Source: Actinophytocola xinjiangensis
GTDB taxonomy: Bacteria > Actinomycetota > Actinomycetes > Mycobacteriales > Pseudonocardiaceae
DNA: 64,000 nucleotides
Direction of reading: 5' to 3'
NCBI RefSeq assembly: GCF_001921215.1
Contig: NZ_MSIF01000004.1
Coordinates: 186,001 to 250,000, forward strand
Shown: one piece after another, positions 1 through 64,000 of the stretch
Layout: each line of letters opens with the position of its first letter
Numbering within the stretch: position 1 is the first letter of the stretch
Position numbers and translations under genes: made by a program
The notes under the pieces: generated by a model
What the model was told of the DNA's origin: nothing
Seen by the model: the letters and a program-made list of their open reading frames with translations, nothing else
Database searches by the model: none

Positions 1-936
1 GTCGTCCCGCCCGCCGTGCAGCCGCAGCGTGATCTGGCCGGAGAGGGTGAACTTGAGCGCGTTGGAGAGCAGGTTCAGCACGATCCGCTCCCACATCTCC
101 CGGTCGACGAACACCATCCGGGCCAACCCCGGGCTGTCCACCTCCAGATCCAGCCCGCCGCGTTCGATGGCCGGCGCGAACGAGGCGGCGACCTCCCGGG
201 TCAGCTGGCCCAGCTCGGTGGCGACCCGCTCGGCGTGCAGACTGCCGCTGGAGACCCGGGTGACGTCGATGATGTTGTTGAGCATCCGGCGCAGCCGCGC
301 GGCGTTGCGCCGGACCAGCCGGATGCGCTCGCGCTGGGCCGGCGGCAGCGGGTCGTCGGTGTCGGCCAGCGCCTCCTCGGCCGGCGCGGACACCAACGTC
401 AACGGGGTCCGCAGCTCGTCGCTGGCACTGACGAACAGGTCGCTGCGGGCCGCGTCCTGCTCCTCCAACTCGCCCACCCGGCGGCGGTCGGCGGTGCGCG
501 CGGCGGCGTTGGCCAGCGCGGCGGTCGTCGTGCGCGCCACCAGATCGACGAACTCGCGCGCGTCCCGGTTCGGTTCGAGCGCGGTGACCAGCACGCCCAG
601 CACGCCCTGACCGTCGCGCAACGGAACGGCCAGCGCCCGCTCGCCCCGGCCGGCCGCGGAGAACAGGCCGGCGGGCAGCGTGGCCGGCTCACCGGCGGAG
701 AGCACCTCGGCCAGGGCCGGCGGCGCCGGACCGTGCTCGCCGTCGGGGGCCGCGGCCGAGAGCGACAGCAGCGGGCCGTCGCACTCGTAGAGCCTGGCGA
801 AGGGCAGGCCGGCGTCGGTGAGCGCGGTCACCGCGGCCGGACCGACCTCGTCGACCTCGGTGGCCCCGGCGATCCTGGCGGCCAGCTCACCCAGGGCACG
901 CACACGCCGACGGTCGAGCCGGGTCTGTCCGGTCAC
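1..936 (-). CDS. Sensor histidine kinase (GAF-type sensor, HisKA, start of HATPase), cut by window edge
   Basis: The reading frame runs off the window start, so only the first 312 residues are present. Start chosen is the GTG at 936, preceded by a GGGGGTGG ribosome site. The N-terminal ~150 residues look like a GAF sensor. A short helix then leads to the HisKA segment. The phosphoacceptor position reads DELRTPL, where kinases normally have H-E-x-R-T-P: the codon before E is Asp, so the usual His is replaced. The visible C-terminus contains the N-box RIVLNLLSNALKFT of the ATP-binding domain. Likely a cytoplasmic or hybrid two-component kinase; the partner is outside the window. The missing His could mean a degenerate kinase or a sequence difference. 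Confidence 0.85.
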   Translation of the reverse strand, partial: MTGQTRLDRRRVRALGELAARIAGATEVDEVGPAAVTALTDAGLPFARLYECDGPLLSLSAAAPDGEHGPAPPALAEVLSAGEPATLPAGLFSAAGRGERALAVPLRDGQGVLGVLVTALEPNRDAREFVDLVARTTTAALANAAARTADRRRVGELEEQDAARSDLFVSASDELRTPLTLVSAPAEEALADTDDPLPPAQRERIRLVRRNAARLRRMLNNIIDVTRVSSGSLHAERVATELGQLTREVAASFAPAIERGGLDLEVDSPGLARMVFVDREMWERIVLNLLSNALKFTLSGQITLRLHGGRDD

Positions 937-998
937 GCTCGACCACCCCCGCGTCCTGGCGCCTGTCGTGACCGAGGGATTCCCCGCCGGAGCCGGTT

Positions 999-2207
999 CT
1001 AACGCCTGGTCGCGATGCCGGTGACCCCCTTGACCAGTCGCTCGACGTCCGACTCGTCGGTGTAGGGGGCGATCCCGGCGCGCACCGCGCCCTCGGGGCC
1101 AAGACCGAGCCAGCGCGCACACTCCAGGGCGTAGAAACTGCCGGCCGGCGCGTTCACGTTCTGCTCGGCCAGCTCCCGGTGCACCTGGGCGGGGGCGACG
1201 CCGTCCACGGTGAACAACGTCGTCGGGGTCCGGACGCGGTCCGGGTCGCCCAGTCGCCGCACGCCGGGGATCTCGGCCAGGCCGGCGTCGAGCTGGGCGA
1301 GCAGCCCGGCCTCGTGCTCGGCCAGCGCCGCCAGCGACACGGTCAGCCGTTCGCGGCGGGTGCCGGCGCCGGGCACCAGCCCGGCCAGGAAGTCGATGGC
1401 CGCGGTGGTGCCGGCCAGCGACTCGTAGGGCAGGGTGCCGAGTTCGAAGCGCTCCGGCACGTCGTCGGTGGCCGGCAGGAGCTTGTCCGGGTGCAGGTGG
1501 GCCAGCAGCTCGGGGTCGGCGTGCAGCAGCCCCAGGTGCGGGCCGAGGAACTTGTAGGGCGAGCAGACGTAGAAGTCCGCTCCCAGTTCGGTGACCGACA
1601 CCAGGTCGTGTGCTGTCAGGTGCACACCGTCCACATAGGTCAGCGCGCCGACCGACCGCGCGGCGGCGGCGATCCGGGCGACGTCCGGGCGGGAACCGAG
1701 CAGGTTGGAGGCGGCGGTGACCGCCACCAGCCTGGTGCGCGGGGTGATCGCCGCCGCGACGTCCTCGACCGAGAGCACCCCGCTGTCGCGGTCGAAGCCC
1801 GCCCAGTGCACCGACGCGCCGGCGGCGGTGGCGGCGTGCACCCACGGGCGGATGTTGGCGTCGTGGTCCAGGCGGGTCACCAGGACCTCGTCGCCGGGGC
1901 CCCAGTTCTTGGCCAGCGCCCGCGCCAGGTCGTAGGTCAGCTGGGTCATGCTGCGGCCGAGCACCACGCCGCCCGGCACACCGCCGACCAGGTCGGCGGT
2001 GGCCTGCCGGGCGGCCAGCACGATCTCGTCGGCCCGCTGCTCGGCGCGGGTCACGCTTCCCCGGTTCGCGACGGCCGATCGCAGCACGCCGGCGACGGCG
2101 TCGGCGACCGCGACCGGTGACTGGGACCCGCCGGGTCCGTCGAAGTGGGCGGCGCCCTCGGCCAGAGCGGGGAACTGGGCCCGGACCTCGGACACGTCGT
2201 AGGACAT
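999..2207 (-). CDS. Cysteine desulfurase-like PLP enzyme (class V aminotransferase)
   Basis: 402 residues, starting at an ATG with AGGAGG just upstream. Fold-type I PLP enzyme of the SufS/NifS-like family: a PLP-lysine motif SPYKFLGPH in the middle, an aspartate cofactor contact in YVDGVHLTAHD, and the typical N-terminal FPAL...HFDGPGGSQ segment. It matches the cysteine desulfurase-like (TIGR01976-type) group, whose true substrate is often unknown. No SUF/ISC scaffold gene is adjacent, so a dedicated Fe-S assembly role is not supported by context. The palindrome GGTGATCGTCACC at 2221-2233 lies in the leader and could be an operator. The histidine kinase start follows 62 bp downstream. Confidence 0.85.
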   Translation of the reverse strand: MSYDVSEVRAQFPALAEGAAHFDGPGGSQSPVAVADAVAGVLRSAVANRGSVTRAEQRADEIVLAARQATADLVGGVPGGVVLGRSMTQLTYDLARALAKNWGPGDEVLVTRLDHDANIRPWVHAATAAGASVHWAGFDRDSGVLSVEDVAAAITPRTRLVAVTAASNLLGSRPDVARIAAAARSVGALTYVDGVHLTAHDLVSVTELGADFYVCSPYKFLGPHLGLLHADPELLAHLHPDKLLPATDDVPERFELGTLPYESLAGTTAAIDFLAGLVPGAGTRRERLTVSLAALAEHEAGLLAQLDAGLAEIPGVRRLGDPDRVRTPTTLFTVDGVAPAQVHRELAEQNVNAPAGSFYALECARWLGLGPEGAVRAGIAPYTDESDVERLVKGVTGIATRR

Positions 2208-2282
2208 GCGTACCTCCTGCGGTGATCGTCACCGACTACATTAGGTCGCCGAACCGCAAGGAGACTGTGGTCCAAAGGGTGG

Positions 2283-3458
2283 TCAGCCGGCGGCCAGCCG
2301 GTCGACCGCCGCCGGCGCCAGCACCGCCTCCGCCGCCAGCCCGGCCAGCCCGACGAGCTGGGCGCGCTCGCCCAGGACCGCCGGCCCGATGTCCAGCCCG
2401 CGCGCGGCGACCTCGTGCGCCTGCTCGCGCAGTGTCGAGGTCAGCCCGGCCAGGAACGGTGGCAGCGAACCGATCTCGCCGCCGACCCGGACCAGGTCGG
2501 GGTTGAGGATCGTCACCACGGTCGCCAGCACCGTGCCGACCAGCCGGCCGGCCTCGTGGGCCAGGTCGGAGGCGAACTGCTCGCCGGTGCTCACCCGGCG
2601 GATCACGTCCGGGATGGTGCGCACGCCGTCGAAACGCAGCCGGCGGACCAGAGCGGTGCCGCTGGCCAGGGCGGCCACACAGCCGTGCCGCCCGCAGGTG
2701 CAGCGCTCCTCGCGGTCCTCGATGCGGATGTGGCCGATCTCCCCGGCGCAGCCGGTGGCGCCCCGGTGCGGGCGCCCGCCGATGACCACGCCGGCGCCGA
2801 TCCCGGAGCCGACGGATACGCCGAGGACCGTCGCCCGGGGCGCGTCGGCGGCCAGGTACTCGCCGTAGGCCAGGGCGTTGGCGTCGTTCTCCAGCTGCAC
2901 GTCGACCGACAGGCCCTCGGCCAGCGGGGTGCGCAGCGGCTGGTCGCGCCAGGCGGTCATCGTCGGCGGCATGACCGAGATCCCGGTGCGCTGGTCGATC
3001 TGGCCGGGCACGGCGAGGCCGGCGGCGGCCAGGTCGCCCTGGCGGCCCAGGGTCCGCAGCTGGTCGCGGGCGGTGTCGAGCAGCCAGGGCAGCACGTCGT
3101 CCGGCGTGTGGCCGGGGGGCAGCCGTTCGGTGCGTTCGGCCAGGACGGTGCCGCGCAGGTCGGCCACGCCGACGCTGACCAGGGTGGCGCCGACGGCGCC
3201 GACGACCGCGACCCGGCTGGTCCGGTCGACGGCCAGCAGCTGGGCGGGGCGCCCGCCGCTGGAGGCGCGCAGGCCGACGGTGGTGACCAGCCGGTGGCGG
3301 GCCAGCACGTCCAGCCGTTCGACCAGGGTCGCCCGGGACAGGCCAAGGTGCTGCTGGAGCTGCTGGCGGGTGACCGGGCCGAGGTCGCGTAACACGGCGA
3401 CAACATTGCCCGGCGAGGCCGCCGAGCCCGTCCCGGTCCGCCGGTTGACGTCATCCAC
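2283..3458 (-). CDS. ROK-family transcriptional repressor
   Basis: 391 residues from a GTG start. An N-terminal winged helix (about residues 20-80, QLQQHLGLSRATLVERLDVL) is followed by a ROK sugar-kinase-like domain. The ROK zinc motif is seen as CTCGRHGCVAA, along with the GEIGH segment and GSGIGAGVV phosphate loop. NagC/Mlc/XylR-type proteins of this kind sense sugars. It is transcribed divergently from the GH63-type hydrolase, with an inverted repeat in the shared 78-bp gap, so it probably represses that gene and itself. The ligand cannot be read from sequence. Confidence 0.9.
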   Translation of the reverse strand: MDDVNRRTGTGSAASPGNVVAVLRDLGPVTRQQLQQHLGLSRATLVERLDVLARHRLVTTVGLRASSGGRPAQLLAVDRTSRVAVVGAVGATLVSVGVADLRGTVLAERTERLPPGHTPDDVLPWLLDTARDQLRTLGRQGDLAAAGLAVPGQIDQRTGISVMPPTMTAWRDQPLRTPLAEGLSVDVQLENDANALAYGEYLAADAPRATVLGVSVGSGIGAGVVIGGRPHRGATGCAGEIGHIRIEDREERCTCGRHGCVAALASGTALVRRLRFDGVRTIPDVIRRVSTGEQFASDLAHEAGRLVGTVLATVVTILNPDLVRVGGEIGSLPPFLAGLTSTLREQAHEVAARGLDIGPAVLGERAQLVGLAGLAAEAVLAPAAVDRLAAG

Positions 3459-3484
3459 TGGGGCCGCCTAAATTGGTAACCATC

Positions 3485-3511
3485 ACTTATGTTCAATTAT
3501 TAGACATAAGT
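3485..3511. promoter_or_regulatory. Inverted-repeat operator between ROK repressor and hydrolase
   Basis: Perfect arms ACTTATGT (3485-3492) and ACATAAGT (3504-3511) separated by 11 A/T-rich bases. It is one of the few AT-rich patches here and sits in the divergent promoter region. The size and symmetry suit a ROK-family dimer; the assignment is inference. Confidence 0.6.
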
Positions 3512-3536
3512 CTGGATGGCGCAACGTGGAGGCCCC

Positions 3537-4868
3537 GTGCGACCCGCCCGCCGCAGGTTCGACTCGGTCCAGCTCGCCGCCCGCGCCGCGTGGACCCTGG
3601 GCGGCAACGACAACGGCACCATGATCACCGCCGCGCCCCGGCTCTACCCCCACATGTGGAGCTGGGACACCGCGTTCATCTCGATCGGCCTGGCCCACCT
3701 CAACGTCGACCGCGCCGTCCGCGAACTGGAGACCCTGTTCGCCGCCCAGTGGCGCGACGGGATGCTGCCGCACATCGTGTTCTCCGAGGACGGCGGCTAC
3801 TTCCCCGGACCGCAGCGCTGGGGCGCCGCCGAACTGAACGCCGACGCCCCCGACTCGCCGCGCACCTCCGGGATCTGCCAGCCACCGGTACACGCGATCG
3901 CCCTGCGGCGCATCGTCGACATCGGCGGCGGGTCCCCGGCCGTCGACCGGCTGCTCACCGACGGCTGGCCCAAGCTCTACCGCTGGCACGAGTGGCTCGT
4001 GCGCCACCGCGACCCGCACGGCACCGGCCTGCTGGCCATCACCCACGGCTGGGAGTCCGGTATGGACAACTCGCCGCGCTGGGATCTCCCTTACGCCGCC
4101 GTCATTCCCGGCCCCGACCTACCGCCCTACGAACGTCTGGACCGCCGGGTCGCGGCGGCGGCCGAACGCCCCAGCGACGCCGAGTACGACCGGTACCTGT
4201 GGCTGGTCGAGCAGATGCGCAAGGTCCGCTACGACGCCGACCAGGTCGTACGCACCTCCAGCTTCCTGGTCGGCGACGTGTTCGTCACCGCACTGTTCGC
4301 CCTGGCCAGCGAGGTCCTCGCGACACTGGGAGAACAGAGCGGCCAGCCGTCGTGGCGGATCCGGCAGCTGCGCGGCTGGGCGCGGCGCTCCCGGGTGGCC
4401 GTCGCCTCGGCCTACGACCCGGCCACCGGCCTGGCCCGCGACTACGACCTGCGCGCCGGAACCTGGCTGTCCACCGCCACCCTCGCCGGCTTCGCCCCAC
4501 TGCTGTGCGGCGGCCTGCCGGCGGCCGACGAGAACCGCATGCTGGCCACGATCCTCGGACCGGACTGGGCCGGCCACCCCGACCTGTTCGCCGCCATCCC
4601 ACCGTCGGTCTCGCCCAACGACCCGGCCTTCCGCGCCCGCGAGTACTGGCGCGGCCCGGTGTGGCCGGTGATCGCCTGGCTGTTCGGCTGGGCGTTCGAA
4701 CACCACGGCTGGACCGCCGAGGCGGCCCGGTTACGCACCGAGTGCCTACGGCTGGTCGAGGACGGCACGTTCGGCGAGTACTACCACCCGCTCACCGGGG
4801 AACCGCTGGGCAGCCAGCAGCAGTCCTGGACCGCGACCGTCGCGCTCGACTGGCTGCACCCTGCCTGA
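3537..4868 (+). CDS. GH63-type glycosidase, glucosylglycerate/mannosylglycerate hydrolase-like
   Basis: 443 residues from a GTG at 3537 with GGAGG at 3528-3532; an in-frame ATG at 3516 has no ribosome site and nearly abuts the operator. It is an (alpha/alpha)6-barrel hydrolase: the MWSWDTAFISIGLAHLN segment, the GWESGMDNSPRWD stretch carrying acidic catalytic candidates, and the late EYWRGPVWPVI and GEYYHPLTG motifs are typical of MGH1/glucosylglycerate hydrolases in GH63. Such enzymes recycle the compatible solute glucosylglycerate to glucose and glycerate in the cytoplasm; no signal peptide is visible. It carries a TTA leucine codon at 4731. Other GH63 or trehalase-like specificities remain possible. 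Confidence 0.8.
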   Translation: MRPARRRFDSVQLAARAAWTLGGNDNGTMITAAPRLYPHMWSWDTAFISIGLAHLNVDRAVRELETLFAAQWRDGMLPHIVFSEDGGYFPGPQRWGAAELNADAPDSPRTSGICQPPVHAIALRRIVDIGGGSPAVDRLLTDGWPKLYRWHEWLVRHRDPHGTGLLAITHGWESGMDNSPRWDLPYAAVIPGPDLPPYERLDRRVAAAAERPSDAEYDRYLWLVEQMRKVRYDADQVVRTSSFLVGDVFVTALFALASEVLATLGEQSGQPSWRIRQLRGWARRSRVAVASAYDPATGLARDYDLRAGTWLSTATLAGFAPLLCGGLPAADENRMLATILGPDWAGHPDLFAAIPPSVSPNDPAFRAREYWRGPVWPVIAWLFGWAFEHHGWTAEAARLRTECLRLVEDGTFGEYYHPLTGEPLGSQQQSWTATVALDWLHPA

Positions 4869-4900
4869 GCGGCCCGCGCCCGGTCACAGTGCTCGCTTTC

Positions 4901-5422
4901 TCAGTGTCGCCGCATGTTGCGGGCGGCCGCGGCTCCGGCCGCCACCACCAGGATCAGCACGGTCAGTGCCCAGCGGCGCTTGCGTTCGGTCTCCGCCCGC
5001 ACCCCGCCGATGCCGACCGCCGGCGGAGTCTCGTCGCCGTCGCGGTACAGGGGGGCGGGCGTGGGGGCGGGCGTCGTCGGCGTGGGCGCCGGGGTGGGCG
5101 CCGGCACCGGCTGCTCGGCCGGCGGGGTGTTGACCGGCGGTACCGGCGCGGGCGCGGGTTCTGGCTCCGGTTCCGGCTCGGGCAGGGGCGGCGGGGTGGT
5201 CGCCGGCGGCGGGACCGGCGGCGGCACCGGGGGCGGAACCGTCGGCGGTGTCGGCACCGGAACCGTCGGCTCGGGCCACGGCCACGGACGGGTCGGCGGC
5301 GGACGCCGGGCGTCGTCCGGTTCGCCGGCCGCCGCGCTGGTCCGCTCGGCCACCCCCGCCAGGGTGACCGTGACCACGGCCAGGGCCGCGGCCGCCGCCA
5401 CGATGCGCGCCCCGGTGGTCAC
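4901..5422 (-). CDS. Proline-rich membrane-anchored or cell-wall-spanning protein, function unknown
   Basis: 173 residues from a GTG that overlaps the upstream stop as GTGA. Residues 5-30 form a hydrophobic signal/anchor, residues ~40-125 are a Pro/Thr/Glu-rich low-complexity linker (PVPPP, PEPEPE, PTPAP runs), and the C-terminus ends in a membrane helix followed by RNMRRH. No LPxTG is visible, so sortase anchoring is unlikely. The architecture suits a protein spanning the cell wall. It is translationally coupled to the DUF4239 gene, suggesting they act together. Confidence 0.7.
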   Translation of the reverse strand: MTTGARIVAAAAALAVVTVTLAGVAERTSAAAGEPDDARRPPPTRPWPWPEPTVPVPTPPTVPPPVPPPVPPPATTPPPLPEPEPEPEPAPAPVPPVNTPPAEQPVPAPTPAPTPTTPAPTPAPLYRDGDETPPAVGIGGVRAETERKRRWALTVLILVVAAGAAAARNMRRH

Positions 5423-6180
5423 CGCAGTCGGTCCAGGGCCGCGACGAACGCGGTCGGGTCGACCTCGGCGCTGCCGCCGTAGGGGTTCTGCAACTGGTAG
5501 GTCGCGAACAGCAGCAACGTCATCGTCGCGGCCAGCGTGGCGACGATGACGATGTGCGTGGCCGGACGCGGCCCGCCGAACAGCAGCGGCAGCCCCAGCG
5601 ACATGACCGCCCCGGCGACCAGCGCGAACCACACCACCGGGTTCACGCCGCCGCCGGCCGCGGTGTTCAGCCGGTCCTGGCGCGCCTGGTAGGCCGCCCA
5701 CAGCTGGTCGGACGCCTCGTTCTTCTGGTCGATGCTCCACTCGTCGGACGCCGGCGCGCCGGACACCAGGCTGCGCAGGTCCGACAGCTCCTGCCAACCC
5801 TGGTCGCTCACCTCCGCGCCCTCCCGCATCCGGGGCCACTCCTCGTCGATGACGGTGAGCGCGTACCGGCGCGCCTGGTCGGTGATCTCGGCCTGGGTCT
5901 GGTCGGGGAACGCCTCGGCCGCCCACACCGCCGCCACGATGCTGTCCGCCTCGGTGTAGGACCCGTCCTCGGCCGCCGCCGCGTCGTCGAACAGCGAGAT
6001 CAGCACGAACGCGACCAACACCGCCTGCAAACCGCCGACCAGCGTGAAGACCTGGCCGGCGGCGTCGTTGTTCTCCACCGTGCCCTCGGCCGACCCGAGC
6101 CGCCGAATGAGGTAGGCCCCGAACCCGGCCACCGCCGCCGCCCCGGCCACCCACAACAAACCTGACAGATAGATACTCAC
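5419..6180 (-). CDS. DUF4239 (bestrophin-like) membrane protein
   Basis: 253 residues from a GTG with AAGGGG upstream. Two membrane helices near the N-terminus (first ~20 residues and again near VFTLVGGLQAVLVAFVLI) and two near the C-terminus (NPVVWFALVAGAVMSLG; HIVIVATLAATMTLLL) flank an acidic soluble segment. This is the usual DUF4239 layout. The family resembles bestrophin channels, but function is unproved. The downstream proline-rich gene overlaps it by 4 bp. Confidence 0.8.
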   Translation of the reverse strand: MSIYLSGLLWVAGAAAVAGFGAYLIRRLGSAEGTVENNDAAGQVFTLVGGLQAVLVAFVLISLFDDAAAAEDGSYTEADSIVAAVWAAEAFPDQTQAEITDQARRYALTVIDEEWPRMREGAEVSDQGWQELSDLRSLVSGAPASDEWSIDQKNEASDQLWAAYQARQDRLNTAAGGGVNPVVWFALVAGAVMSLGLPLLFGGPRPATHIVIVATLAATMTLLLFATYQLQNPYGGSAEVDPTAFVAALDRLR

Positions 6181-6232
6181 GACGCCCCTTCGCGGTCGCC
6201 CTGTGTCTGATGGTTCGCTCCGCAGGCTCCGC

Positions 6233-7354
6233 TCACGACGCCTCCCCGGTCTCACTCCAGTCGCGATTGAGCGCCTCCTCGACCAGCGCCTCCACGATCT
6301 GGCTCTCCGGGACCGTCCGGACCACCTTGCCCCGCACGAAGATCTGCCCCTTGCCGTTGCCCGAGGAGACCCCCAGGTCCGCCTCGCGCGCCTCACCGGG
6401 GCCGTTGACCACACACCCCATCACCGCCACCCGCAGCGGCGTCTCGAAACCCTCGAACGCGGCGGTCACCTGCTCGGCGAGCCGGTACACGTCGACCTGT
6501 GCGCGCCCGCACGACGGACAGGACACGATCTCCAGCCGTTTCGGGCGCAGGCCGAGCGATTCCAGGATCGCCGTGCCGACCTTGACCTCCTCGACCGGCG
6601 GCGCCGAGAGCGACACCCTGATCGTGTCGCCGATCCCCTCGGCCAGCAGCACCCCGAACGCCACCGCCGACTTGATCGTGCCCTGGAACCTGGGCCCCGC
6701 CTCGGTCACCCCCAGGTGCAGCGGATACTCGCAGCGCTGGGCCAGCTGCCGGTAGGCCGCGATCATCACCATCGGGTCGTGGTGCTTGACCGACAGCTTC
6801 AGGTCGTCGAACCCGTGCTCGGCGAACAGCGAGCACTCCCACAACGCGGACTCGACCAGCGCCTCCGGGGTCGCCTTCCCGTGGCGCTCCAGCACGCGCG
6901 GGTCGAGCGAGCCGGCGTTCACGCCGATCCGGATGGACACCCCGGCGGCCTTGGCCGCGTGCGCGATCTCGCCCACCCGGTCGTCGAACTTCTTGATGTT
7001 GCCCGGGTTCACCCGCACCGCCGCGCAGCCGGCGTCGATCGCGGCGAACACGTAACGCGGCTGGAAGTGGATGTCGGCGATCACCGGGATGGTCGAGCGG
7101 GCCACGATCGCGGGCAGCGCGTCGGCGTCGTCGGCCGAGGGCACCGCCACCCGCACGATCTGGCAGCCGGCGGCGGTCAGCTCGGCGATCTGCTGGAGCG
7201 TGGCGTCCACGTCGGCGGTCACCGTCGTGGTCATCGACTGCACCGAGACCGGGGCGTCCCCACCGACCGGGACCGAACCGACCATCAGCTGCCGGCTCAC
7301 CCGTCGCGGGGGGCTTGGTCGTGCCGCCGGAATGCCGAGATCGACCAGGGTCAT
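6233..7354 (-). CDS. ispG: 4-hydroxy-3-methylbut-2-enyl diphosphate synthase (IspG/GcpE)
   Basis: 373 residues; its ATG overlaps the dxs stop as ATGA. IspG converts methylerythritol cyclodiphosphate to HMBPP, the penultimate MEP-pathway step, using a 4Fe-4S cluster. Visible signatures are SVQSMTTT near the N-terminus, the TIM-barrel stretch VRVNPGNI, and the cluster cysteines in SCPSCGR and CVVNGPGE in the C-terminal third, followed by the final Glu of GPGE. Length is normal for bacterial IspG. It is the last gene of the encapsulin operon, so probably a pathway-dedicated copy rather than the housekeeping one; that is inference, since other genomic copies cannot be seen. Confidence 0.95.
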
Positions 7355-9111
7355 CGAGTTACCTCCGGGTGGTTCGGTCTGGACAGTCGCTTGAGGACGG
7401 TCGTGGTGATGCCGGCGGCGTCGAGTCCGTGCGCGCGCAGGATCTCCGACCGGGACGCGTGCGGCAGGAACGCGCCCGGCAGCGCGAACGTCGCGACGCG
7501 GGTCGGCTCGCCGGCCGCGGCCAGCGCCTGGGCCAGCCGGCCGCCGAGCGCGCCGGTCACCGTCGTGTCCTCCACCGCCAGCACCAAGTGGTGCGCGGCG
7601 GACAGCTTGAGCAGGCACGGATCCAGGGGTGCTGTCCATTGTGGATCGACGACGGTGACCGGCACGTCATGGGTGGCGAGCTCCTCGGCGGCGTCCAGGC
7701 ACACGCCGGCCAGCGGTCCGACCGCCACCAGCAGTACCCGCGCGTCCGGGTGCTCGCGCAACACGTCGCAGCCGCCGAAGCGGCGCACCGCGGGGATGTC
7801 GGGGCCGACGCTGGCCTTCGGGTAACGCACGACGGTCGGCGCGTCGCGCACCGCCACCGCCGCCCGCAGCAACTCCACCAGCCGCGCCGGGTCGCGGGGC
7901 GCGGCGATCCGCAGCCCCGGCACCACCGGCAGGATCGAGGCGTCCCACATGCCGTGGTGGCTGGCGCCGTCCGGGCCGGTGACCCCGGCGCGGTCCAGCA
8001 CGAAGGTGACCCCCAGCCGGTGCAGCGCCACGTCCATCAGCACCTGGTCGAACGCCCGCGACAGGAACGTCGCGTACACCGCGACCACCGGGTGCAGCCC
8101 GCCCATCGCCAGGCCGGCCGCCGAGGTGACCGCGTGCTGCTCGGCGATCCCGACGTCGAACACCCGCTCCGGGAACCGCCTGGCGAACCGGCCAAGACCG
8201 GTCGGCTGGGTCATCGCGGCGGTCAGGCACACCAGGTCCGGCCGCTCGGCACCCAACTGCTCGATGGTGCTGGCGAACACCGAGGTCCAGGACTCGCCGG
8301 CCGGCGCGGTGGTGCGCGGGCCGATGGTGTGCTGGCGGTCGGCCTCGTCGGTCTCGGCCGGCGGATGACCCCGGCCCTTCTCGGTGACACAGTGCACGAC
8401 CACCGGCCGATGCAGGTCACGGGCCCGGATCAGCGCCGACTCCAGCGCCGCCACGTCGTGCCCGTCGACCGGCCCAAGGTAGTCCAGGCCGAGATCGGTG
8501 AACAGGTTGCCGGCGGTCGGGCCGGTGCGCAGCGCCCGCAGGTGCCCGGCCAGCGCGCCGACCGTCGGGTCGTAGGAGCGGGCGTTGTCGTTGAGCACGA
8601 CCACCACCGGCCGGTCCGGCGCCGCGCCGAGGTTGTTCAGTGCCTCCCAGCACATCCCGCCGGTCAGCGCGCCGTCGCCGACGACCGCCACCACCCGCCG
8701 GTCGGCCGTGCCGCGCAGGGCGAACGCCTTGGCCAGCCCGTCGGCGTAGGACAGGGCGGTGGAGGCGTGCGAGTTCTCCACGAGGTCGTGCGGCGACTCG
8801 GTGCGCGACGGGTACCCGGACACGCCGCCCGACTGGCGCAGCGCGGCGAACCCGTCGCGGCGCCCGGTGAGCAGCTTGTGCACGTAGGCCTGGTGGCCCG
8901 TGTCGAACAGCAGCGCGTCGTGCGGCGAGCGGAACACCCGGTGCAGCGCGATCGTCAGCTCCACCGCGCCCAGGTTCGGCCCGAGGTGCCCGCCGGTCGT
9001 CTCGACCCGGTCGACCAGGAACGTCCGCACCTGCGCCGCGAGGTCCGACAGTTGCCCGGCCGACAGCCCGGCGAGGTCGGCCGGCGTGTGGATGTCGGCC
9101 AGCGCGGTCAC
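7351..9111 (-). CDS. dxs: 1-deoxy-D-xylulose-5-phosphate synthase (Dxs)
   Basis: 586 residues from the GTG at 9111, which overlaps the ispH stop (GTGA). Dxs condenses pyruvate with glyceraldehyde 3-phosphate, the committed MEP step. Thiamine-diphosphate motif GDGALTGGM...NN, the catalytic Glu region [19 protein letters not shown] and the [15 protein letters not shown] loop are present, so the enzyme looks intact. It is shorter than typical housekeeping Dxs (about 620-650 residues), mainly through a clipped N-terminus and linker. Coupling to ispH and ispG by overlapping stop/start codons means coordinated translation. Confidence 0.95.
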
Positions 9112-10040
9112 GGTCGTACCGCCAGCGGCAGGGTGAAGTGCACGGTCTCGGTCGCCGTGGTCCGCTCGACCACCTCGACCGGGCCGAGCGCGGCGATCAC
9201 CTCGTCCACCAACCGGGGCGGGGCCGACGCGCCGGCCGTCAGGCCGACCACCGACACCCCGTCCAGCCACTCGGCACGGATCGCCGATGCGTCGTCGACC
9301 AGGTACGCGGGCGTGCCGCCACGACGGGCCAGCTCCACCAGGCGCACCGAGTTCGACGAGTTGGCCGAGCCGACGACGAGCACGAGATCAGCTTCTCGTG
9401 CCACAGCGCTCAGCGCCTCCTGACGATTGGTCGTCGCGTAGCAGATGTCGTCCGACGCCGGACCGCGCAGCGCCGGGAAACGCTGACGCAGCACGGAAAC
9501 GATCTCGACCGTCTCGTCGACGGCCAGCGTGGTCTGGGTCAGGTAGGAAACCCGTTCGGGGTCGGGCACCTCGACGGAGTGCGCGGCGGCGACGTCCTCG
9601 ACCAGCACCGTGCGCTCCGGCGCCTCGCCCAGCGTCCCCTCGACCTCCTCGTGGCCGCCGTGGCCGATCAGCAGCACGGTGTCGCCACGCGCGGCGAACC
9701 GGCGGGCCTCGGTGTGCACCTTGGTCACCAGCGGACAGGTCGCGTCGATCACGTCCAGGCCCCGGTGCTCGCCGTCGGCGCGCACCGCGGGGGAGACCCC
9801 GTGCGCGGAGAACACCACGGTCGCCCCCGCCGGAACCTCGTCCAGCTCCTCGACGAACACCGCCCCGCGCTCCTCCAGCTCGGCGACGACGTGGGTGTTG
9901 TGCACGATCTGCTTGCGCACGTACACGGGAGCGCCGTGCCGGCGCAGCGCGTGCTCGACGATCTCGATCGCCCGCTCGACGCCCGCGCAGAACGAGCGCG
10001 GGGCGGCGAGCAGCACCGTGTGGGGAACCGGGGATGACAT
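9108..10040 (-). CDS. ispH: 4-hydroxy-3-methylbut-2-enyl diphosphate reductase (IspH/LytB)
   Basis: 310 residues from an ATG with CAGGAGA upstream. IspH reduces HMBPP to IPP and DMAPP, the last MEP step. The three Fe-S cysteines are visible: Cys18 ([10 protein letters not shown]), the Cys in [11 protein letters not shown], and the Cys in [10 protein letters not shown]. The histidines of HNTH and SAHGVS, the GHEEVEGT loop and the phosphate-binding SANSSNS motif are intact. It lies 32 bp after the polyprenyl synthase gene, so IPP/DMAPP production is placed directly beside the prenyl-chain enzyme. Confidence 0.95.
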
Positions 10041-10072
10041 GACGGTCTCCTGCTCGTACGCGAAGGGGTCGA

Positions 10073-11110
10073 TCAGTGGTCGCGGCGGGTCACCAGGCGG
10101 GCCAGCGCGGCCAGCTCGGTGGCGGCGATGCCGTGGTCGCCGTGGTCGAGCTGGTCGAGGGCGTGGGCCAGCAACCGGTCGGCCTCGGCCTGGCTCCAGT
10201 CCCGGCCGCCGGCGTCGGCCACCAGTGACGCCGCGCGCGCCACCTCCTCGTCCGACAGCGGACCGGACCGGCCGTAGAGCGCGGCCAGCTCCCGCCCGGG
10301 TGCCGAGTCCGAGGCCATGGCGAACACCACCGGCAGGGACTTCTTGCGGTTGCGCAGGTCCGAGAACACCGGCTTGCCGGTCACCGCCGAGTCGCCCCAG
10401 ATGCCCAGCAGGTCGTCGACGTGCTGGAAGGCCAGCCCGAGGTGTTCGCCGAAGGTGCGCAGCCGGCCGACCGCGGTGTCGCTCGCCCCGCCGAACAGTG
10501 CCCCGAGCGCGCACGAGCACCCGATCAGCGCGGCGGTCTTGTGCGCGGCCATCGTCTGGCACTCGGCCGGCTCGACGGTGTCGCGCTGCTCGAAGTCCAT
10601 GTCCGCGCTCTGCCCGTCGACCAGGTCCTGCACCGCCGCCGAGAGCATTCGCATGCCGCGCCCCGACTCGGCGTGCCCGCTGGCGGCGAGCACGTCCAGC
10701 GCCAGGGTGAGCATCGCGTCGCCGGCCAGGATCGCCGCGCCGACCCCGAACAGCCGCCAGGCGGTCGGCCGGTGCCGGCGGGTCGCGTCGCCGTCCATCA
10801 CGTCGTCGTGCAGCAGCGAGAAGTTGTGCACCAGCTCCACCGCCACCGCCGCCGGCACCGCCTCACGCGGCGAGCCGCCGGTGACCGCCGCGCTCAGCAG
10901 GACCAGTGTCGGCCGAATGGCCTTGCCGGCCGGGGCGGTCACCTCCTCGCCGTGCTCGTCGGACCAGCCGAGGTGGTAGCCGGAAATCCGGCGCATCGAC
11001 TCCGGCAGCGTGTCCACCGCCGCCCGCAGCGCCGGGTCGATCATCGCCCGGCTCCAGGCGAGCGTCTCCTGGGCGTAGGACGCACCGGGGTGCAGCTCCG
11101 GCGCGGCCAT
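10073..11110 (-). CDS. Polyprenyl diphosphate synthase, probable family 2B encapsulin cargo
   Basis: 345 residues from the ATG at 11110, one base after the upstream encapsulin stop. All-alpha trans-prenyltransferase that would build a short linear prenyl diphosphate from IPP and DMAPP. The first aspartate-rich motif is intact ([10 protein letters not shown]) and the second reads [10 protein letters not shown], lacking the third Asp of a classical DDxxD, with [16 protein letters not shown] after it, as is usual in encapsulin-linked prenyltransferases. A Phe five residues before the first motif suggests a C15-C20 product (inference). The region ahead of the catalytic fold is short (about 45 residues, [11 protein letters not shown]...), whereas some family 2 cargos have long disordered loading tails. 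Product and loading are unproved. Confidence 0.88.
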
Positions 11111-11111
11111 G

Positions 11112-12509
11112 TCAGCGACCGACCTCGACGTGCTCGAGCACACCGAGCGCGTCGGGAACCAGTACCGCGCACGAGAAGTACGCGCTGACCAGGTAGGAGA
11201 TGATCGCCTTGTCATCGATGCCCATGAACCGCACGTTCATGCCCGGCGACACCTCGTCGTCGATGCCGGTCTCGTGCAGGCCGATGACGCCCTGCTCCTG
11301 CTCTCCCAGGCGCATCACGATGATCGAGCTGAGGTGGTCGTCGGTCACCGGGATCTTGTCGCACGGCAGGATCGGCACGCCGCGCCAGGACTGCACCGTG
11401 GAGCCGGAGACGTCGATGTTGGCCGGGTAGAGCTTGCGCGCGGTGCACTCGCGGCGGAACGCGGCGATCGTGCGCGGGTGGGCCAGGAACAGGTCCGACC
11501 GACGCCGCCGGGACAGCAGCTCGTCGAGGTCGTCGGGGGTCGGCGGGCCGGTGCGGGTGAACACCCGCTGCCTGAGGTCGGCGTTGTGCAGCAGGCCGAA
11601 CTCCCGGTTGTTGACCATCTCGTGTTCCTGGCGTTCGCGCAGGGCCTCGACGGTCAGCCGGATCTGCTGCTCGGTCTGGTTCATCGGGTCGTTGTAGAGA
11701 TCGGCGACCCGCGAGTGGACCTTGAGCAGCGTCTGCACGACCGACAGCTCGTACTCGCGTGGCGTGAGCTCGTAGTCGACGAACGTGCCCGGCAGGTCGA
11801 CCTCGCCCGCGTGCCCGGAGGACAGGTCGATCGACGCCTCGCCGTGCTTGTTGCTCGGCCGGTCCGGCCTGGCCAGCTCGGCGGCGATGTGCTCGCGCAG
11901 GCTGTCGGACTGGCCGTTCATCTGCTGGAAGGCCTGGGCGGCCAGCACCAGCACGGTGACCGGGGTGACCGCCTTGACGGTGAAGTCCCACTCGTCGGCC
12001 GACCCGGCGAGCACCTCGTTGCCGAAGTAGGCGCCCTCGGCGAGCACGTCGAGCACGACCGGGTCGCCGTAGGAGCCGGTGCCCAGTTTCTGGACCTTTC
12101 CGTGCGCCAGCAGGAACAGCCGGTCACGCGCCTGGCCCCGCTCGACGATCACCTCACCCGGCTCGAAGCGCTGCTGGGTGAACCGTTGGGCCAGCGCGTC
12201 GAGGGCCGCGTCGTCGGTGAACTCGCGCAGCAGCGGCAGCTCGCGCAGTTCCGCCGGGACGACCCGGATGTCGTCGCCGACGTTGACGAAGGTGAGCCGG
12301 CCGTCGCCGACGGTGAGCGTGAGGCGGCGGTTGACCCGGTAGGTGGCGCCCTTGGCCTCGACCCACGGCAGCATGCGCAGCAGCCAGCGCGGGGTGATGC
12401 CGCGCATCTGCGGGACGGTCTTGGTGGTGGTGGTGAGGTTGCGTGCGGCCTCGGTGCCGAGGCTGCGGCGGATCGTGGCCTCGATCCGTACGTCGGTCTC
12501 GATGGTCAC
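11112..12509 (-). CDS. Family 2B encapsulin shell protein (downstream copy) with cyclic-nucleotide-binding-like insert
   Basis: 465 residues. The N-terminal arm ([25 protein letters not shown]) and C-terminal half ([24 protein letters not shown] to [25 protein letters not shown]) match the HK97-fold family 2 (SrpI-like) shell. Residues ~95-215 form an inserted cNMP-binding-like beta-roll ([22 protein letters not shown]...). The phosphate-binding cassette reads [17 protein letters not shown]: the canonical FGE(L/I)AL...R-x-A pattern is not kept and the key Arg is absent, so cAMP binding is doubtful. It shares much sequence with the upstream copy and is separated from it by 6 bp, consistent with a two-component shell. 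Confidence 0.9.
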
Positions 12510-12515
12510 GGCTGG

Positions 12516-13934
12516 TCAGTCCTCCCGGCCCAGCTCGACGTTCTCCAGGACGCCGAGCGCGTCGGGCACCAGAATCGCGGCCGAGTAGTACGCGCTGACC
12601 AGGTAGGACACGATGGCCTTCGGGCTGATTCCCATGAACCGCACGGAAAGCCCCGGCTGGTACTCGTCGGGCAGGCCGGTCTGGTGCAGGCCGACGACAC
12701 CCTGCTGCTGCTCGCCGACGCGCATCAGCATGACCGAGCTGGTGCGGGTGGGGGACACGGCGATCTTGTTGCACGGGAAGAGGGGCACGCCCCGCCAGGC
12801 CGGCACGCGGTGGCCGCCGACGTCGACGGACTCGGGGTAGACGCCGCGCTTGCTGCACTCGCGGCCGAACGCGGCGATGGTGCGCGGGTGGGCCAGGAAG
12901 TGTGACGGTTGCTTCCAGACGACGGAGAGCAGGTCGTCCATGTCGTCGGGGGTGGGCGGGCCGGAGCGGGTCTGGATGCGGTGGCCGAGGTCGGCGTTGG
13001 CCAGCAGGCCGAACTCCGGGTTGTTGACCATCTCGTGTTCCTGGCGCTCGCGCAGCGCCTCGATGGTCAGTCGCAGCTGCTGTTCGACCTGGTCCATCGG
13101 CTCGTTGTAGAGGTCGGCGACGCGGCTGTGCACGCGCAGGACCGTCTGGGCGACCGACAGCTCGTACTCGCGCGGGGCGAGTTCGTAGTCGACGAAGGTG
13201 GCCGGCAGGTCGGGCTCGCCGCTGTGGCCGGAGGCGAGCTCGATGTCGGCCTCGCCGTGCGGGTTGCGGGGGGCGAGCTGGCCGGTCCGGAAGCGCTCCA
13301 GCTGGGTGCGCAGCGTCTCGGACTGGTCGAGGAGCTCGTCGAACGCGTTCTGGGGGAGCATCAGGACGGTGCACGGCGTGATGGCCTTGACCGTGTACTC
13401 CCACATGCTCTGCGGGTCGGCGAGGGTTTCCGCGCCGAAATGGTCGCCGTCGGCCAGCGTGCCCAGACTGGTGTCGTTACCGTAATGCCCGGCACCAATT
13501 TTGTTCACTTTTCCATGGGCGATCAGGAATGCCTGATTGGATTCATGTCCGAACTCGACGATGACGTCCCCGGCGGCGTATTCGCGTTGTTCGAAACGGT
13601 CGGCCAGAGTGGTCAGGACATCGAGGTCGTCGTAGCCGCGCAGGATGGGCAGCTCGCCCAGTTCGGCGGGAATTACCGCGACGTCGCTGCCGGTGTTGAC
13701 GAAGGTCACGCGGCCGTCGCCGACGGCATAGGTGAGGCGGCGGTTGACCCGGTAGGTGCCGCCGGAGACTTCGATCCAGGGGAGCATGCGGAGCAACCAG
13801 CGGGACGTGATGCCCTGCATCTGCGGAACGGACTTCTTCGTCGTCGCGAGATTCCGCGCGGCGGTCGTCGCCAGGCTCTGCTGGCTGTTCCCGTTCTGGT
13901 CGACGTCGGGCGCCACTGGTTCGGTCACCGTCAC
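12516..13934 (-). CDS. Family 2B encapsulin shell protein (upstream copy) with cyclic-nucleotide-binding-like insert
   Basis: 472 residues from the GTG at 13934 (a GTG at 13928 is also possible; a 29-residue upstream extension has no family support). Same order as its neighbour: short variable tail ([15 protein letters not shown]), N-arm [25 protein letters not shown], cNMP-like insert around residues 100-220, then the shell core ending [25 protein letters not shown]. The cassette reads [18 protein letters not shown], again without the consensus Arg. First gene of the operon. Some homologues have been annotated as EshA-like or Crp-like regulators, but no DNA-binding domain is present. Confidence 0.9.
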
Positions 13935-14322
13935 AACGCACACCACCAATCGTTGCTTTGTTTTGCCTAAGGGTGGGAAATAAATGGGGAAGGTTTTCGA
14001 GCAGGGCAAAACTAACACCATTGATCATGGCCCGAAAAGTCGCCCAACAGGGTGAGTACCCGCCGGAGTGGGGCATCGGGAGAAACCAGGGAAATAATCA
14101 CTGGGTGCAGTGAGAGGGGGGCGGCAATGGCTCGCGTAGCGCAAGTCCACTGCTCCACTCGGGGAGACTTCCTCGGCACTCGAGTGGTTTTCGCCGGGAC
14201 GGGCGAGGTCGCTGACCGTGCGCTGTTCGCCGTCGCCTGGGCCGTTCGGGTAAGCGATCTACGGTGCGTCCGGCTCGGGAAACGCTGACGGTGTACCGGT
14301 TCGCGTCCGGAGGGGGACGGGC
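13935..14322. promoter_or_regulatory. AT-richer leader and promoter region of the encapsulin-isoprenoid operon
   Basis: About 390 bp without a convincing gene. The ~110 bp next to the encapsulin start are clearly AT-richer than the surroundings (TTTGTTTTGCC-like and AAATAAATG patches near 13955-13990), as expected for a promoter reading leftward. I could not assign -35/-10 boxes with confidence. A possible 53-codon plus-strand frame at 14127 has no recognisable features. Confidence 0.4.
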
Positions 14323-14358
14323 CGGCGTGCCGGGGACCGTGGGTCACCCGGCACGCCG
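14323..14358 (-). terminator. GC-rich hairpin, probable terminator of the small gene at 14382-14693
   Basis: Perfect 12-bp stem: CGGCGTGCCGGG (14323-14334) pairs with CCCGGCACGCCG (14347-14358) around a 12-nt loop. It lies 24 bp past the stop of the minus-strand gene and would insulate the encapsulin promoter from it. Confidence 0.6.
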
Positions 14359-14381
14359 ACGTGCGGGAATCGGTGGGGGAA

Positions 14382-14693
14382 TCAGGGGAGAGGACTGGCG
14401 AACACGCGCTCGCCCTTGGGGTCGCCGCGTTCGGGTTGGGCGAGCGCGCGTTGGGCCAGGTCGACGAACCGCTGGAGGGCGTGCCGCTCGAACACCAACT
14501 CCACGCCGACCTGCCAGGTGCCGACGGTGAACTCGAAGTCGCGGTGGGGGTTGATCCGGCATTCCATGGTGGCGTCGGCCGGGACGCCGACCCACGACGA
14601 GAGCTGGACCGAGTGGTCGACCGCGGGCGGTTCGATCACGGTGTAGTCCTCCCCGGTCGAGGGTCGTGAGGGGCTGGCCGGTAGTGCACTCAT
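14382..14693 (-). CDS. Small hypothetical protein divergent from XRE/DUF5753 regulator
   Basis: 103 residues from the ATG at 14693. I do not recognise the family. It has a polar N-terminus (SALPASPSRPSTGEDYTV), a beta-rich centre (VQLSSWVGVPADATMECRINPHRDFEFTVG) and a C-terminal amphipathic helix (ERHALQRFVDLAQRALA). No signal peptide or membrane helix. Divergence from an XRE/DUF5753 gene across an 89-bp promoter with an inverted repeat is the arrangement seen for small partners of Scr1-type regulators, but it is not a DUF397 protein by sequence. Confidence 0.65.
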   Translation of the reverse strand: MSALPASPSRPSTGEDYTVIEPPAVDHSVQLSSWVGVPADATMECRINPHRDFEFTVGTWQVGVELVFERHALQRFVDLAQRALAQPERGDPKGERVFASPLP

Positions 14694-14694
14694 T

Positions 14695-14708
14695 TGTAGG
14701 ACTCTACA
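14695..14708. promoter_or_regulatory. Inverted repeat TGTAG-GACT-CTACA, candidate XRE operator
   Basis: Perfect 5-bp arms with a 4-bp spacer right at the start of the divergent small gene. A second, wider pair CACTCATT (14687-14694) / AATGAGTG (14739-14746) brackets the region. Both lie between the XRE gene and its neighbour, so autoregulation is likely; no experimental operator is known to me for this pair. Confidence 0.5.
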
Positions 14709-14782
14709 TTCGAGCCCTCTCAGGTCGGAAGTCCTTCGAATGAGTGATGACAGATCGAGCACACTACGGAAAGGTCGACGGC

Positions 14783-15616
14783 ATGACTCGGACCGCGTTG
14801 AAACATCAGGTCGCCTCGGGACTGCGCACGCTGCGCGAGCGGGCGGGGATCAGCCGGGAGGACGCGGCGTCGGTGATCCGGGCCAGCGTGCCCACCATCG
14901 GTCACATCGAGACCGCCCGGTCGCTGCCCAGCGGGTTGCAGTTGGAGAAGCTGCTGGCCCACTACGGCTGCCCCGAGCGCATCCCCGCCTTCCTCGACCT
15001 GCGCGAACGCGCCCGCGCCGGCCATGACTGGTGGTCCGTGCACCCCGCCGACGCCATCCCGGCCTACCGCACCCTGTTCCTCGGCGGCGAGACCGTCGCC
15101 GAGCGCATCGAGGTCTGGGACCCCCAGCACGTCCCCGAGCTCGCCAGCACCCCCGACTACGCCGCCGCCCTGCTGCGCGCCACCGACACCCCGCCCGAGG
15201 ACCTCGACCAGCGGCTCGCGCTGCTCGCCGACCGGCAGCGGGCCGTGCTCGACGACAACGCCCCCGCCGTGACACTGGTCATCGGTGAGGTGGCGCTGCG
15301 TTGGCCGGTCGGCGAGCCCGCCGTGGTCCGCGCCCAGGTCGACCATCTGGTCGCGTTGACGCGGCGGCCCACCGTCGAGGTCCGGATCCTGCCCGTCGAG
15401 GCGCCCCGCCACCCCGGGCCGTTCACCCTGCTGACCTTCCCCGGCCTCGGCCTCGGCGACGAACCCACCGCCGTCTACGAGGAGACCATGGTCAGCGGCT
15501 ACCACTACGACTCGCCCGTGGACGTCGCCCGTTACCGGGCCGCGTTCGCCGGGTTGGTCGCCGAGTCGATCGGGCCCGATGGTCTGCCGGTCATGCTGCG
15601 CCGCCTCGGGTTCTGA
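14783..15616 (+). CDS. XRE-family regulator with DUF5753 (Scr1-type)
   Basis: 277 residues from the ATG at 14783, which has GGAAAGG upstream (an ATG 39 bp earlier lies inside the operator zone). An N-terminal helix-turn-helix (LRTLRERAGISREDAASVIRASVPTIGHIET) is followed by DUF5753 (WDPQHVPELASTPDYAAALL ... PTVEVRILPVEAPRHPG ... FTLLTFPGLG ... VYEETMVSGYHYDS). Proteins of this build are abundant in mycelial actinobacteria, usually beside a small partner gene. Cytoplasmic DNA-binding protein; target beyond its own promoter unknown. Confidence 0.88.
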   Translation: MTRTALKHQVASGLRTLRERAGISREDAASVIRASVPTIGHIETARSLPSGLQLEKLLAHYGCPERIPAFLDLRERARAGHDWWSVHPADAIPAYRTLFLGGETVAERIEVWDPQHVPELASTPDYAAALLRATDTPPEDLDQRLALLADRQRAVLDDNAPAVTLVIGEVALRWPVGEPAVVRAQVDHLVALTRRPTVEVRILPVEAPRHPGPFTLLTFPGLGLGDEPTAVYEETMVSGYHYDSPVDVARYRAAFAGLVAESIGPDGLPVMLRRLGF

Positions 15617-15621
15617 GGGGC

Positions 15622-16611
15622 TCAGCCGCCGGCGGTGTCCAGGGTCTTGAGGTGGACGTCGGTGAGGTCGAGGTCCAGCGCGGCGAAGGACTCCCGCGCC
15701 TGGTCGTGGGTCCTCGGCCCGATCAGCGTCACCGACTCCGGTGAGGTCTGGCGCAGCAGCCACGCCAGCACGACCTGGTTGGGCGTCACGCCCAGATCCC
15801 GCGCCACCCGCTCGGCCGCCGCCAGCCGGGCCTCGTTCGCCGGGCCCCGGTAGGCGGCCATCTGCGCGGGGGTCCGCTTGGCCGGGTAGCTGTAGGACCC
15901 CTTGAGCAGCGGGGAGTACGACACCAGTGTCAGCTCCGGGTTGTGCCGCAGGTGGTCCAGCTGTTCCTCGCCGACGACCACCCCGCGCGTGCCGGTCGGC
16001 CCGGTGGGCCGCAGGTAGCTGTGCTGCTGCTGCACGGCGACCGGCGCGGGCCAGCCGTGGCGCTCGCACAGCGCCCGGATCCGCTCCAGCCGCCAGGTCC
16101 GCACGTTCGACCAGCCGAGGTGGCGGACCTTGCCGGCCGCGACCAGCCCGGCCAGCGCGTCGAGGGTTTCCTCCAGCGGTGTGGTCAGGTCGTCGACGTG
16201 CACGTAGTACAGGTCGACGTGGTCGGTGCCCAGCCGGTGTAGGCTCTCCTCCAGCTCGCGGCGCAGGGTGGCGACGCGCGCGCCGGAGTACTCCGCCCGG
16301 TCGGCCTCGGGGCGCCAGCGTTCGGGGTCGGCGACCCACGCGCCGCCCTTGGTCGCCAGGAAAACGCTGTCCCGGCGACGTCCGGTGGCCAGCCAGCGGC
16401 CGAGCAGCCGCTCGCTCTCGCCACCGATGTCCCCGGGCGCGTTCCACCAGGCATAGCAGTTCGCGGTGTCCACAAAGGACCCGCCGAGGTCGAGGTACTC
16501 GTCGAGGATCCGGTGGGAGGTCTCCTCGTCGGTGGCCGTTCCCATCAGCATGGCGCCGAGGGCGAGCTGGCTGACCCGCTCGCCGGTGCGCCCCAGTTCG
16601 ATTGTCCGCAC
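15622..16611 (-). CDS. Aldo/keto reductase
   Basis: 329 residues from a GTG (VRTIELGRTGERVSQLALG). NADPH-dependent TIM-barrel oxidoreductase. The catalytic tetrad is in place: Asp and Tyr in FVDTANCYAW, Lys in FLATKGG, His in LYYVHVDD; the C-terminal cofactor-binding stretch IGPRTHDQARES is present. Divergent from the LysR gene (84 bp apart), so LysR may control it as well as the downstream sugar operon. Convergent with the XRE gene, 5 bp between stops. Substrate unknown. Confidence 0.88.
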   Translation of the reverse strand: MRTIELGRTGERVSQLALGAMLMGTATDEETSHRILDEYLDLGGSFVDTANCYAWWNAPGDIGGESERLLGRWLATGRRRDSVFLATKGGAWVADPERWRPEADRAEYSGARVATLRRELEESLHRLGTDHVDLYYVHVDDLTTPLEETLDALAGLVAAGKVRHLGWSNVRTWRLERIRALCERHGWPAPVAVQQQHSYLRPTGPTGTRGVVVGEEQLDHLRHNPELTLVSYSPLLKGSYSYPAKRTPAQMAAYRGPANEARLAAAERVARDLGVTPNQVVLAWLLRQTSPESVTLIGPRTHDQARESFAALDLDLTDVHLKTLDTAGG

Positions 16612-16695
16612 GGCGCCGACGGTAGGCAGCGCCCATCGATACGTCCAATGCCGGATCTCGACACCATCCATGCCGATGACGCATCATCACCGGTC

Positions 16696-17579
16696 GTGGA
16701 GTTACGACACGTCCGCGCGTTCCTGGAGATCGCCGCCGAACTGCACGTCGGCCGGGCCGCCGAACGCCTCGCCGTCACCCAGCCGACGCTCTCGCGCCAA
16801 CTCGCCGCCCTCGAACGCGACCTCGGCGTGCCGCTGTTCGACCGGTCCCACCGCCGCCTGACGCTCACCCCCGCCGGCGCGGAGTTCCTCGCCGGCGCCA
16901 CCGACCTGGTGCGCCGCGCCGACACGCTCGTCGACGGCACCCGCCGCGCCCACCGGGGCGAACTGGGCCTGCTGCGGGTCGGGTTCGTCCAGTCGGCGAC
17001 CTTCCTGGCACTGCCCCGGCTGCTCACCGCGTTCCGCCGGGCCTGCCCGGACGTCGAGGTCCAGGCCACCGCGATGACCACGCTCGCGCAGAAACGCGCC
17101 CTGCGCGAGGGCACCCTGGACGCCGGCCTGCTGCGCCCCACCTTCGACGAACCCGGCCTGGCCACCCGCACGGTCTCGGTCGACCCGCTGGTCGCCGCGC
17201 TGCCCGCCGACCACCCGCTCGCCGGCCGCGACCGGCTGGCGCTGGCCGACCTGTCCGGCGAGGACTTCGTCTTCTACACCCGCGACTCCGGGCCGTCGGT
17301 CCACGACCGCATCGTCGGCCACTGCCTGGCCGCCGGCTTCACCCCGGCGATCGTGCAGGGCGCCCTGGACGTGCAGACGATCGTCGCGCTGGTCGCCGCC
17401 GGGCTCGGGGTGTCGCTGCTGATCTCGCCGACCCCGCCCAGCGACGGGCGGGCCGTGGTGTTCCGGCCGCTGACCGACGACCTGCCGCCGTGGGAGATGG
17501 CGCTGGCGTGGTCGCCGGACAACCGCGCGCCGGTATTGCGCAGGCTGCTGGGCACCGTCGGGAACTATGCTGGCGACCG

Positions 17580-17583
<4 letters not shown>
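16696..17583 (+). CDS. LysR-family transcriptional regulator
   Basis: 295 residues from the GTG at 16696, giving the usual VELRHVRAFLEIAAELHVGRAAERL start; an in-frame ATG at 16648 would add 16 unsupported residues. N-terminal winged helix (LAVTQPTLSRQLAALERDLGVPLFDR), then the periplasmic-binding-protein-like sensor domain. Its stop overlaps the following epimerase start as ATGA, so it is co-transcribed with the epimerase and beta-galactosidase. Probably an activator of this operon and/or the divergent aldo/keto reductase. Confidence 0.88.
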
Positions 17584-21196
<3,613 letters not shown>

Positions 21197-21232
21197 GGTT
21201 GCCGGCGGGACACCCGCTCGAGAGGAGCGATC

Positions 21233-21643
21233 ATGACTTCCCGCCTCAACCCCTATCTCAACTTCACCGGCGACGCGCGCTCGGCGATGGAGTTCTACCA
21301 GAGCGTGTTCGGCGGCGAGCTGACCGTCAACACCTTCGGCCAGTTCGGCGACCAGAACGCCGCCATCGCCGACCAGGTCATGCACGCCTCGCTGGTCACC
21401 GACAACGGGTTCACGCTGATGGCCTCGGACACGCCACCGGGCATGACCCACGAGCCGGGCAACACGATCACGGTCAGCGTCAGCGGCGACGACGCCGACA
21501 CGCTGCGCGGCTACTGGAACAAGCTCGCCGACGGTGCCACCGTGAACGTCGCCCTGGACAAGCAGATGTGGGGTGACGAGTTCGGCCAGCTGGTGGACCG
21601 CTACGGCGTCCCCTGGATGGTCGACATCACCCAACCGGCCTGA
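21233..21643 (+). CDS. VOC/glyoxalase-superfamily protein (PhnB-like)
   Basis: 136 residues from an ATG with GAGAGGAG upstream. The LNPYLNFTGDARSAMEFYQSVFGGEL start and the C-terminal DEFGQLVDRYGVPWMVDI are typical of the PhnB / 3-demethylubiquinone methyltransferase-like branch of the VOC superfamily. Usually a small cytosolic dimer of unknown substrate. It stands alone 36 bp after beta-galactosidase and is followed by a strong terminator. Confidence 0.85.
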   Translation: MTSRLNPYLNFTGDARSAMEFYQSVFGGELTVNTFGQFGDQNAAIADQVMHASLVTDNGFTLMASDTPPGMTHEPGNTITVSVSGDDADTLRGYWNKLADGATVNVALDKQMWGDEFGQLVDRYGVPWMVDITQPA

Positions 21644-21649
21644 GAAAGA

Positions 21650-21685
21650 GAGGGCGGCCCGGGTCCAGACTCCCGGGCCGCCCTC
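21650..21685. terminator. Strong bidirectional terminator hairpin
   Basis: Perfect 14-bp stem GAGGGCGGCCCGGG (21650-21663) and CCCGGGCCGCCCTC (21672-21685) with an 8-nt loop, between the convergent VOC and GH16 genes. Confidence 0.85.
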
Positions 21686-21723
21686 GGCAGCGGATCGCCG
21701 GCGCAGTGGCGATCCGGATGTTC

Positions 21724-22986
21724 CTACCCGACCGTCCACTTCTGGTTGGCCGTGCCGGCGCACTCCCAGATCTGGAGCCGGGCGCCGTTGGCGGAGCTGT
21801 TGTCGGTGACGTCGAGACACTTGTTGGCCGCGAGGTTGACGATGTCCCGCGCGCCGCTGACCGTCCAGCGTTGGGCGCCGCTGCCGTTGCAGTCCCACAG
21901 CTGGATCTTGGCGCCGTTGGCGGTGGACCCCGAGGTGACGTCCAGGCACTTGCCCAGCGCCCGGATCGAGCCGTCGCCGTTGACCGTCCAGCGCTGCGCG
22001 GCGGTGCCGTTGCAGTCGTAGAGCTGTACCGGGGTGCCGTTGGCGCTGCTGGCCCCGGCGACGTCGACGCACTTGCCGCCCAGGCCGCGGATCGCCGAGC
22101 CGTCGCCACCGCCGCCGCTGGTGTCGTTGGTGACCCGCACGTAGTCGACGGTCAGGGTGTTCGGGAACGGGGTGTTGCCGTCCGGGTCGCCGGGCCAGTA
22201 GCCGCCGACGGCCAGGTTGAGGATCATGAAGAACGGCTTGTCGAAGACCCACTGGCGGCCGCCGAGGTCGGCCGGGGTCCGTGTCTGGTAGACGTTTCCG
22301 TCCACCGACCAGACGATGCGGTTGGGTGACCACTCGACCTTGAAGGTGTGGAAGCCGTCGGCGAACGGGCTGCCGATGGAGTAGCCGGCGCCGATGCCGC
22401 CCGAGCCGGAGTAGCCGGGGCCGTGCAGGGTGCCGTGCACGGTGTTCGGCTCGAACCCGACGTTCTCCATGATGTCGATCTCGCCGCTCTGCGGCCAGCC
22501 GACGTTGCCGATGTCGTTGCCCAGCATCCAGAACGCGGGCCACATGCCCTGGCCCCGGGACATCTTCAGGCGGGTCTCGAAGGTGCCGTAGGTTTGGGTG
22601 AACCGGCCGGCGGTGTTGAGCCGGGCGGAGGTGTACTGGCAGGTTCCGTACCAGCACTGGTAGTTGTTCGGGTTCTCCCGCCGGGCGGTGATGACCAGGT
22701 TGCCCTGGCCGTCGTGCGCGGCGTTGCGGGTGGAGTTGGTGTAGTACTGCCGTTCGTGGTTGTTGACGTTGTCGCCGGTCTCCAACTGCCATTTGGAGCC
22801 GTCGACGGGGGCGCCGGCGGCCGCGTTGAACTCGTCGGCGAACGTCACGGCGGTCGTGCCGGGATCGGGCTGGGGGACGGGGGCGCCCTGGGCCTGGGTG
22901 CCGGTGGTCAGCGTGCTGACCAGAACGGCCGAGGCGAGGGCGCCGATGATGGCGGGAAGTCGTCGAATGCAGGGGCGTGAGGACAT
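21724..22986 (-). CDS. Secreted GH16 beta-1,3-glucanase with C-terminal ricin-B (CBM13) domain
   Basis: 420 residues from the ATG at 22986, preceded by GGTGGTGA; the upstream ATG at 23040 lies on the dre palindrome and is rejected. Signal peptide with RRLPAIIGALASAVLVSTLTTGTQA. GH16 catalytic domain at residues ~50-280, with active-site motif GEIDIMENVG (ExDxxE). A Gly linker then leads to a ricin-type lectin domain with three repeats, each with a CLDV-type start and a QRWTV-type end. Likely degrades laminarin or fungal cell-wall beta-glucan outside the cell. Two palindromes upstream point to tight repression. Confidence 0.92.
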   Translation of the reverse strand: MSSRPCIRRLPAIIGALASAVLVSTLTTGTQAQGAPVPQPDPGTTAVTFADEFNAAAGAPVDGSKWQLETGDNVNNHERQYYTNSTRNAAHDGQGNLVITARRENPNNYQCWYGTCQYTSARLNTAGRFTQTYGTFETRLKMSRGQGMWPAFWMLGNDIGNVGWPQSGEIDIMENVGFEPNTVHGTLHGPGYSGSGGIGAGYSIGSPFADGFHTFKVEWSPNRIVWSVDGNVYQTRTPADLGGRQWVFDKPFFMILNLAVGGYWPGDPDGNTPFPNTLTVDYVRVTNDTSGGGGDGSAIRGLGGKCVDVAGASSANGTPVQLYDCNGTAAQRWTVNGDGSIRALGKCLDVTSGSTANGAKIQLWDCNGSGAQRWTVSGARDIVNLAANKCLDVTDNSSANGARLQIWECAGTANQKWTVG

Positions 22987-23010
22987 CTGTGTCACCACCG
23001 ACGAACTAGG

Positions 23011-23031
23011 TTTGTTGTCCGTGACAACAAA
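23011..23031. promoter_or_regulatory. 9-bp inverted repeat upstream of the GH16 glucanase
   Basis: Arms TTTGTTGTC (23011-23019) and GACAACAAA (23023-23031) with a CGT spacer, 25 bp before the glucanase start codon and just downstream of the dre site. Likely binding site of a second regulator, type unknown. Confidence 0.55.
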
Positions 23032-23039
23032 GAATGCCA

Positions 23040-23051
23040 TGGTCTAGACCA
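23040..23051. promoter_or_regulatory. dre-type palindrome TGGTCTAGACCA upstream of GH16 glucanase
   Basis: Perfect 12-bp palindrome matching the core of the DasR-responsive element known from streptomycetes (ACTGGTCTAGACCAGT-like). DasR is a GntR/HutC repressor released by glucosamine-6-phosphate. Position 54-65 bp upstream of the glucanase ATG fits repression. Confidence 0.75.
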
Positions 23052-23083
23052 AGGCGACAAGAGTTCGGTGGATAATTTCGAAA

Positions 23084-23119
23084 CCGGTTCCGGACCCGGT
23101 TCCGGACCCGGTTCCGGAC
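23084..23119. repeat. Three tandem 12-bp repeats CCGGTTCCGGAC
   Basis: Three exact copies (23084-23095, 23096-23107, 23108-23119) in the gap between the GH16 promoter and the end of the glycerophosphotransferase-like gene. Each unit is itself nearly palindromic, so it could fold as stacked hairpins and end transcription of the minus-strand gene. Confidence 0.7.
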
Positions 23120-23139
23120 TGTCCGACTCAGATCGTGAC

Positions 23140-24516
23140 TCAGACCGTGTCGATGTCCTTGACCGTCCGTGGGGCCGGCACCTTGGCCCACTGCACCGGA
23201 AGATCCGGCTCGGTGAGGTCGAGCAGTTCGTAGAGACTCTGGCGCAGGATCATCGCCGACGAGCCGCGCGCCGCCGAGACCCGCTCGGCCGCCGCGACCC
23301 ACTGCACCGACGAGGTCATCCGCGCGCTGTAGAGCTGTTCGTAGAGCGGCTGGGCGTGGTCGAGGATCGGGCTGACCTTCGCGATCTCCGAGATGATCGA
23401 GTCCGGCGCCACCTCGTCGGCGGCGAAATGGCTCAGCAGCAGCGGAACCCCGACCGCCGCCGCGTACACCGAGATCGAGCTGTGGTCGGCGATCAGCAGG
23501 TCGGCCGCGCTGACCAGCCCCCGCCAGTCCTCGCCGACGTCGATCAGGTCGACCCCGGCGTCGCGCGCCTCCCGCACCCAGGCCCTGACCTGGCGGGCGC
23601 TGTGCTCGGCCCAGATCGCCGGGTGCAGCGTGGCGATCACCCGGTGGTTGGCCGGCAGTTCCGCCGGCAGCCGCACCAGCAACTCGTGGTGGGTCGCGAA
23701 CAGCGACCGCTGCCCCCAGGTGGAGGCCACCGCGACCAGGACCTGGCCGCGCCGCACCCCGAGCAGTTCCCGGTAGCGGTCCCGGTCGGGCAGCGAGGCG
23801 GTGAGCCGGTCCAGGCACGGGTCGCCGGCCAGCACCGCCGCCGGCAGCGATTCCGGGCACTGGCGGCGCAACGTGTTCAGGTTGTCCTGGTGCGGCAGGA
23901 CCAGCGCGTCGAACACCCGCCGGCCGTTGCGCAGCAGCGAGCGGCGGTCCAGGCCGTAGACCGGACGGTCGTTCTTGTCGCCGTTCCAGTCGGTCAGCGG
24001 CCAGAGCTTGTTGAACCCGGCGCCGTGCGGGACGGCGAACCGGAAGGTGGCGTTGACCCGTTCCATCTGGTGCAGGCTCGCCGAGATCGCCAGGTCGAAG
24101 TCCTGGCGTTGGGCCTCCTCCCACGGGATCACCTTCACGTCCAGCGCCTGTAGTCGCTGGTGCACGCCGTGGCCGAGCTGGTCGGGGACCTGGGTGTAGA
24201 CCAGCTGCACCCGCCGGTCGATCTCCAGCAGCGGGACGATGTCCTCCAGCCGCATCAGGCTGGCGACCGTGTGCACCGCGACCAGCACGACCCGGTGGGT
24301 GTCGACCGTGCGGAACGGCCCGGCTTCGGACTGAACCCTGACTGGCTGCGGGTTAACCGTCCGCCGCCACAGCTGGTTGGCGGACTCGCCCAGCAGGGCC
24401 AGTCGGGCGCTGGTGGGCCGGAAGTTGCGAATGCCGAGGCTGGCGCGGCGCGGACGGCCGGGCGGACCGTCGGGCGGGAACTCGGCCGGGTGGGGACGTT
24501 GCGGGGTCACGTCCAT
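23140..24516 (-). CDS. CDP-glycerol glycerophosphotransferase-like protein
   Basis: 458 residues from the ATG at 24516; the frame is open to a TTG at 24693 but the extra N-terminal part is low-complexity. The C-terminal half carries TagB/TagF-like features: VAVASTWGQRSLF, VIATLHPAIWAEHS, and LLIADHSSISVYAAAVGVPLLL, with the His and DxSS pattern that binds CDP-glycerol in teichoic-acid polymerases. The first ~75 residues are polar and Pro/Arg-rich. No wall teichoic acid genes are adjacent, so it may act on another surface polymer. Start is uncertain. Confidence 0.75.
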   Translation of the reverse strand: MDVTPQRPHPAEFPPDGPPGRPRRASLGIRNFRPTSARLALLGESANQLWRRTVNPQPVRVQSEAGPFRTVDTHRVVLVAVHTVASLMRLEDIVPLLEIDRRVQLVYTQVPDQLGHGVHQRLQALDVKVIPWEEAQRQDFDLAISASLHQMERVNATFRFAVPHGAGFNKLWPLTDWNGDKNDRPVYGLDRRSLLRNGRRVFDALVLPHQDNLNTLRRQCPESLPAAVLAGDPCLDRLTASLPDRDRYRELLGVRRGQVLVAVASTWGQRSLFATHHELLVRLPAELPANHRVIATLHPAIWAEHSARQVRAWVREARDAGVDLIDVGEDWRGLVSAADLLIADHSSISVYAAAVGVPLLLSHFAADEVAPDSIISEIAKVSPILDHAQPLYEQLYSARMTSSVQWVAAAERVSAARGSSAMILRQSLYELLDLTEPDLPVQWAKVPAPRTVKDIDTV

Positions 24517-24722
24517 GACAGCGGTGGCTTTCGCTGAGGTCGTGACCAGCGGTGTTGTCGCGGCCGTCCCGCGCGGCGGCCCGTCGCCGGCTGGTCGGCC
24601 AGTGGAATTCGCAGTCTCATGGCGCCCCCTCGACTCGTGGCCCACCCGCACAAGGGTATGACGAAAGGGTACGACTCTTCGAATCGAAGTCAAGGGTCTT
24701 TGGCTTCGTATCTACCGGTGGG

Positions 24723-25940
24723 TCAAACCGCAACGGTCGAGTCGACGCGCAGGGCGAACGCCAGTGCGCCCTGCGCACCAGCCAGCAGTCCCAGCTCCGA
24801 GCCGACGAGTTTGGTCGGCGCGGCGTGGTCGTACATGCCGCGCAGTGAGAACAACTGCATCTCGTTGGTGGCCGGACCGACCAGCAGGTCCGCCGCGCGG
24901 CCGAGTTCGCCGCCGAGCACCATGATGTCCGGGTTGAGCAGGTTGGCGACCCGCGCCAGCGCGAGCCCGATGTCGCGGCTGGCGTCCTGCAGGATGCGGG
25001 TGCAGACCTGGTCGCCGCGCTTGGCGCGCTCGATCATGCCCTCCAGGCTGGTCGGCAGGTCGACCCGGTAGCCGGTGTAGGCCTGCCGAACCTGTTCCAC
25101 CAGCCGGTTCCCGCCGACGATCGTGTCCAGGCAGCCCCGGTTGCCGCAGCGGCAGACCGTGCCCTGGGGGTCCATCGTGACGTGCCCGATCTCGCCGGCC
25201 AGCCCGTGGCGGCCTCGGTAGATGGCACCGTTGGTGATCAGCCCGGAGCCGATGCTGGTCGAGGCCTTGATGAAGTACATGGACTCCACCGAGCGGCCGG
25301 CGCCGTAGACGTACTCGCCGTAGGCGGCCAGGTTGGCCTCGTTGTCCACGATCACCGGCACGTGCGGGAAGTGGTCGCTGAACCGGTGCCGGGGGTTGCC
25401 GCTGAGGTCCCAGTCCAGTGAGGACGCGACCTGGGTGACCATGCCGGTCCGGGGGTCGATGGCGGCCGGGATGCCCAGGCCGATCGACACCACGTGCTCG
25501 GCGTCCAGGCCGGTCTTGGTGGCCAGGTCCCTGATCAGCCGCGCGCTCTCGCGCACCCAGGCGTTGTCGCCCTGTTCGGCGCCGAAGTTGGCGGTCTCGT
25601 ACTCCACCGAGGAGGTGTCCACCCGGCGGGCGGCGACCGTCAGGCCGTTGTGGTTGACCTCGATGCCGACCGCGACCCCGCGTACGGCGCCGACCCGCAG
25701 CTTCTTGCCGCGCTCGTTGTCGCCGCCGCTGTCCACCCGCAGGACGTTCTCGCCGACCAGTTCGTTGACCAGGCCGGAGACCGTGGCCTGGGACAGGCCG
25801 GTGAACCGCGCGATGTTGACCTGCGTGTTCGGCTCGACCATGACCGCACGGATGATCTTGCGCCGGTTCGCGTCGCGGAGCGAGTCCGACGGCTTCCAGA
25901 GCAGTTCTCGTGCGTCGTGGGTCGTACTGCTGGACGTCAC
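24723..25940 (-). CDS. ROK-family transcriptional regulator
   Basis: 405 residues from a GTG with AAGGAGG upstream. N-terminal winged helix (NIARFTGLSQATVSGLVNELV), then a ROK domain with zinc motif CRCGNRGCLDT, GEIGHV and the ASTSIGSGLI phosphate loop. It stands back-to-back with the lasso peptide cluster across a 291-bp gap that holds two inverted repeats, so it could regulate the cluster; that link is inference, since ROK proteins normally sense sugars. Confidence 0.9.
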   Translation of the reverse strand: MTSSSTTHDARELLWKPSDSLRDANRRKIIRAVMVEPNTQVNIARFTGLSQATVSGLVNELVGENVLRVDSGGDNERGKKLRVGAVRGVAVGIEVNHNGLTVAARRVDTSSVEYETANFGAEQGDNAWVRESARLIRDLATKTGLDAEHVVSIGLGIPAAIDPRTGMVTQVASSLDWDLSGNPRHRFSDHFPHVPVIVDNEANLAAYGEYVYGAGRSVESMYFIKASTSIGSGLITNGAIYRGRHGLAGEIGHVTMDPQGTVCRCGNRGCLDTIVGGNRLVEQVRQAYTGYRVDLPTSLEGMIERAKRGDQVCTRILQDASRDIGLALARVANLLNPDIMVLGGELGRAADLLVGPATNEMQLFSLRGMYDHAAPTKLVGSELGLLAGAQGALAFALRVDSTVAV

Positions 25941-25983
25941 GGCCCACGCCCTCCTTCGAGCTGAAGTGGATCGCGCGCCAGCT

Positions 25984-26038
25984 TACCGGGAACCCCGGTA
26001 CTCAGCTCAATGAGGCCACATGTTCGGATTGAACATGT
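25984..26038. promoter_or_regulatory. Two inverted repeats in the ROK / lasso-cluster intergenic region
   Basis: First: TACCGGG-AAC-CCCGGTA (25984-26000). Second: ACATGTTC-N5-GAACATGT (26018-26038). They lie next to the ROK gene start and about 190 bp before the lasso precursor. The remaining gap (26039-26220) is comparatively AT-rich and holds a possible -10 (TAGGAT near 26172). Confidence 0.55.
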
Positions 26039-26231
26039 TAGCTCGTCAGTATGTCGGTGTCCGCACCTTCGGTGGGATGTCCCGTGGGCATCGAATTCAA
26101 GAAACTTCCCGCTCATGATTTGGGTAACGCCCAGGGTTATCGCCCCTAGCGAGATCCGGAAGGTCGCCGGTAGGATTGACGCACCGTTAAGTGCATGCGA
26201 CTGTTGGTAATCGCAGTTCTGGAGGTGACCG

Positions 26232-26384
26232 ATGGCTGACAATGACATCGACATCAGGCCCGAGCCGGCGCTCGTGGAGTCGCCCTACGAAGCGCCCGTG
26301 GTGTTCGATTTCGGGCCGGTGTTCGAGGTCACCCGGGGCAGCGGATCGGGAAACTCCGACGCCAACGGGCAGGAATACAGTTAA
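26232..26384 (+). CDS. Lasso peptide precursor (A)
   Basis: 50 codons with an ideal GGAGGTGA site at 26221-26228. The leader is residues 1-35 and carries the recognition pattern Y19-x-x-P22-x-V24 then G28, F31 and the conserved Thr at -2 (leader end FEVTR). The predicted core is GSGSGNSDANGQEYS: Gly1 can be joined to Asp8 to give an 8-residue ring with a 7-residue tail ANGQEYS. The core is acidic and free of Cys and Trp, so no disulfide. Only Tyr14 and perhaps Gln12 or Glu13 could act as steric plugs. Cyclase and fused protease follow at once, which makes the assignment firm; the exact cleavage site is predicted. Confidence 0.9.
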   Translation: MADNDIDIRPEPALVESPYEAPVVFDFGPVFEVTRGSGSGNSDANGQEYS

Positions 26385-26429
26385 CGCGCCCCGCGTCGCT
26401 GCCCCGGCTCGTGTCCGTCAGAGGTTCGG

Positions 26430-28193
26430 ATGAGTGTCGCCGGCCTGTGGAACGAGGGGCGCGCCGTGGTGGAGAACCTCACGCTGACCGCCGGGGAGCC
26501 GACCCGCACGGTGGGTTCGGATGATGCCAGGCTGGTCGTTCTCGGGCACTGCCTGGCCGCCGAGGCCGAACTCGCCGACTGTCTGCGGACGGTGACGCGC
26601 ACCCGTCGACTGGACGCGAACTCCTCGGCCTGGCCCGGCTGTTACTCACTGGCTGTCCTGTTCCCGCACGAGTTGCTGCTGTTGACCGACCCGGTCGGGC
26701 AGTTCCCGTGGTACCTCGCGCCGGTGCCCGGCGGGCAGTGGTTCGGCTCGTCGGCGGTCGACCTGGCGCTGCGGGCCGGCGCGCGCGTCGACCGCGACCG
26801 GCTGGCCATGGTCATCGCCTGCGACGACGTGCTCGGGCTCGCGGACAACGGCACCGAGTTCGCCGGGGTGCGCCGGCTGCCGGTGGGCAGCGCGGTCACG
26901 GTGAATTCTTCCGGCATTTCGGTGACCCCGTGCGGCGGGCTCGACGTCGGTGTCGAGAACAATTCCGACGACGCGGCGGAACGATTACGTGAGTCCTTGG
27001 TTCGGGCTATTGACGCGCGCACCGGAAATGGTCGACCAATCACCGGCGACTTCAGTGGAGGAATTGATTCGTCGACCCTTCTCCTGCTCGCCCTGCGGGC
27101 CGGTGTGCCGGTGTCCGGGTTCACTTTCCAGAATTCGGACATCGAGGCCGAGGACGACCTGGTGTGGGCCCGGCACTTCGCCGCCCAGGCCCCCGGATTG
27201 ACCCACCACTCCGTGGTGGCCACCGACGAAGAGCTTCCTTACCAGATCCTCTCCGGACCGGGTGAGCAGCCGCATCCGGCGGCCCTGGCGGCCGGGCCGC
27301 TGCGCGCCCGTCTTCGACTGGCACGCGATCACGGCTCCACCCATCTGGTCGGCGAGGGCGGGGACCTGGTGCTGGGCGCCCCGCCGGCCTACCTGGCCGA
27401 TCTCGCCCGGCAGGGCGAGTGGGCGGCGCTGTGGCAGCACTGCCTGCGGTGGGGCCGGGTGCGCCAGTGCTCGCCGCTGTCACTGCTGCGCCGCGCGCTG
27501 GCCGTGGGGCGGGTCAGCCGCCGGCAGGCGCTGCGCGCACTGGCCACCGAGATCGTCCTGGCGGCCCCGGCGCGGGACCGCACGGCGTGGCACCTCGGCG
27601 CGATCGGCTACTGGGAGCAGCCGCGCGGCCGGTGGCTGACCCGCCGCGCCAGGACCGACCTGGCCGACCACGTCCACGCCCTGGCCGACGACCGGCAGGC
27701 CGACCCCGCCGACGGCCTCGGCGTGGCCGACGCGGTGACGTTGAGCCAACTGCGCACGCAGGTCGTCGCCGAGCGGGCCGTGCGCGCCACCGGCCGCGAG
27801 TTCGGTGTGGACGTCCACGCCCCGTACCTGGACAGCGACGTCGTGCGGGCGTGCCTGGCGCTGCCGGCCTGGCGCCGCGCCGACCCGGCGGTCGCCAAAC
27901 CCCTGCTGCGCACGGCGTTGACCGGCCTGGTCCCCGACTCCGTGCTGACCAGGACCACCAAGGGCAACTACGTCCGCGGCGCCTACGCCGGTGTCCGCCG
28001 CGCGGCGCCCGCGCTGCGCGGCCTGCTGGCCGAGCCGGTCGCCGCCGACCACGGCCTGCTCGACCCGGTGCCGGTCCGCGCCGTGCTGGACAGCGCCGTC
28101 CAGGGCCTGCCGACCCCGTGGCGGGCGTTCAACCAGGTCCTGGCGGTCGAGCTGTGGCTGCGTGACCTGACGGCGAAGGGCCTGCTCCGGTGA
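26430..28193 (+). CDS. Lasso peptide macrolactam synthetase (C, asparagine synthetase homologue)
   Basis: 587 residues from an ATG 45 bp after the precursor. The C-terminal half has the PP-loop SGGIDSSTLL (Ser209 onward) that adenylates the ring-forming Asp side chain, and the LVGEGGDLVLG and VDVHAPYLDSDVVRACLAL stretches of asparagine synthetase B-like cyclases. The N-terminal glutaminase-like domain lacks the Cys2 nucleophile, as expected for lasso cyclases. It contains a TTA codon at 26985 and a patch around 26950-27070 with unusually A/T-ending codons. The stop overlaps the next gene. Confidence 0.93.
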   Translation: MSVAGLWNEGRAVVENLTLTAGEPTRTVGSDDARLVVLGHCLAAEAELADCLRTVTRTRRLDANSSAWPGCYSLAVLFPHELLLLTDPVGQFPWYLAPVPGGQWFGSSAVDLALRAGARVDRDRLAMVIACDDVLGLADNGTEFAGVRRLPVGSAVTVNSSGISVTPCGGLDVGVENNSDDAAERLRESLVRAIDARTGNGRPITGDFSGGIDSSTLLLLALRAGVPVSGFTFQNSDIEAEDDLVWARHFAAQAPGLTHHSVVATDEELPYQILSGPGEQPHPAALAAGPLRARLRLARDHGSTHLVGEGGDLVLGAPPAYLADLARQGEWAALWQHCLRWGRVRQCSPLSLLRRALAVGRVSRRQALRALATEIVLAAPARDRTAWHLGAIGYWEQPRGRWLTRRARTDLADHVHALADDRQADPADGLGVADAVTLSQLRTQVVAERAVRATGREFGVDVHAPYLDSDVVRACLALPAWRRADPAVAKPLLRTALTGLVPDSVLTRTTKGNYVRGAYAGVRRAAPALRGLLAEPVAADHGLLDPVPVRAVLDSAVQGLPTPWRAFNQVLAVELWLRDLTAKGLLR

Positions 28194-28915
28194 GTGGTTT
28201 CGCCGTCCCGGAGGCCGTCCACGCCGCCCCCGACAGCAACGGCGACCTGGTCCTGCTCAACGGCGCGACCGGCCGCTGGCACAAGCTCAACCGCACCGGC
28301 CGCGCCTTCTTCGAGGCCGTGCGCGCCGGGGCCACCATCGACCAGGCCGTCGCCACCCTCACCGCCCGCCACCCGACGGTCCCGGCCACCCGCATCCGCG
28401 CCGACGTCGAACGGCTCGTCGCCACCCTCGTCGCCCGGGGCCTGCTGACCCTGTCCGTCGACGACGCCGACACCGGCCCGCGCAACCCGGCCGCCGTGGC
28501 GATGACCGCCCCCGCCGCCACCCCGGCCCCGGTCGCGTCCCGCCGCCTGGCGGCCATCGTGGCGTTCGTGCTGGCCCTGGTCCTGCTGCGGCTGCCGTTC
28601 CGCGTCACGACACCGACCGTGGCGCGCCTGCGCCGCTGGCTGGCCCACCGCCCGGCGACACCGGGAGAGGCGGGCGCGGCGCTGTCGGCCACCTACTGGG
28701 TCAGCCGCTCCTACCCTGGCCGGGTCGCGTGCCTGGAGGTGTCCCTGACGGCCGTCCTGACCGCCGCCCTGTGCGGCCACGCGGTCGACTGGTGCTTCGG
28801 CACGGCCGTGGACCCGCAGACCTTCCACGCCTGGATCGAGGTCGACGGCGTCCCGGTCACCGACGCCACCGAGGACCCCATCCCCCCGACCTACCGCCGC
28901 GTCCTGGCGGTGTGA
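28190..28915 (+). CDS. Fused lasso RRE-leader peptidase (B1-B2)
   Basis: 241 residues from a GTG overlapping the cyclase stop. Residues 1-85 are a PqqD-like RRE (NGDLVLLNGATGRWHKLNRTG...FFEAV) that binds the leader. A hydrophobic segment follows (LAAIVAFVLALVLLRLPF, ~residues 118-136). Residues ~140-241 form the transglutaminase-like leader protease: Cys in GRVACLEVSL, His in TFHAWIEVDG, Asp in PVTDAT. In most actinobacterial clusters B1 and B2 are separate genes; here they are one polypeptide with a possible membrane anchor. No ABC transporter follows, so export must rely on another system. Confidence 0.9.
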   Translation: MSGFAVPEAVHAAPDSNGDLVLLNGATGRWHKLNRTGRAFFEAVRAGATIDQAVATLTARHPTVPATRIRADVERLVATLVARGLLTLSVDDADTGPRNPAAVAMTAPAATPAPVASRRLAAIVAFVLALVLLRLPFRVTTPTVARLRRWLAHRPATPGEAGAALSATYWVSRSYPGRVACLEVSLTAVLTAALCGHAVDWCFGTAVDPQTFHAWIEVDGVPVTDATEDPIPPTYRRVLAV

Positions 28916-29106
28916 GGCGCGCCGTCCCGGACCCTCCTCCGCGATCGTCCGTGGTGTCGGTGATGCGCACCGGCTGTCCGGTGCCGGACCGGCACGTCGT
29001 GGGCGTGCCGTGGGCACCGCGGTTCGGGCCGGTGGCCGGCGCGGTCGCGTTCCGGTGGTGTGGCGGCCGAGCGGAGGCTGTCGTCGTCCGCGGGCCGGTG
29101 TCGGGG

Positions 29107-31710
29107 TCAGGCGGGGCCGAGAGCGTCGAGCTGGGCGCGTACCCGGTCCACGCCCGGGTTTCCCAACTCGGTCAGCATGGCCTCGGTGAGCAGGTAGGAC
29201 TCCCGGGCCAGGGTCGGCTCGCCGGCTCTCTCGTGGAGCTCGGCCATCGCCCAGTGGGCGTCCGCCTCGCCCAGGGGGGACCTGACCGTGCGCATGGCGG
29301 CCAGGGTCTCCTCCAGGTCGGTTCTGGCCTGCGCCCAGGCGCCGGTGCCGGTGCGGGCCCGGCCCAGCACCAGCACGGCGCGGGCGAGGTTGTACGGGTC
29401 GGGCGGGGTGAGCGCGGCCAGCTCGGCGCGGGCCGCGAGCGCGTGCTCGATCGCCTCCGCCGGGCGGCCGGCCTCGACCAGCGCCCTGGCCACGCTGATC
29501 AGCGCCAGGCCCACGCTGCGGGTCTCGCCGACCTCGCGGTAGCCGGCGAGCGCGCGCCGGAAGTGTTCGATCGCCAACTCGGTGCGGCCCTGGTCCAGGT
29601 AGGCGAAGCCGAACCGCTCGGTCGAGCCGGCCACCCGGTGCCGGTCGCCGAGGTGCTCCCAGAGACCGGCGGCCCGGCGCATGTGTTCGAGGGCCTCGTC
29701 GTTGCGGCCCAGGGCGTGGAACAGCAGGCCGAGCCGGTCCTGGGCCTCGGCCTCGGCGGCGGTGTCCGGACCGCCCCGGGTCGCCTCGACGGCCAGCAGG
29801 TCGAACTGCATCCAGTCGTGGTAGTGGGTGCGGACCAGGAACAGGCCCCACATGGCGTCGGCGAGCTGCCAGGTCGTGGCCGCCAGGCCGTGCTCGTGCG
29901 CGGTTCTGGCGGCGGCCAGCAGGTTGCGCCGCTGGCGGTCCAGCCAGTCCAGCGCCTCGGTGTGGTCGGTGAACCGGACCTCCTCGACCGGGCCGTGTTC
30001 GATGTCGCGGCGGGGAACGCGCCGGTGCGGGGTGACCAGCCGGCCCGCCTCGGTGGCCGAGGCCAGGTACCAGTCCAGCATGCGGCGCACCGCCAGCAGC
30101 CGCTCGGCCGGCGAGTCCAGCTGGTCGGCCAGCGACTGGGCGTGCAACCGGATCAGGTCGTGGAAGCGGTACTGGTCCTCGCCGGTCTCCTCCAGCAGGC
30201 TCGCCGTCAGCAACTCGTCGACCAGCGGTTCGGCGTCGGGCAGCGAGGTGTGCAGCACGGCCGCCGCCACCCCGGTGTCGAAGTCGTTGCCCGGATGCAG
30301 GCCCAGCAGCCGGTAGAGCCGGGCCGCCGGGGAGGACAGCGCGTGGTAGGACACGTCGAACACCGCCTTGACCGACAGGTCGTCGCTGAAGCTGAGCCGG
30401 GCGAGCCTGCGCTGCTCGTCGACCAGGTCCGCCACGACTTTCTCCAATGTCCACTTCGGACGTGACACCAGCCGCGCCGCGGCCACGCACAGCGCGATCG
30501 GCAGCCCGCCGCACAACGTGACCAGCTGCCGCGCCGGCCCGGCCTCCGCGTCGACCCGCCGCCGGCCGACCGTCCTGGCCAGCAGCGCCACCCCGTCACC
30601 GGCGGCGAGCCGGTCGACCTGCACGAACCGGGCACCGTCCGCGATCAGCGCGCCGAGCTGCGAACGGCTGGTGGCCACCGTGAGCGCCTGCGCCGAGGCC
30701 GGCAGCAGCGTGCGCACCTGCTCGGCCGACGCCACGTTGTCCAACAGCATCATCAGCCGCCGCCCGGCGGTCAGCGAACGGAACATCGTTGCCTGCTCGT
30801 CGGGGTCGAGCGGAACCTGCTGGGGGGCGACGCCCAGCGCCCGCAGGAACCGGCCGAACACCTCCGCCAGCTCCACCGGACGGCCCGGCCCACCCAGATC
30901 GGCGAACAGCTGACCGTCCTCGTAACGCTCGCGCACCCGGTGCGCCCAGTGCAGCGCGAACGCCGTCTTGCCCACCCCCGGCGGGCCGACCAGCACCACC
31001 AGCCGCGCGCGGCGGTGCGCCCGGTCCAGCTCCGCCAGCTCACCGACCCGGTTGACGAAACTCGTCACGTCCGGGCGCAGCTGACGCGGCGAGTCCCGCG
31101 CCGCGGCCCCGGCGATGACCGGCGGGGTGGCGGTGCCCGGCAGGTGGATCCACGCCGCCAGCCGCGTGCGTTTCACCTCGACGGTCACCGGGTGGTAGGT
31201 GGCGGGGTCGATGCCGCGGTGGCGGTGGCGCACGATCCCGTCGTAGACCGTGCCGGACACCGCCAGCGCCAGCGGCACCGGCGAGTGCCGCAGCGCGTCC
31301 CGCAGCTGGTCGGCGTCGAGCAGCCGGCACGCCTCCACCAGGTCGGTGCCCGACAGGCCGTGCTGGTCGACGCTGATCTCGCCGGCGTGCACCGCCAGCC
31401 GCAGCCGGATCCGGTGGGCCAGCGGCGCGCCCCGGTTGTGCTCGGTCAGCGCCGCCGACAGGTGCCCGGGCAGCGGGTCGAGCAACAGAACCTTGGAGAT
31501 CTCGGCCGGGACCAGCACGATCGCGCCGTCGCCCCGGTCCTCGTGGGTGCACGCCGACCACGGCACCCCGGCGGAGTCGAACGCCTCGCGCACCAGCTCG
31601 TACACCCGTGCCCGTACGGCGCTCTGCGCGCCGTCGTCGCGGTAGGGGTCGCTGAACCCCTCCACGTCGAACGCCACGACGGAGCGGTGGGTCGGGTACT
31701 GGTGGTGCAT
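29107..31710 (-). CDS. STAND protein: nucleotidyl-cyclase-like domain, NB-ARC ATPase, TPR array
   Basis: 867 residues. Residues 1-190 resemble a class III cyclase domain; both metal-binding aspartates are suggested by AFDVEGF (near residue 15) and EDRGDGAIV (near 64). An NB-ARC module begins around residue 225, with Walker A GPPGVGKT, Walker B LMMLLDN and winged-helix MHD-like region LYRLLGLHPGNDF. The last ~300 residues are tetratricopeptide repeats. No DNA-binding domain, so this is not a SARP/AfsR regulator. The build resembles STAND signal-switch or conflict proteins. Transcribed toward the lasso cluster, 191 bp from its end. Catalytic activity is unproved. Confidence 0.85.
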   Translation of the reverse strand: MHHQYPTHRSVVAFDVEGFSDPYRDDGAQSAVRARVYELVREAFDSAGVPWSACTHEDRGDGAIVLVPAEISKVLLLDPLPGHLSAALTEHNRGAPLAHRIRLRLAVHAGEISVDQHGLSGTDLVEACRLLDADQLRDALRHSPVPLALAVSGTVYDGIVRHRHRGIDPATYHPVTVEVKRTRLAAWIHLPGTATPPVIAGAAARDSPRQLRPDVTSFVNRVGELAELDRAHRRARLVVLVGPPGVGKTAFALHWAHRVRERYEDGQLFADLGGPGRPVELAEVFGRFLRALGVAPQQVPLDPDEQATMFRSLTAGRRLMMLLDNVASAEQVRTLLPASAQALTVATSRSQLGALIADGARFVQVDRLAAGDGVALLARTVGRRRVDAEAGPARQLVTLCGGLPIALCVAAARLVSRPKWTLEKVVADLVDEQRRLARLSFSDDLSVKAVFDVSYHALSSPAARLYRLLGLHPGNDFDTGVAAAVLHTSLPDAEPLVDELLTASLLEETGEDQYRFHDLIRLHAQSLADQLDSPAERLLAVRRMLDWYLASATEAGRLVTPHRRVPRRDIEHGPVEEVRFTDHTEALDWLDRQRRNLLAAARTAHEHGLAATTWQLADAMWGLFLVRTHYHDWMQFDLLAVEATRGGPDTAAEAEAQDRLGLLFHALGRNDEALEHMRRAAGLWEHLGDRHRVAGSTERFGFAYLDQGRTELAIEHFRRALAGYREVGETRSVGLALISVARALVEAGRPAEAIEHALAARAELAALTPPDPYNLARAVLVLGRARTGTGAWAQARTDLEETLAAMRTVRSPLGEADAHWAMAELHERAGEPTLARESYLLTEAMLTELGNPGVDRVRAQLDALGPA

Positions 31711-31758
31711 CCCTTCAGATCTACACCACCGGACCGTCCGGCCGGCGCGTCAGATGAG

Positions 31759-32253
31759 TCAGAAACCCATCGAGAGTTTGGCGAGCATGTCACGGCCCTG
31801 CTCGGCGTTGCGCGGCTTGCTCAGCACGTCGTAGCGGCGGGCCACCAGCTGGCTGTGCGAGACGAAGTCACGCTGACCCCGGGTCGCGCCGTAGCGGGCG
31901 GCCGAGGCGGCCACGCCGAACACCACACCGGAGGCCAGTCCGATCAGGATCGCCGCGATGCCGGCGCCGGGGGAGAACAGGCTCAGCAGCAGACCGACGA
32001 ACAGGCCGAACCAGGCGCCCGACAGCGCGCCGGACCGCAGGACGCGGCTCCACGTCAGCCGCGCGGCGACCCGCTCGACGACCATCGGCTCGACGCCGAC
32101 AATGGTCACGTCCTGGACCGGGAACTCGTTGTCCGCCAAGTGGTCCACAGCCCGCTGGGCCTGCTCGTAGGTGTCGTAGGAGCCGATCGGCCAACCATCC
32201 GGCAGGGTCGGCAGACCCATCGCCGACGGCGTCGGCGTGAAGGCTGTCGTCAT
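31759..32253 (-). CDS. General stress protein 17M-like membrane protein
   Basis: 164 residues from an ATG with AGGAGGTGA. N-terminal GSYDTYEQAQRAVDHLADNEFPVQDVTIVG is the general-stress-protein 17M-like domain; two membrane helices follow (GALSGAWFGLFVGLLLSLFSP; IAAILIGLASGVVFGVAASAA). Related proteins in Mycobacterium and Corynebacterium are small stress or envelope proteins of unclear activity. Single gene between two unrelated units. Confidence 0.85.
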   Translation of the reverse strand: MTTAFTPTPSAMGLPTLPDGWPIGSYDTYEQAQRAVDHLADNEFPVQDVTIVGVEPMVVERVAARLTWSRVLRSGALSGAWFGLFVGLLLSLFSPGAGIAAILIGLASGVVFGVAASAARYGATRGQRDFVSHSQLVARRYDVLSKPRNAEQGRDMLAKLSMGF

Positions 32254-32361
32254 GTCGGAATCACCTCCTGGGTAGGGGAGTCCTACCTGGCACAACGCCC
32301 GCCCCTGCCCGGCTGTGCCCGCCGGGGCGCACTTCACAGCCACTTCTCAGCTGCGGGCGAC

Positions 32362-33318
32362 TCAGCTGAGGGCCACGACCAGCTTGCCGACGGTGCCCCG
32401 CCCGTGCAGCCGGGCCAGGCCGTCGGGGACCTGCTCCAGCGTGAGCACCTCGGACACCAGCGGTGACACCGTGCCGCGCGCGTACTCGTCCAGCACGGCG
32501 GCGTGTGCGTGCGCCAGCGCGTCCGGCGCGTGCGTGCGGTAGCCGCCGAGGTTGAGCCCGAGCACCGCGTAGGTCTTGACCAGCGCGTGGTTGGTCGGCA
32601 GCTCGGCCACCCGCCCGCCGCCGAAGCCGACGACCAGGATCCGGCCCTCGAACGCGACCGCGCGGCGCGACCGGTCGAAGGTGTCCCCGCCGACCGGGTC
32701 GACGATCACGTCCGCGCCCCGCCCGCCGGTGAACTCCCGGACCGGGTCGACGAAGTCGCCCTCCCGGTGGTCCAGCGCGAGGTCCGCGCCCAGCTCGCGG
32801 CACAGCGCGACCTTGTCGGCGCCGCCCGCGGTGGCGACCACCCGCGCGCCGGCGGCCTTCGCCAGCTGGATGGTGGCGCTGCCGACCCCGCCGGCGCCGG
32901 CGTGCACCAGCACGGTCTCACCGGGGGCCAGCCGCGCCCGGCGGTGCAGGGCGAGGTGGGCGGTCAGGTAGGTGACCGACATCGCGGCGGCGTCGGTGGC
33001 GCTCATGGTGTCCGGGACCGGCAGCGGGTCGGCCAGCACGGTGCGTTGCGCCAGGCCACCGGCCGGCAGCCGGCACAGCCCGACCACGCGTTCGCCGGTG
33101 CCGGCCACGCGCCCGGCGACCTCGAACCCCGGCACGAACGGCAGCGGCGGCCGTTCCTGGTAGCGGCCACGGCACAGCAGCACGTCGCTGAAGTTCAGCG
33201 CGGCGGCCTCCACGTCGACCAGCACCTCGCCCGGGCCAGGCACCGGGTCGGGGACGTCGTCCTCCAGCACCAGCACGTGGTCCGGATCACCGAGCTCGTG
33301 CACCCGCCATGCGCGCAT
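32362..33318 (-). CDS. NADPH:quinone oxidoreductase-like zinc-independent MDR protein
   Basis: 318 residues from the ATG at 33318 with GAGGAGG upstream. Medium-chain dehydrogenase/reductase fold: N-terminal GroES-like part with NFSDVLLCRGRYQERPPLPFVPGFEVAG, then the Rossmann part with HAGAGGVGSATIQLAKAAGARVVA and GADVIVDPVGG. The zinc ligands of alcohol dehydrogenases are missing, as in quinone oxidoreductases. Divergent from the hydroxyacid dehydrogenase with only 30 bp between starts, so the two promoters overlap. Confidence 0.88.
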   Translation of the reverse strand: MRAWRVHELGDPDHVLVLEDDVPDPVPGPGEVLVDVEAAALNFSDVLLCRGRYQERPPLPFVPGFEVAGRVAGTGERVVGLCRLPAGGLAQRTVLADPLPVPDTMSATDAAAMSVTYLTAHLALHRRARLAPGETVLVHAGAGGVGSATIQLAKAAGARVVATAGGADKVALCRELGADLALDHREGDFVDPVREFTGGRGADVIVDPVGGDTFDRSRRAVAFEGRILVVGFGGGRVAELPTNHALVKTYAVLGLNLGGYRTHAPDALAHAHAAVLDEYARGTVSPLVSEVLTLEQVPDGLARLHGRGTVGKLVVALS

Positions 33319-33348
33319 CGCCTGCCTCCTCACCGTTAGTGTCCACGC

Positions 33349-34311
33349 GTGAACATCGCCGTACTCGACGACTACCAGCACGTCGCGTTGTCCTCTGTGT
33401 ACTGGACGGAGTTGCCGGCGGAGGTGACGGTGGTGCCTTTCCACGACCACGTCAGCGATCCCGACGCGCTGGTGGCCCGACTTGAGCCGTTCGACGTGGT
33501 GGTGGCGATGCGGGAGCGCACGGCGTTGCCGCGATCGGTTCTCGAGCGGCTCCCGAACCTGGCGCTGCTGGTGACCACCGGCATGGCCAACGCGGCCATC
33601 GACCTGGACGCCACCCGGGACCTCGGGATCACCGTGTCCGGGACCACGGTGCTGACCTCGTCGACCGTCGAGCTGACCTGGGCGTTGATCCTGGCCGCCG
33701 TCCGCCAGCTGCCCGCCCAGGAAAAGGCTTTCCTTGAGCAGGGCTGGCACACCGGCCGCGGCCCCGAGGCCATGGGCGGCGACCTGGCGGACGCGACCCT
33801 GGGCGTGGTCGGGCTCGGCCGGATCGGCGCACGGGTGGCCGCCGTCGGCGCCGCGTTCGGCATGCGGGTCGTTGCCTGGAGCCAGAACCTGACCGCCGCC
33901 CCGGCGCGGGCCGCCGGCGTGACGGCGGTGACCAAGGAGGAACTGCTGGCCACCAGCGACGTGGTCACCCTGCACCTGCGCCTGAGCGAGCGCACCCGCG
34001 GCGTCCTCGGCGCGGCGGAACTGGCACTGATGAAGCCGACCGCCTACCTGGTGAACACCTCCCGGGGACCGCTGGTCGACGAGACCGCGCTGGTCGAGGC
34101 GGTGACCTCGGGCCGGCTCGCCGGCGTCGGCCTGGACGTCTACGACGTCGAACCACTGCCGGCGCACAGCCCACTGCGCGCCCTGCCCCGGTCGGTGCTG
34201 CTGCCCCACCTCGGCTACGTGTCCCGGCGCACCTTCGACGTGTTCTACCGGGACATCGTCGACGACATCCTGGCCCACCGCGCGGGTGCGCCGGTCCGGG
34301 TCCTCGGGTAA
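33349..34311 (+). CDS. D-2-hydroxyacid dehydrogenase
   Basis: 320 residues from a GTG that seems leaderless: a TAGTGT -10-like box ends 7 bases before it and there is no ribosome site. NAD-binding motif GVVGLGRIGARVAAVGAAFGM, the substrate/catalytic Arg in VTLHLRLSERTRGV, the Glu in VYDVEPLPAHSPL and the His in LLPHLGYVS are all in place. Family members include D-3-phosphoglycerate, glyoxylate/hydroxypyruvate and formate dehydrogenases; substrate unknown. Confidence 0.88.
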   Translation: MNIAVLDDYQHVALSSVYWTELPAEVTVVPFHDHVSDPDALVARLEPFDVVVAMRERTALPRSVLERLPNLALLVTTGMANAAIDLDATRDLGITVSGTTVLTSSTVELTWALILAAVRQLPAQEKAFLEQGWHTGRGPEAMGGDLADATLGVVGLGRIGARVAAVGAAFGMRVVAWSQNLTAAPARAAGVTAVTKEELLATSDVVTLHLRLSERTRGVLGAAELALMKPTAYLVNTSRGPLVDETALVEAVTSGRLAGVGLDVYDVEPLPAHSPLRALPRSVLLPHLGYVSRRTFDVFYRDIVDDILAHRAGAPVRVLG

Positions 34312-34399
34312 GGGTTTGGCCCGCTGGGCGGGTTCGTCGCTCCGGGCGCTCGGGTATGGGGTTTGGCCGGCTGTGCGGGTTCGCCGCTCGGGTAGGGGG
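34312..34399. repeat. Imperfect GGGTTTGGCC/GCGGGTTCG tandem repeats in convergent gap
   Basis: Two to three ~37-45 bp imperfect copies built from GGGTTTGGCC, GCGGGTTCG and CTCGGGTA follow the hydroxyacid dehydrogenase stop, the last running into the pirin gene end. Likely replication-slippage DNA; no clear hairpin terminator. Confidence 0.6.
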
Positions 34400-35359
34400 T
34401 TACCTCGGGCGGGTTCGCCGTCGTGGGGTGAGCCGCACGTTCGGCAGGTCCGGGGCCGGCACCCGCCGCCCGTCCTGCCCGCCGACCACGCCGAAACGGT
34501 CCGACCCGGCCTCCCAGTCGTCGCGGGCCGTGGCGATCTCGTCGTGGGAGCGGCCCACGAAGTTCCACCACATGACCAGCTCGTCCGGAAACGGTTCGCC
34601 GCCCAGCAGCACCGCGCGCACCGGCCCGTCGGCCGACACCGCCAGCTCCGCGCGTCCCGTGCCCAGGTACAGCATCTGCCCGCGCGGCACGGTGACCCCG
34701 GCCACCACCGGCGAGCCGGTGACCGCCAGCAGCGCGTACTCGAAGTCCTGGCGCAGCGGCAGCCGCGCCGCCGACCCGCCGGCCACCACGAGATCGGCGC
34801 CGACCAACGGCGAGAACGTCGTCGCCGGTGACACCGCGTCACCGAGCGTGCCGACGAACACCGTGGCCGACAGGCCGCCGTCGGTGAACCGGGGCAGGGC
34901 GGTGTGCTGCTCGAAGGCCGGATCGGTGCCGGCGTGCCCGCCGGGCAGCGCGACCCACAGCTGGAGCCCGTGCAGCGGCGCCCCGCCGGCCGGCGAGAAC
35001 TCCGAGTGCGCGACCCCCCGGCCACTGGTCATCAGGTTCAGCTGGCCAGGCCGGACCAGCACGTCACTGCCGACGCTGTCCCGGTGGTGGATCTCGCCGA
35101 CCAGCGGCCAGGTCACCGTCTGCAACCCGATGTGCGGGTGCGGCGGGACCCGCATCGCCTCGTCGTGCGGGCCGAACGCGTCGAGGAAACACCACGCGCC
35201 GACCGTCGGCAGCCCCCGCTGCGGCAGCACCCGGTCGACCCGCATGCCCCGCACCCCGCCCAACGGCACCTCCCGCGCCGCGAACAGCTCCGCGACAGCG
35301 TGATCGTCGGCCGCCGTCCGGCACACCGTCAGACCAGGCGCGACGTCGAGATTACTCAC
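34400..35359 (-). CDS. Pirin-family bicupin protein
   Basis: 319 residues from a GTG. N-terminal cupin has the pirin metal site: VGAWCFLDAFGPHD...RVPPHPHIGLQTVTWPLVGEIHHRDS...VRPGQLNLMTSGRGVAHSE, giving three His and a Glu. The C-terminal cupin is present (LLGGEPFPDELVMWWNFVGRSHDEI). Bacterial pirins may act as quercetinases or redox sensors. The last ~40 residues are basic and lie in repeat-rich DNA, so the C-terminus may have drifted. Starts 4 bp after the acetyltransferase stop: a two-gene operon. Confidence 0.9.
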   Translation of the reverse strand: MSNLDVAPGLTVCRTAADDHAVAELFAAREVPLGGVRGMRVDRVLPQRGLPTVGAWCFLDAFGPHDEAMRVPPHPHIGLQTVTWPLVGEIHHRDSVGSDVLVRPGQLNLMTSGRGVAHSEFSPAGGAPLHGLQLWVALPGGHAGTDPAFEQHTALPRFTDGGLSATVFVGTLGDAVSPATTFSPLVGADLVVAGGSAARLPLRQDFEYALLAVTGSPVVAGVTVPRGQMLYLGTGRAELAVSADGPVRAVLLGGEPFPDELVMWWNFVGRSHDEIATARDDWEAGSDRFGVVGGQDGRRVPAPDLPNVRLTPRRRTRPR

Positions 35360-35363
35360 GGCG

Positions 35364-35669
35364 CTAGGAACCTTCGGGCGGCGTCTGCAGGTGTCCCGCG
35401 TACCGGTCCATGTTCTTGCGCACGTAGGCGGCGATGAACGGGCACACCGGCACGATCACCTTCTCCCGCGCGACCGCGTCGTCGAGCGCGCCGCCCGCGA
35501 GGACCTTGCCCAGGCCCTGACCGGCGAACGCGTCGTCGATCTCACTGTGCGTGAACACGATGCGGTTGCCGCTGTCGTGGAACTGGGCGAAGCCGGCGAC
35601 CTGGTCACCGACCAGCAGCTCGTAGCGGAACTGGTCCTGGTTGAGCTCGACCCTGGCCTCCGCTGACAT
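35364..35669 (-). CDS. GCN5-like N-acetyltransferase (short YjdJ type)
   Basis: 101 residues from the ATG at 35669 with AGAGGTG upstream; the longer frame is rejected. The compact family has IVFTHSEIDDAFAGQGLGKVLAGGALDDA (acetyl-CoA pyrophosphate loop QGLGKVL) and the ending CPFIAAYVRKN. These ~95-residue acetyltransferases are common and of unknown substrate. First gene of an operon with pirin. Confidence 0.85.
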   Translation of the reverse strand: MSAEARVELNQDQFRYELLVGDQVAGFAQFHDSGNRIVFTHSEIDDAFAGQGLGKVLAGGALDDAVAREKVIVPVCPFIAAYVRKNMDRYAGHLQTPPEGS

Positions 35670-35810
35670 GGGCACCTCTTTCCTGGGCGGGGTTGCGCCA
35701 GTGATCGTCCCAGAGTTTCGGCCCAGGTGCGCAACCGCTGGTCCAGGGTCTCGCGGGTCGGGAACGAACCAGAGGCCACGACCCCGGTCGGTCTCCCGCA
35801 CGAACGCCGG

Positions 35811-36227
35811 CTACGCCACCGGGTCGCGGGCGCTCACCCGCAGCCACCACAGGCCGAGCACCGGCAGCACCGCCGGGATGAACACGTAGCCGCGGCCGAA
35901 CTCCGACCACACCGTGGCGTCCGGAAACGCCTGTGGGTCAACGAGACTGAACGTGCCGACGGCCAGCACCCCGACCAGTTCGACCACAATGGACACCCAG
36001 GCGACGGTGCGGGACGTGGCCGAGCCGCGCACCAGGCACACCGTGGCCACCACGTACACCACCGCCGCGAACGCCGACAGCAGGTAGGCCACCGGCGCCT
36101 CACCGAACCGCGTGCCGATCTGCACGGCCGACCGCGCGGTCGCCGCCAGCGCGAACACCGCGTACACCGCGATCAGCAGCCGGCCCGGCCCCGACCGGGT
36201 CCGCTGCGCGAGTCCCGGCTCAGGCAT
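35811..36227 (-). CDS. Small four-helix membrane protein, unknown function
   Basis: 138 residues, four predicted membrane helices (LLIAVYAVFALAATARS; VAYLLSAFAAVVYVVATVCLV; TVAWVSIVVELVGVLAVGTF; VFIPAVLPVLGLWWLRV). I do not recognise a characterised family. Its start overlaps the end of the gene upstream by 8 bp, and that gene is also a small membrane protein, so they probably form a pair. Confidence 0.75.
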   Translation of the reverse strand: MPEPGLAQRTRSGPGRLLIAVYAVFALAATARSAVQIGTRFGEAPVAYLLSAFAAVVYVVATVCLVRGSATSRTVAWVSIVVELVGVLAVGTFSLVDPQAFPDATVWSEFGRGYVFIPAVLPVLGLWWLRVSARDPVA

Positions 36228-36600
36228 GCGCGTCCCAGACCTGCTGGAGGCGCAGCAGCATCACCGGCACCGCCAGACAGCCCACCACCAGCACCGCCGG
36301 GCCCCACCGGGTCTTCTCGGCCAGCGCCCAGAACGCCGCCAGCGCCAGCACCAGCACCGGGCCGACCAGGTAGCCGACGAAGGAGAACCCGTCCAGCTCC
36401 CGCTCGGTGACGAACAGCGCGACGATGCCGCCGACGGCCTGCACCACCAGACCCAGCTCCAGCAGCGCCACCACCCCGAGCACACCGACCCCGTACCAGC
36501 GGTCGGGCCGCGTCGGCTGGCCGGCGATCGCCAGCACGAGCGCCCACAGTGCCGCCGCCAGCGAGACGTAGGTCAGGGTCGTGGCCAGCACGTCGTTCAC
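36220..36600 (-). CDS. Small membrane protein, unknown function
   Basis: 126 residues from a GTG. Four hydrophobic stretches (TYVSLAAALWALVLAIAG; VLGVVALLELGLVVQAVGGIVALF; FVGYLVGPVLVLALAAFWAL; AVLVVGCLAVPVMLLRL). Resembles widespread unnamed actinobacterial integral membrane proteins. First of a two-gene membrane operon; divergent from the 78-residue gene, 36 bp apart. Confidence 0.72.
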   Translation of the reverse strand: MNDVLATTLTYVSLAAALWALVLAIAGQPTRPDRWYGVGVLGVVALLELGLVVQAVGGIVALFVTERELDGFSFVGYLVGPVLVLALAAFWALAEKTRWGPAVLVVGCLAVPVMLLRLQQVWDAHA

Positions 36601-36636
36601 GGGCCCGATCCTAGATCTCTGCCCTACACTGGTCGC

Positions 36637-36873
36637 GTGGACGTCCTGGTTCCGTTCCTGCTGGTGGTCGCGGGCTTCGGCGTGGTGGTGCTGGGCCTGG
36701 CCAAGTTCGCCGCGCGCGCCAGGCGCAACGGGGTCAGCGGCGTCGGAAGCTCCTCGATGACGATCATCGACGAGATCTTCCACCCCATCGCCCAGGAGTC
36801 CCACGTGGAGATCCAGGCCCAGGAGGAGCGTCTGGCGCCCCGCGAACTGCCCGGCGACCCGCCCCGACGCTAG
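36637..36873 (+). CDS. Small membrane-anchored protein, probably leaderless mRNA
   Basis: 78 residues: one N-terminal membrane helix (VLVPFLLVVAGFGVVVLGL) then a cytoplasmic polar tail ending IIDEIFHPIAQESHVEIQAQEER. The GTG start lies 6 bases after TACACT (36625-36630), a good -10 hexamer, with no ribosome site, so translation probably begins at the 5' end of the mRNA. Similar short proteins occur in many actinobacteria; function unknown. Its stop overlaps the convergent GntR gene end by 4 bp. Confidence 0.75.
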   Translation: MDVLVPFLLVVAGFGVVVLGLAKFAARARRNGVSGVGSSSMTIIDEIFHPIAQESHVEIQAQEERLAPRELPGDPPRR

Positions 36874-37616
36874 GGGCGGCCGGTCCAGCCCGAGTGCTCG
36901 ATCGCGGCCAGGCCCCGCCGCAGGATCGACCGGCTCAGCGCGGCGGCCAGGTCGGCGTCGCGTTCCTCGTAGGCGTGCAGCAGCCGGCGGTGGTCGATGA
37001 CCGAGCTGGCGAGCCGGTCGGGCGCGGACAGGCTCAGGTGGCGCAGTTGCAGGATCCGCACGCCGAGGCTGTCCAGCACGCGGCTGACGGTCGTGTTCCC
37101 GGCGATCGACGCCTCATTGTTGCGAAATCCGACGTTGAGCCAGAAGTACCGGTCGACGTCGCCGGCGGTCGCCGCCTGTTCCTGCTGTCGTTGAATGTCG
37201 CGCAGCCGGTTCAGGTCGGATTCTGTAGCGTTTTCTACAATGCGCTGGCTCACCAAGGCGTACAGTGTCGCCCGCAGCTCGTAGATTTCCCGGACCTCGT
37301 CCAGCGACAGCCGCCGAACCCGGGGCCGGCGGTGCGCGGCGATCTCCACCAGACCTTCCCGCTCCAGGGTCAGCAACGCTTCCCGTACAGGGGTTCGGCT
37401 GCTGCGGAAGGTCCGTGCCAGTTCGACGGAGTTGAGGTCGTCGCCGGGCCGCAGCCGGGCCTCCACAATGGCCGTCCCGACCGACACGAGGATCTGGTCG
37501 ACCACGCTGTCGGCGTTCTCCGACCGGCCGAGCACACGCAGTATCTCGAGATGACCGGCGGACGGCTCGGTGCCCACCGGGCGAACCGCCAGGTTACTGT
37601 CGGTTTGGGCGCCCAT
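36870..37616 (-). CDS. GntR-family (FCD) transcriptional regulator
   Basis: 248 residues from the ATG at 37616 (another ATG 24 bp upstream). Winged helix around residues 45-105 (GDDLNSVELARTFRSSRTPVREALLTLEREGLVEI), then the all-helical FCD ligand domain (YELRATLYALVSQRI; DIQRQQEQAATAGDVDRYFWLNVGFRN; DHRRLLHAYEERDADLAAAL). FadR-type regulators of this class sense organic acids or sugar acids. Target gene not evident. Confidence 0.88.
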   Translation of the reverse strand: MGAQTDSNLAVRPVGTEPSAGHLEILRVLGRSENADSVVDQILVSVGTAIVEARLRPGDDLNSVELARTFRSSRTPVREALLTLEREGLVEIAAHRRPRVRRLSLDEVREIYELRATLYALVSQRIVENATESDLNRLRDIQRQQEQAATAGDVDRYFWLNVGFRNNEASIAGNTTVSRVLDSLGVRILQLRHLSLSAPDRLASSVIDHRRLLHAYEERDADLAAALSRSILRRGLAAIEHSGWTGRP

Positions 37617-37682
37617 GGGCGGTGATAATAGCGGTGGCAATGCGCCGCGTCAGCATTTTGGCGAGCAATTCCGGGAATGTTT

Positions 37683-38192
37683 TCAGAACCAGCCGACGTC
37701 CCGCACGGTGACCCACTCGACGGCCGGCGGCGGCAGCATCTCGCCGAAGGCCCACTGGGCGATGACCGTGCGCAGCTGGCCGGTGGTGATGAACGACTCC
37801 GGTGGCAGCGCGGTCTCGTCGGGGTGCCAGGTGTCGTGGGCGAGCAGCACGCCGGTGCGGGCGCTGCCGCCGTTGGTGCGCCACGAGTGGCTGCGCCCGT
37901 CGGCGTCCATGGCGATCAGCACGGCCGCGGCGACCCCGTGCGCGAGGTTGAGCTGGAAACGCAGGTTCGCCGCCGGCAGGCCGGTGCCCTCCGGGGTCAG
38001 GTGCAGCCGGGCGACCTTGGTGTCGTCGGCGCTGGACAGATAGAGGTCAAGGAAGGTGTCCAGTGCCGACTCGTGGTCGAAGGTGACCGTGTACACGGCT
38101 CCACGCAGGTGAAACACGCCGGTGGCCGCGAGCCGGCGACCGCCGGGCGAGGCGAGTTCGGTGCGGTGCAGCCCGTCCTGCGGTGCGGTCAT
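37683..38192 (-). CDS. Imm1-like (polymorphic-toxin immunity family) protein, tentative
   Basis: 169 residues. The C-terminal half, NLAHGVAAAVLIAMDADGR...HDTWHPDETALPPESFITTGQLRTVIAQWAFGE..PPPAVEW, follows the pattern I associate with Imm1 proteins (small-residue strand, wide acidic strand, a P-preceded helix, then a final VEW). No toxin gene with a matching C-terminal domain is beside it, so it would be an orphan immunity gene. The N-terminal part is not conserved to my knowledge. Alternative: unrelated hypothetical protein. Confidence 0.55.
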   Translation of the reverse strand: MTAPQDGLHRTELASPGGRRLAATGVFHLRGAVYTVTFDHESALDTFLDLYLSSADDTKVARLHLTPEGTGLPAANLRFQLNLAHGVAAAVLIAMDADGRSHSWRTNGGSARTGVLLAHDTWHPDETALPPESFITTGQLRTVIAQWAFGEMLPPPAVEWVTVRDVGWF

Positions 38193-38235
38193 CGCGCGCC
38201 TCCCGGTGTCCCTGTCCAGTTTGACAGGGATCCGG

Positions 38236-39204
38236 TCAGTCGCCGAAGGTCCAGCGCAGGCCGTAGGCCAGGCCGGGGGTGAGGTTGGTGAACCGCTCGG
38301 CGACCTCGCCGCACGCGTCGAGCCCGACGGGCTGGGCGTCGCCGCGCGGGTCGACGATGTCGCGCTGGTACACGCCGTCGAGCCGTTCCAGCCGGGTCGG
38401 CCGGCGGTCGAGGTCGAAGCGCACCCGCACCTCGCACCGGTCGCAGCGGTGCCGGGGCAGGCAGACGTAGTGCGGCGCGAGTTCGCGGCGGGGCAGGGCC
38501 CGCAGGGCGAACTCGTGCTCGTCGCCCAGGCGCAGCGGGCGCGGCAGCGCCAGCCGGTAGCCGATCCGCTCGGTGGACTCCATGCGCCGTTCGAGCAGCC
38601 GGCCGCCGTAGAGGACGTCGATGGTGACCTCCGTCGGCCGGTCGCCGGGGACGGCGTCGGGGGTCGGCACGGTCAGCGCCAGGTCCAGTTCGCTCACCCC
38701 GTCCTCGTCGGCGACGATGCGGCGCTGCTCCATGGCGTGCGCCGATCCCTGGTCCAGGACCAGGACCTGGCGGATGTCGGCGTTGTACCAGCGGCTGCTG
38801 GCCGAGTGCTGGCCCGGGAGGCCGTTGGCGGCCATCCGGTGCACCGCGAGTTCGGCCAGCTGGACGATCGCCTCGTCGATCCGGCGGCGGACGGTGCGGG
38901 TGTTGCGTTCCAGTTCGTCCTCGGCCCAGCGCAGGCGGTCCTTGTAGAAGGGCGTGTGCAGGGTGTCGTCGAGGCCGAAGGCGGCGGTGACGCCGATCTG
39001 CAGATCGGGCGGCAGCTTGGCCGACAGGTCCCGCAGGCGGGCCGCGACCTTCTGCCGGACCGAGGCGGCGTCGTCGTTTTCGGTAATGGCGCAGACGGCC
39101 CGCATCGCGGGCCCGATTCGGTCGACGATATGCGGCGCCTGAATCCCGCGGCCCTTGCGCAGGTTTTTCAGCTCAGCGACCAGATCGGTGACGCTGAAGT
39201 TCAT
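38236..39204 (-). CDS. Hypothetical protein with N-terminal LRKGRG motif and single CxxC
   Basis: 322 residues from the ATG at 39204. Not assigned to a characterised family. It starts with MNFSVTDLVAELKNLRKGRG followed by a helical region (to residue ~130) and then a beta-rich C-terminal half containing HRCDRCEVRVRFDL, a lone CxxC. The basic N-terminal segment recalls the LRK(G)RG starts of some actinobacterial regulatory proteins. No signal peptide or membrane helix. It precedes a large inverted repeat and reads away from it. Confidence 0.65.
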   Translation of the reverse strand: MNFSVTDLVAELKNLRKGRGIQAPHIVDRIGPAMRAVCAITENDDAASVRQKVAARLRDLSAKLPPDLQIGVTAAFGLDDTLHTPFYKDRLRWAEDELERNTRTVRRRIDEAIVQLAELAVHRMAANGLPGQHSASSRWYNADIRQVLVLDQGSAHAMEQRRIVADEDGVSELDLALTVPTPDAVPGDRPTEVTIDVLYGGRLLERRMESTERIGYRLALPRPLRLGDEHEFALRALPRRELAPHYVCLPRHRCDRCEVRVRFDLDRRPTRLERLDGVYQRDIVDPRGDAQPVGLDACGEVAERFTNLTPGLAYGLRWTFGD

Positions 39205-39275
39205 TCCGAGCATCTCCCCACAGCGTGCGGGCCCCAACTTGATGATCCTCGTGAACTCCTGGGCGGTTTGTCCAG

Positions 39276-39336
39276 CCGCCGCCCGAGTGAACGGGCCGGC
39301 GGTGACTGGACGCCGGACCGGACACTCGGGCGGCGG
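39276..39336. repeat. 14-bp perfect inverted repeat with nested stem
   Basis: CCGCCGCCCGAGTG (39276-39289) pairs with CACTCGGGCGGCGG (39323-39336). Inside the 33-nt loop, CCGGCG and CGCCGG can form a second stem. It lies 72 bp upstream of the hypothetical gene start and 126 bp before the small TM peptide. Could be an operator, leader structure or small RNA terminator. Confidence 0.6.
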
Positions 39337-39462
39337 AGGTGTCCACCGGTTCCGTGTTCAGGGTTTCCGAATACGACGGGAAACGGGAACCCGGTTGTTC
39401 GGGCGGCGCGTCGGCCGGATGATTTGTTCAGGGCGGAAATTCACTTCCGAAAGGAAAGTACG

Positions 39463-39555
39463 ATGCAGGTACTGGTGTCATTCTCGACCATCGTTCGAAT
39501 CGTTTTCTGGATCACTGTCGTGGGAATACTGGTCGGGACCGTACTGGCGGGCTGA
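39463..39555 (+). CDS. Possible 30-residue single-pass membrane peptide
   Basis: Short frame with a fair ribosome site (AAAGGAAAG) placed 4 bases before the ATG. The product is almost wholly a membrane helix: QVLVSFSTIVRIVFWITVVG followed by ILVGTVLAG. Composition upstream (39340-39470) is AT-richer than average, suggesting a promoter. It overlaps the end of the minus-strand gene by 44 bp, and coding cannot be shown from this sequence alone. Confidence 0.4.
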   Translation: MQVLVSFSTIVRIVFWITVVGILVGTVLAG

Positions 39556-40084
39556 CCGGTGCGAGCCAGCGGGTGAGCCGGCGCAGTTCGTGCAGGGCGG
39601 ACAGGTCGCCGGTCTCCAGTTCGACGACGAACCGGCCCAGTCGCAGCGCCGAGTTGCCGTAGTGGCGGTCGAGGGCGGAGTTCAGCGCGGCCTCGGCCAC
39701 CGCGACGTCGAGCACGTCGTAGCGCTGGGCGACCGCGCGCAGGATCTTGACCAGTCGCGGGCGGACGGCGGCGGTGAGGTCGTGCAGTTCGCCGGCGGAG
39801 ATCATGGCCGGGTTGGTCACCTGGCAGGTGAAGGAGACGGTGGCGTCGAACGGGAAGGTGCGGTCCTTGCTGGGAAGTTGGGCCTCGAGGACGAGTTGGT
39901 GCAGGGCCAGGTCGACCAGGTGCGCGCGGCGGTAGCCGCCGGTGGGGCGGTGCGGGACCGGTTCGCCGTGGAGGACGACGAGTCGTTGGCCGCGCAGGGT
40001 CTCCAGAACCAGTGCGGTGTTGGTGCGTGGGGTGGTGACCGGTGCGGTCGTTTCCAGGATCGGGTCGTAGGTGATGGTCGGCAT
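39512..40084 (-). CDS. Hypothetical protein, possibly SPFH/band-7-like
   Basis: 190 residues from the ATG at 40084 with AGGGGAAC upstream. The centre (LPSKDRTFPFDATVSFTCQVTNPAMISAGE...TAAVRPRLVKILRAVAQRYDVLDVAVAEAALNSAL) looks like an SPFH-domain pattern: a beta strand with F-x-A/V-x-V-x-F-x-C/V-x-V-x-x-P, then a helix with repeated V/A heptads. No membrane helix is seen, unusual for SPFH proteins. Assignment is tentative. Confidence 0.55.
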   Translation of the reverse strand: MPTITYDPILETTAPVTTPRTNTALVLETLRGQRLVVLHGEPVPHRPTGGYRRAHLVDLALHQLVLEAQLPSKDRTFPFDATVSFTCQVTNPAMISAGELHDLTAAVRPRLVKILRAVAQRYDVLDVAVAEAALNSALDRHYGNSALRLGRFVVELETGDLSALHELRRLTRWLAPVSPPVRSRPVFPRQ

Positions 40085-40451
40085 AGCTGTTGTTCCCCTG
40101 CCCTGTTGGATATTCAGCACTGCCGCACCCGGTGGGCTCGAGAATCCCCCCAGACTTCTCGATCTCCGCCGGGTGCGGCAGGGGACGGACGAAACTGTCC
40201 TCATCGGACAATCCCGACAACCATGGTCATGAATTGGTCATGGGAGGTCCGCATGAGGAATGTCAGTCGCGTTTCGTGTGGCGCACCTTGCCAACCGCGC
40301 CGGGTCCTGTCTAGTCGTTACTCTCAAGTAAGGGAATTACGTCCCGCAACTGTCCGATTCGGGCGGCGCGTGGCCTTTTTTCGCGGAGCGGACAGATAGT
40401 GGACAGAAACGGGTCGCCGGACGCCCCGCCGCTGGCCCCGGTCGGTGAGGA

Positions 40452-40457
40452 TACAAT
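40452..40457 (+). promoter_or_regulatory. -10 element TACAAT for the GntR gene
   Basis: A good sigma-70-type hexamer 44 bp before the GTG chosen for the GntR gene; it falls inside the longer reading of that frame and so argues for the downstream start. No convincing -35 box. The 300-bp gap before it (40085-40398) is otherwise empty apart from short direct repeats. Confidence 0.45.
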
Positions 40458-40500
40458 CGGCGCCGGACGATACCGCAGGTCAGGGACGGTGGGAGTGGGC

Positions 40501-41184
40501 GTGAACCCGGAGGACGGGTTGGTCGCCGAGCGTGACCTGCTCGGCCGGACCAGCATGGTGGAGCAGCTGGCCGACCTACTGCGCGGTCGGATCACCGAGG
40601 GTCACTACAAGCCGGGGGAGCGCCTGGCCGAGGACGCGATCGGCACGTCGCTCAAGGTGAGCCGCAACACCGTGCGCGAGGCGTTTCGCCTGCTGACCCA
40701 TGAACGCCTCCTGGTACACGAGCTGAACCGAGGCGTCTTCGTCCGCAAACTGACCGTCGACGACCTGGTCGACCTGTACCGCGTGCGGACCCTGCTGGAA
40801 TGCGGGGCCGTCCGCGACCTCACCGCACCACCCCGAACCACCGCGATGGCCTCGGCCGTGGCCGACGCCCAGGCCGCGGTCCTGGCGAGCGACTGGCGCG
40901 CCCTCGGCACCGCGAACATGCTGTTCCACCAGGCCATCACCGCCCTGGCCGGCAGCCCGAGAATGAACGAGATCATGCGCGGCGTCCTCGCCGAACTCCG
41001 CCTCCACTTCCACTCGATGAACGACCCCCGGCGCCTGCACGAGCCCTACCTGGCCCGCAACCGCGACATCCTCGCCATGATCGAGACCGGGGACGGCGCG
41101 GGGGCCGAGGACCTCCTGCGCACCTACCTCAACGACTCCGAACACCAACTGGTCGAGGCGTACCAGGCCGTGGCCACCCGCTGA
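40501..41184 (+). CDS. GntR-family (FCD) transcriptional regulator
   Basis: 227 residues from the GTG at 40501, with GGGAG upstream and a -10 box before it. Winged helix (GHYKPGERLAEDAIGTSLKVSRNTVREAFRLLTHERLLVHE) then FCD domain (VDLYRVRTLLECGAVRDL; ANMLFHQAITALAGSPRMNEIM; HEPYLARNRDILAMIETGDGAGAEDLLRTYL), carrying the usual Asp/His metal-ligand pattern. Ligand unknown; no clear neighbouring target except the convergent or divergent hypotheticals. Confidence 0.88.
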   Translation: MNPEDGLVAERDLLGRTSMVEQLADLLRGRITEGHYKPGERLAEDAIGTSLKVSRNTVREAFRLLTHERLLVHELNRGVFVRKLTVDDLVDLYRVRTLLECGAVRDLTAPPRTTAMASAVADAQAAVLASDWRALGTANMLFHQAITALAGSPRMNEIMRGVLAELRLHFHSMNDPRRLHEPYLARNRDILAMIETGDGAGAEDLLRTYLNDSEHQLVEAYQAVATR

Positions 41185-41204
41185 CCCGGTCCGGCTGGTC
41201 CGGG

Positions 41205-41487
41205 CTTCGCCGCGCAGAACTGTCGGTGCTGGCGTCTACCCTTGAAGCAGGGGTCCCCCTTGGCGATTGCGGGAGCGTGCGGAGGTTGGCGTTCGCAATC
41301 GCACACGGGTTGGGGTGGTTCGTCCGTTGTCCGCCCACTGCCGTTCGTGGCCGAGTTGTCCACAGATCGCCCGGCGTGACCCTTCGCCGCCCGGAACTGT
41401 CGGTGTCGAGCCCTACCCTTGATGCAAGGGGTCCCCCTTCGCGGTGGTGGGGAGGCTGGGGGTTGGCGTTCGCAGTCGCACATGGGA
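41205..41487. repeat. Two direct ~105-bp copies of an intergenic repeat
   Basis: Copy 1 is 41205-41309, copy 2 is 41382-41487. Shared blocks: CTTCGCCGC, GAACTGTCGGTG, CTACCCTTGA, GGGGTCCCCCTT (self-complementary in copy 2: AAGGGG-TC-CCCCTT), GTTGGCGTTCGCA, TCGCACA. The blocks are separated by less conserved stretches. Intergenic location and near-equal length argue for a REP/MITE-like element rather than coding DNA. Confidence 0.75.
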
Positions 41488-41532
41488 TGGGTGGGATCGG
41501 GTGGATTGGGTTGGGTGAGCTAGTTTTGGGTT

Positions 41533-42156
41533 GTGCGACCTAAACGGCGGGATGAGCCGACCTTCACCGAGGTCGGGCGGCGGCGGCAGATCGTCGACGC
41601 CGCCATCGGGACGATCGCCGAGGTGGGATATTCCGCCGCGTCGTTCGCGCGGATCGCGCAGCGGGCCGGGCTGAGCAGTCCGGGGTTGATCTCCTACCAC
41701 TTCGCCGACAAGGACGAGTTGATCGGTCAGGTGGTGGCCGCGATCTACCGCACGGGCGGCGACCGGATCCGGCCGCGCGCCGACGAGGCCGGTTCCAGCG
41801 CGCAGGCGCTCGCCGCGTTCGTCGCGGGCAGTGTGGAGTTCTACGACAGCCACCGCGATCACATGCGCACGTTGCTGCAGATCCTCCACGGGCATCCGCA
41901 CGCCCGCGAACGCTGGGTCGACGAGGCCAACGCCGCCGAGCTGGACGGCATCGAGCAGGTTCTCGTCGAGGGGCAGGCCGCCGGCGAGTTCCGGGGGGAC
42001 CTCACCCCGCGCGTCACCGCGACCGTGATCCGGGATCTGCTCTCCGGCGCGCTGGCGCGGCTGCTGAACACCCCTGACCTGGACGTCCCCACCTACACCG
42101 CCGAGCTGGTCGACCTCTGCCGGCACGCCGTCGAGAAAGCCCCGAGGAGTTCCTGA
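41533..42156 (+). CDS. TetR-family regulator (BetI-like C-terminus)
   Basis: 207 residues from a GTG with no ribosome site; TAGTTT seven bases upstream suggests a leaderless transcript. N-terminal helix-turn-helix (RRQIVDAAIGTIAEVGYSAASFARIAQRAGLSSPGLISYHFADKDELI) and a helical ligand domain. The serine hydrolase gene starts at the base after its stop, so the two are one operon and TetR probably autoregulates it. Confidence 0.9.
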   Translation: MRPKRRDEPTFTEVGRRRQIVDAAIGTIAEVGYSAASFARIAQRAGLSSPGLISYHFADKDELIGQVVAAIYRTGGDRIRPRADEAGSSAQALAAFVAGSVEFYDSHRDHMRTLLQILHGHPHARERWVDEANAAELDGIEQVLVEGQAAGEFRGDLTPRVTATVIRDLLSGALARLLNTPDLDVPTYTAELVDLCRHAVEKAPRSS

Positions 42157-43347
42157 ATGTCCGAGATCCACGGTTTCGCCGCCCCCGGCTTCGACGCGGT
42201 CCGCGAGGCGTTCGCGGCGAACTTCGCCGACGGGGTCGAGGTCGGCGCGGCGGTCAGCGTGTACCTGCGCGGCGAGCCGGTCGTCGACCTGTGGGGCGGG
42301 GTCGCCGACCGCGACACCGGCCGCCCCTGGGAGCGCGACACCCTGCAGATCGTCTACTCCACCACCAAGGGCGCCACCACGGCGTGCGCGCTGCTGCTCG
42401 CCCAGCGCGGCGAACTCGACCTGGACGCGCCGGTCGCCGCCTACTGGCCCGAGTTCGCCGCCGCCGGCAAGGAGGACCTGCCGGTCCGCTGGCTGCTGAC
42501 CCACCAGGCCGGACTGGTCGCCCTCGACGAACCGGTCACCCGCGACGACGTCCTCGACTGGCAGCCGATGGTCGACGCCCTCGCCGCGCAGAGTCCTCAG
42601 TGGACGCCGGGGACACGGCACGGCTACCACGCGCTGACCTTCGGCTTCCTCGTCGGCGAGGTCGTCCGCCGGATCACCGGCCGCACGCTGGGCACCTTCT
42701 TCCGCGACGAGATCGCCCGCCCGCTGGACCTCGACTTCCACATCGGACTCCCCGCCGGCCAGCACCACCGCGTCAGCCGGCTCGCCCAGCCCGCCATGGA
42801 CCTCGGCGCGGCCGCCGCCTCGGTCGACCTCGACGCGCTGCCCGAACCGATCCGCGCCCTCGTCGCGGCCATGACCGACCCGACCTCGCTCACCCGCCGC
42901 GCCTACGGCTGCGTCGCGCCCCCGCTGGACCACAACGACCCCGCCGAGTGGACCGCCGAGATCCCCGCCACCAACGGCCTGTGCACCGCCCGCGCCCTCG
43001 CCCGCTTCTACGCCGCCCTGATCGGCGAGGTCGACGGCCACCGCGTCCTCACCGACCAGACCCTCGCCGCGGCCACCGCCGAACACACCACCGGCCCGGA
43101 TCTGGTCACCCTCCAGCCCTTCCACCTCGGCCTCGGCTTCAGCCTGCCCACACCGGCCACCCCCTGGCACTCCCCGCGCGCCTTCGGTTTCGGGGGCCTG
43201 GGCGGCTCCCTCGGCTACGCCGACCCGGAGACCGGCCTGGCCGTCGGCTACGTCATGAACCACGTGCGCAACACGCCCGCCGCCGACCAGCCGGCCAACA
43301 ACCTCGTGACCGCCGCCCGCAACGCCGCCGCCCATCCGGTGGCGTAG
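42157..43347 (+). CDS. Serine hydrolase, beta-lactamase/EstB-like
   Basis: 396 residues. Class C beta-lactamase fold: catalytic S-x-x-K in IVYSTTKGAT (Ser at ~67), YxN-like tyrosine in RHGYHALTFG, and the third motif near AFGFGGLGGS. No signal peptide, so intracellular and more likely an esterase or peptidase than a drug-degrading enzyme. Directly follows its TetR regulator. Confidence 0.9.
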   Translation: MSEIHGFAAPGFDAVREAFAANFADGVEVGAAVSVYLRGEPVVDLWGGVADRDTGRPWERDTLQIVYSTTKGATTACALLLAQRGELDLDAPVAAYWPEFAAAGKEDLPVRWLLTHQAGLVALDEPVTRDDVLDWQPMVDALAAQSPQWTPGTRHGYHALTFGFLVGEVVRRITGRTLGTFFRDEIARPLDLDFHIGLPAGQHHRVSRLAQPAMDLGAAAASVDLDALPEPIRALVAAMTDPTSLTRRAYGCVAPPLDHNDPAEWTAEIPATNGLCTARALARFYAALIGEVDGHRVLTDQTLAAATAEHTTGPDLVTLQPFHLGLGFSLPTPATPWHSPRAFGFGGLGGSLGYADPETGLAVGYVMNHVRNTPAADQPANNLVTAARNAAAHPVA

Positions 43348-43404
43348 CCACCGGAGGCCGACCCACCCGCCCGCCGTGGCGGCGATTTTTGCTGTTGTGC
43401 CTGG

Positions 43405-43458
43405 TCAGGGCGCGGGGATCCCCCCGTTTTCCAGTCTACCGAGCGGGACCGACAGTTC
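43405..43458. repeat. Inverted, shortened copy of the GAACTGTCGGT repeat
   Basis: Reads on the minus strand as GAACTGTCGGT (43448-43458) then GGTAGACTGG and a GGGGGGATCCCC block, the same order as in the copies at 41.2-41.5 kb but shorter. It sits between convergent serine hydrolase and hydantoinase genes and may help end transcription. Confidence 0.55.
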
Positions 43459-43502
43459 CTGGTGACGGCGGGAGGGTTGTCCCCATGGGCGGCCGGGCCC
43501 GG

Positions 43503-47110
<3,608 letters not shown>

Positions 47111-47114
<4 letters not shown>

Positions 47115-48424
47115 GCCGGCACCACCGACTCCTCCACTTCGGACTCCACGACCGGGTCGCGGGACAGCCACAGCCCGACCCCGGTGACCACCGCGGTGAG
47201 CGCGAGATAGACCCCCAGGATCCACCAGTTGTCCAACCAGGCGATCAGCGCGGTCATGATCAGCGGGGCGGGGGCGCCGCCGATCACGCCGGCGAGCGTG
47301 TAGGCGAGGGAGGAGCCGGTGTAGCGCAGCCGCGGCGAGAACTGCTCGGTGATCAGTGCGGCCTGCGGCCCGTACATCGACGCGTGGATCGCCAGTGCGA
47401 CCACCGTTCCGATGATCAGCACCGCGAACGATCCGCCGCCGATCATCGGGAAGAACACGAACGGCCAGACCGCCGCGGCGATCGTGCCGTAGAGGTAGAG
47501 CCGCCGCCGGTTGATCCGGTCGGACAGCGCGCCGAAGGCCGGCATCAGCAGCACCTGGCAGGCCGAGCCGATCATGACGGCGATCGTCCCCTCTCCGCGA
47601 GACATACCCAGTTCCTGGGTGATGTACGTGAGGGTGAAGACGGTGAACAGCGAGTACAGCACGTCCGGGCAGACCCGAACCAGGATCCCCGCGATCAGCG
47701 CCCGACGCTCCGCACCGACCACTTCGGACACCGGGGCGCTTGGCCGCTCCCGGCGGTCGACGATCTGCTTGAACACCGGCGTGTCCTCCAGCCGCAGCCG
47801 AATCCACAGTCCGAACAGGACCAGCACGGCGGAGAGCAGGAACGCGATCCGCCAGCCGCCGGAGGTGAACGTCTCCTCGCTCATCAGCCCCGCGAGCAGT
47901 GCGAGCACCCCGTTGGCCAGCAGTGTTCCCGCTGGTGGCCCGATCTGCGCGGCGGAGGCCCAGAACCCGCGTTTGCGCGGATCCCCGTACTCACTGGACA
48001 GCAGGACCGCGCCACCCCACTCCCCGCCCACCGCGACGCCCTGCGCGAACCGCAGGATCACCAGCAGGACCGCGGCCGTTCCCCCGATCGAGGCATGTGT
48101 GGGCAACAGTCCGATGAGGAACGTGGCGATCCCGGCCAGCAGCAACGTGTAGACCAGAACCTTCTTCCGCCCGATCACGTCACCCAGCCGTCCGAAGACG
48201 AACCCCCCGAGCGGCCGGGCCAGATAGCCCACCGCATAGGTGGAGAAGGCGCTCATCGTGCCCACGAGCGGGTCCCCGGAGGGGAAGAAGAGGTCCCCGA
48301 ACAGGGTCGCCGCCGCGACCGAGTAGGCGGCGAAGTCGTAGTACTCCAGGGCGGTGCCGGACAGGCTGGCGGCATAGGCGCGGCGTAGGTCGCGCGGGTT
48401 GACGGCGCGTTGAGCAGAGGTCAT
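47111..48424 (-). CDS. MHS-family MFS transporter (metabolite:H+ symporter)
   Basis: 437 residues from the ATG at 48424 ([15 protein letters not shown]). Twelve membrane helices; the signature [13 protein letters not shown] between helices 2 and 3 and [21 protein letters not shown] are typical of the ShiA/ProP/KgtP group. Co-transcribed with the oxoprolinase, so the probable cargo is 5-oxoproline, a hydantoin or a similar small acid. Divergent from the IclR gene with an operator between. Confidence 0.92.
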
Positions 48425-48476
48425 GGGGTCACATCCCATCTCGGCCGGTGGTGGCGCTTCCCTGAGGCTAGATTTC

Positions 48477-48507
48477 GTAGGACAATCCTGCAATACTCTT
48501 GTCCTAC
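48477..48507. promoter_or_regulatory. 9-bp inverted repeat operator GTAGGACAA-N13-TTGTCCTAC
   Basis: Perfect arms at 48477-48485 and 48499-48507 (22 bp centre to centre, two helical turns) between the divergent transporter and IclR genes. The symmetry suits an IclR dimer binding; it would control both directions. Confidence 0.75.
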
Positions 48508-48530
48508 AGATGGAACCTTGGGGGTTCGAG

Positions 48531-48923
48531 ATGGCCGCACAGGAGACCTGCCCGTCGGTCCGCAACGCCTTCCGGCTCCTGGAATCACTCGCCGGAAGCC
48601 CGGACGGCATGCGCCTCACCCACCTCGCCGACGCGACCGGCCTGCCGAAGTCGTCCACCCATCGGATCCTGGGGACACTGGAGGAACTGGAGATCGTGTG
48701 CCGGGAAGAAGGAGCCGGCGCCTACCACCTCGCGGCCCGATGGCGTCGGGTCGTGGCGCCGGGGCGGGTCGCCGAGTTCTCGGCGCCGGTGGTGGCTGAC
48801 GGCGTGGCGGTGGCCGGACTGACCCTTCGGTTGCGGGGGCAGGTTTCCTCTGGGTCCCGGGATCGGTTGAGCCGGTTGGTGGCTGATCTCGCTTACGCTG
48901 TTTCTCGGCGGTTTCGGGTGTAG
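48531..48923 (+). CDS. IclR-type regulator, short form with most of the effector domain missing
   Basis: 130 residues from the ATG at 48531, with GGGGG upstream (an ATG at 48510 is possible but overlaps the operator edge). Winged helix is complete (VRNAFRLLESLAGSPDGMRLTHLADATGLPKSSTHRILGTLEELEIVCREE). It then jumps to EFSAPVVADGVAVAGLTLRLRG and VADLAYAVSRRF, which are the last strand and helix of the IclR effector domain, whereas about 100 residues of the usual ligand pocket are absent (family length ~250). Either a natural short form or an internal deletion. Confidence 0.75.
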   Translation: MAAQETCPSVRNAFRLLESLAGSPDGMRLTHLADATGLPKSSTHRILGTLEELEIVCREEGAGAYHLAARWRRVVAPGRVAEFSAPVVADGVAVAGLTLRLRGQVSSGSRDRLSRLVADLAYAVSRRFRV

Positions 48924-49559
48924 TTGTTGTTGGGGTTCTTGGGTTGTGGGTTCTTGGGTTGTGGGCGTGGGGCGTGGGGTTCTGGGGGTGTGGGTCGCGG
49001 GTTCTTGGGGTGTGGGTGGTGGGGGGGTTTGCCTGTCTTGCCCGGGTCTGGCGGTGGATTTACGGGCGGCCACTCACGCCTCAAGAGGCCCTGAGCTGGG
49101 CTTTGTCTGGGTTCGTGCTACCCGTGGGCCTCTTGACCCGTGAGCCTCCGCCGCCCTGAGGCAGGGCCTTGAGGGGCAGGGCTGCGCCCTGCCCCTGCGG
49201 TGTGTCCACCGCCAGACCCGGGTGGGCGAGGGCTCCGTGGTGGGGGGTTCTGGTTTGGCCTGTGTCGGTCCGTTGGAGGTTGGGGCCGTGGCCGGAGGTG
49301 CGGTGGTGTGGCGGGGTGAGCCCGTATCGGTCCGTTGAGGCCGGGCCGTGACCGAAGGCCTCTGTCTCTGTCTCTGTCTCTGGGCTGGGTTGCGGGCTGT
49401 GGGCTGTGGGCTGCGTTCGGTGGTGAGATCAGTGCCTTCCCCCGGTGGCATCCCGTAGCGGCTCAAGTCTCCACCGCAAAACGATTCAGAAAGATCAACT
49501 CACGTGAATCGATGCCGCCATCCGGTCTATTGACGTCAGAAAGGAACAAAAAGGAGACT
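48924..49559. other. Repeat-rich intergenic region, no gene seen
   Basis: Contains two exact copies of GGTTCTTGGGTTGTG (48934-48963), an exact hairpin GGGGCAGGGC-N3-GCCCTGCCCC (49173-49195, terminator-like), two ~35-bp copies around TCGGTCCGTTG (near 49265 and 49327), and a TCTCTG microsatellite (~49361-49382). Base composition is skewed to G and T on this strand. The last ~100 bp are AT-richer and carry a possible -35 TTGACG (49530-49535) for the next gene. Confidence 0.6.
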
Positions 49560-49575
49560 GGGTAATCGTTTACCC
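49560..49575. promoter_or_regulatory. LacI-family-like operator GGGTAATCGTTTACCC
   Basis: Arms GGGTAA and TTACCC surround TCGT, with the central CG dinucleotide that LacI-family repressors require. It ends 21 bp before the ATG of the GH172-like gene, overlapping the expected transcription start. The cognate repressor is not in the window. Confidence 0.65.
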
Positions 49576-49595
49576 GTCACCGAAAGGTGGCCGTG

Positions 49596-52500
49596 ATGCG
49601 GAGCCCCCTGCTCTCCACCATCGCCGTCCTCCTGTCCCTCGTCGCCCCTACGACCGTGAGTGCGAGCCCGGCTGTCACCGCCAGCAACGGACCTACTGGC
49701 TGGGACACCTACCGGCGCCTTGATCTTCTTCCGGATCTTGCCTCGGCCTCACAGACCAAACAGTTCTCCAGCTTCGCCCGTAACGGGAGCAACGACGACG
49801 GCTTCGGCGGTCGCTACTCCTGCCTGCGCACCAACGGCCCCGGCTGTGTCATCGCCGAGGATCGGGGGGCGGGGGAGATCCAGTCCATCTGGTTCACGCG
49901 CGACGAGGGGAACGTCAGCGCCACCGGCACGATCCGGGTCGTGCTCGATGGGGTCACCGTGCTCAACGCCAGCCTGCAGAGCGTCGTCAACGGTGATCTC
50001 GGTGCGCCGTTCAGCTGGCCGTTGGTGACCAACGCCGACCAGACCTCGGGCGGGGTCACGATCAAGGTTCCGATGAGCTATCGGGAATCGATGATCGTCA
50101 CCACCACCAACAACCCGTTGTTCCACCACGTCGGGTACCGGGAGTTCGCCAGCGCGGACGGGGTGAGCCGGTTCGATCCCGGCGATCCGGCCACCGACGT
50201 CATCGAACGGTTGCGGCAGGCCGGGCGGACCGATCCCAAGCCGGCACAGCCGGGGGCGGTGACCGAGCGCGCCACCGTCTCGCCGGGAGCCGGTGGGAGT
50301 GTCGAGTTGGCGAGGCTGACCGGGCCCGCGGCGGTCACGGCTCTGCGGCTGCGGATTCCGGACGGCGCGGCCACCGAGGCCACGTTGAGCGGGCTTCGGT
50401 TGCGGATGACGTTCGACGGACGATCTACTGTGGACTCTCCGGTGGGTGAGTTCTTCGGCGCCGGACTGGGCGAGCGGGACGTGCGTGCCCTGATGTTCGG
50501 CATGGACCCCGCCCCGGGCGGCTGGTACAGCGCCTGGTGGATGATGCCCTACGCCCACAGCGCCACCATCTCCCTGGCCAACACCACCGGGGCCGCGATC
50601 AGCGGCCTCCAGTCGGAGATCACGCACGCGCCGAACACCCGGTGGGCCACCGAACTCGGACCGGCCGGGGGATCGGGGCATTTCACCACCCAGTCGCGCA
50701 GTGGGCTCTCGACCCCGGCGCGGGACTGGCTCGCCGTGGACCAGCCGGGGCGGGGGAGGTTCGTCGGACTCAGCCAGGTCGTGCGGAACTCCAACCCTGG
50801 TGGCAACGAGCGTGGGTATCTGGAGGGCGACGAGCGGATCCACGTCGACGGCGGGCGGAGCCCCGCCTTCCACGGCACCGGCACCGAGGACTACTACGAG
50901 TCCGGCTGGTACTTCAACCGGGGCGAGTACTCGGGGGTCTTCACCGGGAACACCGGGCACCAGGTCCGCACCGCGGGCTGCGCTGTCGAATGCGACGCCA
51001 TGTACCGGGTGCAGATCGGCGACGCCGTCCCCTACTCCGCCGGGCTGCGGTTCGGGATCGAGCACGGGGCACAGAACGATCTTCCCGTGGCCGAGTCGAC
51101 CACCGCCTTCCTCTACACCAGGCCGAACGTGGCCCTGCGGACCACCGACACGATCACGGTCGGCGACGCCGCCAGCCGCGCCGCCCACGACTACACCGAC
51201 AGCGCCGCCAGCCAGTACGGGCTCACCGCGACCTACGAGGGCGACGACGACCACGACGCGCTGACCGCCCAGGTGCGGTCCACCTCCGGTGCGGTCAGCT
51301 TCCGGCTGGCCATCGATCCCGGCAACGACGGCGTCCGGCTGCGACGGACCAGCGACCAGAACACCGCCTACCAGTCGGCGACGGTCACCGTGGACGGTGC
51401 GCCGGCCGGGACCTGGACGCAGGCGCTCGGCAACGGGTTCCAGCGGTGGCTCGACGACGACTTCACCCTCCCGCCGGCGTTGACCGAGGGGAAGTCGTCG
51501 GTCGTCGTGCGGCTCGTGCCCAGTGGTCCTCAGTGGACGGCCGGGCGGTACGAGGCGGTGAGTCTCGTGGCGCCGTTCAGTGACACGGCGGCGCCGGGCG
51601 CGGTCAGCGGTCTGGTGGTCGGAAGTGGACGGACGCACGCGATTCCGTTGTCCTGGAACCCGGCCACCGACGACGTCGGGGTCGCCGGGTATCGGGTGTA
51701 CGCGTCGACCAGCGCCGGGTCGGTGGGCGGTCTGGTCGGGACGACGACCACGCCGGCCTTCCGGCACGGGCCGTTGCCGGCCGGCGCGCAGCGGTACTAC
51801 CGGGTCGTCGCGGTGGACCGGGCGGGGAACGCGGGGCCGGCGTCGGCCGTGGTGAACGCCACCGCCCGGGGTCGGAACTCCAGTGACGTCAACGGTGACG
51901 GGCGCGACGACGTCGTCGTGTTCACCCAGGGGGCGGCGGCCGACGTGCTGGTCGCCGGGTCGACGGGGACCGCGTTCGGCGATCCGGTGGTGGGGCACGA
52001 CTACTTCTCGCTCGACGGGGAGGTGCCCAGGACCGGCGACGTGAACGGGGACGGGCGCGCGGACATCGTCACCTTCACCCGGGGCGCGGCGGCCGACGTG
52101 TACGTCGCGCTGTCCACCGGCGGCGGGTTCGGGCCGTCGGTGAAGTGGCACGACTTCTTCGCGGCCGGGGACGAGTACCCGGAGCTGGGCGACGTCAACG
52201 GGGACGGCCGGGCCGACCTGATCACGTTCACCCGGGGCAGCGCCGGGGACGTGTATGTCGCGCTGTCGACCGGGAACGGGTTCGGGCCGGGCGTGAAGTG
52301 GCAGGACAACTTCGGTTACGGCGCCGAACGGCCGGCGGTCGGGGACTTCGACGGGGACGGTCGTGACGACGTCGCCGTGTTCACCGGGGGCGCGCAGGGC
52401 GACGTGTTCGTCTCGCTGTCCAACGGGGTGGCGTTCGTGCAGGAGGTGTGGTTGTGGCACAACAACTTCGCCATCGGCACGGAGGTCGCCGGGGCCGGTG

Positions 52501-52817
52501 ACGTGAACGGTGACGGTCGCGACGACGTGATCACCTTCACCCGGGGCGACCAGGCCGACGTCTACGTGTCCCTGTCCGACGGTGGGCGGTTCGTGCAGAA
52601 CGCCTGGCGCTGGCACGACCACTTCGCGCTCGGGGAGGAGACGCCCGGGATCGGGGACGTGACCGGGGACGGCCGGGCGGACGTGCTGACCTTCACCGGC
52701 GGCGCGGCCGCCGACGTGTGGGTGGCGCCCTCGACGGCGTCGGCGTTCGGGTCGTCGTCGGTGTGGCACGGCCAACTCGCCGGCGGGACCGAGCTACCCC
52801 GCCCCAGCCTGCGTTGA
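49596..52817 (+). CDS. Secreted GH172-like (DUF2961) hydrolase with FN3 and VCBS propeller
   Basis: 1073 residues from the ATG at 49596 (GAAAGG at 49582-49587; GTGs 3 and 9 bases upstream are also open). Signal peptide [22 protein letters not shown]. Residues ~30-660 are a DUF2961/GH172 domain; the motif [10 protein letters not shown] places the conserved Glu at 431. A fibronectin III domain (~665-755, [19 protein letters not shown]) and about six VCBS/FG-GAP repeats follow, each with a D-x-N-G-D-G-R-D-D calcium loop. GH172 enzymes act on fructofuranosides or arabinans; likely released extracellularly. The propeller matches those of the next two genes. Confidence 0.9.
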
Positions 52818-52857
52818 GTCCAGAGCTGTCATCGTTTTTCCTGGAAGGACCCCGCAC

Positions 52858-54330
52858 ATGTCCAGGTTCGCACTGATCCGGGGTGTGGTGGCCGCGGTCG
52901 CGGTCTCGCTGACCCTGGTCGCCCCCGCCACGGCGGAGCCGCCGCCGACCGGAGACCACGTTCCGCTGACGGTCAATCCGTTGGCCTGCCCCAGTATTCC
53001 GCCCAGCCACGATCCGAACGTGATCCGGATCGTCTACCAGGTCGGGCTCGACCGCAACGTCTCACCGAAGGTCATGCTCGCCGCGTTCGAGGCCGGCTGG
53101 GTCGAGTCGAGGATGAACAACCTGCCGTGCGGGGACAAGGACTCGCTCGGGGTGTTCCAGCAGCGGCCCAGCCAGGGCTGGGGGACACCCGAGCAGATCA
53201 TGGACGTGGCCTACGCGTCGACCCAGTTCTTCGTGCAGGCCCAGCGCAACGAGCCGCTGTACCCGAACTACACCGCGGGGCTGCTCGCGCAGAGCGTGCA
53301 GCGGTCGTGCTGCCCCGAGCGGTACGACCAGGCCGAGGGCCGCGCCCGGTCGATGATGGCCGAGGCGGCGGGGATGATCAGCCCGCGCGCGTTCACCGGC
53401 TCGTCGACCGACTTCGACGGTGACGGCCGCGACGACATCGTGACGTTCACCCACGGCCCGCTGGACGATGTGTACGTGGCCCTGTCGTCGGGTTCGGGGT
53501 TCACCGGGACGACGGTCAAGTGGCACGACCGGTTCGCCCTGTCCGGCGAGACGCCGCTGACCGGGGACTTCAACGGGGACGGCCGGGACGACATCGTGAC
53601 GTTCACGCACGGTTCCCTGGCCGACGTGTACGTCGCGCTGTCGACGGGTTCGTCGTTCGGGCCGGGGGGCAAGTGGCACGACTTCTTCTCGCTCAACGGT
53701 GAAGTGCCGGCGGTCGGTGACGTGAACGGTGACGGCCGCGACGACATCATCACGTTCACCCGCGACAACCTGGCTGACGTGTACGTGGCGTTGTCCACCG
53801 GGACGTCGTTCGGCGCGAGTCAGAAGTGGCACGACTTCTTCGGGATCGCCGGTGAGTACCCGGGGGTGGCCGACGTCAACGGTGACGGGCGCGACGACAT
53901 CGTGGTGTTCACCCGGGGGAACCTGGGTGACGTCTACGTGGCCCTGTCGACCGGTTCTGGCTTCGGCGCGAGTGCGAAGTGGCACGACTGGTTCTCCGTG
54001 GGCGGTGAACTGCCCAGGATCGGGGACTTCAACGGTGACGGGAAGGCCGACATCGCGACGTTCACCACCAACGCGGCGGCCGACGTGTACGTGGCCCTGT
54101 CGAACGGGTCGGCGTTCGTCGGCACCGAGCAGAAGTGGAACGACTTCTTCGCTCTGGCCGGCGAGTTCCCCTACACCGGGGACTTCAACGGGGACGGCAG
54201 GGACGACGTCGTCACCTTCACCCACAACTCGCTGGCCGATGTCTACACCGCGCTGTCCACCGGCACCGGCTTCGGTGGCGGCGCGAAGTGGCACGACTTC
54301 TTCGGTCTCGCCGGTGAGACCAGTTTCTGA
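52858..54330 (+). CDS. Secreted lysozyme-like protein with six-unit VCBS propeller
   Basis: 490 residues from an ATG with GGAAGG upstream. Signal peptide [25 protein letters not shown]. Residues ~45-175 resemble the lytic-transglycosylase-like domain of actinobacterial cell-wall proteins ([43 protein letters not shown], with a Glu in the expected place). From residue ~180 come six-plus ~48-residue repeats (D[13 protein letters not shown]...DVYVALSTG...KWHDFF), a calcium-binding propeller that probably docks to polysaccharide. Starts 40 bp after the GH172-like gene. Confidence 0.85.
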
Positions 54331-54343
54331 GAGGGAGACGAAC

Positions 54344-56341
54344 ATGCGTTCACGACTGCTCGCCCTCGGCGCGGCCACCCTGACCACGCTCGGCCTCGCC
54401 ACCTGGCCGGCGCACGCCGAACCCGACACCCACGCCCTGGACCTCGACGCGGCCTTCGCCCAGGCCGCGCAGGAGTACGACGTCCCCCGTGACCTGCTGG
54501 TCGCCGTCGGCCACAACGAGACCCGGCTCGACGGCCACGGCGGACAACCCAGCCAGGACAACGGTTTCGGCGTCATGCACCTGGTCGACAACCCGACCAG
54601 CGCAACGCTGGCCCAGGCCGCCGACCTCACCGGCGCCAGCCTGGACGCCCTGAGATCCCACAGTCCCACCAACATCCGGGGCGCGGCCGCCGTCCTCGAC
54701 GCCCTCGCCGACGACGCCGGTCTCACCGACCGTGCCAGTCTCGACCAGTGGTACCCCGTGGTCGCGTCCTACGGGAGCACACTGTCCGCCAACGACACGT
54801 TCGCCCTGCTCCGCGAGGGTCTCGCCACCCGCGCCCCCGACGGCGAGATCATCGGCTTCCCCGCCCACCGGTCGCTGCCGGCCCGCGCCACCAGCGACGA
54901 CCTCCACGCCCAGGGCCCCGACTACCCCGACTCGCGCTGGATCCCCGCCCACGGCGCGAACTACGGCGCCGGCCGCTCCGCCGCCATCAACCAGATCGTC
55001 ATCCACGTCACCCAGGGGTCCTACGCCGGCACGATCAGCTGGTTCCAGAACCCGTCCTCGGGCGTCAGCGCCCACTACGTGGTGAAGTCGTCCAACGGCG
55101 AGGTCACCCAGATGGTGCGCGACGGTGACACCGCGTACCACGCGCGGTCGGCGAACCCCCGCACCCTGGGCATCGAACACGAGGGTTTCGTCGACAACCC
55201 GGCGTGGTTCACCGAATCGATGTACCGCTCGTCGGCGGCCCTGACCCGCTGGCTGGCCGACCGCCACGGCATCCCGAAGACCAGGCAGGGCATCGTCGGC
55301 CACAACGAGGTCCCCGGCAACGACCACACCGACCCCGGCCCGCACTGGAACTGGGGCCACTACCTCGACCTGGTCAACGGCGGCGGCTCGTCGGGCGGCG
55401 TGTTCACCGGTTCGTCGACCGACTTCGACGGCGACGGCCGCGACGACATCGTGACCTTCACCCACGGTCCGCTGGACGACGTGTACGTGGCCCTGTCCTC
55501 GGGGGCCGGGTTCACCGGCACCACCGTCAAGTGGCACGACCGGTTCGCCCTGTCCGGCGAGACGCCGCTGACCGGGGACTTCAACGGCGACGGCCGCGAC
55601 GACATCGTGACGTTCACGCACGGTTCCCTGACCGACGTCTACGTCGCCCTGTCCACCGGCTCGTCGTTCGGCCCCGGCCAGAAATGGCACGACTTCTTCG
55701 CCCTCAACGGAGAAGTCCCCGCTGTCGGTGACGTGAACGGTGACGGCCGCGACGACATCATCACCTTCACCCGCAACAACCTGGCCGACGTCTACGTCGC
55801 GCTCTCCACCGGCACGTCCTTCGGCGCCAGTCAGAAGTGGCACGACTTCTTCGGGATCGCCGGCGAGTACCCCGGCGTGGCCGACGTCAACGGCGACGGC
55901 CGCGACGACATCGTCGTGTTCACCCGAGGCACCCTCGGCGACGTCTACGTCGCGCTGTCCACCGGCTCAGGGTTCGGGGCGAGCGCCAAGTGGCACGACT
56001 GGTTCTCCGTCGGCGGCGAACTCCCCCGGATCGGGGACTTCAACGGCGACGGGAAGGCCGACATCGCGACCTTCACCGTCAACGCCGCCGCCGACGTCTA
56101 CGTCGCCCTGTCCAACGGGTCGGCGTTCGTCGGCACCGAACAGAAGTGGAACGACTTCTTCGGCATCGCCGGGGAGTTCCCCTACACCGGGGACTTCAAC
56201 GGCGACGGCAGGGACGACGTCGTCACCTTCACCCACAACAACCTGGCCGACGTGTACACCGCGCTGTCCACCGGCACCGCCTTCGGCGGCGGCGCGAAAT
56301 GGCACGACTACTTCGGTCTGCCAGGAGAAACGAGCTTCTGA
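54344..56341 (+). CDS. Secreted N-acetylmuramoyl-L-alanine amidase with VCBS propeller
   Basis: 665 residues from an ATG with GAGGGAGA. Signal peptide [24 protein letters not shown]. Residues ~30-190 are a lysozyme-like helical region ([19 protein letters not shown]...). Residues ~195-345 are Amidase_2: zinc ligands His221 (VIHVTQGS) and His328 ([12 protein letters not shown]), with GIEHEG between. Residues ~355-665 are the propeller, nearly identical in protein sequence to that of the previous gene. Starts 13 bp after that gene, so the pair is co-transcribed. Probably cuts peptidoglycan stem peptides of self or competitor cells. Confidence 0.92.
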
Positions 56342-56348
56342 CCGGTCG

Positions 56349-56945
56349 TCACCCTTCGGGCGGCGGCCGCAGTGCCGCGAGCTGCTGCTCGAAGGGAATG
56401 ACCTGCTCCTGGGCCGGGGCGGCCACCGCCGGCCGCCCGGCCATCAGCTCGACCAGTTCCCCGGACGCCCGGGCGATCCGCTCACCCAGCTCACCCGACG
56501 CCCAGTCCTCCGACGCCGCGTACACCCCGGTCGGGACGACGACGGCCCGCAGGTAGGTGAACATCGGCCGAAGCGCGTGCTCCAGGGCCAGCGAGTGCCG
56601 GGCGGTGCCGCCGGTGGCGGCGATCAGCACCGGCTTGCCCACCAACGCGTCCTGCTCGACGACGTCGAAGAACGACTTGAACAGTCCCGAGTAGGACGCG
56701 GTGAAGATCGGGGTCGCCGCGATCAGCCCGTCCGCCCCGGTGACGGCCGCGATCGCGGCCGACAACCGTGGGCTGGGGAACCCGGTCACGACGTTGTTGG
56801 CGATGTCGGTGGCCAGGTCCCGCAGATCGACGAACTCGACGGACACCGAGGTCTGCTCACCGACGGCCGCGGCCAGCCTCTCGGCCAGCAACCGGGTGGA
56901 CGACGGCACGGTCACCCCGGCCGACACCACAGCCAACCGACGCAT
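56349..56945 (-). CDS. NADPH-dependent FMN reductase (CE1759-type)
   Basis: 198 residues; its ATG overlaps the oxidoreductase stop (TGATG). Flavodoxin-like fold: RRLAVVSAGVTVPSSTRLLAERLA binds the FMN phosphate, ATPIFTASYSGLFKSFFDVV covers the flavin, and ATGGTARHSLALEHALRPMFTYL closes the sheet. It supplies reduced flavin to the paired LLM oxidoreductase. The pair is well known in actinobacteria as CE1758/CE1759 families. Confidence 0.9.
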   Translation of the reverse strand: MRRLAVVSAGVTVPSSTRLLAERLAAAVGEQTSVSVEFVDLRDLATDIANNVVTGFPSPRLSAAIAAVTGADGLIAATPIFTASYSGLFKSFFDVVEQDALVGKPVLIAATGGTARHSLALEHALRPMFTYLRAVVVPTGVYAASEDWASGELGERIARASGELVELMAGRPAVAAPAQEQVIPFEQQLAALRPPPEG

Positions 56946-58027
56946 CACGCACTCACCTTCCTGAGCGACTCGTGGGTGGGGGCGTCGGGAACCGACTCCG
57001 GCCGCCCGTTGGCGAACTCCTTGCGCAGCACCGGAACCACTTCCTCGCCCAGCAGGTCCAGCTGCTCCAGCACCGTCTTGAGCGGCAGTCCGGCGTGGTC
57101 CATCAGGAACAGCTGGCGCTGGTAGTCGCCGAACGACTCGCGGAACGTCAGCGTCCGGTCGATCACCTGCTGCGGGCTGCCGACGGTCAGCGGGGTCTGT
57201 TCGGTGAAGTCCTCCAGCGACGGTCCGTGCCCGTAGACCGGCGCGTTGTCGAAGTAGGGCCGGAACTCGTTGACCGCGTCCTGGGAGTTGCGGCGCATGA
57301 ACACCTGCCCGCCGAGGCCGACGATCGCCTGCTCCGGCGTGCCGTGCCCGTAGTGGGCGTAGCGCTGCCGGTACAGCCCGATCAGCCGGATGTAGTGCTC
57401 CTTGGGCCAGAAGATGTTGTTGGCGAAGAACCCGTCGCCGTAGTACGCGGCCTGCTCGGCGATCTCCGGGCTGCGGATCGACCCGTGCCAGACGAACGGC
57501 GGCACGCCGTCGAGCGGGCGCGGGGTGGAGGTGAAGCCCTGCAGCGGGGTGCGGAACTTGCCCTGCCAGTCGACGACGTCCTTGCGCCACAGGTCGTGCA
57601 GCAGCGCGTAGTTCTCGATGGCCAGCGGGATGCCCTGCCGGATGTCCTGGCCGAACCACGGGTAGACCGGTCCGGTGTTGCCTCGGCCCATCATCAGGTC
57701 GACGCGGCCGTCGGCCAGGTGCTGGAGCATGGCGTAGTCCTCGGCGATCTTCACCGGGTCGTTGGTGGTGATCAGCGTCGTGGACGTCGACAGGATGAGC
57801 CGCTCGGTGCGGGCGGCGATGTATCCGAGCATGGTCGTCGGCGACGACGGCACGAACGGCGGGTTGTGGTGTTCACCGGTGGCGAACACGTCCAGCCCGA
57901 CCTCCTCCGCCTTGAGCGCGATCGTGACCATCGCCTTGATCCGGTCGTGCTCACTGATCGTGTGCCCGGTCGTCGGATCCGTGGTCACGTCGCCGACGGT
58001 GAAGATCCCGAACTGCATCTCTCTCAT
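56945..58027 (-). CDS. LLM-class flavin-dependent oxidoreductase (CE1758-type)
   Basis: 360 residues (an ATG nine bases in is an alternative). Bacterial luciferase-like TIM barrel: FGIFTVGD start, FATGEHHNPPFVPSSP, ALTTNDPVKIAEDYAMLQHLADGRVDLMMGRGN-like substrate/flavin loop, and C-terminal GSPQQVIDRTL. Probably a monooxygenase using FMNH2 from its partner; substrate unknown. Promoter carries two exact TAGTTGAG direct repeats. Confidence 0.92.
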   Translation of the reverse strand: MREMQFGIFTVGDVTTDPTTGHTISEHDRIKAMVTIALKAEEVGLDVFATGEHHNPPFVPSSPTTMLGYIAARTERLILSTSTTLITTNDPVKIAEDYAMLQHLADGRVDLMMGRGNTGPVYPWFGQDIRQGIPLAIENYALLHDLWRKDVVDWQGKFRTPLQGFTSTPRPLDGVPPFVWHGSIRSPEIAEQAAYYGDGFFANNIFWPKEHYIRLIGLYRQRYAHYGHGTPEQAIVGLGGQVFMRRNSQDAVNEFRPYFDNAPVYGHGPSLEDFTEQTPLTVGSPQQVIDRTLTFRESFGDYQRQLFLMDHAGLPLKTVLEQLDLLGEEVVPVLRKEFANGRPESVPDAPTHESLRKVSA

Positions 58028-58032
58028 CCACC

Positions 58033-58056
58033 CTCAACTAGTTGTGAACTCAACTA
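58033..58056. promoter_or_regulatory. Direct repeats CTCAACTA (x2) overlapping a CAACTAGTTG palindrome
   Basis: CTCAACTA at 58033-58040 and 58049-58056 (16-bp period), with palindrome CAACTAGTTG at 58035-58044, just upstream of the LLM oxidoreductase start. A likely redox or aromatic-sensing regulator site; the regulator is not in the window. Confidence 0.6.
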
Positions 58057-58095
58057 ATCTGCCCAACGAGCCTATCGCGCCAGGTATTCCCGGGG

Positions 58096-58134
58096 ATTGG
58101 ACTAGACAATCCGATCGGATTGGTCTAGACATTT
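58096..58134. promoter_or_regulatory. Two dre-like sites with a central palindrome upstream of chitinases
   Basis: Site A ATTGGACTAGACAATC (58096-58111) and site B ATTGGTCTAGACATTT (58119-58134) both resemble the DasR dre consensus, centres 23 bp apart. Between them AATCCGATCGGATT (58108-58121) is a perfect palindrome. Streptomycete chitinase promoters commonly carry such paired repeats. Confidence 0.75.
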
Positions 58135-58186
58135 AGGTGACGTGCGGTGCATCCCTGCTCACCGCACGTCCATCATGGAGGTCGTA

Positions 58187-59755
58187 ATGAGGCGTTCCTT
58201 CGTACTGGTCATGGCCGCCGTGCTCGCCTGCCTGGGCACGGTCGCCCCGGTCGCCACCGCCGCCGGTGAGCGGGCCGCGTTCGTCAAGACCGCCGACTGG
58301 GGCTCCGGCTGGGAAGGCCGGTTCACCGTCACCAACGGCGGGACCACCCCGATCAGCTCCTGGCGGGTCGAGTTCGACCTGCCGGCCGGCACCGGCGTCG
58401 GCAGCTACTGGGACGCCCTGCTCACCTCCAGCGGCAGCCACCACACCTTCGTCAACCGCGAGTACAACGGCACCCTCGCCCCCGGCGCCAGCGCCACCTT
58501 CGGCTTCCTCGGCACCGGGCCGGGCAGTCCGACGAACTGCCTGGTCAACGGCGCCGACTGCGGCGGAGGTGGCGGCCCGGACCCGGGCGCCCCGGCCACC
58601 CCCGGCAACGTCCGCGTGACCGCCACCACCGGCACCGCCATCACCCTGGGCTGGAGCGCCACCCCTGGCACGGTCACCGGCTACCGCGTCTACGAGGGCA
58701 ACACCGTCGCCGCCACGACCACCGCCACCACCGCGACCTTCGGCGGCCTGCCCGCCTGCACCAGCCGCACCTACACCGTCGCCGCCTACAACGCCACCGG
58801 CGAGTCGCCGCGCAGCGCCCCGGTCACCGGCACCACCACCGGCTGCCCGCAGGCCGACCTGCCGCGCCACTTCCTCACCGGCTACTGGCACAACTTCGTC
58901 AACCCGGCCACCGAGCTGCGCCTGTCGGCCGTGCCCGACGAGTACGACCTGGTCGCCGTGGCCTTCGCCGAGGCCACCGGCACCCCCGGCCAGGTCAGCT
59001 TCGGGGTCGACCCCGGACTGTCCAGCGCGCTCGGCGGCTACACCGACGCCCAGTTCAAGGCCGACGTGACCGCGCTCAAGGCCAAGGGCAAGAAGGTCAT
59101 CCTGTCGGTCGGCGGTGAGGCCGGCCGGGTGTCGGTCGGCGACTCCGCCTCGGCCACGAACTTCGCCAACAGCGTGCGCGCGGCCATGACCGAGTTCGGT
59201 TTCGACGGCGTGGACATCGACCTGGAGAACGGTCTCAACCCGACGTACATGGCTCAGGCACTGCGCAACCTGCGCGGCCAGGTGGGCGCCGGACTGATCA
59301 TCACGATGGCCCCGCAGACCATCGACATGCAGTCCACCGGCGGCTCCTACTTCGCGCTCGCCCTGAGCATCCGCGACATCCTCACCGTCGTGCACACCCA
59401 GTTCTACAACTCCGGCTCGATGCTGGGCTGCGACCAGTCCCAGGCCTACGGCCAGGGCACGGTCAACTTCATCACCGCGCTGACCTGCATCCAACTGGAG
59501 AACGGCCTACGCCCCGACCAGGTCGCCGTCGGCCTGCCCGCCGGGCCCGGCGCGGCCGGCGGCGGGATCGTCGCCCCGTCGGTGGTCACCAACGCGCTGG
59601 ACTGCCTGGCCAGGGCCACCAACTGCGGCACCTTCCGGCCACCCAGGACCTACCCGGACATCCGCGGCGCCATGACCTGGTCGATCAACTGGGACGTCAC
59701 CAACGGCAACAACTTCGCCCGCACCGTCGCCCCGCACCTGGACACCCTGCCATGA
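58187..59755 (+). CDS. Secreted GH18 chitinase with N-terminal CBM2 and FN3
   Basis: 522 residues from the ATG at 58187, behind GGAGGT. Signal peptide RRSFVLVMAAVLACLGTVAPVATA. Residues ~28-115 are a family 2 carbohydrate-binding module (GWEGRFTVTN...SSWRVEFDLP...PGASATFGFLG). Fibronectin III at ~135-220. GH18 barrel at ~225-520: catalytic motif DGVDIDLE with Glu347 as proton donor. Secreted chitin-degrading enzyme; controlled by the dre sites. Followed by a second chitinase gene with ATGA overlap. Confidence 0.95.
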   Translation: MRRSFVLVMAAVLACLGTVAPVATAAGERAAFVKTADWGSGWEGRFTVTNGGTTPISSWRVEFDLPAGTGVGSYWDALLTSSGSHHTFVNREYNGTLAPGASATFGFLGTGPGSPTNCLVNGADCGGGGGPDPGAPATPGNVRVTATTGTAITLGWSATPGTVTGYRVYEGNTVAATTTATTATFGGLPACTSRTYTVAAYNATGESPRSAPVTGTTTGCPQADLPRHFLTGYWHNFVNPATELRLSAVPDEYDLVAVAFAEATGTPGQVSFGVDPGLSSALGGYTDAQFKADVTALKAKGKKVILSVGGEAGRVSVGDSASATNFANSVRAAMTEFGFDGVDIDLENGLNPTYMAQALRNLRGQVGAGLIITMAPQTIDMQSTGGSYFALALSIRDILTVVHTQFYNSGSMLGCDQSQAYGQGTVNFITALTCIQLENGLRPDQVAVGLPAGPGAAGGGIVAPSVVTNALDCLARATNCGTFRPPRTYPDIRGAMTWSINWDVTNGNNFARTVAPHLDTLP

Positions 59756-61503
59756 GGCGCGTCCTCGCGGCCCTGTCCGCACTGGTCGTGCTGGTCGGGC
59801 TGGCCACCCCCGCCTCGGCGGCGAACCTGCTGACCAACGCCGGGTTCGAGACCGGCTCACTGTCCGGCTGGACCTGCGCGGGCGGCGCGGTGGTCACCAG
59901 CCCGGTGCACACCGGCTCCTACGCGCTGGCCGCCACCGCCACCGCCTCGGACACCGCCCGCTGCGCCCAGACCGTCACCGTGCGGCCCGCCACCACCTAC
60001 AGCGTGTCGGCCTGGGTGCGCGGCAACCCCGTGTACCTGGGCGTCGACGGCGGCCCGTCGACCTGGACCGCCGCCACCACCTACACCCGCCTGGCGCTCA
60101 CGTTCACCACCGGCGCCAGCCAGACCACCGCCCAGCTCTACCTGCACGGCTGGTACGGCGCCGGCACCTACCACGCCGACGACGTCGAACTCGACGGTCC
60201 CGGCGGCGGCACCCCGGGCGCCCCGGCGACGCCGGGCAACCCGACCCTGGGCACCGTCACCGACACCTCGGTCGCGCTGTCCTGGCCCGCGGTGACCGGC
60301 GCCACCGGCTACCGCGTCCACGAGGGCGCCACCGTGCGCGCCAGCGTGACCGGCACCAGCGCCACCATCGGCGGGCTGACCGCCTGCTCCACCCACACCT
60401 TCGCGGTGACCGCCGTCAACGACGCCGGCGAGTCCGCCCGCAGCGCCCCGGTGACCGCGACGACCACCGGCTGCCAGCAGGCCGACCTGCCCCGGCACGC
60501 GCTGATCGGCTACCTGCACACCAGCTTCGCCAACGGCTCGGGCTACATCAGGATGGCCGACGTGCCGCCCGCCTGGGACGTGATCAACCTGGCCTTCGGC
60601 GAGCCAACCACCGCGACCTCGGGCGACATCCAGTTCCGGCTCTGCCCGGCCGCCGAGTGCCCCAACGTCGAGTCCGAGGCCGAGTTCGTCGCGGCGATCC
60701 GCGCGAAACAGGCGCAGGGCAAGAAGGTGCTGATCTCCATCGGCGGCGCCAACGGCCAGGTCCAGCTGACCACCACCGCCGCCCGCGACCGGTTCGTCTC
60801 CTCGGTGTCGGCGATCATCGACCGCTACGGCCTGGACGGTCTGGACATCGACTTCGAGGGCCACTCGCTGTACCTCAACGCCGGGGACACCGACTTCGCC
60901 AACCCGACCACACCGGTCATCGTCAACCTGATCTCCGCGCTGCGGACCCTGAAGTCCCGCTACGGCAACGACTTCATTCTCACCATGGCGCCGGAGACGT
61001 TCTTCGTCCAGGTCGGCTACCAGTTCTACGGCGGGGCCGGCGGCGGGGACAACCGCACCGGGTCCTACCTGCCGGTGATCCACGCCCTGCGCGACGCGCT
61101 GACCGTGCTGCACGTCCAGGACTACAACTCCGGCCCGGTCATGGGCCTGGACGACCAGTACCACACGATGGGCGGCGCCGACTTCCACATCGCGATGACC
61201 GACATGGTCAAGGCCGGGTTCCCGGTCGCGCGCACCGGCCACCGGTTCCCCGGCCTGCGCGAGGACCAGATCGCGTTCGGCGTCCCGGCGGCGGTCAGCG
61301 CCGGCAACGGCCACACCGCGCCGGCCCAGGTCCAGCAGGCGCTGACCTGCCTGTCCCGCAACCAGAACTGCGCCGGGTACACCCTGCGCGGCGGCGCGTC
61401 ACCGGCGATCCGCGGCCTGATGACCTGGTCGATCAACTGGGACCGCTACTACGGCTGGGAGTTCGCCGACAGCCATCGGCCCTTCCTGGACTCCTTGCCG
61501 TAG
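59752..61503 (+). CDS. Secreted GH18 chitinase with N-terminal carbohydrate-binding module and FN3
   Basis: 583 residues. Signal peptide RRVLAALSALVVLVGLATPASA. Residues ~23-145 are a CBM4/9-like jelly roll (NLLTNAGFETGSLSGWTC...YHADDVELDG), unlike the CBM2 of the first chitinase. Fibronectin III at ~160-240 and GH18 barrel at ~245-583, catalytic motif DGLDIDFE with Glu369. Overlapping start/stop with the upstream chitinase means fixed-ratio production of two enzymes with different binding modules. Confidence 0.95.
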   Translation: MRRVLAALSALVVLVGLATPASAANLLTNAGFETGSLSGWTCAGGAVVTSPVHTGSYALAATATASDTARCAQTVTVRPATTYSVSAWVRGNPVYLGVDGGPSTWTAATTYTRLALTFTTGASQTTAQLYLHGWYGAGTYHADDVELDGPGGGTPGAPATPGNPTLGTVTDTSVALSWPAVTGATGYRVHEGATVRASVTGTSATIGGLTACSTHTFAVTAVNDAGESARSAPVTATTTGCQQADLPRHALIGYLHTSFANGSGYIRMADVPPAWDVINLAFGEPTTATSGDIQFRLCPAAECPNVESEAEFVAAIRAKQAQGKKVLISIGGANGQVQLTTTAARDRFVSSVSAIIDRYGLDGLDIDFEGHSLYLNAGDTDFANPTTPVIVNLISALRTLKSRYGNDFILTMAPETFFVQVGYQFYGGAGGGDNRTGSYLPVIHALRDALTVLHVQDYNSGPVMGLDDQYHTMGGADFHIAMTDMVKAGFPVARTGHRFPGLREDQIAFGVPAAVSAGNGHTAPAQVQQALTCLSRNQNCAGYTLRGGASPAIRGLMTWSINWDRYYGWEFADSHRPFLDSLP

Positions 61504-61513
61504 CACGGAATCC

Positions 61514-61552
61514 GTCACCGTTGCCCGGGAACTCTTCCTGGGCAACGGTGAC
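61514..61552. terminator. Long hairpin terminator after chitinase operon
   Basis: GTCACCGTTGCCC...GGGCAACGGTGAC, extended through GGGAA/TTCCT with one wobble pair and a 3-nt loop. It ends 11 bp past the chitinase stop and seems to close the dre-controlled operon. Confidence 0.85.
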
Positions 61553-61575
61553 GACCGTCCCCGTACCCTTCGGAC

Positions 61576-62031
61576 ATGAGAAGAGCACTGGCGTTACTGG
61601 TGTCCGCGATCGTGGTGACTCTCGCCCTGCCCACGGCCGCCGCCCAGGCGGAGCCGGCCTGCGGTACGACTCCCGAACAGTGGGTCGGGTACTTCCCCGG
61701 CATCAACCGCCAGGACAGCGGTGACGAGTGGCCGCTGGACCACACGATCACGCTGACGGACGGCGTCCTGGCGGTGGACACGCTGATCAACGGCTGGAAG
61801 CGGATGCCGCCCTACGGCGACCCCGTCCTCACCGGCGACTCGCTGGTCTGGACCACTGCCGAGAGTGGTGTGCCGGGCGGCGAAGGCGAGACCAGCCGCT
61901 ACACGACCGAGAGCGTGACCTGCGCGAACGGCGTGGTCCAGTCCTTCACCGGGGAGCTCTTCTGGGTCTACCAGGTCCCCCTCGGGCCGGTGTTCTGGGT
62001 GTACAGCTCGTTCACCGCCAGCCGGTCCTGA
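61576..62031 (+). CDS. Secreted hypothetical protein
   Basis: 151 residues with signal peptide RRALALLVSAIVVTLALPTAAAQA and a mature part of ~125 residues with two cysteines (ACGTTPEQW and VTCANGV) that could form a disulfide. Beta-rich; no family recognised. TTA leucine codon at 61594. Its end overlaps the convergent DUF2339 gene by 20 bp. Position after two chitinases may be coincidental. Confidence 0.7.
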   Translation: MRRALALLVSAIVVTLALPTAAAQAEPACGTTPEQWVGYFPGINRQDSGDEWPLDHTITLTDGVLAVDTLINGWKRMPPYGDPVLTGDSLVWTTAESGVPGGEGETSRYTTESVTCANGVVQSFTGELFWVYQVPLGPVFWVYSSFTASRS

Positions 62032-63871
62032 GGACCTTCGCGTAGCGGGTGCCGGCGGCGAGCAGGACCAGGCCGGCCACCAGGAACACCGCCACCCTGG
62101 CCATGCCGTCCAATGAGGACAGGTCGAACAGGACGAGTTTGGCCAGGGCCGCGCCGACCAGCGACAGGCCGGCCGTGCGGGCGAACACCGAGTCGATCCC
62201 CCTGGCCAGCAGGACCAGCGCGCCGACCGTCCAGGACACCGTCACCAACACGTGCCCCAGCACGAACCCGCTGTCGCCGGGGGAGACCAGCAGGGTCGCC
62301 GACAGCACGGCGGCGGCCGCGCCGTACAGGGTGACCACGCCGGCCGTCGCCAGCCAGCGGCGGCCGGTGACACACATCGCCACGGCGGTCACCGACAGCA
62401 GCAGCCCGGTCAACCCGGCGGTGGCCGCCACGTGCGCCGGCACCGGCACCTCCGGCGCCACCACCAGCAGTTCCAGCGGCGCGGCGTCGAGCAGCGTGAA
62501 CCCGAGGCCGGTGACGGCGAACACCACCGCCGCCGAGAGCGCGGCGGGATAGCGCGCGGCCCGCGCGACCAGCGTCAGCAGCAGGGCCTGGGCCAGCAGC
62601 ACGATCGCCGCGACCGACCCGTCCACGGCGGTCAGCGTGGCCTGCAGGATCGCGACCAGCCCGGCGGCCCCCGCCACCTTGGCGAACGACGGCGGGAACC
62701 GGCGGAACCCGAGCACCCACACCAGCACCAGCAGGGCCCCGACCGTCCCCGGCAACGCCACCGCGGCGACCTGGGGCACCAGCGAGGCGACCACCATCAC
62801 CGGCACCGGCGCCAGCAGCACCTGCCCGACCGGCGCGAGACCGCCCTCCCGCAGCGCCCCGGCGACCGCGACCCCCACCTGCGCGAGGCTGGTCACCATC
62901 CCGAGCAGGGCGATCGTCGGCGATTCGACCCCGGTGGCGTCGAACACGACGGCGGCGGCCGTGCCCAGCACCGCCGGCAGCGCGGCGGCCAGGCACAGCA
63001 CGGGCCAGCGGCGCGCCAGGTACACCGGCGTCGTGCCGAGCTGGAGGACCAGCAGGAACCCGAGCAGCAGCGGCGTGAACCCGCCGGTGATCACCGGTGC
63101 CGACACCGCACACCCGACCACGACGAACACCGCGAGCGCCTCGGCGTCCCACCGGTCGGCCAGCAGCACCCCGACCGCCGCGACGACCAGCCCGGCCACC
63201 AGCCCGGCGGCCGGCGGCAGCTGTCCGAACAGGACGGTGGCGGCGACGACGTCCAGGTACAGCACGGTGATCCCGGTCGCCGCGCAGGCCAGCGCGCCGA
63301 CCCGGCCGGCGGGGGTGCGGTGCAGCCACAACCCGACACCGGCCAGCCCGAGACCGAGGGCGACGCCGAGCAGCACGCGGGGCAGCGGGCCGAGGTAGCC
63401 GCGCTGCACGGCCAGCACGAGCAGCAGCACGACCCCGGCGAGGGTGACCGTTGCGCCGACCATCGCCAACGACCGCGCGCCGAAGCCCTCCCGCCGCCAG
63501 AACGGGACGGGCGCGGGCGGCAGGGCCCCGTCGCCCACCGGCGGGTACTGGAGCGTCGGCGCAGCCGGGAACGGGGCATCGCCGGCCGACCGGTCGGTCG
63601 GCGAACCGCCGTGGCCGGCCGGGGGGAACGGGGCCGTTGGCCCGTTGGTCAGGGCGGCGAGGTCACCGGACGGGTGCGGGACCGACCGGTCGGTCGGAAG
63701 GTCGCCGTGGCCGAGCGGCAACGGGGAACCGGCCGGCTGGTCGGTCGGCTTCGGTGTGGTCGCGTCGGTGCGCAGCGCCTGCTCGTGGCGCAGCTCGGCG
63801 GAGATCTCGTCGATGCGGTGGCCGACCTCCAACAGGGCGTCGGCCAACCGCGTGAGCCGGTCGGTTGCCAT
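62012..63871 (-). CDS. DUF2339 multi-pass membrane protein
   Basis: 619 residues from the ATG at 63871 (MATDRLTRLAD); a longer start 51 bp upstream is less likely. The first ~125 residues are polar with repeated PTDRS and GHGDLPTDRS/GHGGSPTDRS segments, a short coding repeat. From ~130 on, about 20 hydrophobic helices fill the protein, matching DUF2339. Function unknown; family members are large polytopic proteins of actinobacteria. Confidence 0.88.
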   Translation of the reverse strand: MATDRLTRLADALLEVGHRIDEISAELRHEQALRTDATTPKPTDQPAGSPLPLGHGDLPTDRSVPHPSGDLAALTNGPTAPFPPAGHGGSPTDRSAGDAPFPAAPTLQYPPVGDGALPPAPVPFWRREGFGARSLAMVGATVTLAGVVLLLVLAVQRGYLGPLPRVLLGVALGLGLAGVGLWLHRTPAGRVGALACAATGITVLYLDVVAATVLFGQLPPAAGLVAGLVVAAVGVLLADRWDAEALAVFVVVGCAVSAPVITGGFTPLLLGFLLVLQLGTTPVYLARRWPVLCLAAALPAVLGTAAAVVFDATGVESPTIALLGMVTSLAQVGVAVAGALREGGLAPVGQVLLAPVPVMVVASLVPQVAAVALPGTVGALLVLVWVLGFRRFPPSFAKVAGAAGLVAILQATLTAVDGSVAAIVLLAQALLLTLVARAARYPAALSAAVVFAVTGLGFTLLDAAPLELLVVAPEVPVPAHVAATAGLTGLLLSVTAVAMCVTGRRWLATAGVVTLYGAAAAVLSATLLVSPGDSGFVLGHVLVTVSWTVGALVLLARGIDSVFARTAGLSLVGAALAKLVLFDLSSLDGMARVAVFLVAGLVLLAAGTRYAKVLRTGWR

Positions 63872-63918
63872 GCGGTCAGTGTCGGGGAGCGCGGGCCGGC
63901 GCGGATCCGTACGACTAC

Positions 63919-64000
63919 TCAATCCAGCCGGCCGGACAGCCTCGCCAGCTTCAGGCCGAGGTGCAGGGTCAGCCGCTCGTCGCCGCTTCTCAGGTCCGTG
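63919..64000 (-). CDS. C-terminal end of a regulator, probably PucR/CdaR type, cut by window edge
   Basis: Only the last 26 residues are in the window: DLRSGDERLTLHLGLKLARL then SGRLD. The DP/DERLxLHLALKL pattern is the usual tail of the PucR-type C-terminal helix-turn-helix domain. The rest lies beyond 64000. Confidence 0.5.
   Translation of the reverse strand, partial: TDLRSGDERLTLHLGLKLARLSGRLD

Follow-up and report, generated by a model that had tools for sequence, protein, structure and literature searches.

A lasso peptide gene set of Actinophytocola xinjiangensis in a distinct branch of albusnodin-type systems, probably controlled by its own ROK-family regulator

The locus at 26232-28915 of the window, by which we mean the whole 64,000-nucleotide stretch of Actinophytocola xinjiangensis DNA analysed here, raises the question whether it holds a genuine lasso peptide gene set, what this set would make and which neighbouring genes belong to it. 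A preliminary description had proposed a compact cluster of precursor, cyclase and protease within 2.7 kb. All three genes were recovered and passed their family models:

26232..26384, + strand: lasso precursor A, 50 amino acids, supported by NF033521, its start, its ribosome-binding site and homologues with a matching leader motif (leader 26232-26336; core 26337-26381, GSGSGNSDANGQEYS; stop 26382-26384)
26430..28193, + strand: lasso macrolactam cyclase C (NF033561, 339 versus 300 bits; PF00733, 121 bits)
28190..28915, + strand: fused B protein, a PqqD-like leader-binding domain followed by a leader protease (PF05402, PF13471, NF033537)

The ATG of precursor A is preceded by a strong ribosome-binding site (GGAGGTGA), and the NCBIfam model lasso_leader_L3 (NF033521) was passed narrowly, with 19.6 bits for a cut-off of 19. 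The leader features lie where they had been placed before: YEAP, the YxxP motif, at residues 19-22, Gly28, and Thr34 at −2, followed by Arg35 at −1. With Gly36 (base 26337) as residue 1 of the core and Asp/Glu at positions 7-9, the features expected of a lasso precursor are complete, as are the expected enzymes, an asparagine-synthetase-like cyclase and a PqqD/protease B. The cyclase scored above the cut-off of NF033561, the albusnodin/ikarugamycin family of macrolactam cyclases, and its SGGxDS residues fall within invariant columns of an alignment of 18 sequences. Because PF05402 (47.3 versus 23.4 bits) and the Transglut_core3 domain PF13471 (60.5 versus 26 bits) both lie within 28190-28915, a single gene encodes the leader-binding domain and the protease as a fusion; it reached 77.8 bits in NF033537 (cut-off 33). 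Its protease half is of the transglutaminase fold, and Cys181 and His213 of the B protein do not vary across 17 sequences. The genes had been called overlapping, which holds for cyclase and protease (4 bases) and not for precursor and cyclase, separated by a gap of 45 bases. The order precursor, cyclase, B recurs in the relatives L039-L056, which puts the gene set far beyond chance. As far as genes and domains can be read from DNA, we regard 26232-28915 as confirmed to be a genuine lasso peptide gene set.

Known lasso enzymology suggests how the product would be made. The leader of A would be bound by the PqqD-like part of the fused B protein and cleaved off after Thr-Arg by the protease part; the cyclase would adenylate Asp8 and close the ring with Gly1, so that an acidic tail of seven residues remains. 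For the dehydrated core an [M+H]+ of 1411.54 ([M+2H]2+ 706.27) is calculated. That the cluster is decaying or silent and yields no product appears very improbable: all three window genes are open, their catalytic columns are conserved and the start signal of A is good. Such a state could be suspected from the lack of an exporter among the genes tested from 15.6 to 35 kb of the window, and from the relative in Actinophytocola xanthii (L070), which matches cyclase residues 182-578 only and has Val at −2.

Where the gene set belongs was seen from a maximum likelihood tree that covered 83 cyclase rows (quick method; branch support by SH-aLRT alone, no bootstrap). The window cyclase falls into a branch of 45 rows (SH-aLRT 99), composed of 17 rows with a predicted ring of eight residues (99; two of these rows are the same record) and 28 with a ring of nine (96), hereafter the 8-ring and 9-ring halves. 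Outside this branch lie the cellulonodin-type loci, which carry a PIMT-like methyltransferase, and the albusnodin-type loci, which carry an acetyltransferase. A second lasso cluster in the same 9.5 Mb genome (G000:C12) belongs to the 9-ring half and has the core GNSSSGNSDANTQYYW, for whose peptide an [M+H]+ of 1732.68 is calculated.

Precursors were gathered beside cyclases related to that of the window. In the 8-ring half, 17 cores were compared, including that of the window and two identical ones (L069 and L108). The core and its 8-residue Gly1-Asp8 ring with a short acidic tail, as first proposed, are borne out by these cores, all of which have Gly1 and Asp or Glu at position 8 (Asp in 16, Glu in one). 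Gly5 is present in 16 and Gln12 in 14; 12 cores have 15 residues, four have 14 and one has 16. Dependence of the threaded form on Tyr14, also put forward, does not extend to the half as a general rule, since position 14 is Tyr in 5/17, Phe in 5/17 and neither in 7/17. These position counts support Asp8 as the ring closer and not Tyr14 as a general plug. Identity over 16 rows of this half is 46% for the core, 50% for the leader and 48% for the cyclase; the core being no better conserved than leader or cyclase, the constraint would bear on few positions.

Lasso peptides of 15 residues with an 8-residue ring, such as sungsanpin and chaxapeptin, are not unusual. Rings of 7-9 residues are given for lasso peptides in an excerpt of PMC8498205. 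The product might nevertheless be a branched macrolactam that is not threaded, as bulky plugs are missing in much of the 8-ring half: the tails of 6/17 cores contain no Phe, Tyr or Trp, and four cores have just 14 residues. Caulosegnin I, with a ring of eight, seems to unthread on heating, according to an excerpt of PMC13352647. We consider an unthreaded product quite unlikely. A ring of eight residues could be plugged by a residue as small as Gln12, which 14 of the 17 cores have. Moreover, lasso enzymes fold the core prior to ring closure. The core had not been recognised among named lasso peptides, in agreement with our search of open-licence PMC papers, where the string SDANGQ occurred in none and DANGQ, among the matches listed, was always part of names.

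The sister group, the 9-ring half (GSSSSGNADANSQYYW), shares with the window the fused B protein (25 of 27 loci), the clade of its ROK regulator, the core motif DxNxQ and, in most loci, a palindrome of the window's type. It differs by the ring of nine, by a bulky YYW end in place of the small tails of the 8-ring half, and by a ROK gene that usually lies upstream of A on the same strand. Its cores, identified in 24 of 28 rows (no precursor was identified for L089, L110, L112 and L119), all have Gly1, Gly6, Asp9, Asn11 and Tyr15, with Trp16 in 23, a constancy that is partly built in by a collecting pattern requiring D9, A/S10, N11, Y/F14 and Y15. All 24 cores were, however, also recovered by looser patterns or by reading. 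Among 118 pairs of this half with cyclases less than 45% identical, mean identity was 77% for the core, 36% for the last 20 leader residues and 41% for the cyclase. A core that stays near-constant across cyclases about 41% identical points to a conserved partner.

A fused B protein was considered as a novelty of this branch and dropped. It scored as fused in 15/15 8-ring and 25/27 9-ring loci, yet the comparison of fused with split B is uninformative for the 38 other loci, whose leader-binding domain is too distant, and a single albB is named for albusnodin in an excerpt of the review PMC9266682; for both reasons we make no such claim. Split B proteins are found in clusters from outside the proteobacteria that are listed in an excerpt of PMC5067487.

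Neither the lasso system itself nor the cyclase family, which already has a name, is new. The albusnodin of Streptomyces albus, an acetylated lasso peptide, shares with the window the cyclase family NF033561 and a polar, Gly-rich ring, whereas the albusnodin precursor model NF033525 gave 12.8 bits for the window precursor, below its cut-off of 30. The cores of L114, L132 and L137 are presumably albusnodin's, and these albusnodin-type cyclases fall outside the ROK branch. According to an excerpt of PMC9266682, Lys10 is the residue modified by the albusnodin acetyltransferase, without which the product was no longer formed; Lys is absent from the window core, and the neighbours tested included no GNAT. 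Cellulonodin-2 and lihuanodin, which carry an aspartimide, have related cyclases that also lie outside the window's branch, and a core with Asp followed by x-Asn, as in the window; L116 stems from Thermobifida cellulosilytica, the cellulonodin-2 species. Their PIMT-like methyltransferase acts on Asp6 next to Thr7 (PMC9266682, excerpt), whereas core residues 6-7 of the window are Asn-Ser and no PIMT-like methyltransferase was found among the neighbours tested.

What sets the branch apart lies upstream of the precursor:

24723..25940, − strand: ROK-family regulator (PF00480, 159 bits), divergent from precursor A

The N terminus of this protein gave winged-helix matches below the cut-offs. Its ExGH and CxCGxxGC motifs are what we take to be the sugar- and zinc-binding motifs, respectively. 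Of the 45 branch rows, 44 have a ROK gene in their locus. It is upstream of the precursor and divergent from it in 16/16 loci (L039-L054), and in the 9-ring half it lies at most 7 kb from the cyclase in 25 of 28 rows, usually on the same strand and ahead of the precursor. The second cluster of this genome has it some kilobases downstream, in L076 it is farther off and still inside the locus, and in the locus of L079 no ROK was seen. The 42 lasso-linked ROKs, including the second one of this genome, form one clade (100/100), inside which 8-ring and 9-ring ROKs separate in the same way as the cyclases, and the other ROKs found in the window's genome fall outside it. In a scan of 390 family genomes, close homologues (E 1e-70 or better) turned up in 32 of them, at 34 places in all. 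At 31 of these places a listed lasso cyclase lies within 10 kb, counting the best four ROK and best three cyclase candidates of each genome and comparing coordinates by eye. Of the places where no cyclase was detected beside the ROK gene, L189 shows an ORF that resembles a precursor and ends like a core, and L188 a transferase-like gene with a palindrome; L190, without a cyclase within 10 kb, has neither a precursor-like ORF nor transferase and palindrome.

Through which sites this regulator could act is suggested by a recurrent palindrome, found at three positions around the ROK gene:

24674..24692, no strand: putative operator of ROK ahead of the TagF-like gene described below, ACTCTTCGAATCGAAGTCA (24.0 bits; not used in training the matrix)
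25951..25969, no strand: ROK-proximal copy of the putative operator, CTCCTTCGAGCTGAAGTGG (15.9 bits; used in training the matrix)
26019..26037, no strand: another putative operator in the interval from ROK to A (13.7 bits; not used in training), inside the palindrome ACATGTTCGGATTGAACATGT with arms of 8 and a spacer of 5

The genome of 9.5 Mb holds the exact consensus CTTCRANTYGAAG three times, including once at window position 24677. TTC-N5-GAA is present in the ROK-to-cyclase interval (25940-26260 in the window) of all 17 8-ring loci (window, L039-L054), a count that is partly circular since the motif was first noticed in the regions that trained the matrix, which does not apply to the sites of the transferase and of the 9-ring half. 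It is absent from the intervals of L055 and L056, both of the 9-ring half. Base shuffles of the 19 intervals gave a mean of 1.2 loci with the motif and a maximum of 7.

A matrix built from the 17 8-ring sites was then run on sequence outside the training set. Ahead of the TagF-like gene it gave sites scoring 17.2-28.5 bits in 12/12 loci carrying this gene; of 27 regions preceding ROK outside the 8-ring half, 17 held a site of at least 13 bits (this set excludes L104 and ROKs on the opposite strand and includes L116, which is not lasso-linked). Scores below 13 bits before ROK were obtained for Actinomadura (L100, L117), Herbidospora (L110, L112, L119), L093, L103, L077 and L080. At 14 bits, at least one site was present in 15/15 8-ring, 21/27 9-ring and 7/38 other loci, with totals of 26, 33 and 8 sites in 250, 454 and 627 kb, respectively. 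Seven other ROK places of the window's genome served as control and reached at most 9.1 bits, one of them (L146) scored with a misplaced upstream coordinate. The ROK sites of the window (15.9 bits) and of the second cluster (13.8 bits) are both among the weaker ones. We read the CTTC-N5-GAAG-like palindrome, from its position, as a putative ROK operator. The window locus combines a cyclase in the 45-row branch, a ROK in the linked clade and this operator-like palindrome, and so belongs to the ROK-linked lasso branch.

The site at 24674-24692 lies before a further gene:

23140..24651, − strand: transferase with a TagF-like (CDP-glycerol glycerophosphotransferase) fold (PF04464, 22.7 versus 22.1 bits), its true start uncertain and its conserved part at about 23143-24342

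A predicted model of this protein (pLDDT 88.7) found as best PDB entries TagF (3l7i-3l7m; E 4e-11, TM about 0.6, 12-14% identity), which likens it in fold to the TagF/TarL wall teichoic acid polymerases (TM about 0.5-0.6, 12-15% identity); by sequence alone, no PDB entry came below E 0.2. The gene is present in 12 of 16 8-ring loci (window, L059-L066, L068, L070, L071), with 56-69% identity to the window's copy in seven relatives and 24-32% in four Lentzea loci. It was not found in four other Lentzea loci of the 8-ring half, nor detected within 7 kb in 9-ring loci. The family is common (233/390 genomes at E 1e-20); its nine best copies, at least 57% identical and including the window's, are all lasso-linked, and the tenth (54%, same genome, C5) is not. 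The locus described as compact does hold the three lasso genes in 2.7 kb, but that description omits the conserved ROK gene, the palindrome and, in most 8-ring loci, the TagF-like gene.

These data bear on an alternative reading, in which an ordinary albusnodin-type cluster merely neighbours a ROK that regulates itself and the transferase as a carbohydrate or cell-wall regulon. In line with it, the strong sites of the 8-ring half are at ROK and transferase and not at A, L188 keeps ROK, a transferase-like gene and a site with no cyclase detected, and four Lentzea loci lack the transferase. Several observations weigh against it. ROK is kept with the lasso genes in both halves despite the differing gene order (divergent or on the same strand), and it is linked to a cyclase at 31 of 34 places among the best three to four candidates per genome. 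The split into halves is alike in the ROK and cyclase trees, and L189 retains ROK and a precursor-like ORF where no cyclase was detected. In the 9-ring half, 9 of 24 loci have a site of at least 12 bits within 650 bases before the core. We therefore hold the neighbour reading to be unlikely. The best explanation is that the window cluster belongs to a distinct branch of albusnodin-type lasso systems controlled by its own ROK-family regulator, and we think it probable that an 8-ring lasso peptide and branch-specific ROK control via palindromes occur together here. We hold this joint reading slightly less firmly because four of the 12 transferases are distant and the ROK-proximal site of the window is weak.

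Judging from the position of the sites, ROK would probably repress its own gene and the TagF-like gene via the CTTC-N5-GAAG-like palindromes, and a sugar-type or cell-wall-derived ligand would release it. Repression of the lasso operon is less certain in the window locus: as the best site of the 8-ring half is usually close to the ROK start, control of A would rest on the shared interval. In the 9-ring half, too, no more than 9 of 24 loci have such a site (12 bits or more) ahead of the core, though ROK there mostly precedes A on the same strand. The ROK link, the palindrome and the two halves are not described in the open-licence PMC papers searched, and neither is a link of TagF-like genes or teichoic acid to lasso peptides, both being weak evidence of absence; the 'rok' in an excerpt of PMC13381572 is a Bacillus gene.

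A further gene adjoins downstream:

29107..31710, − strand: NB-ARC/TPR regulator-like protein (PF00931, TPR), module membership uncertain

It scored below the cut-offs of NF053617 (AfsR) and NF041717 (HaaT) and adjoins in the same way in L039, L041-L043 and L045. We do not count it as part of the module: L192 and L193 carry it, at 72-73% identity, beside a TagF-like gene where no ROK or lasso gene was detected, so that its link may be to the transferase alone.

Lasso clusters frequently stay silent when the strain is cultured, and what switches them on is not known. One regulator and one short palindrome are common to most of this branch, across several actinobacterial families, so that deletion of a single gene might wake the branch. 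A tentative and rather doubtful extension would be that the lasso peptides of the branch are conserved and serve in signalling or act on the envelope, and are not arms-race antibiotics. ROK would sense a sugar of a cell-wall polymer or the peptide itself, switching on lasso peptide and TagF-like transferase together, and the transferase would build the target polymer, protect the producer or attach polyol-phosphate to the peptide. If true, this would amount to a sugar-sensing lasso regulon and possibly to a new lasso modification. The pairing of a ring of nine with YYW and of a ring of eight with small tails is in addition a natural experiment on the joint change of ring and plug size, and the window's genome holds clusters of both kinds.

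At two loci (L192 and L193), the NB-ARC/TPR gene adjoins a TagF-like transferase gene and is 72-73% identical to the NB-ARC/TPR gene of the window, and neither a ROK regulator nor a lasso gene was detected at either of them. The two genes may form a separate transferase-regulator pair there. Locus L189 (G219:C4) holds a precursor-like ORF near 8857 on the minus strand, with C-terminal end VTSGENLGTGDESGQRAC, which is divergent from a ROK gene and has a TagF-like gene nearby. A cyclase was not detected in the 20 kb examined, and the ORF may be an orphan precursor that is processed in trans.

For the relative in Actinophytocola xanthii (L070), the match covered only cyclase residues 182-578 and the leader carries Val at -2; this cluster may be decaying. 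The genome of the window itself encodes a second lasso cluster (L057, G000:C12:207000-226999; core GNSSSGNSDANTQYYW), with its own ROK gene several kilobases downstream.

Shortly 3' of the lasso genes, six Lentzea loci (L065, L067, L069, L071, L072 and L108) carry a gene of family f9, twice in L067, which we call ClpP-like from one identified member, that of L067. Since its neighbours are likewise conserved in those loci, its place may reflect mere chromosome order.

The window also contains carbohydrate-active genes and, on the minus strand at 10073-14021, a tandem pair of encapsulin shell genes with a polyprenyl synthetase gene.

Encapsulin-like and carbohydrate-active genes of the window
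10073-11215, minus: polyprenyl synthetase, adjoining the shell-gene pair
11112-12509, minus: SrpI-like encapsulin shell, cyclic-nucleotide-binding domain
12516-14021, minus: second SrpI-like encapsulin shell, cyclic-nucleotide-binding domain
18440-21196: GH2 beta-galactosidase
21724-23040: GH16 with ricin-type lectin
59752-61503: GH18

The first three look like a two-shell encapsulin, presumably of family 2B, with the prenyltransferase as cargo.
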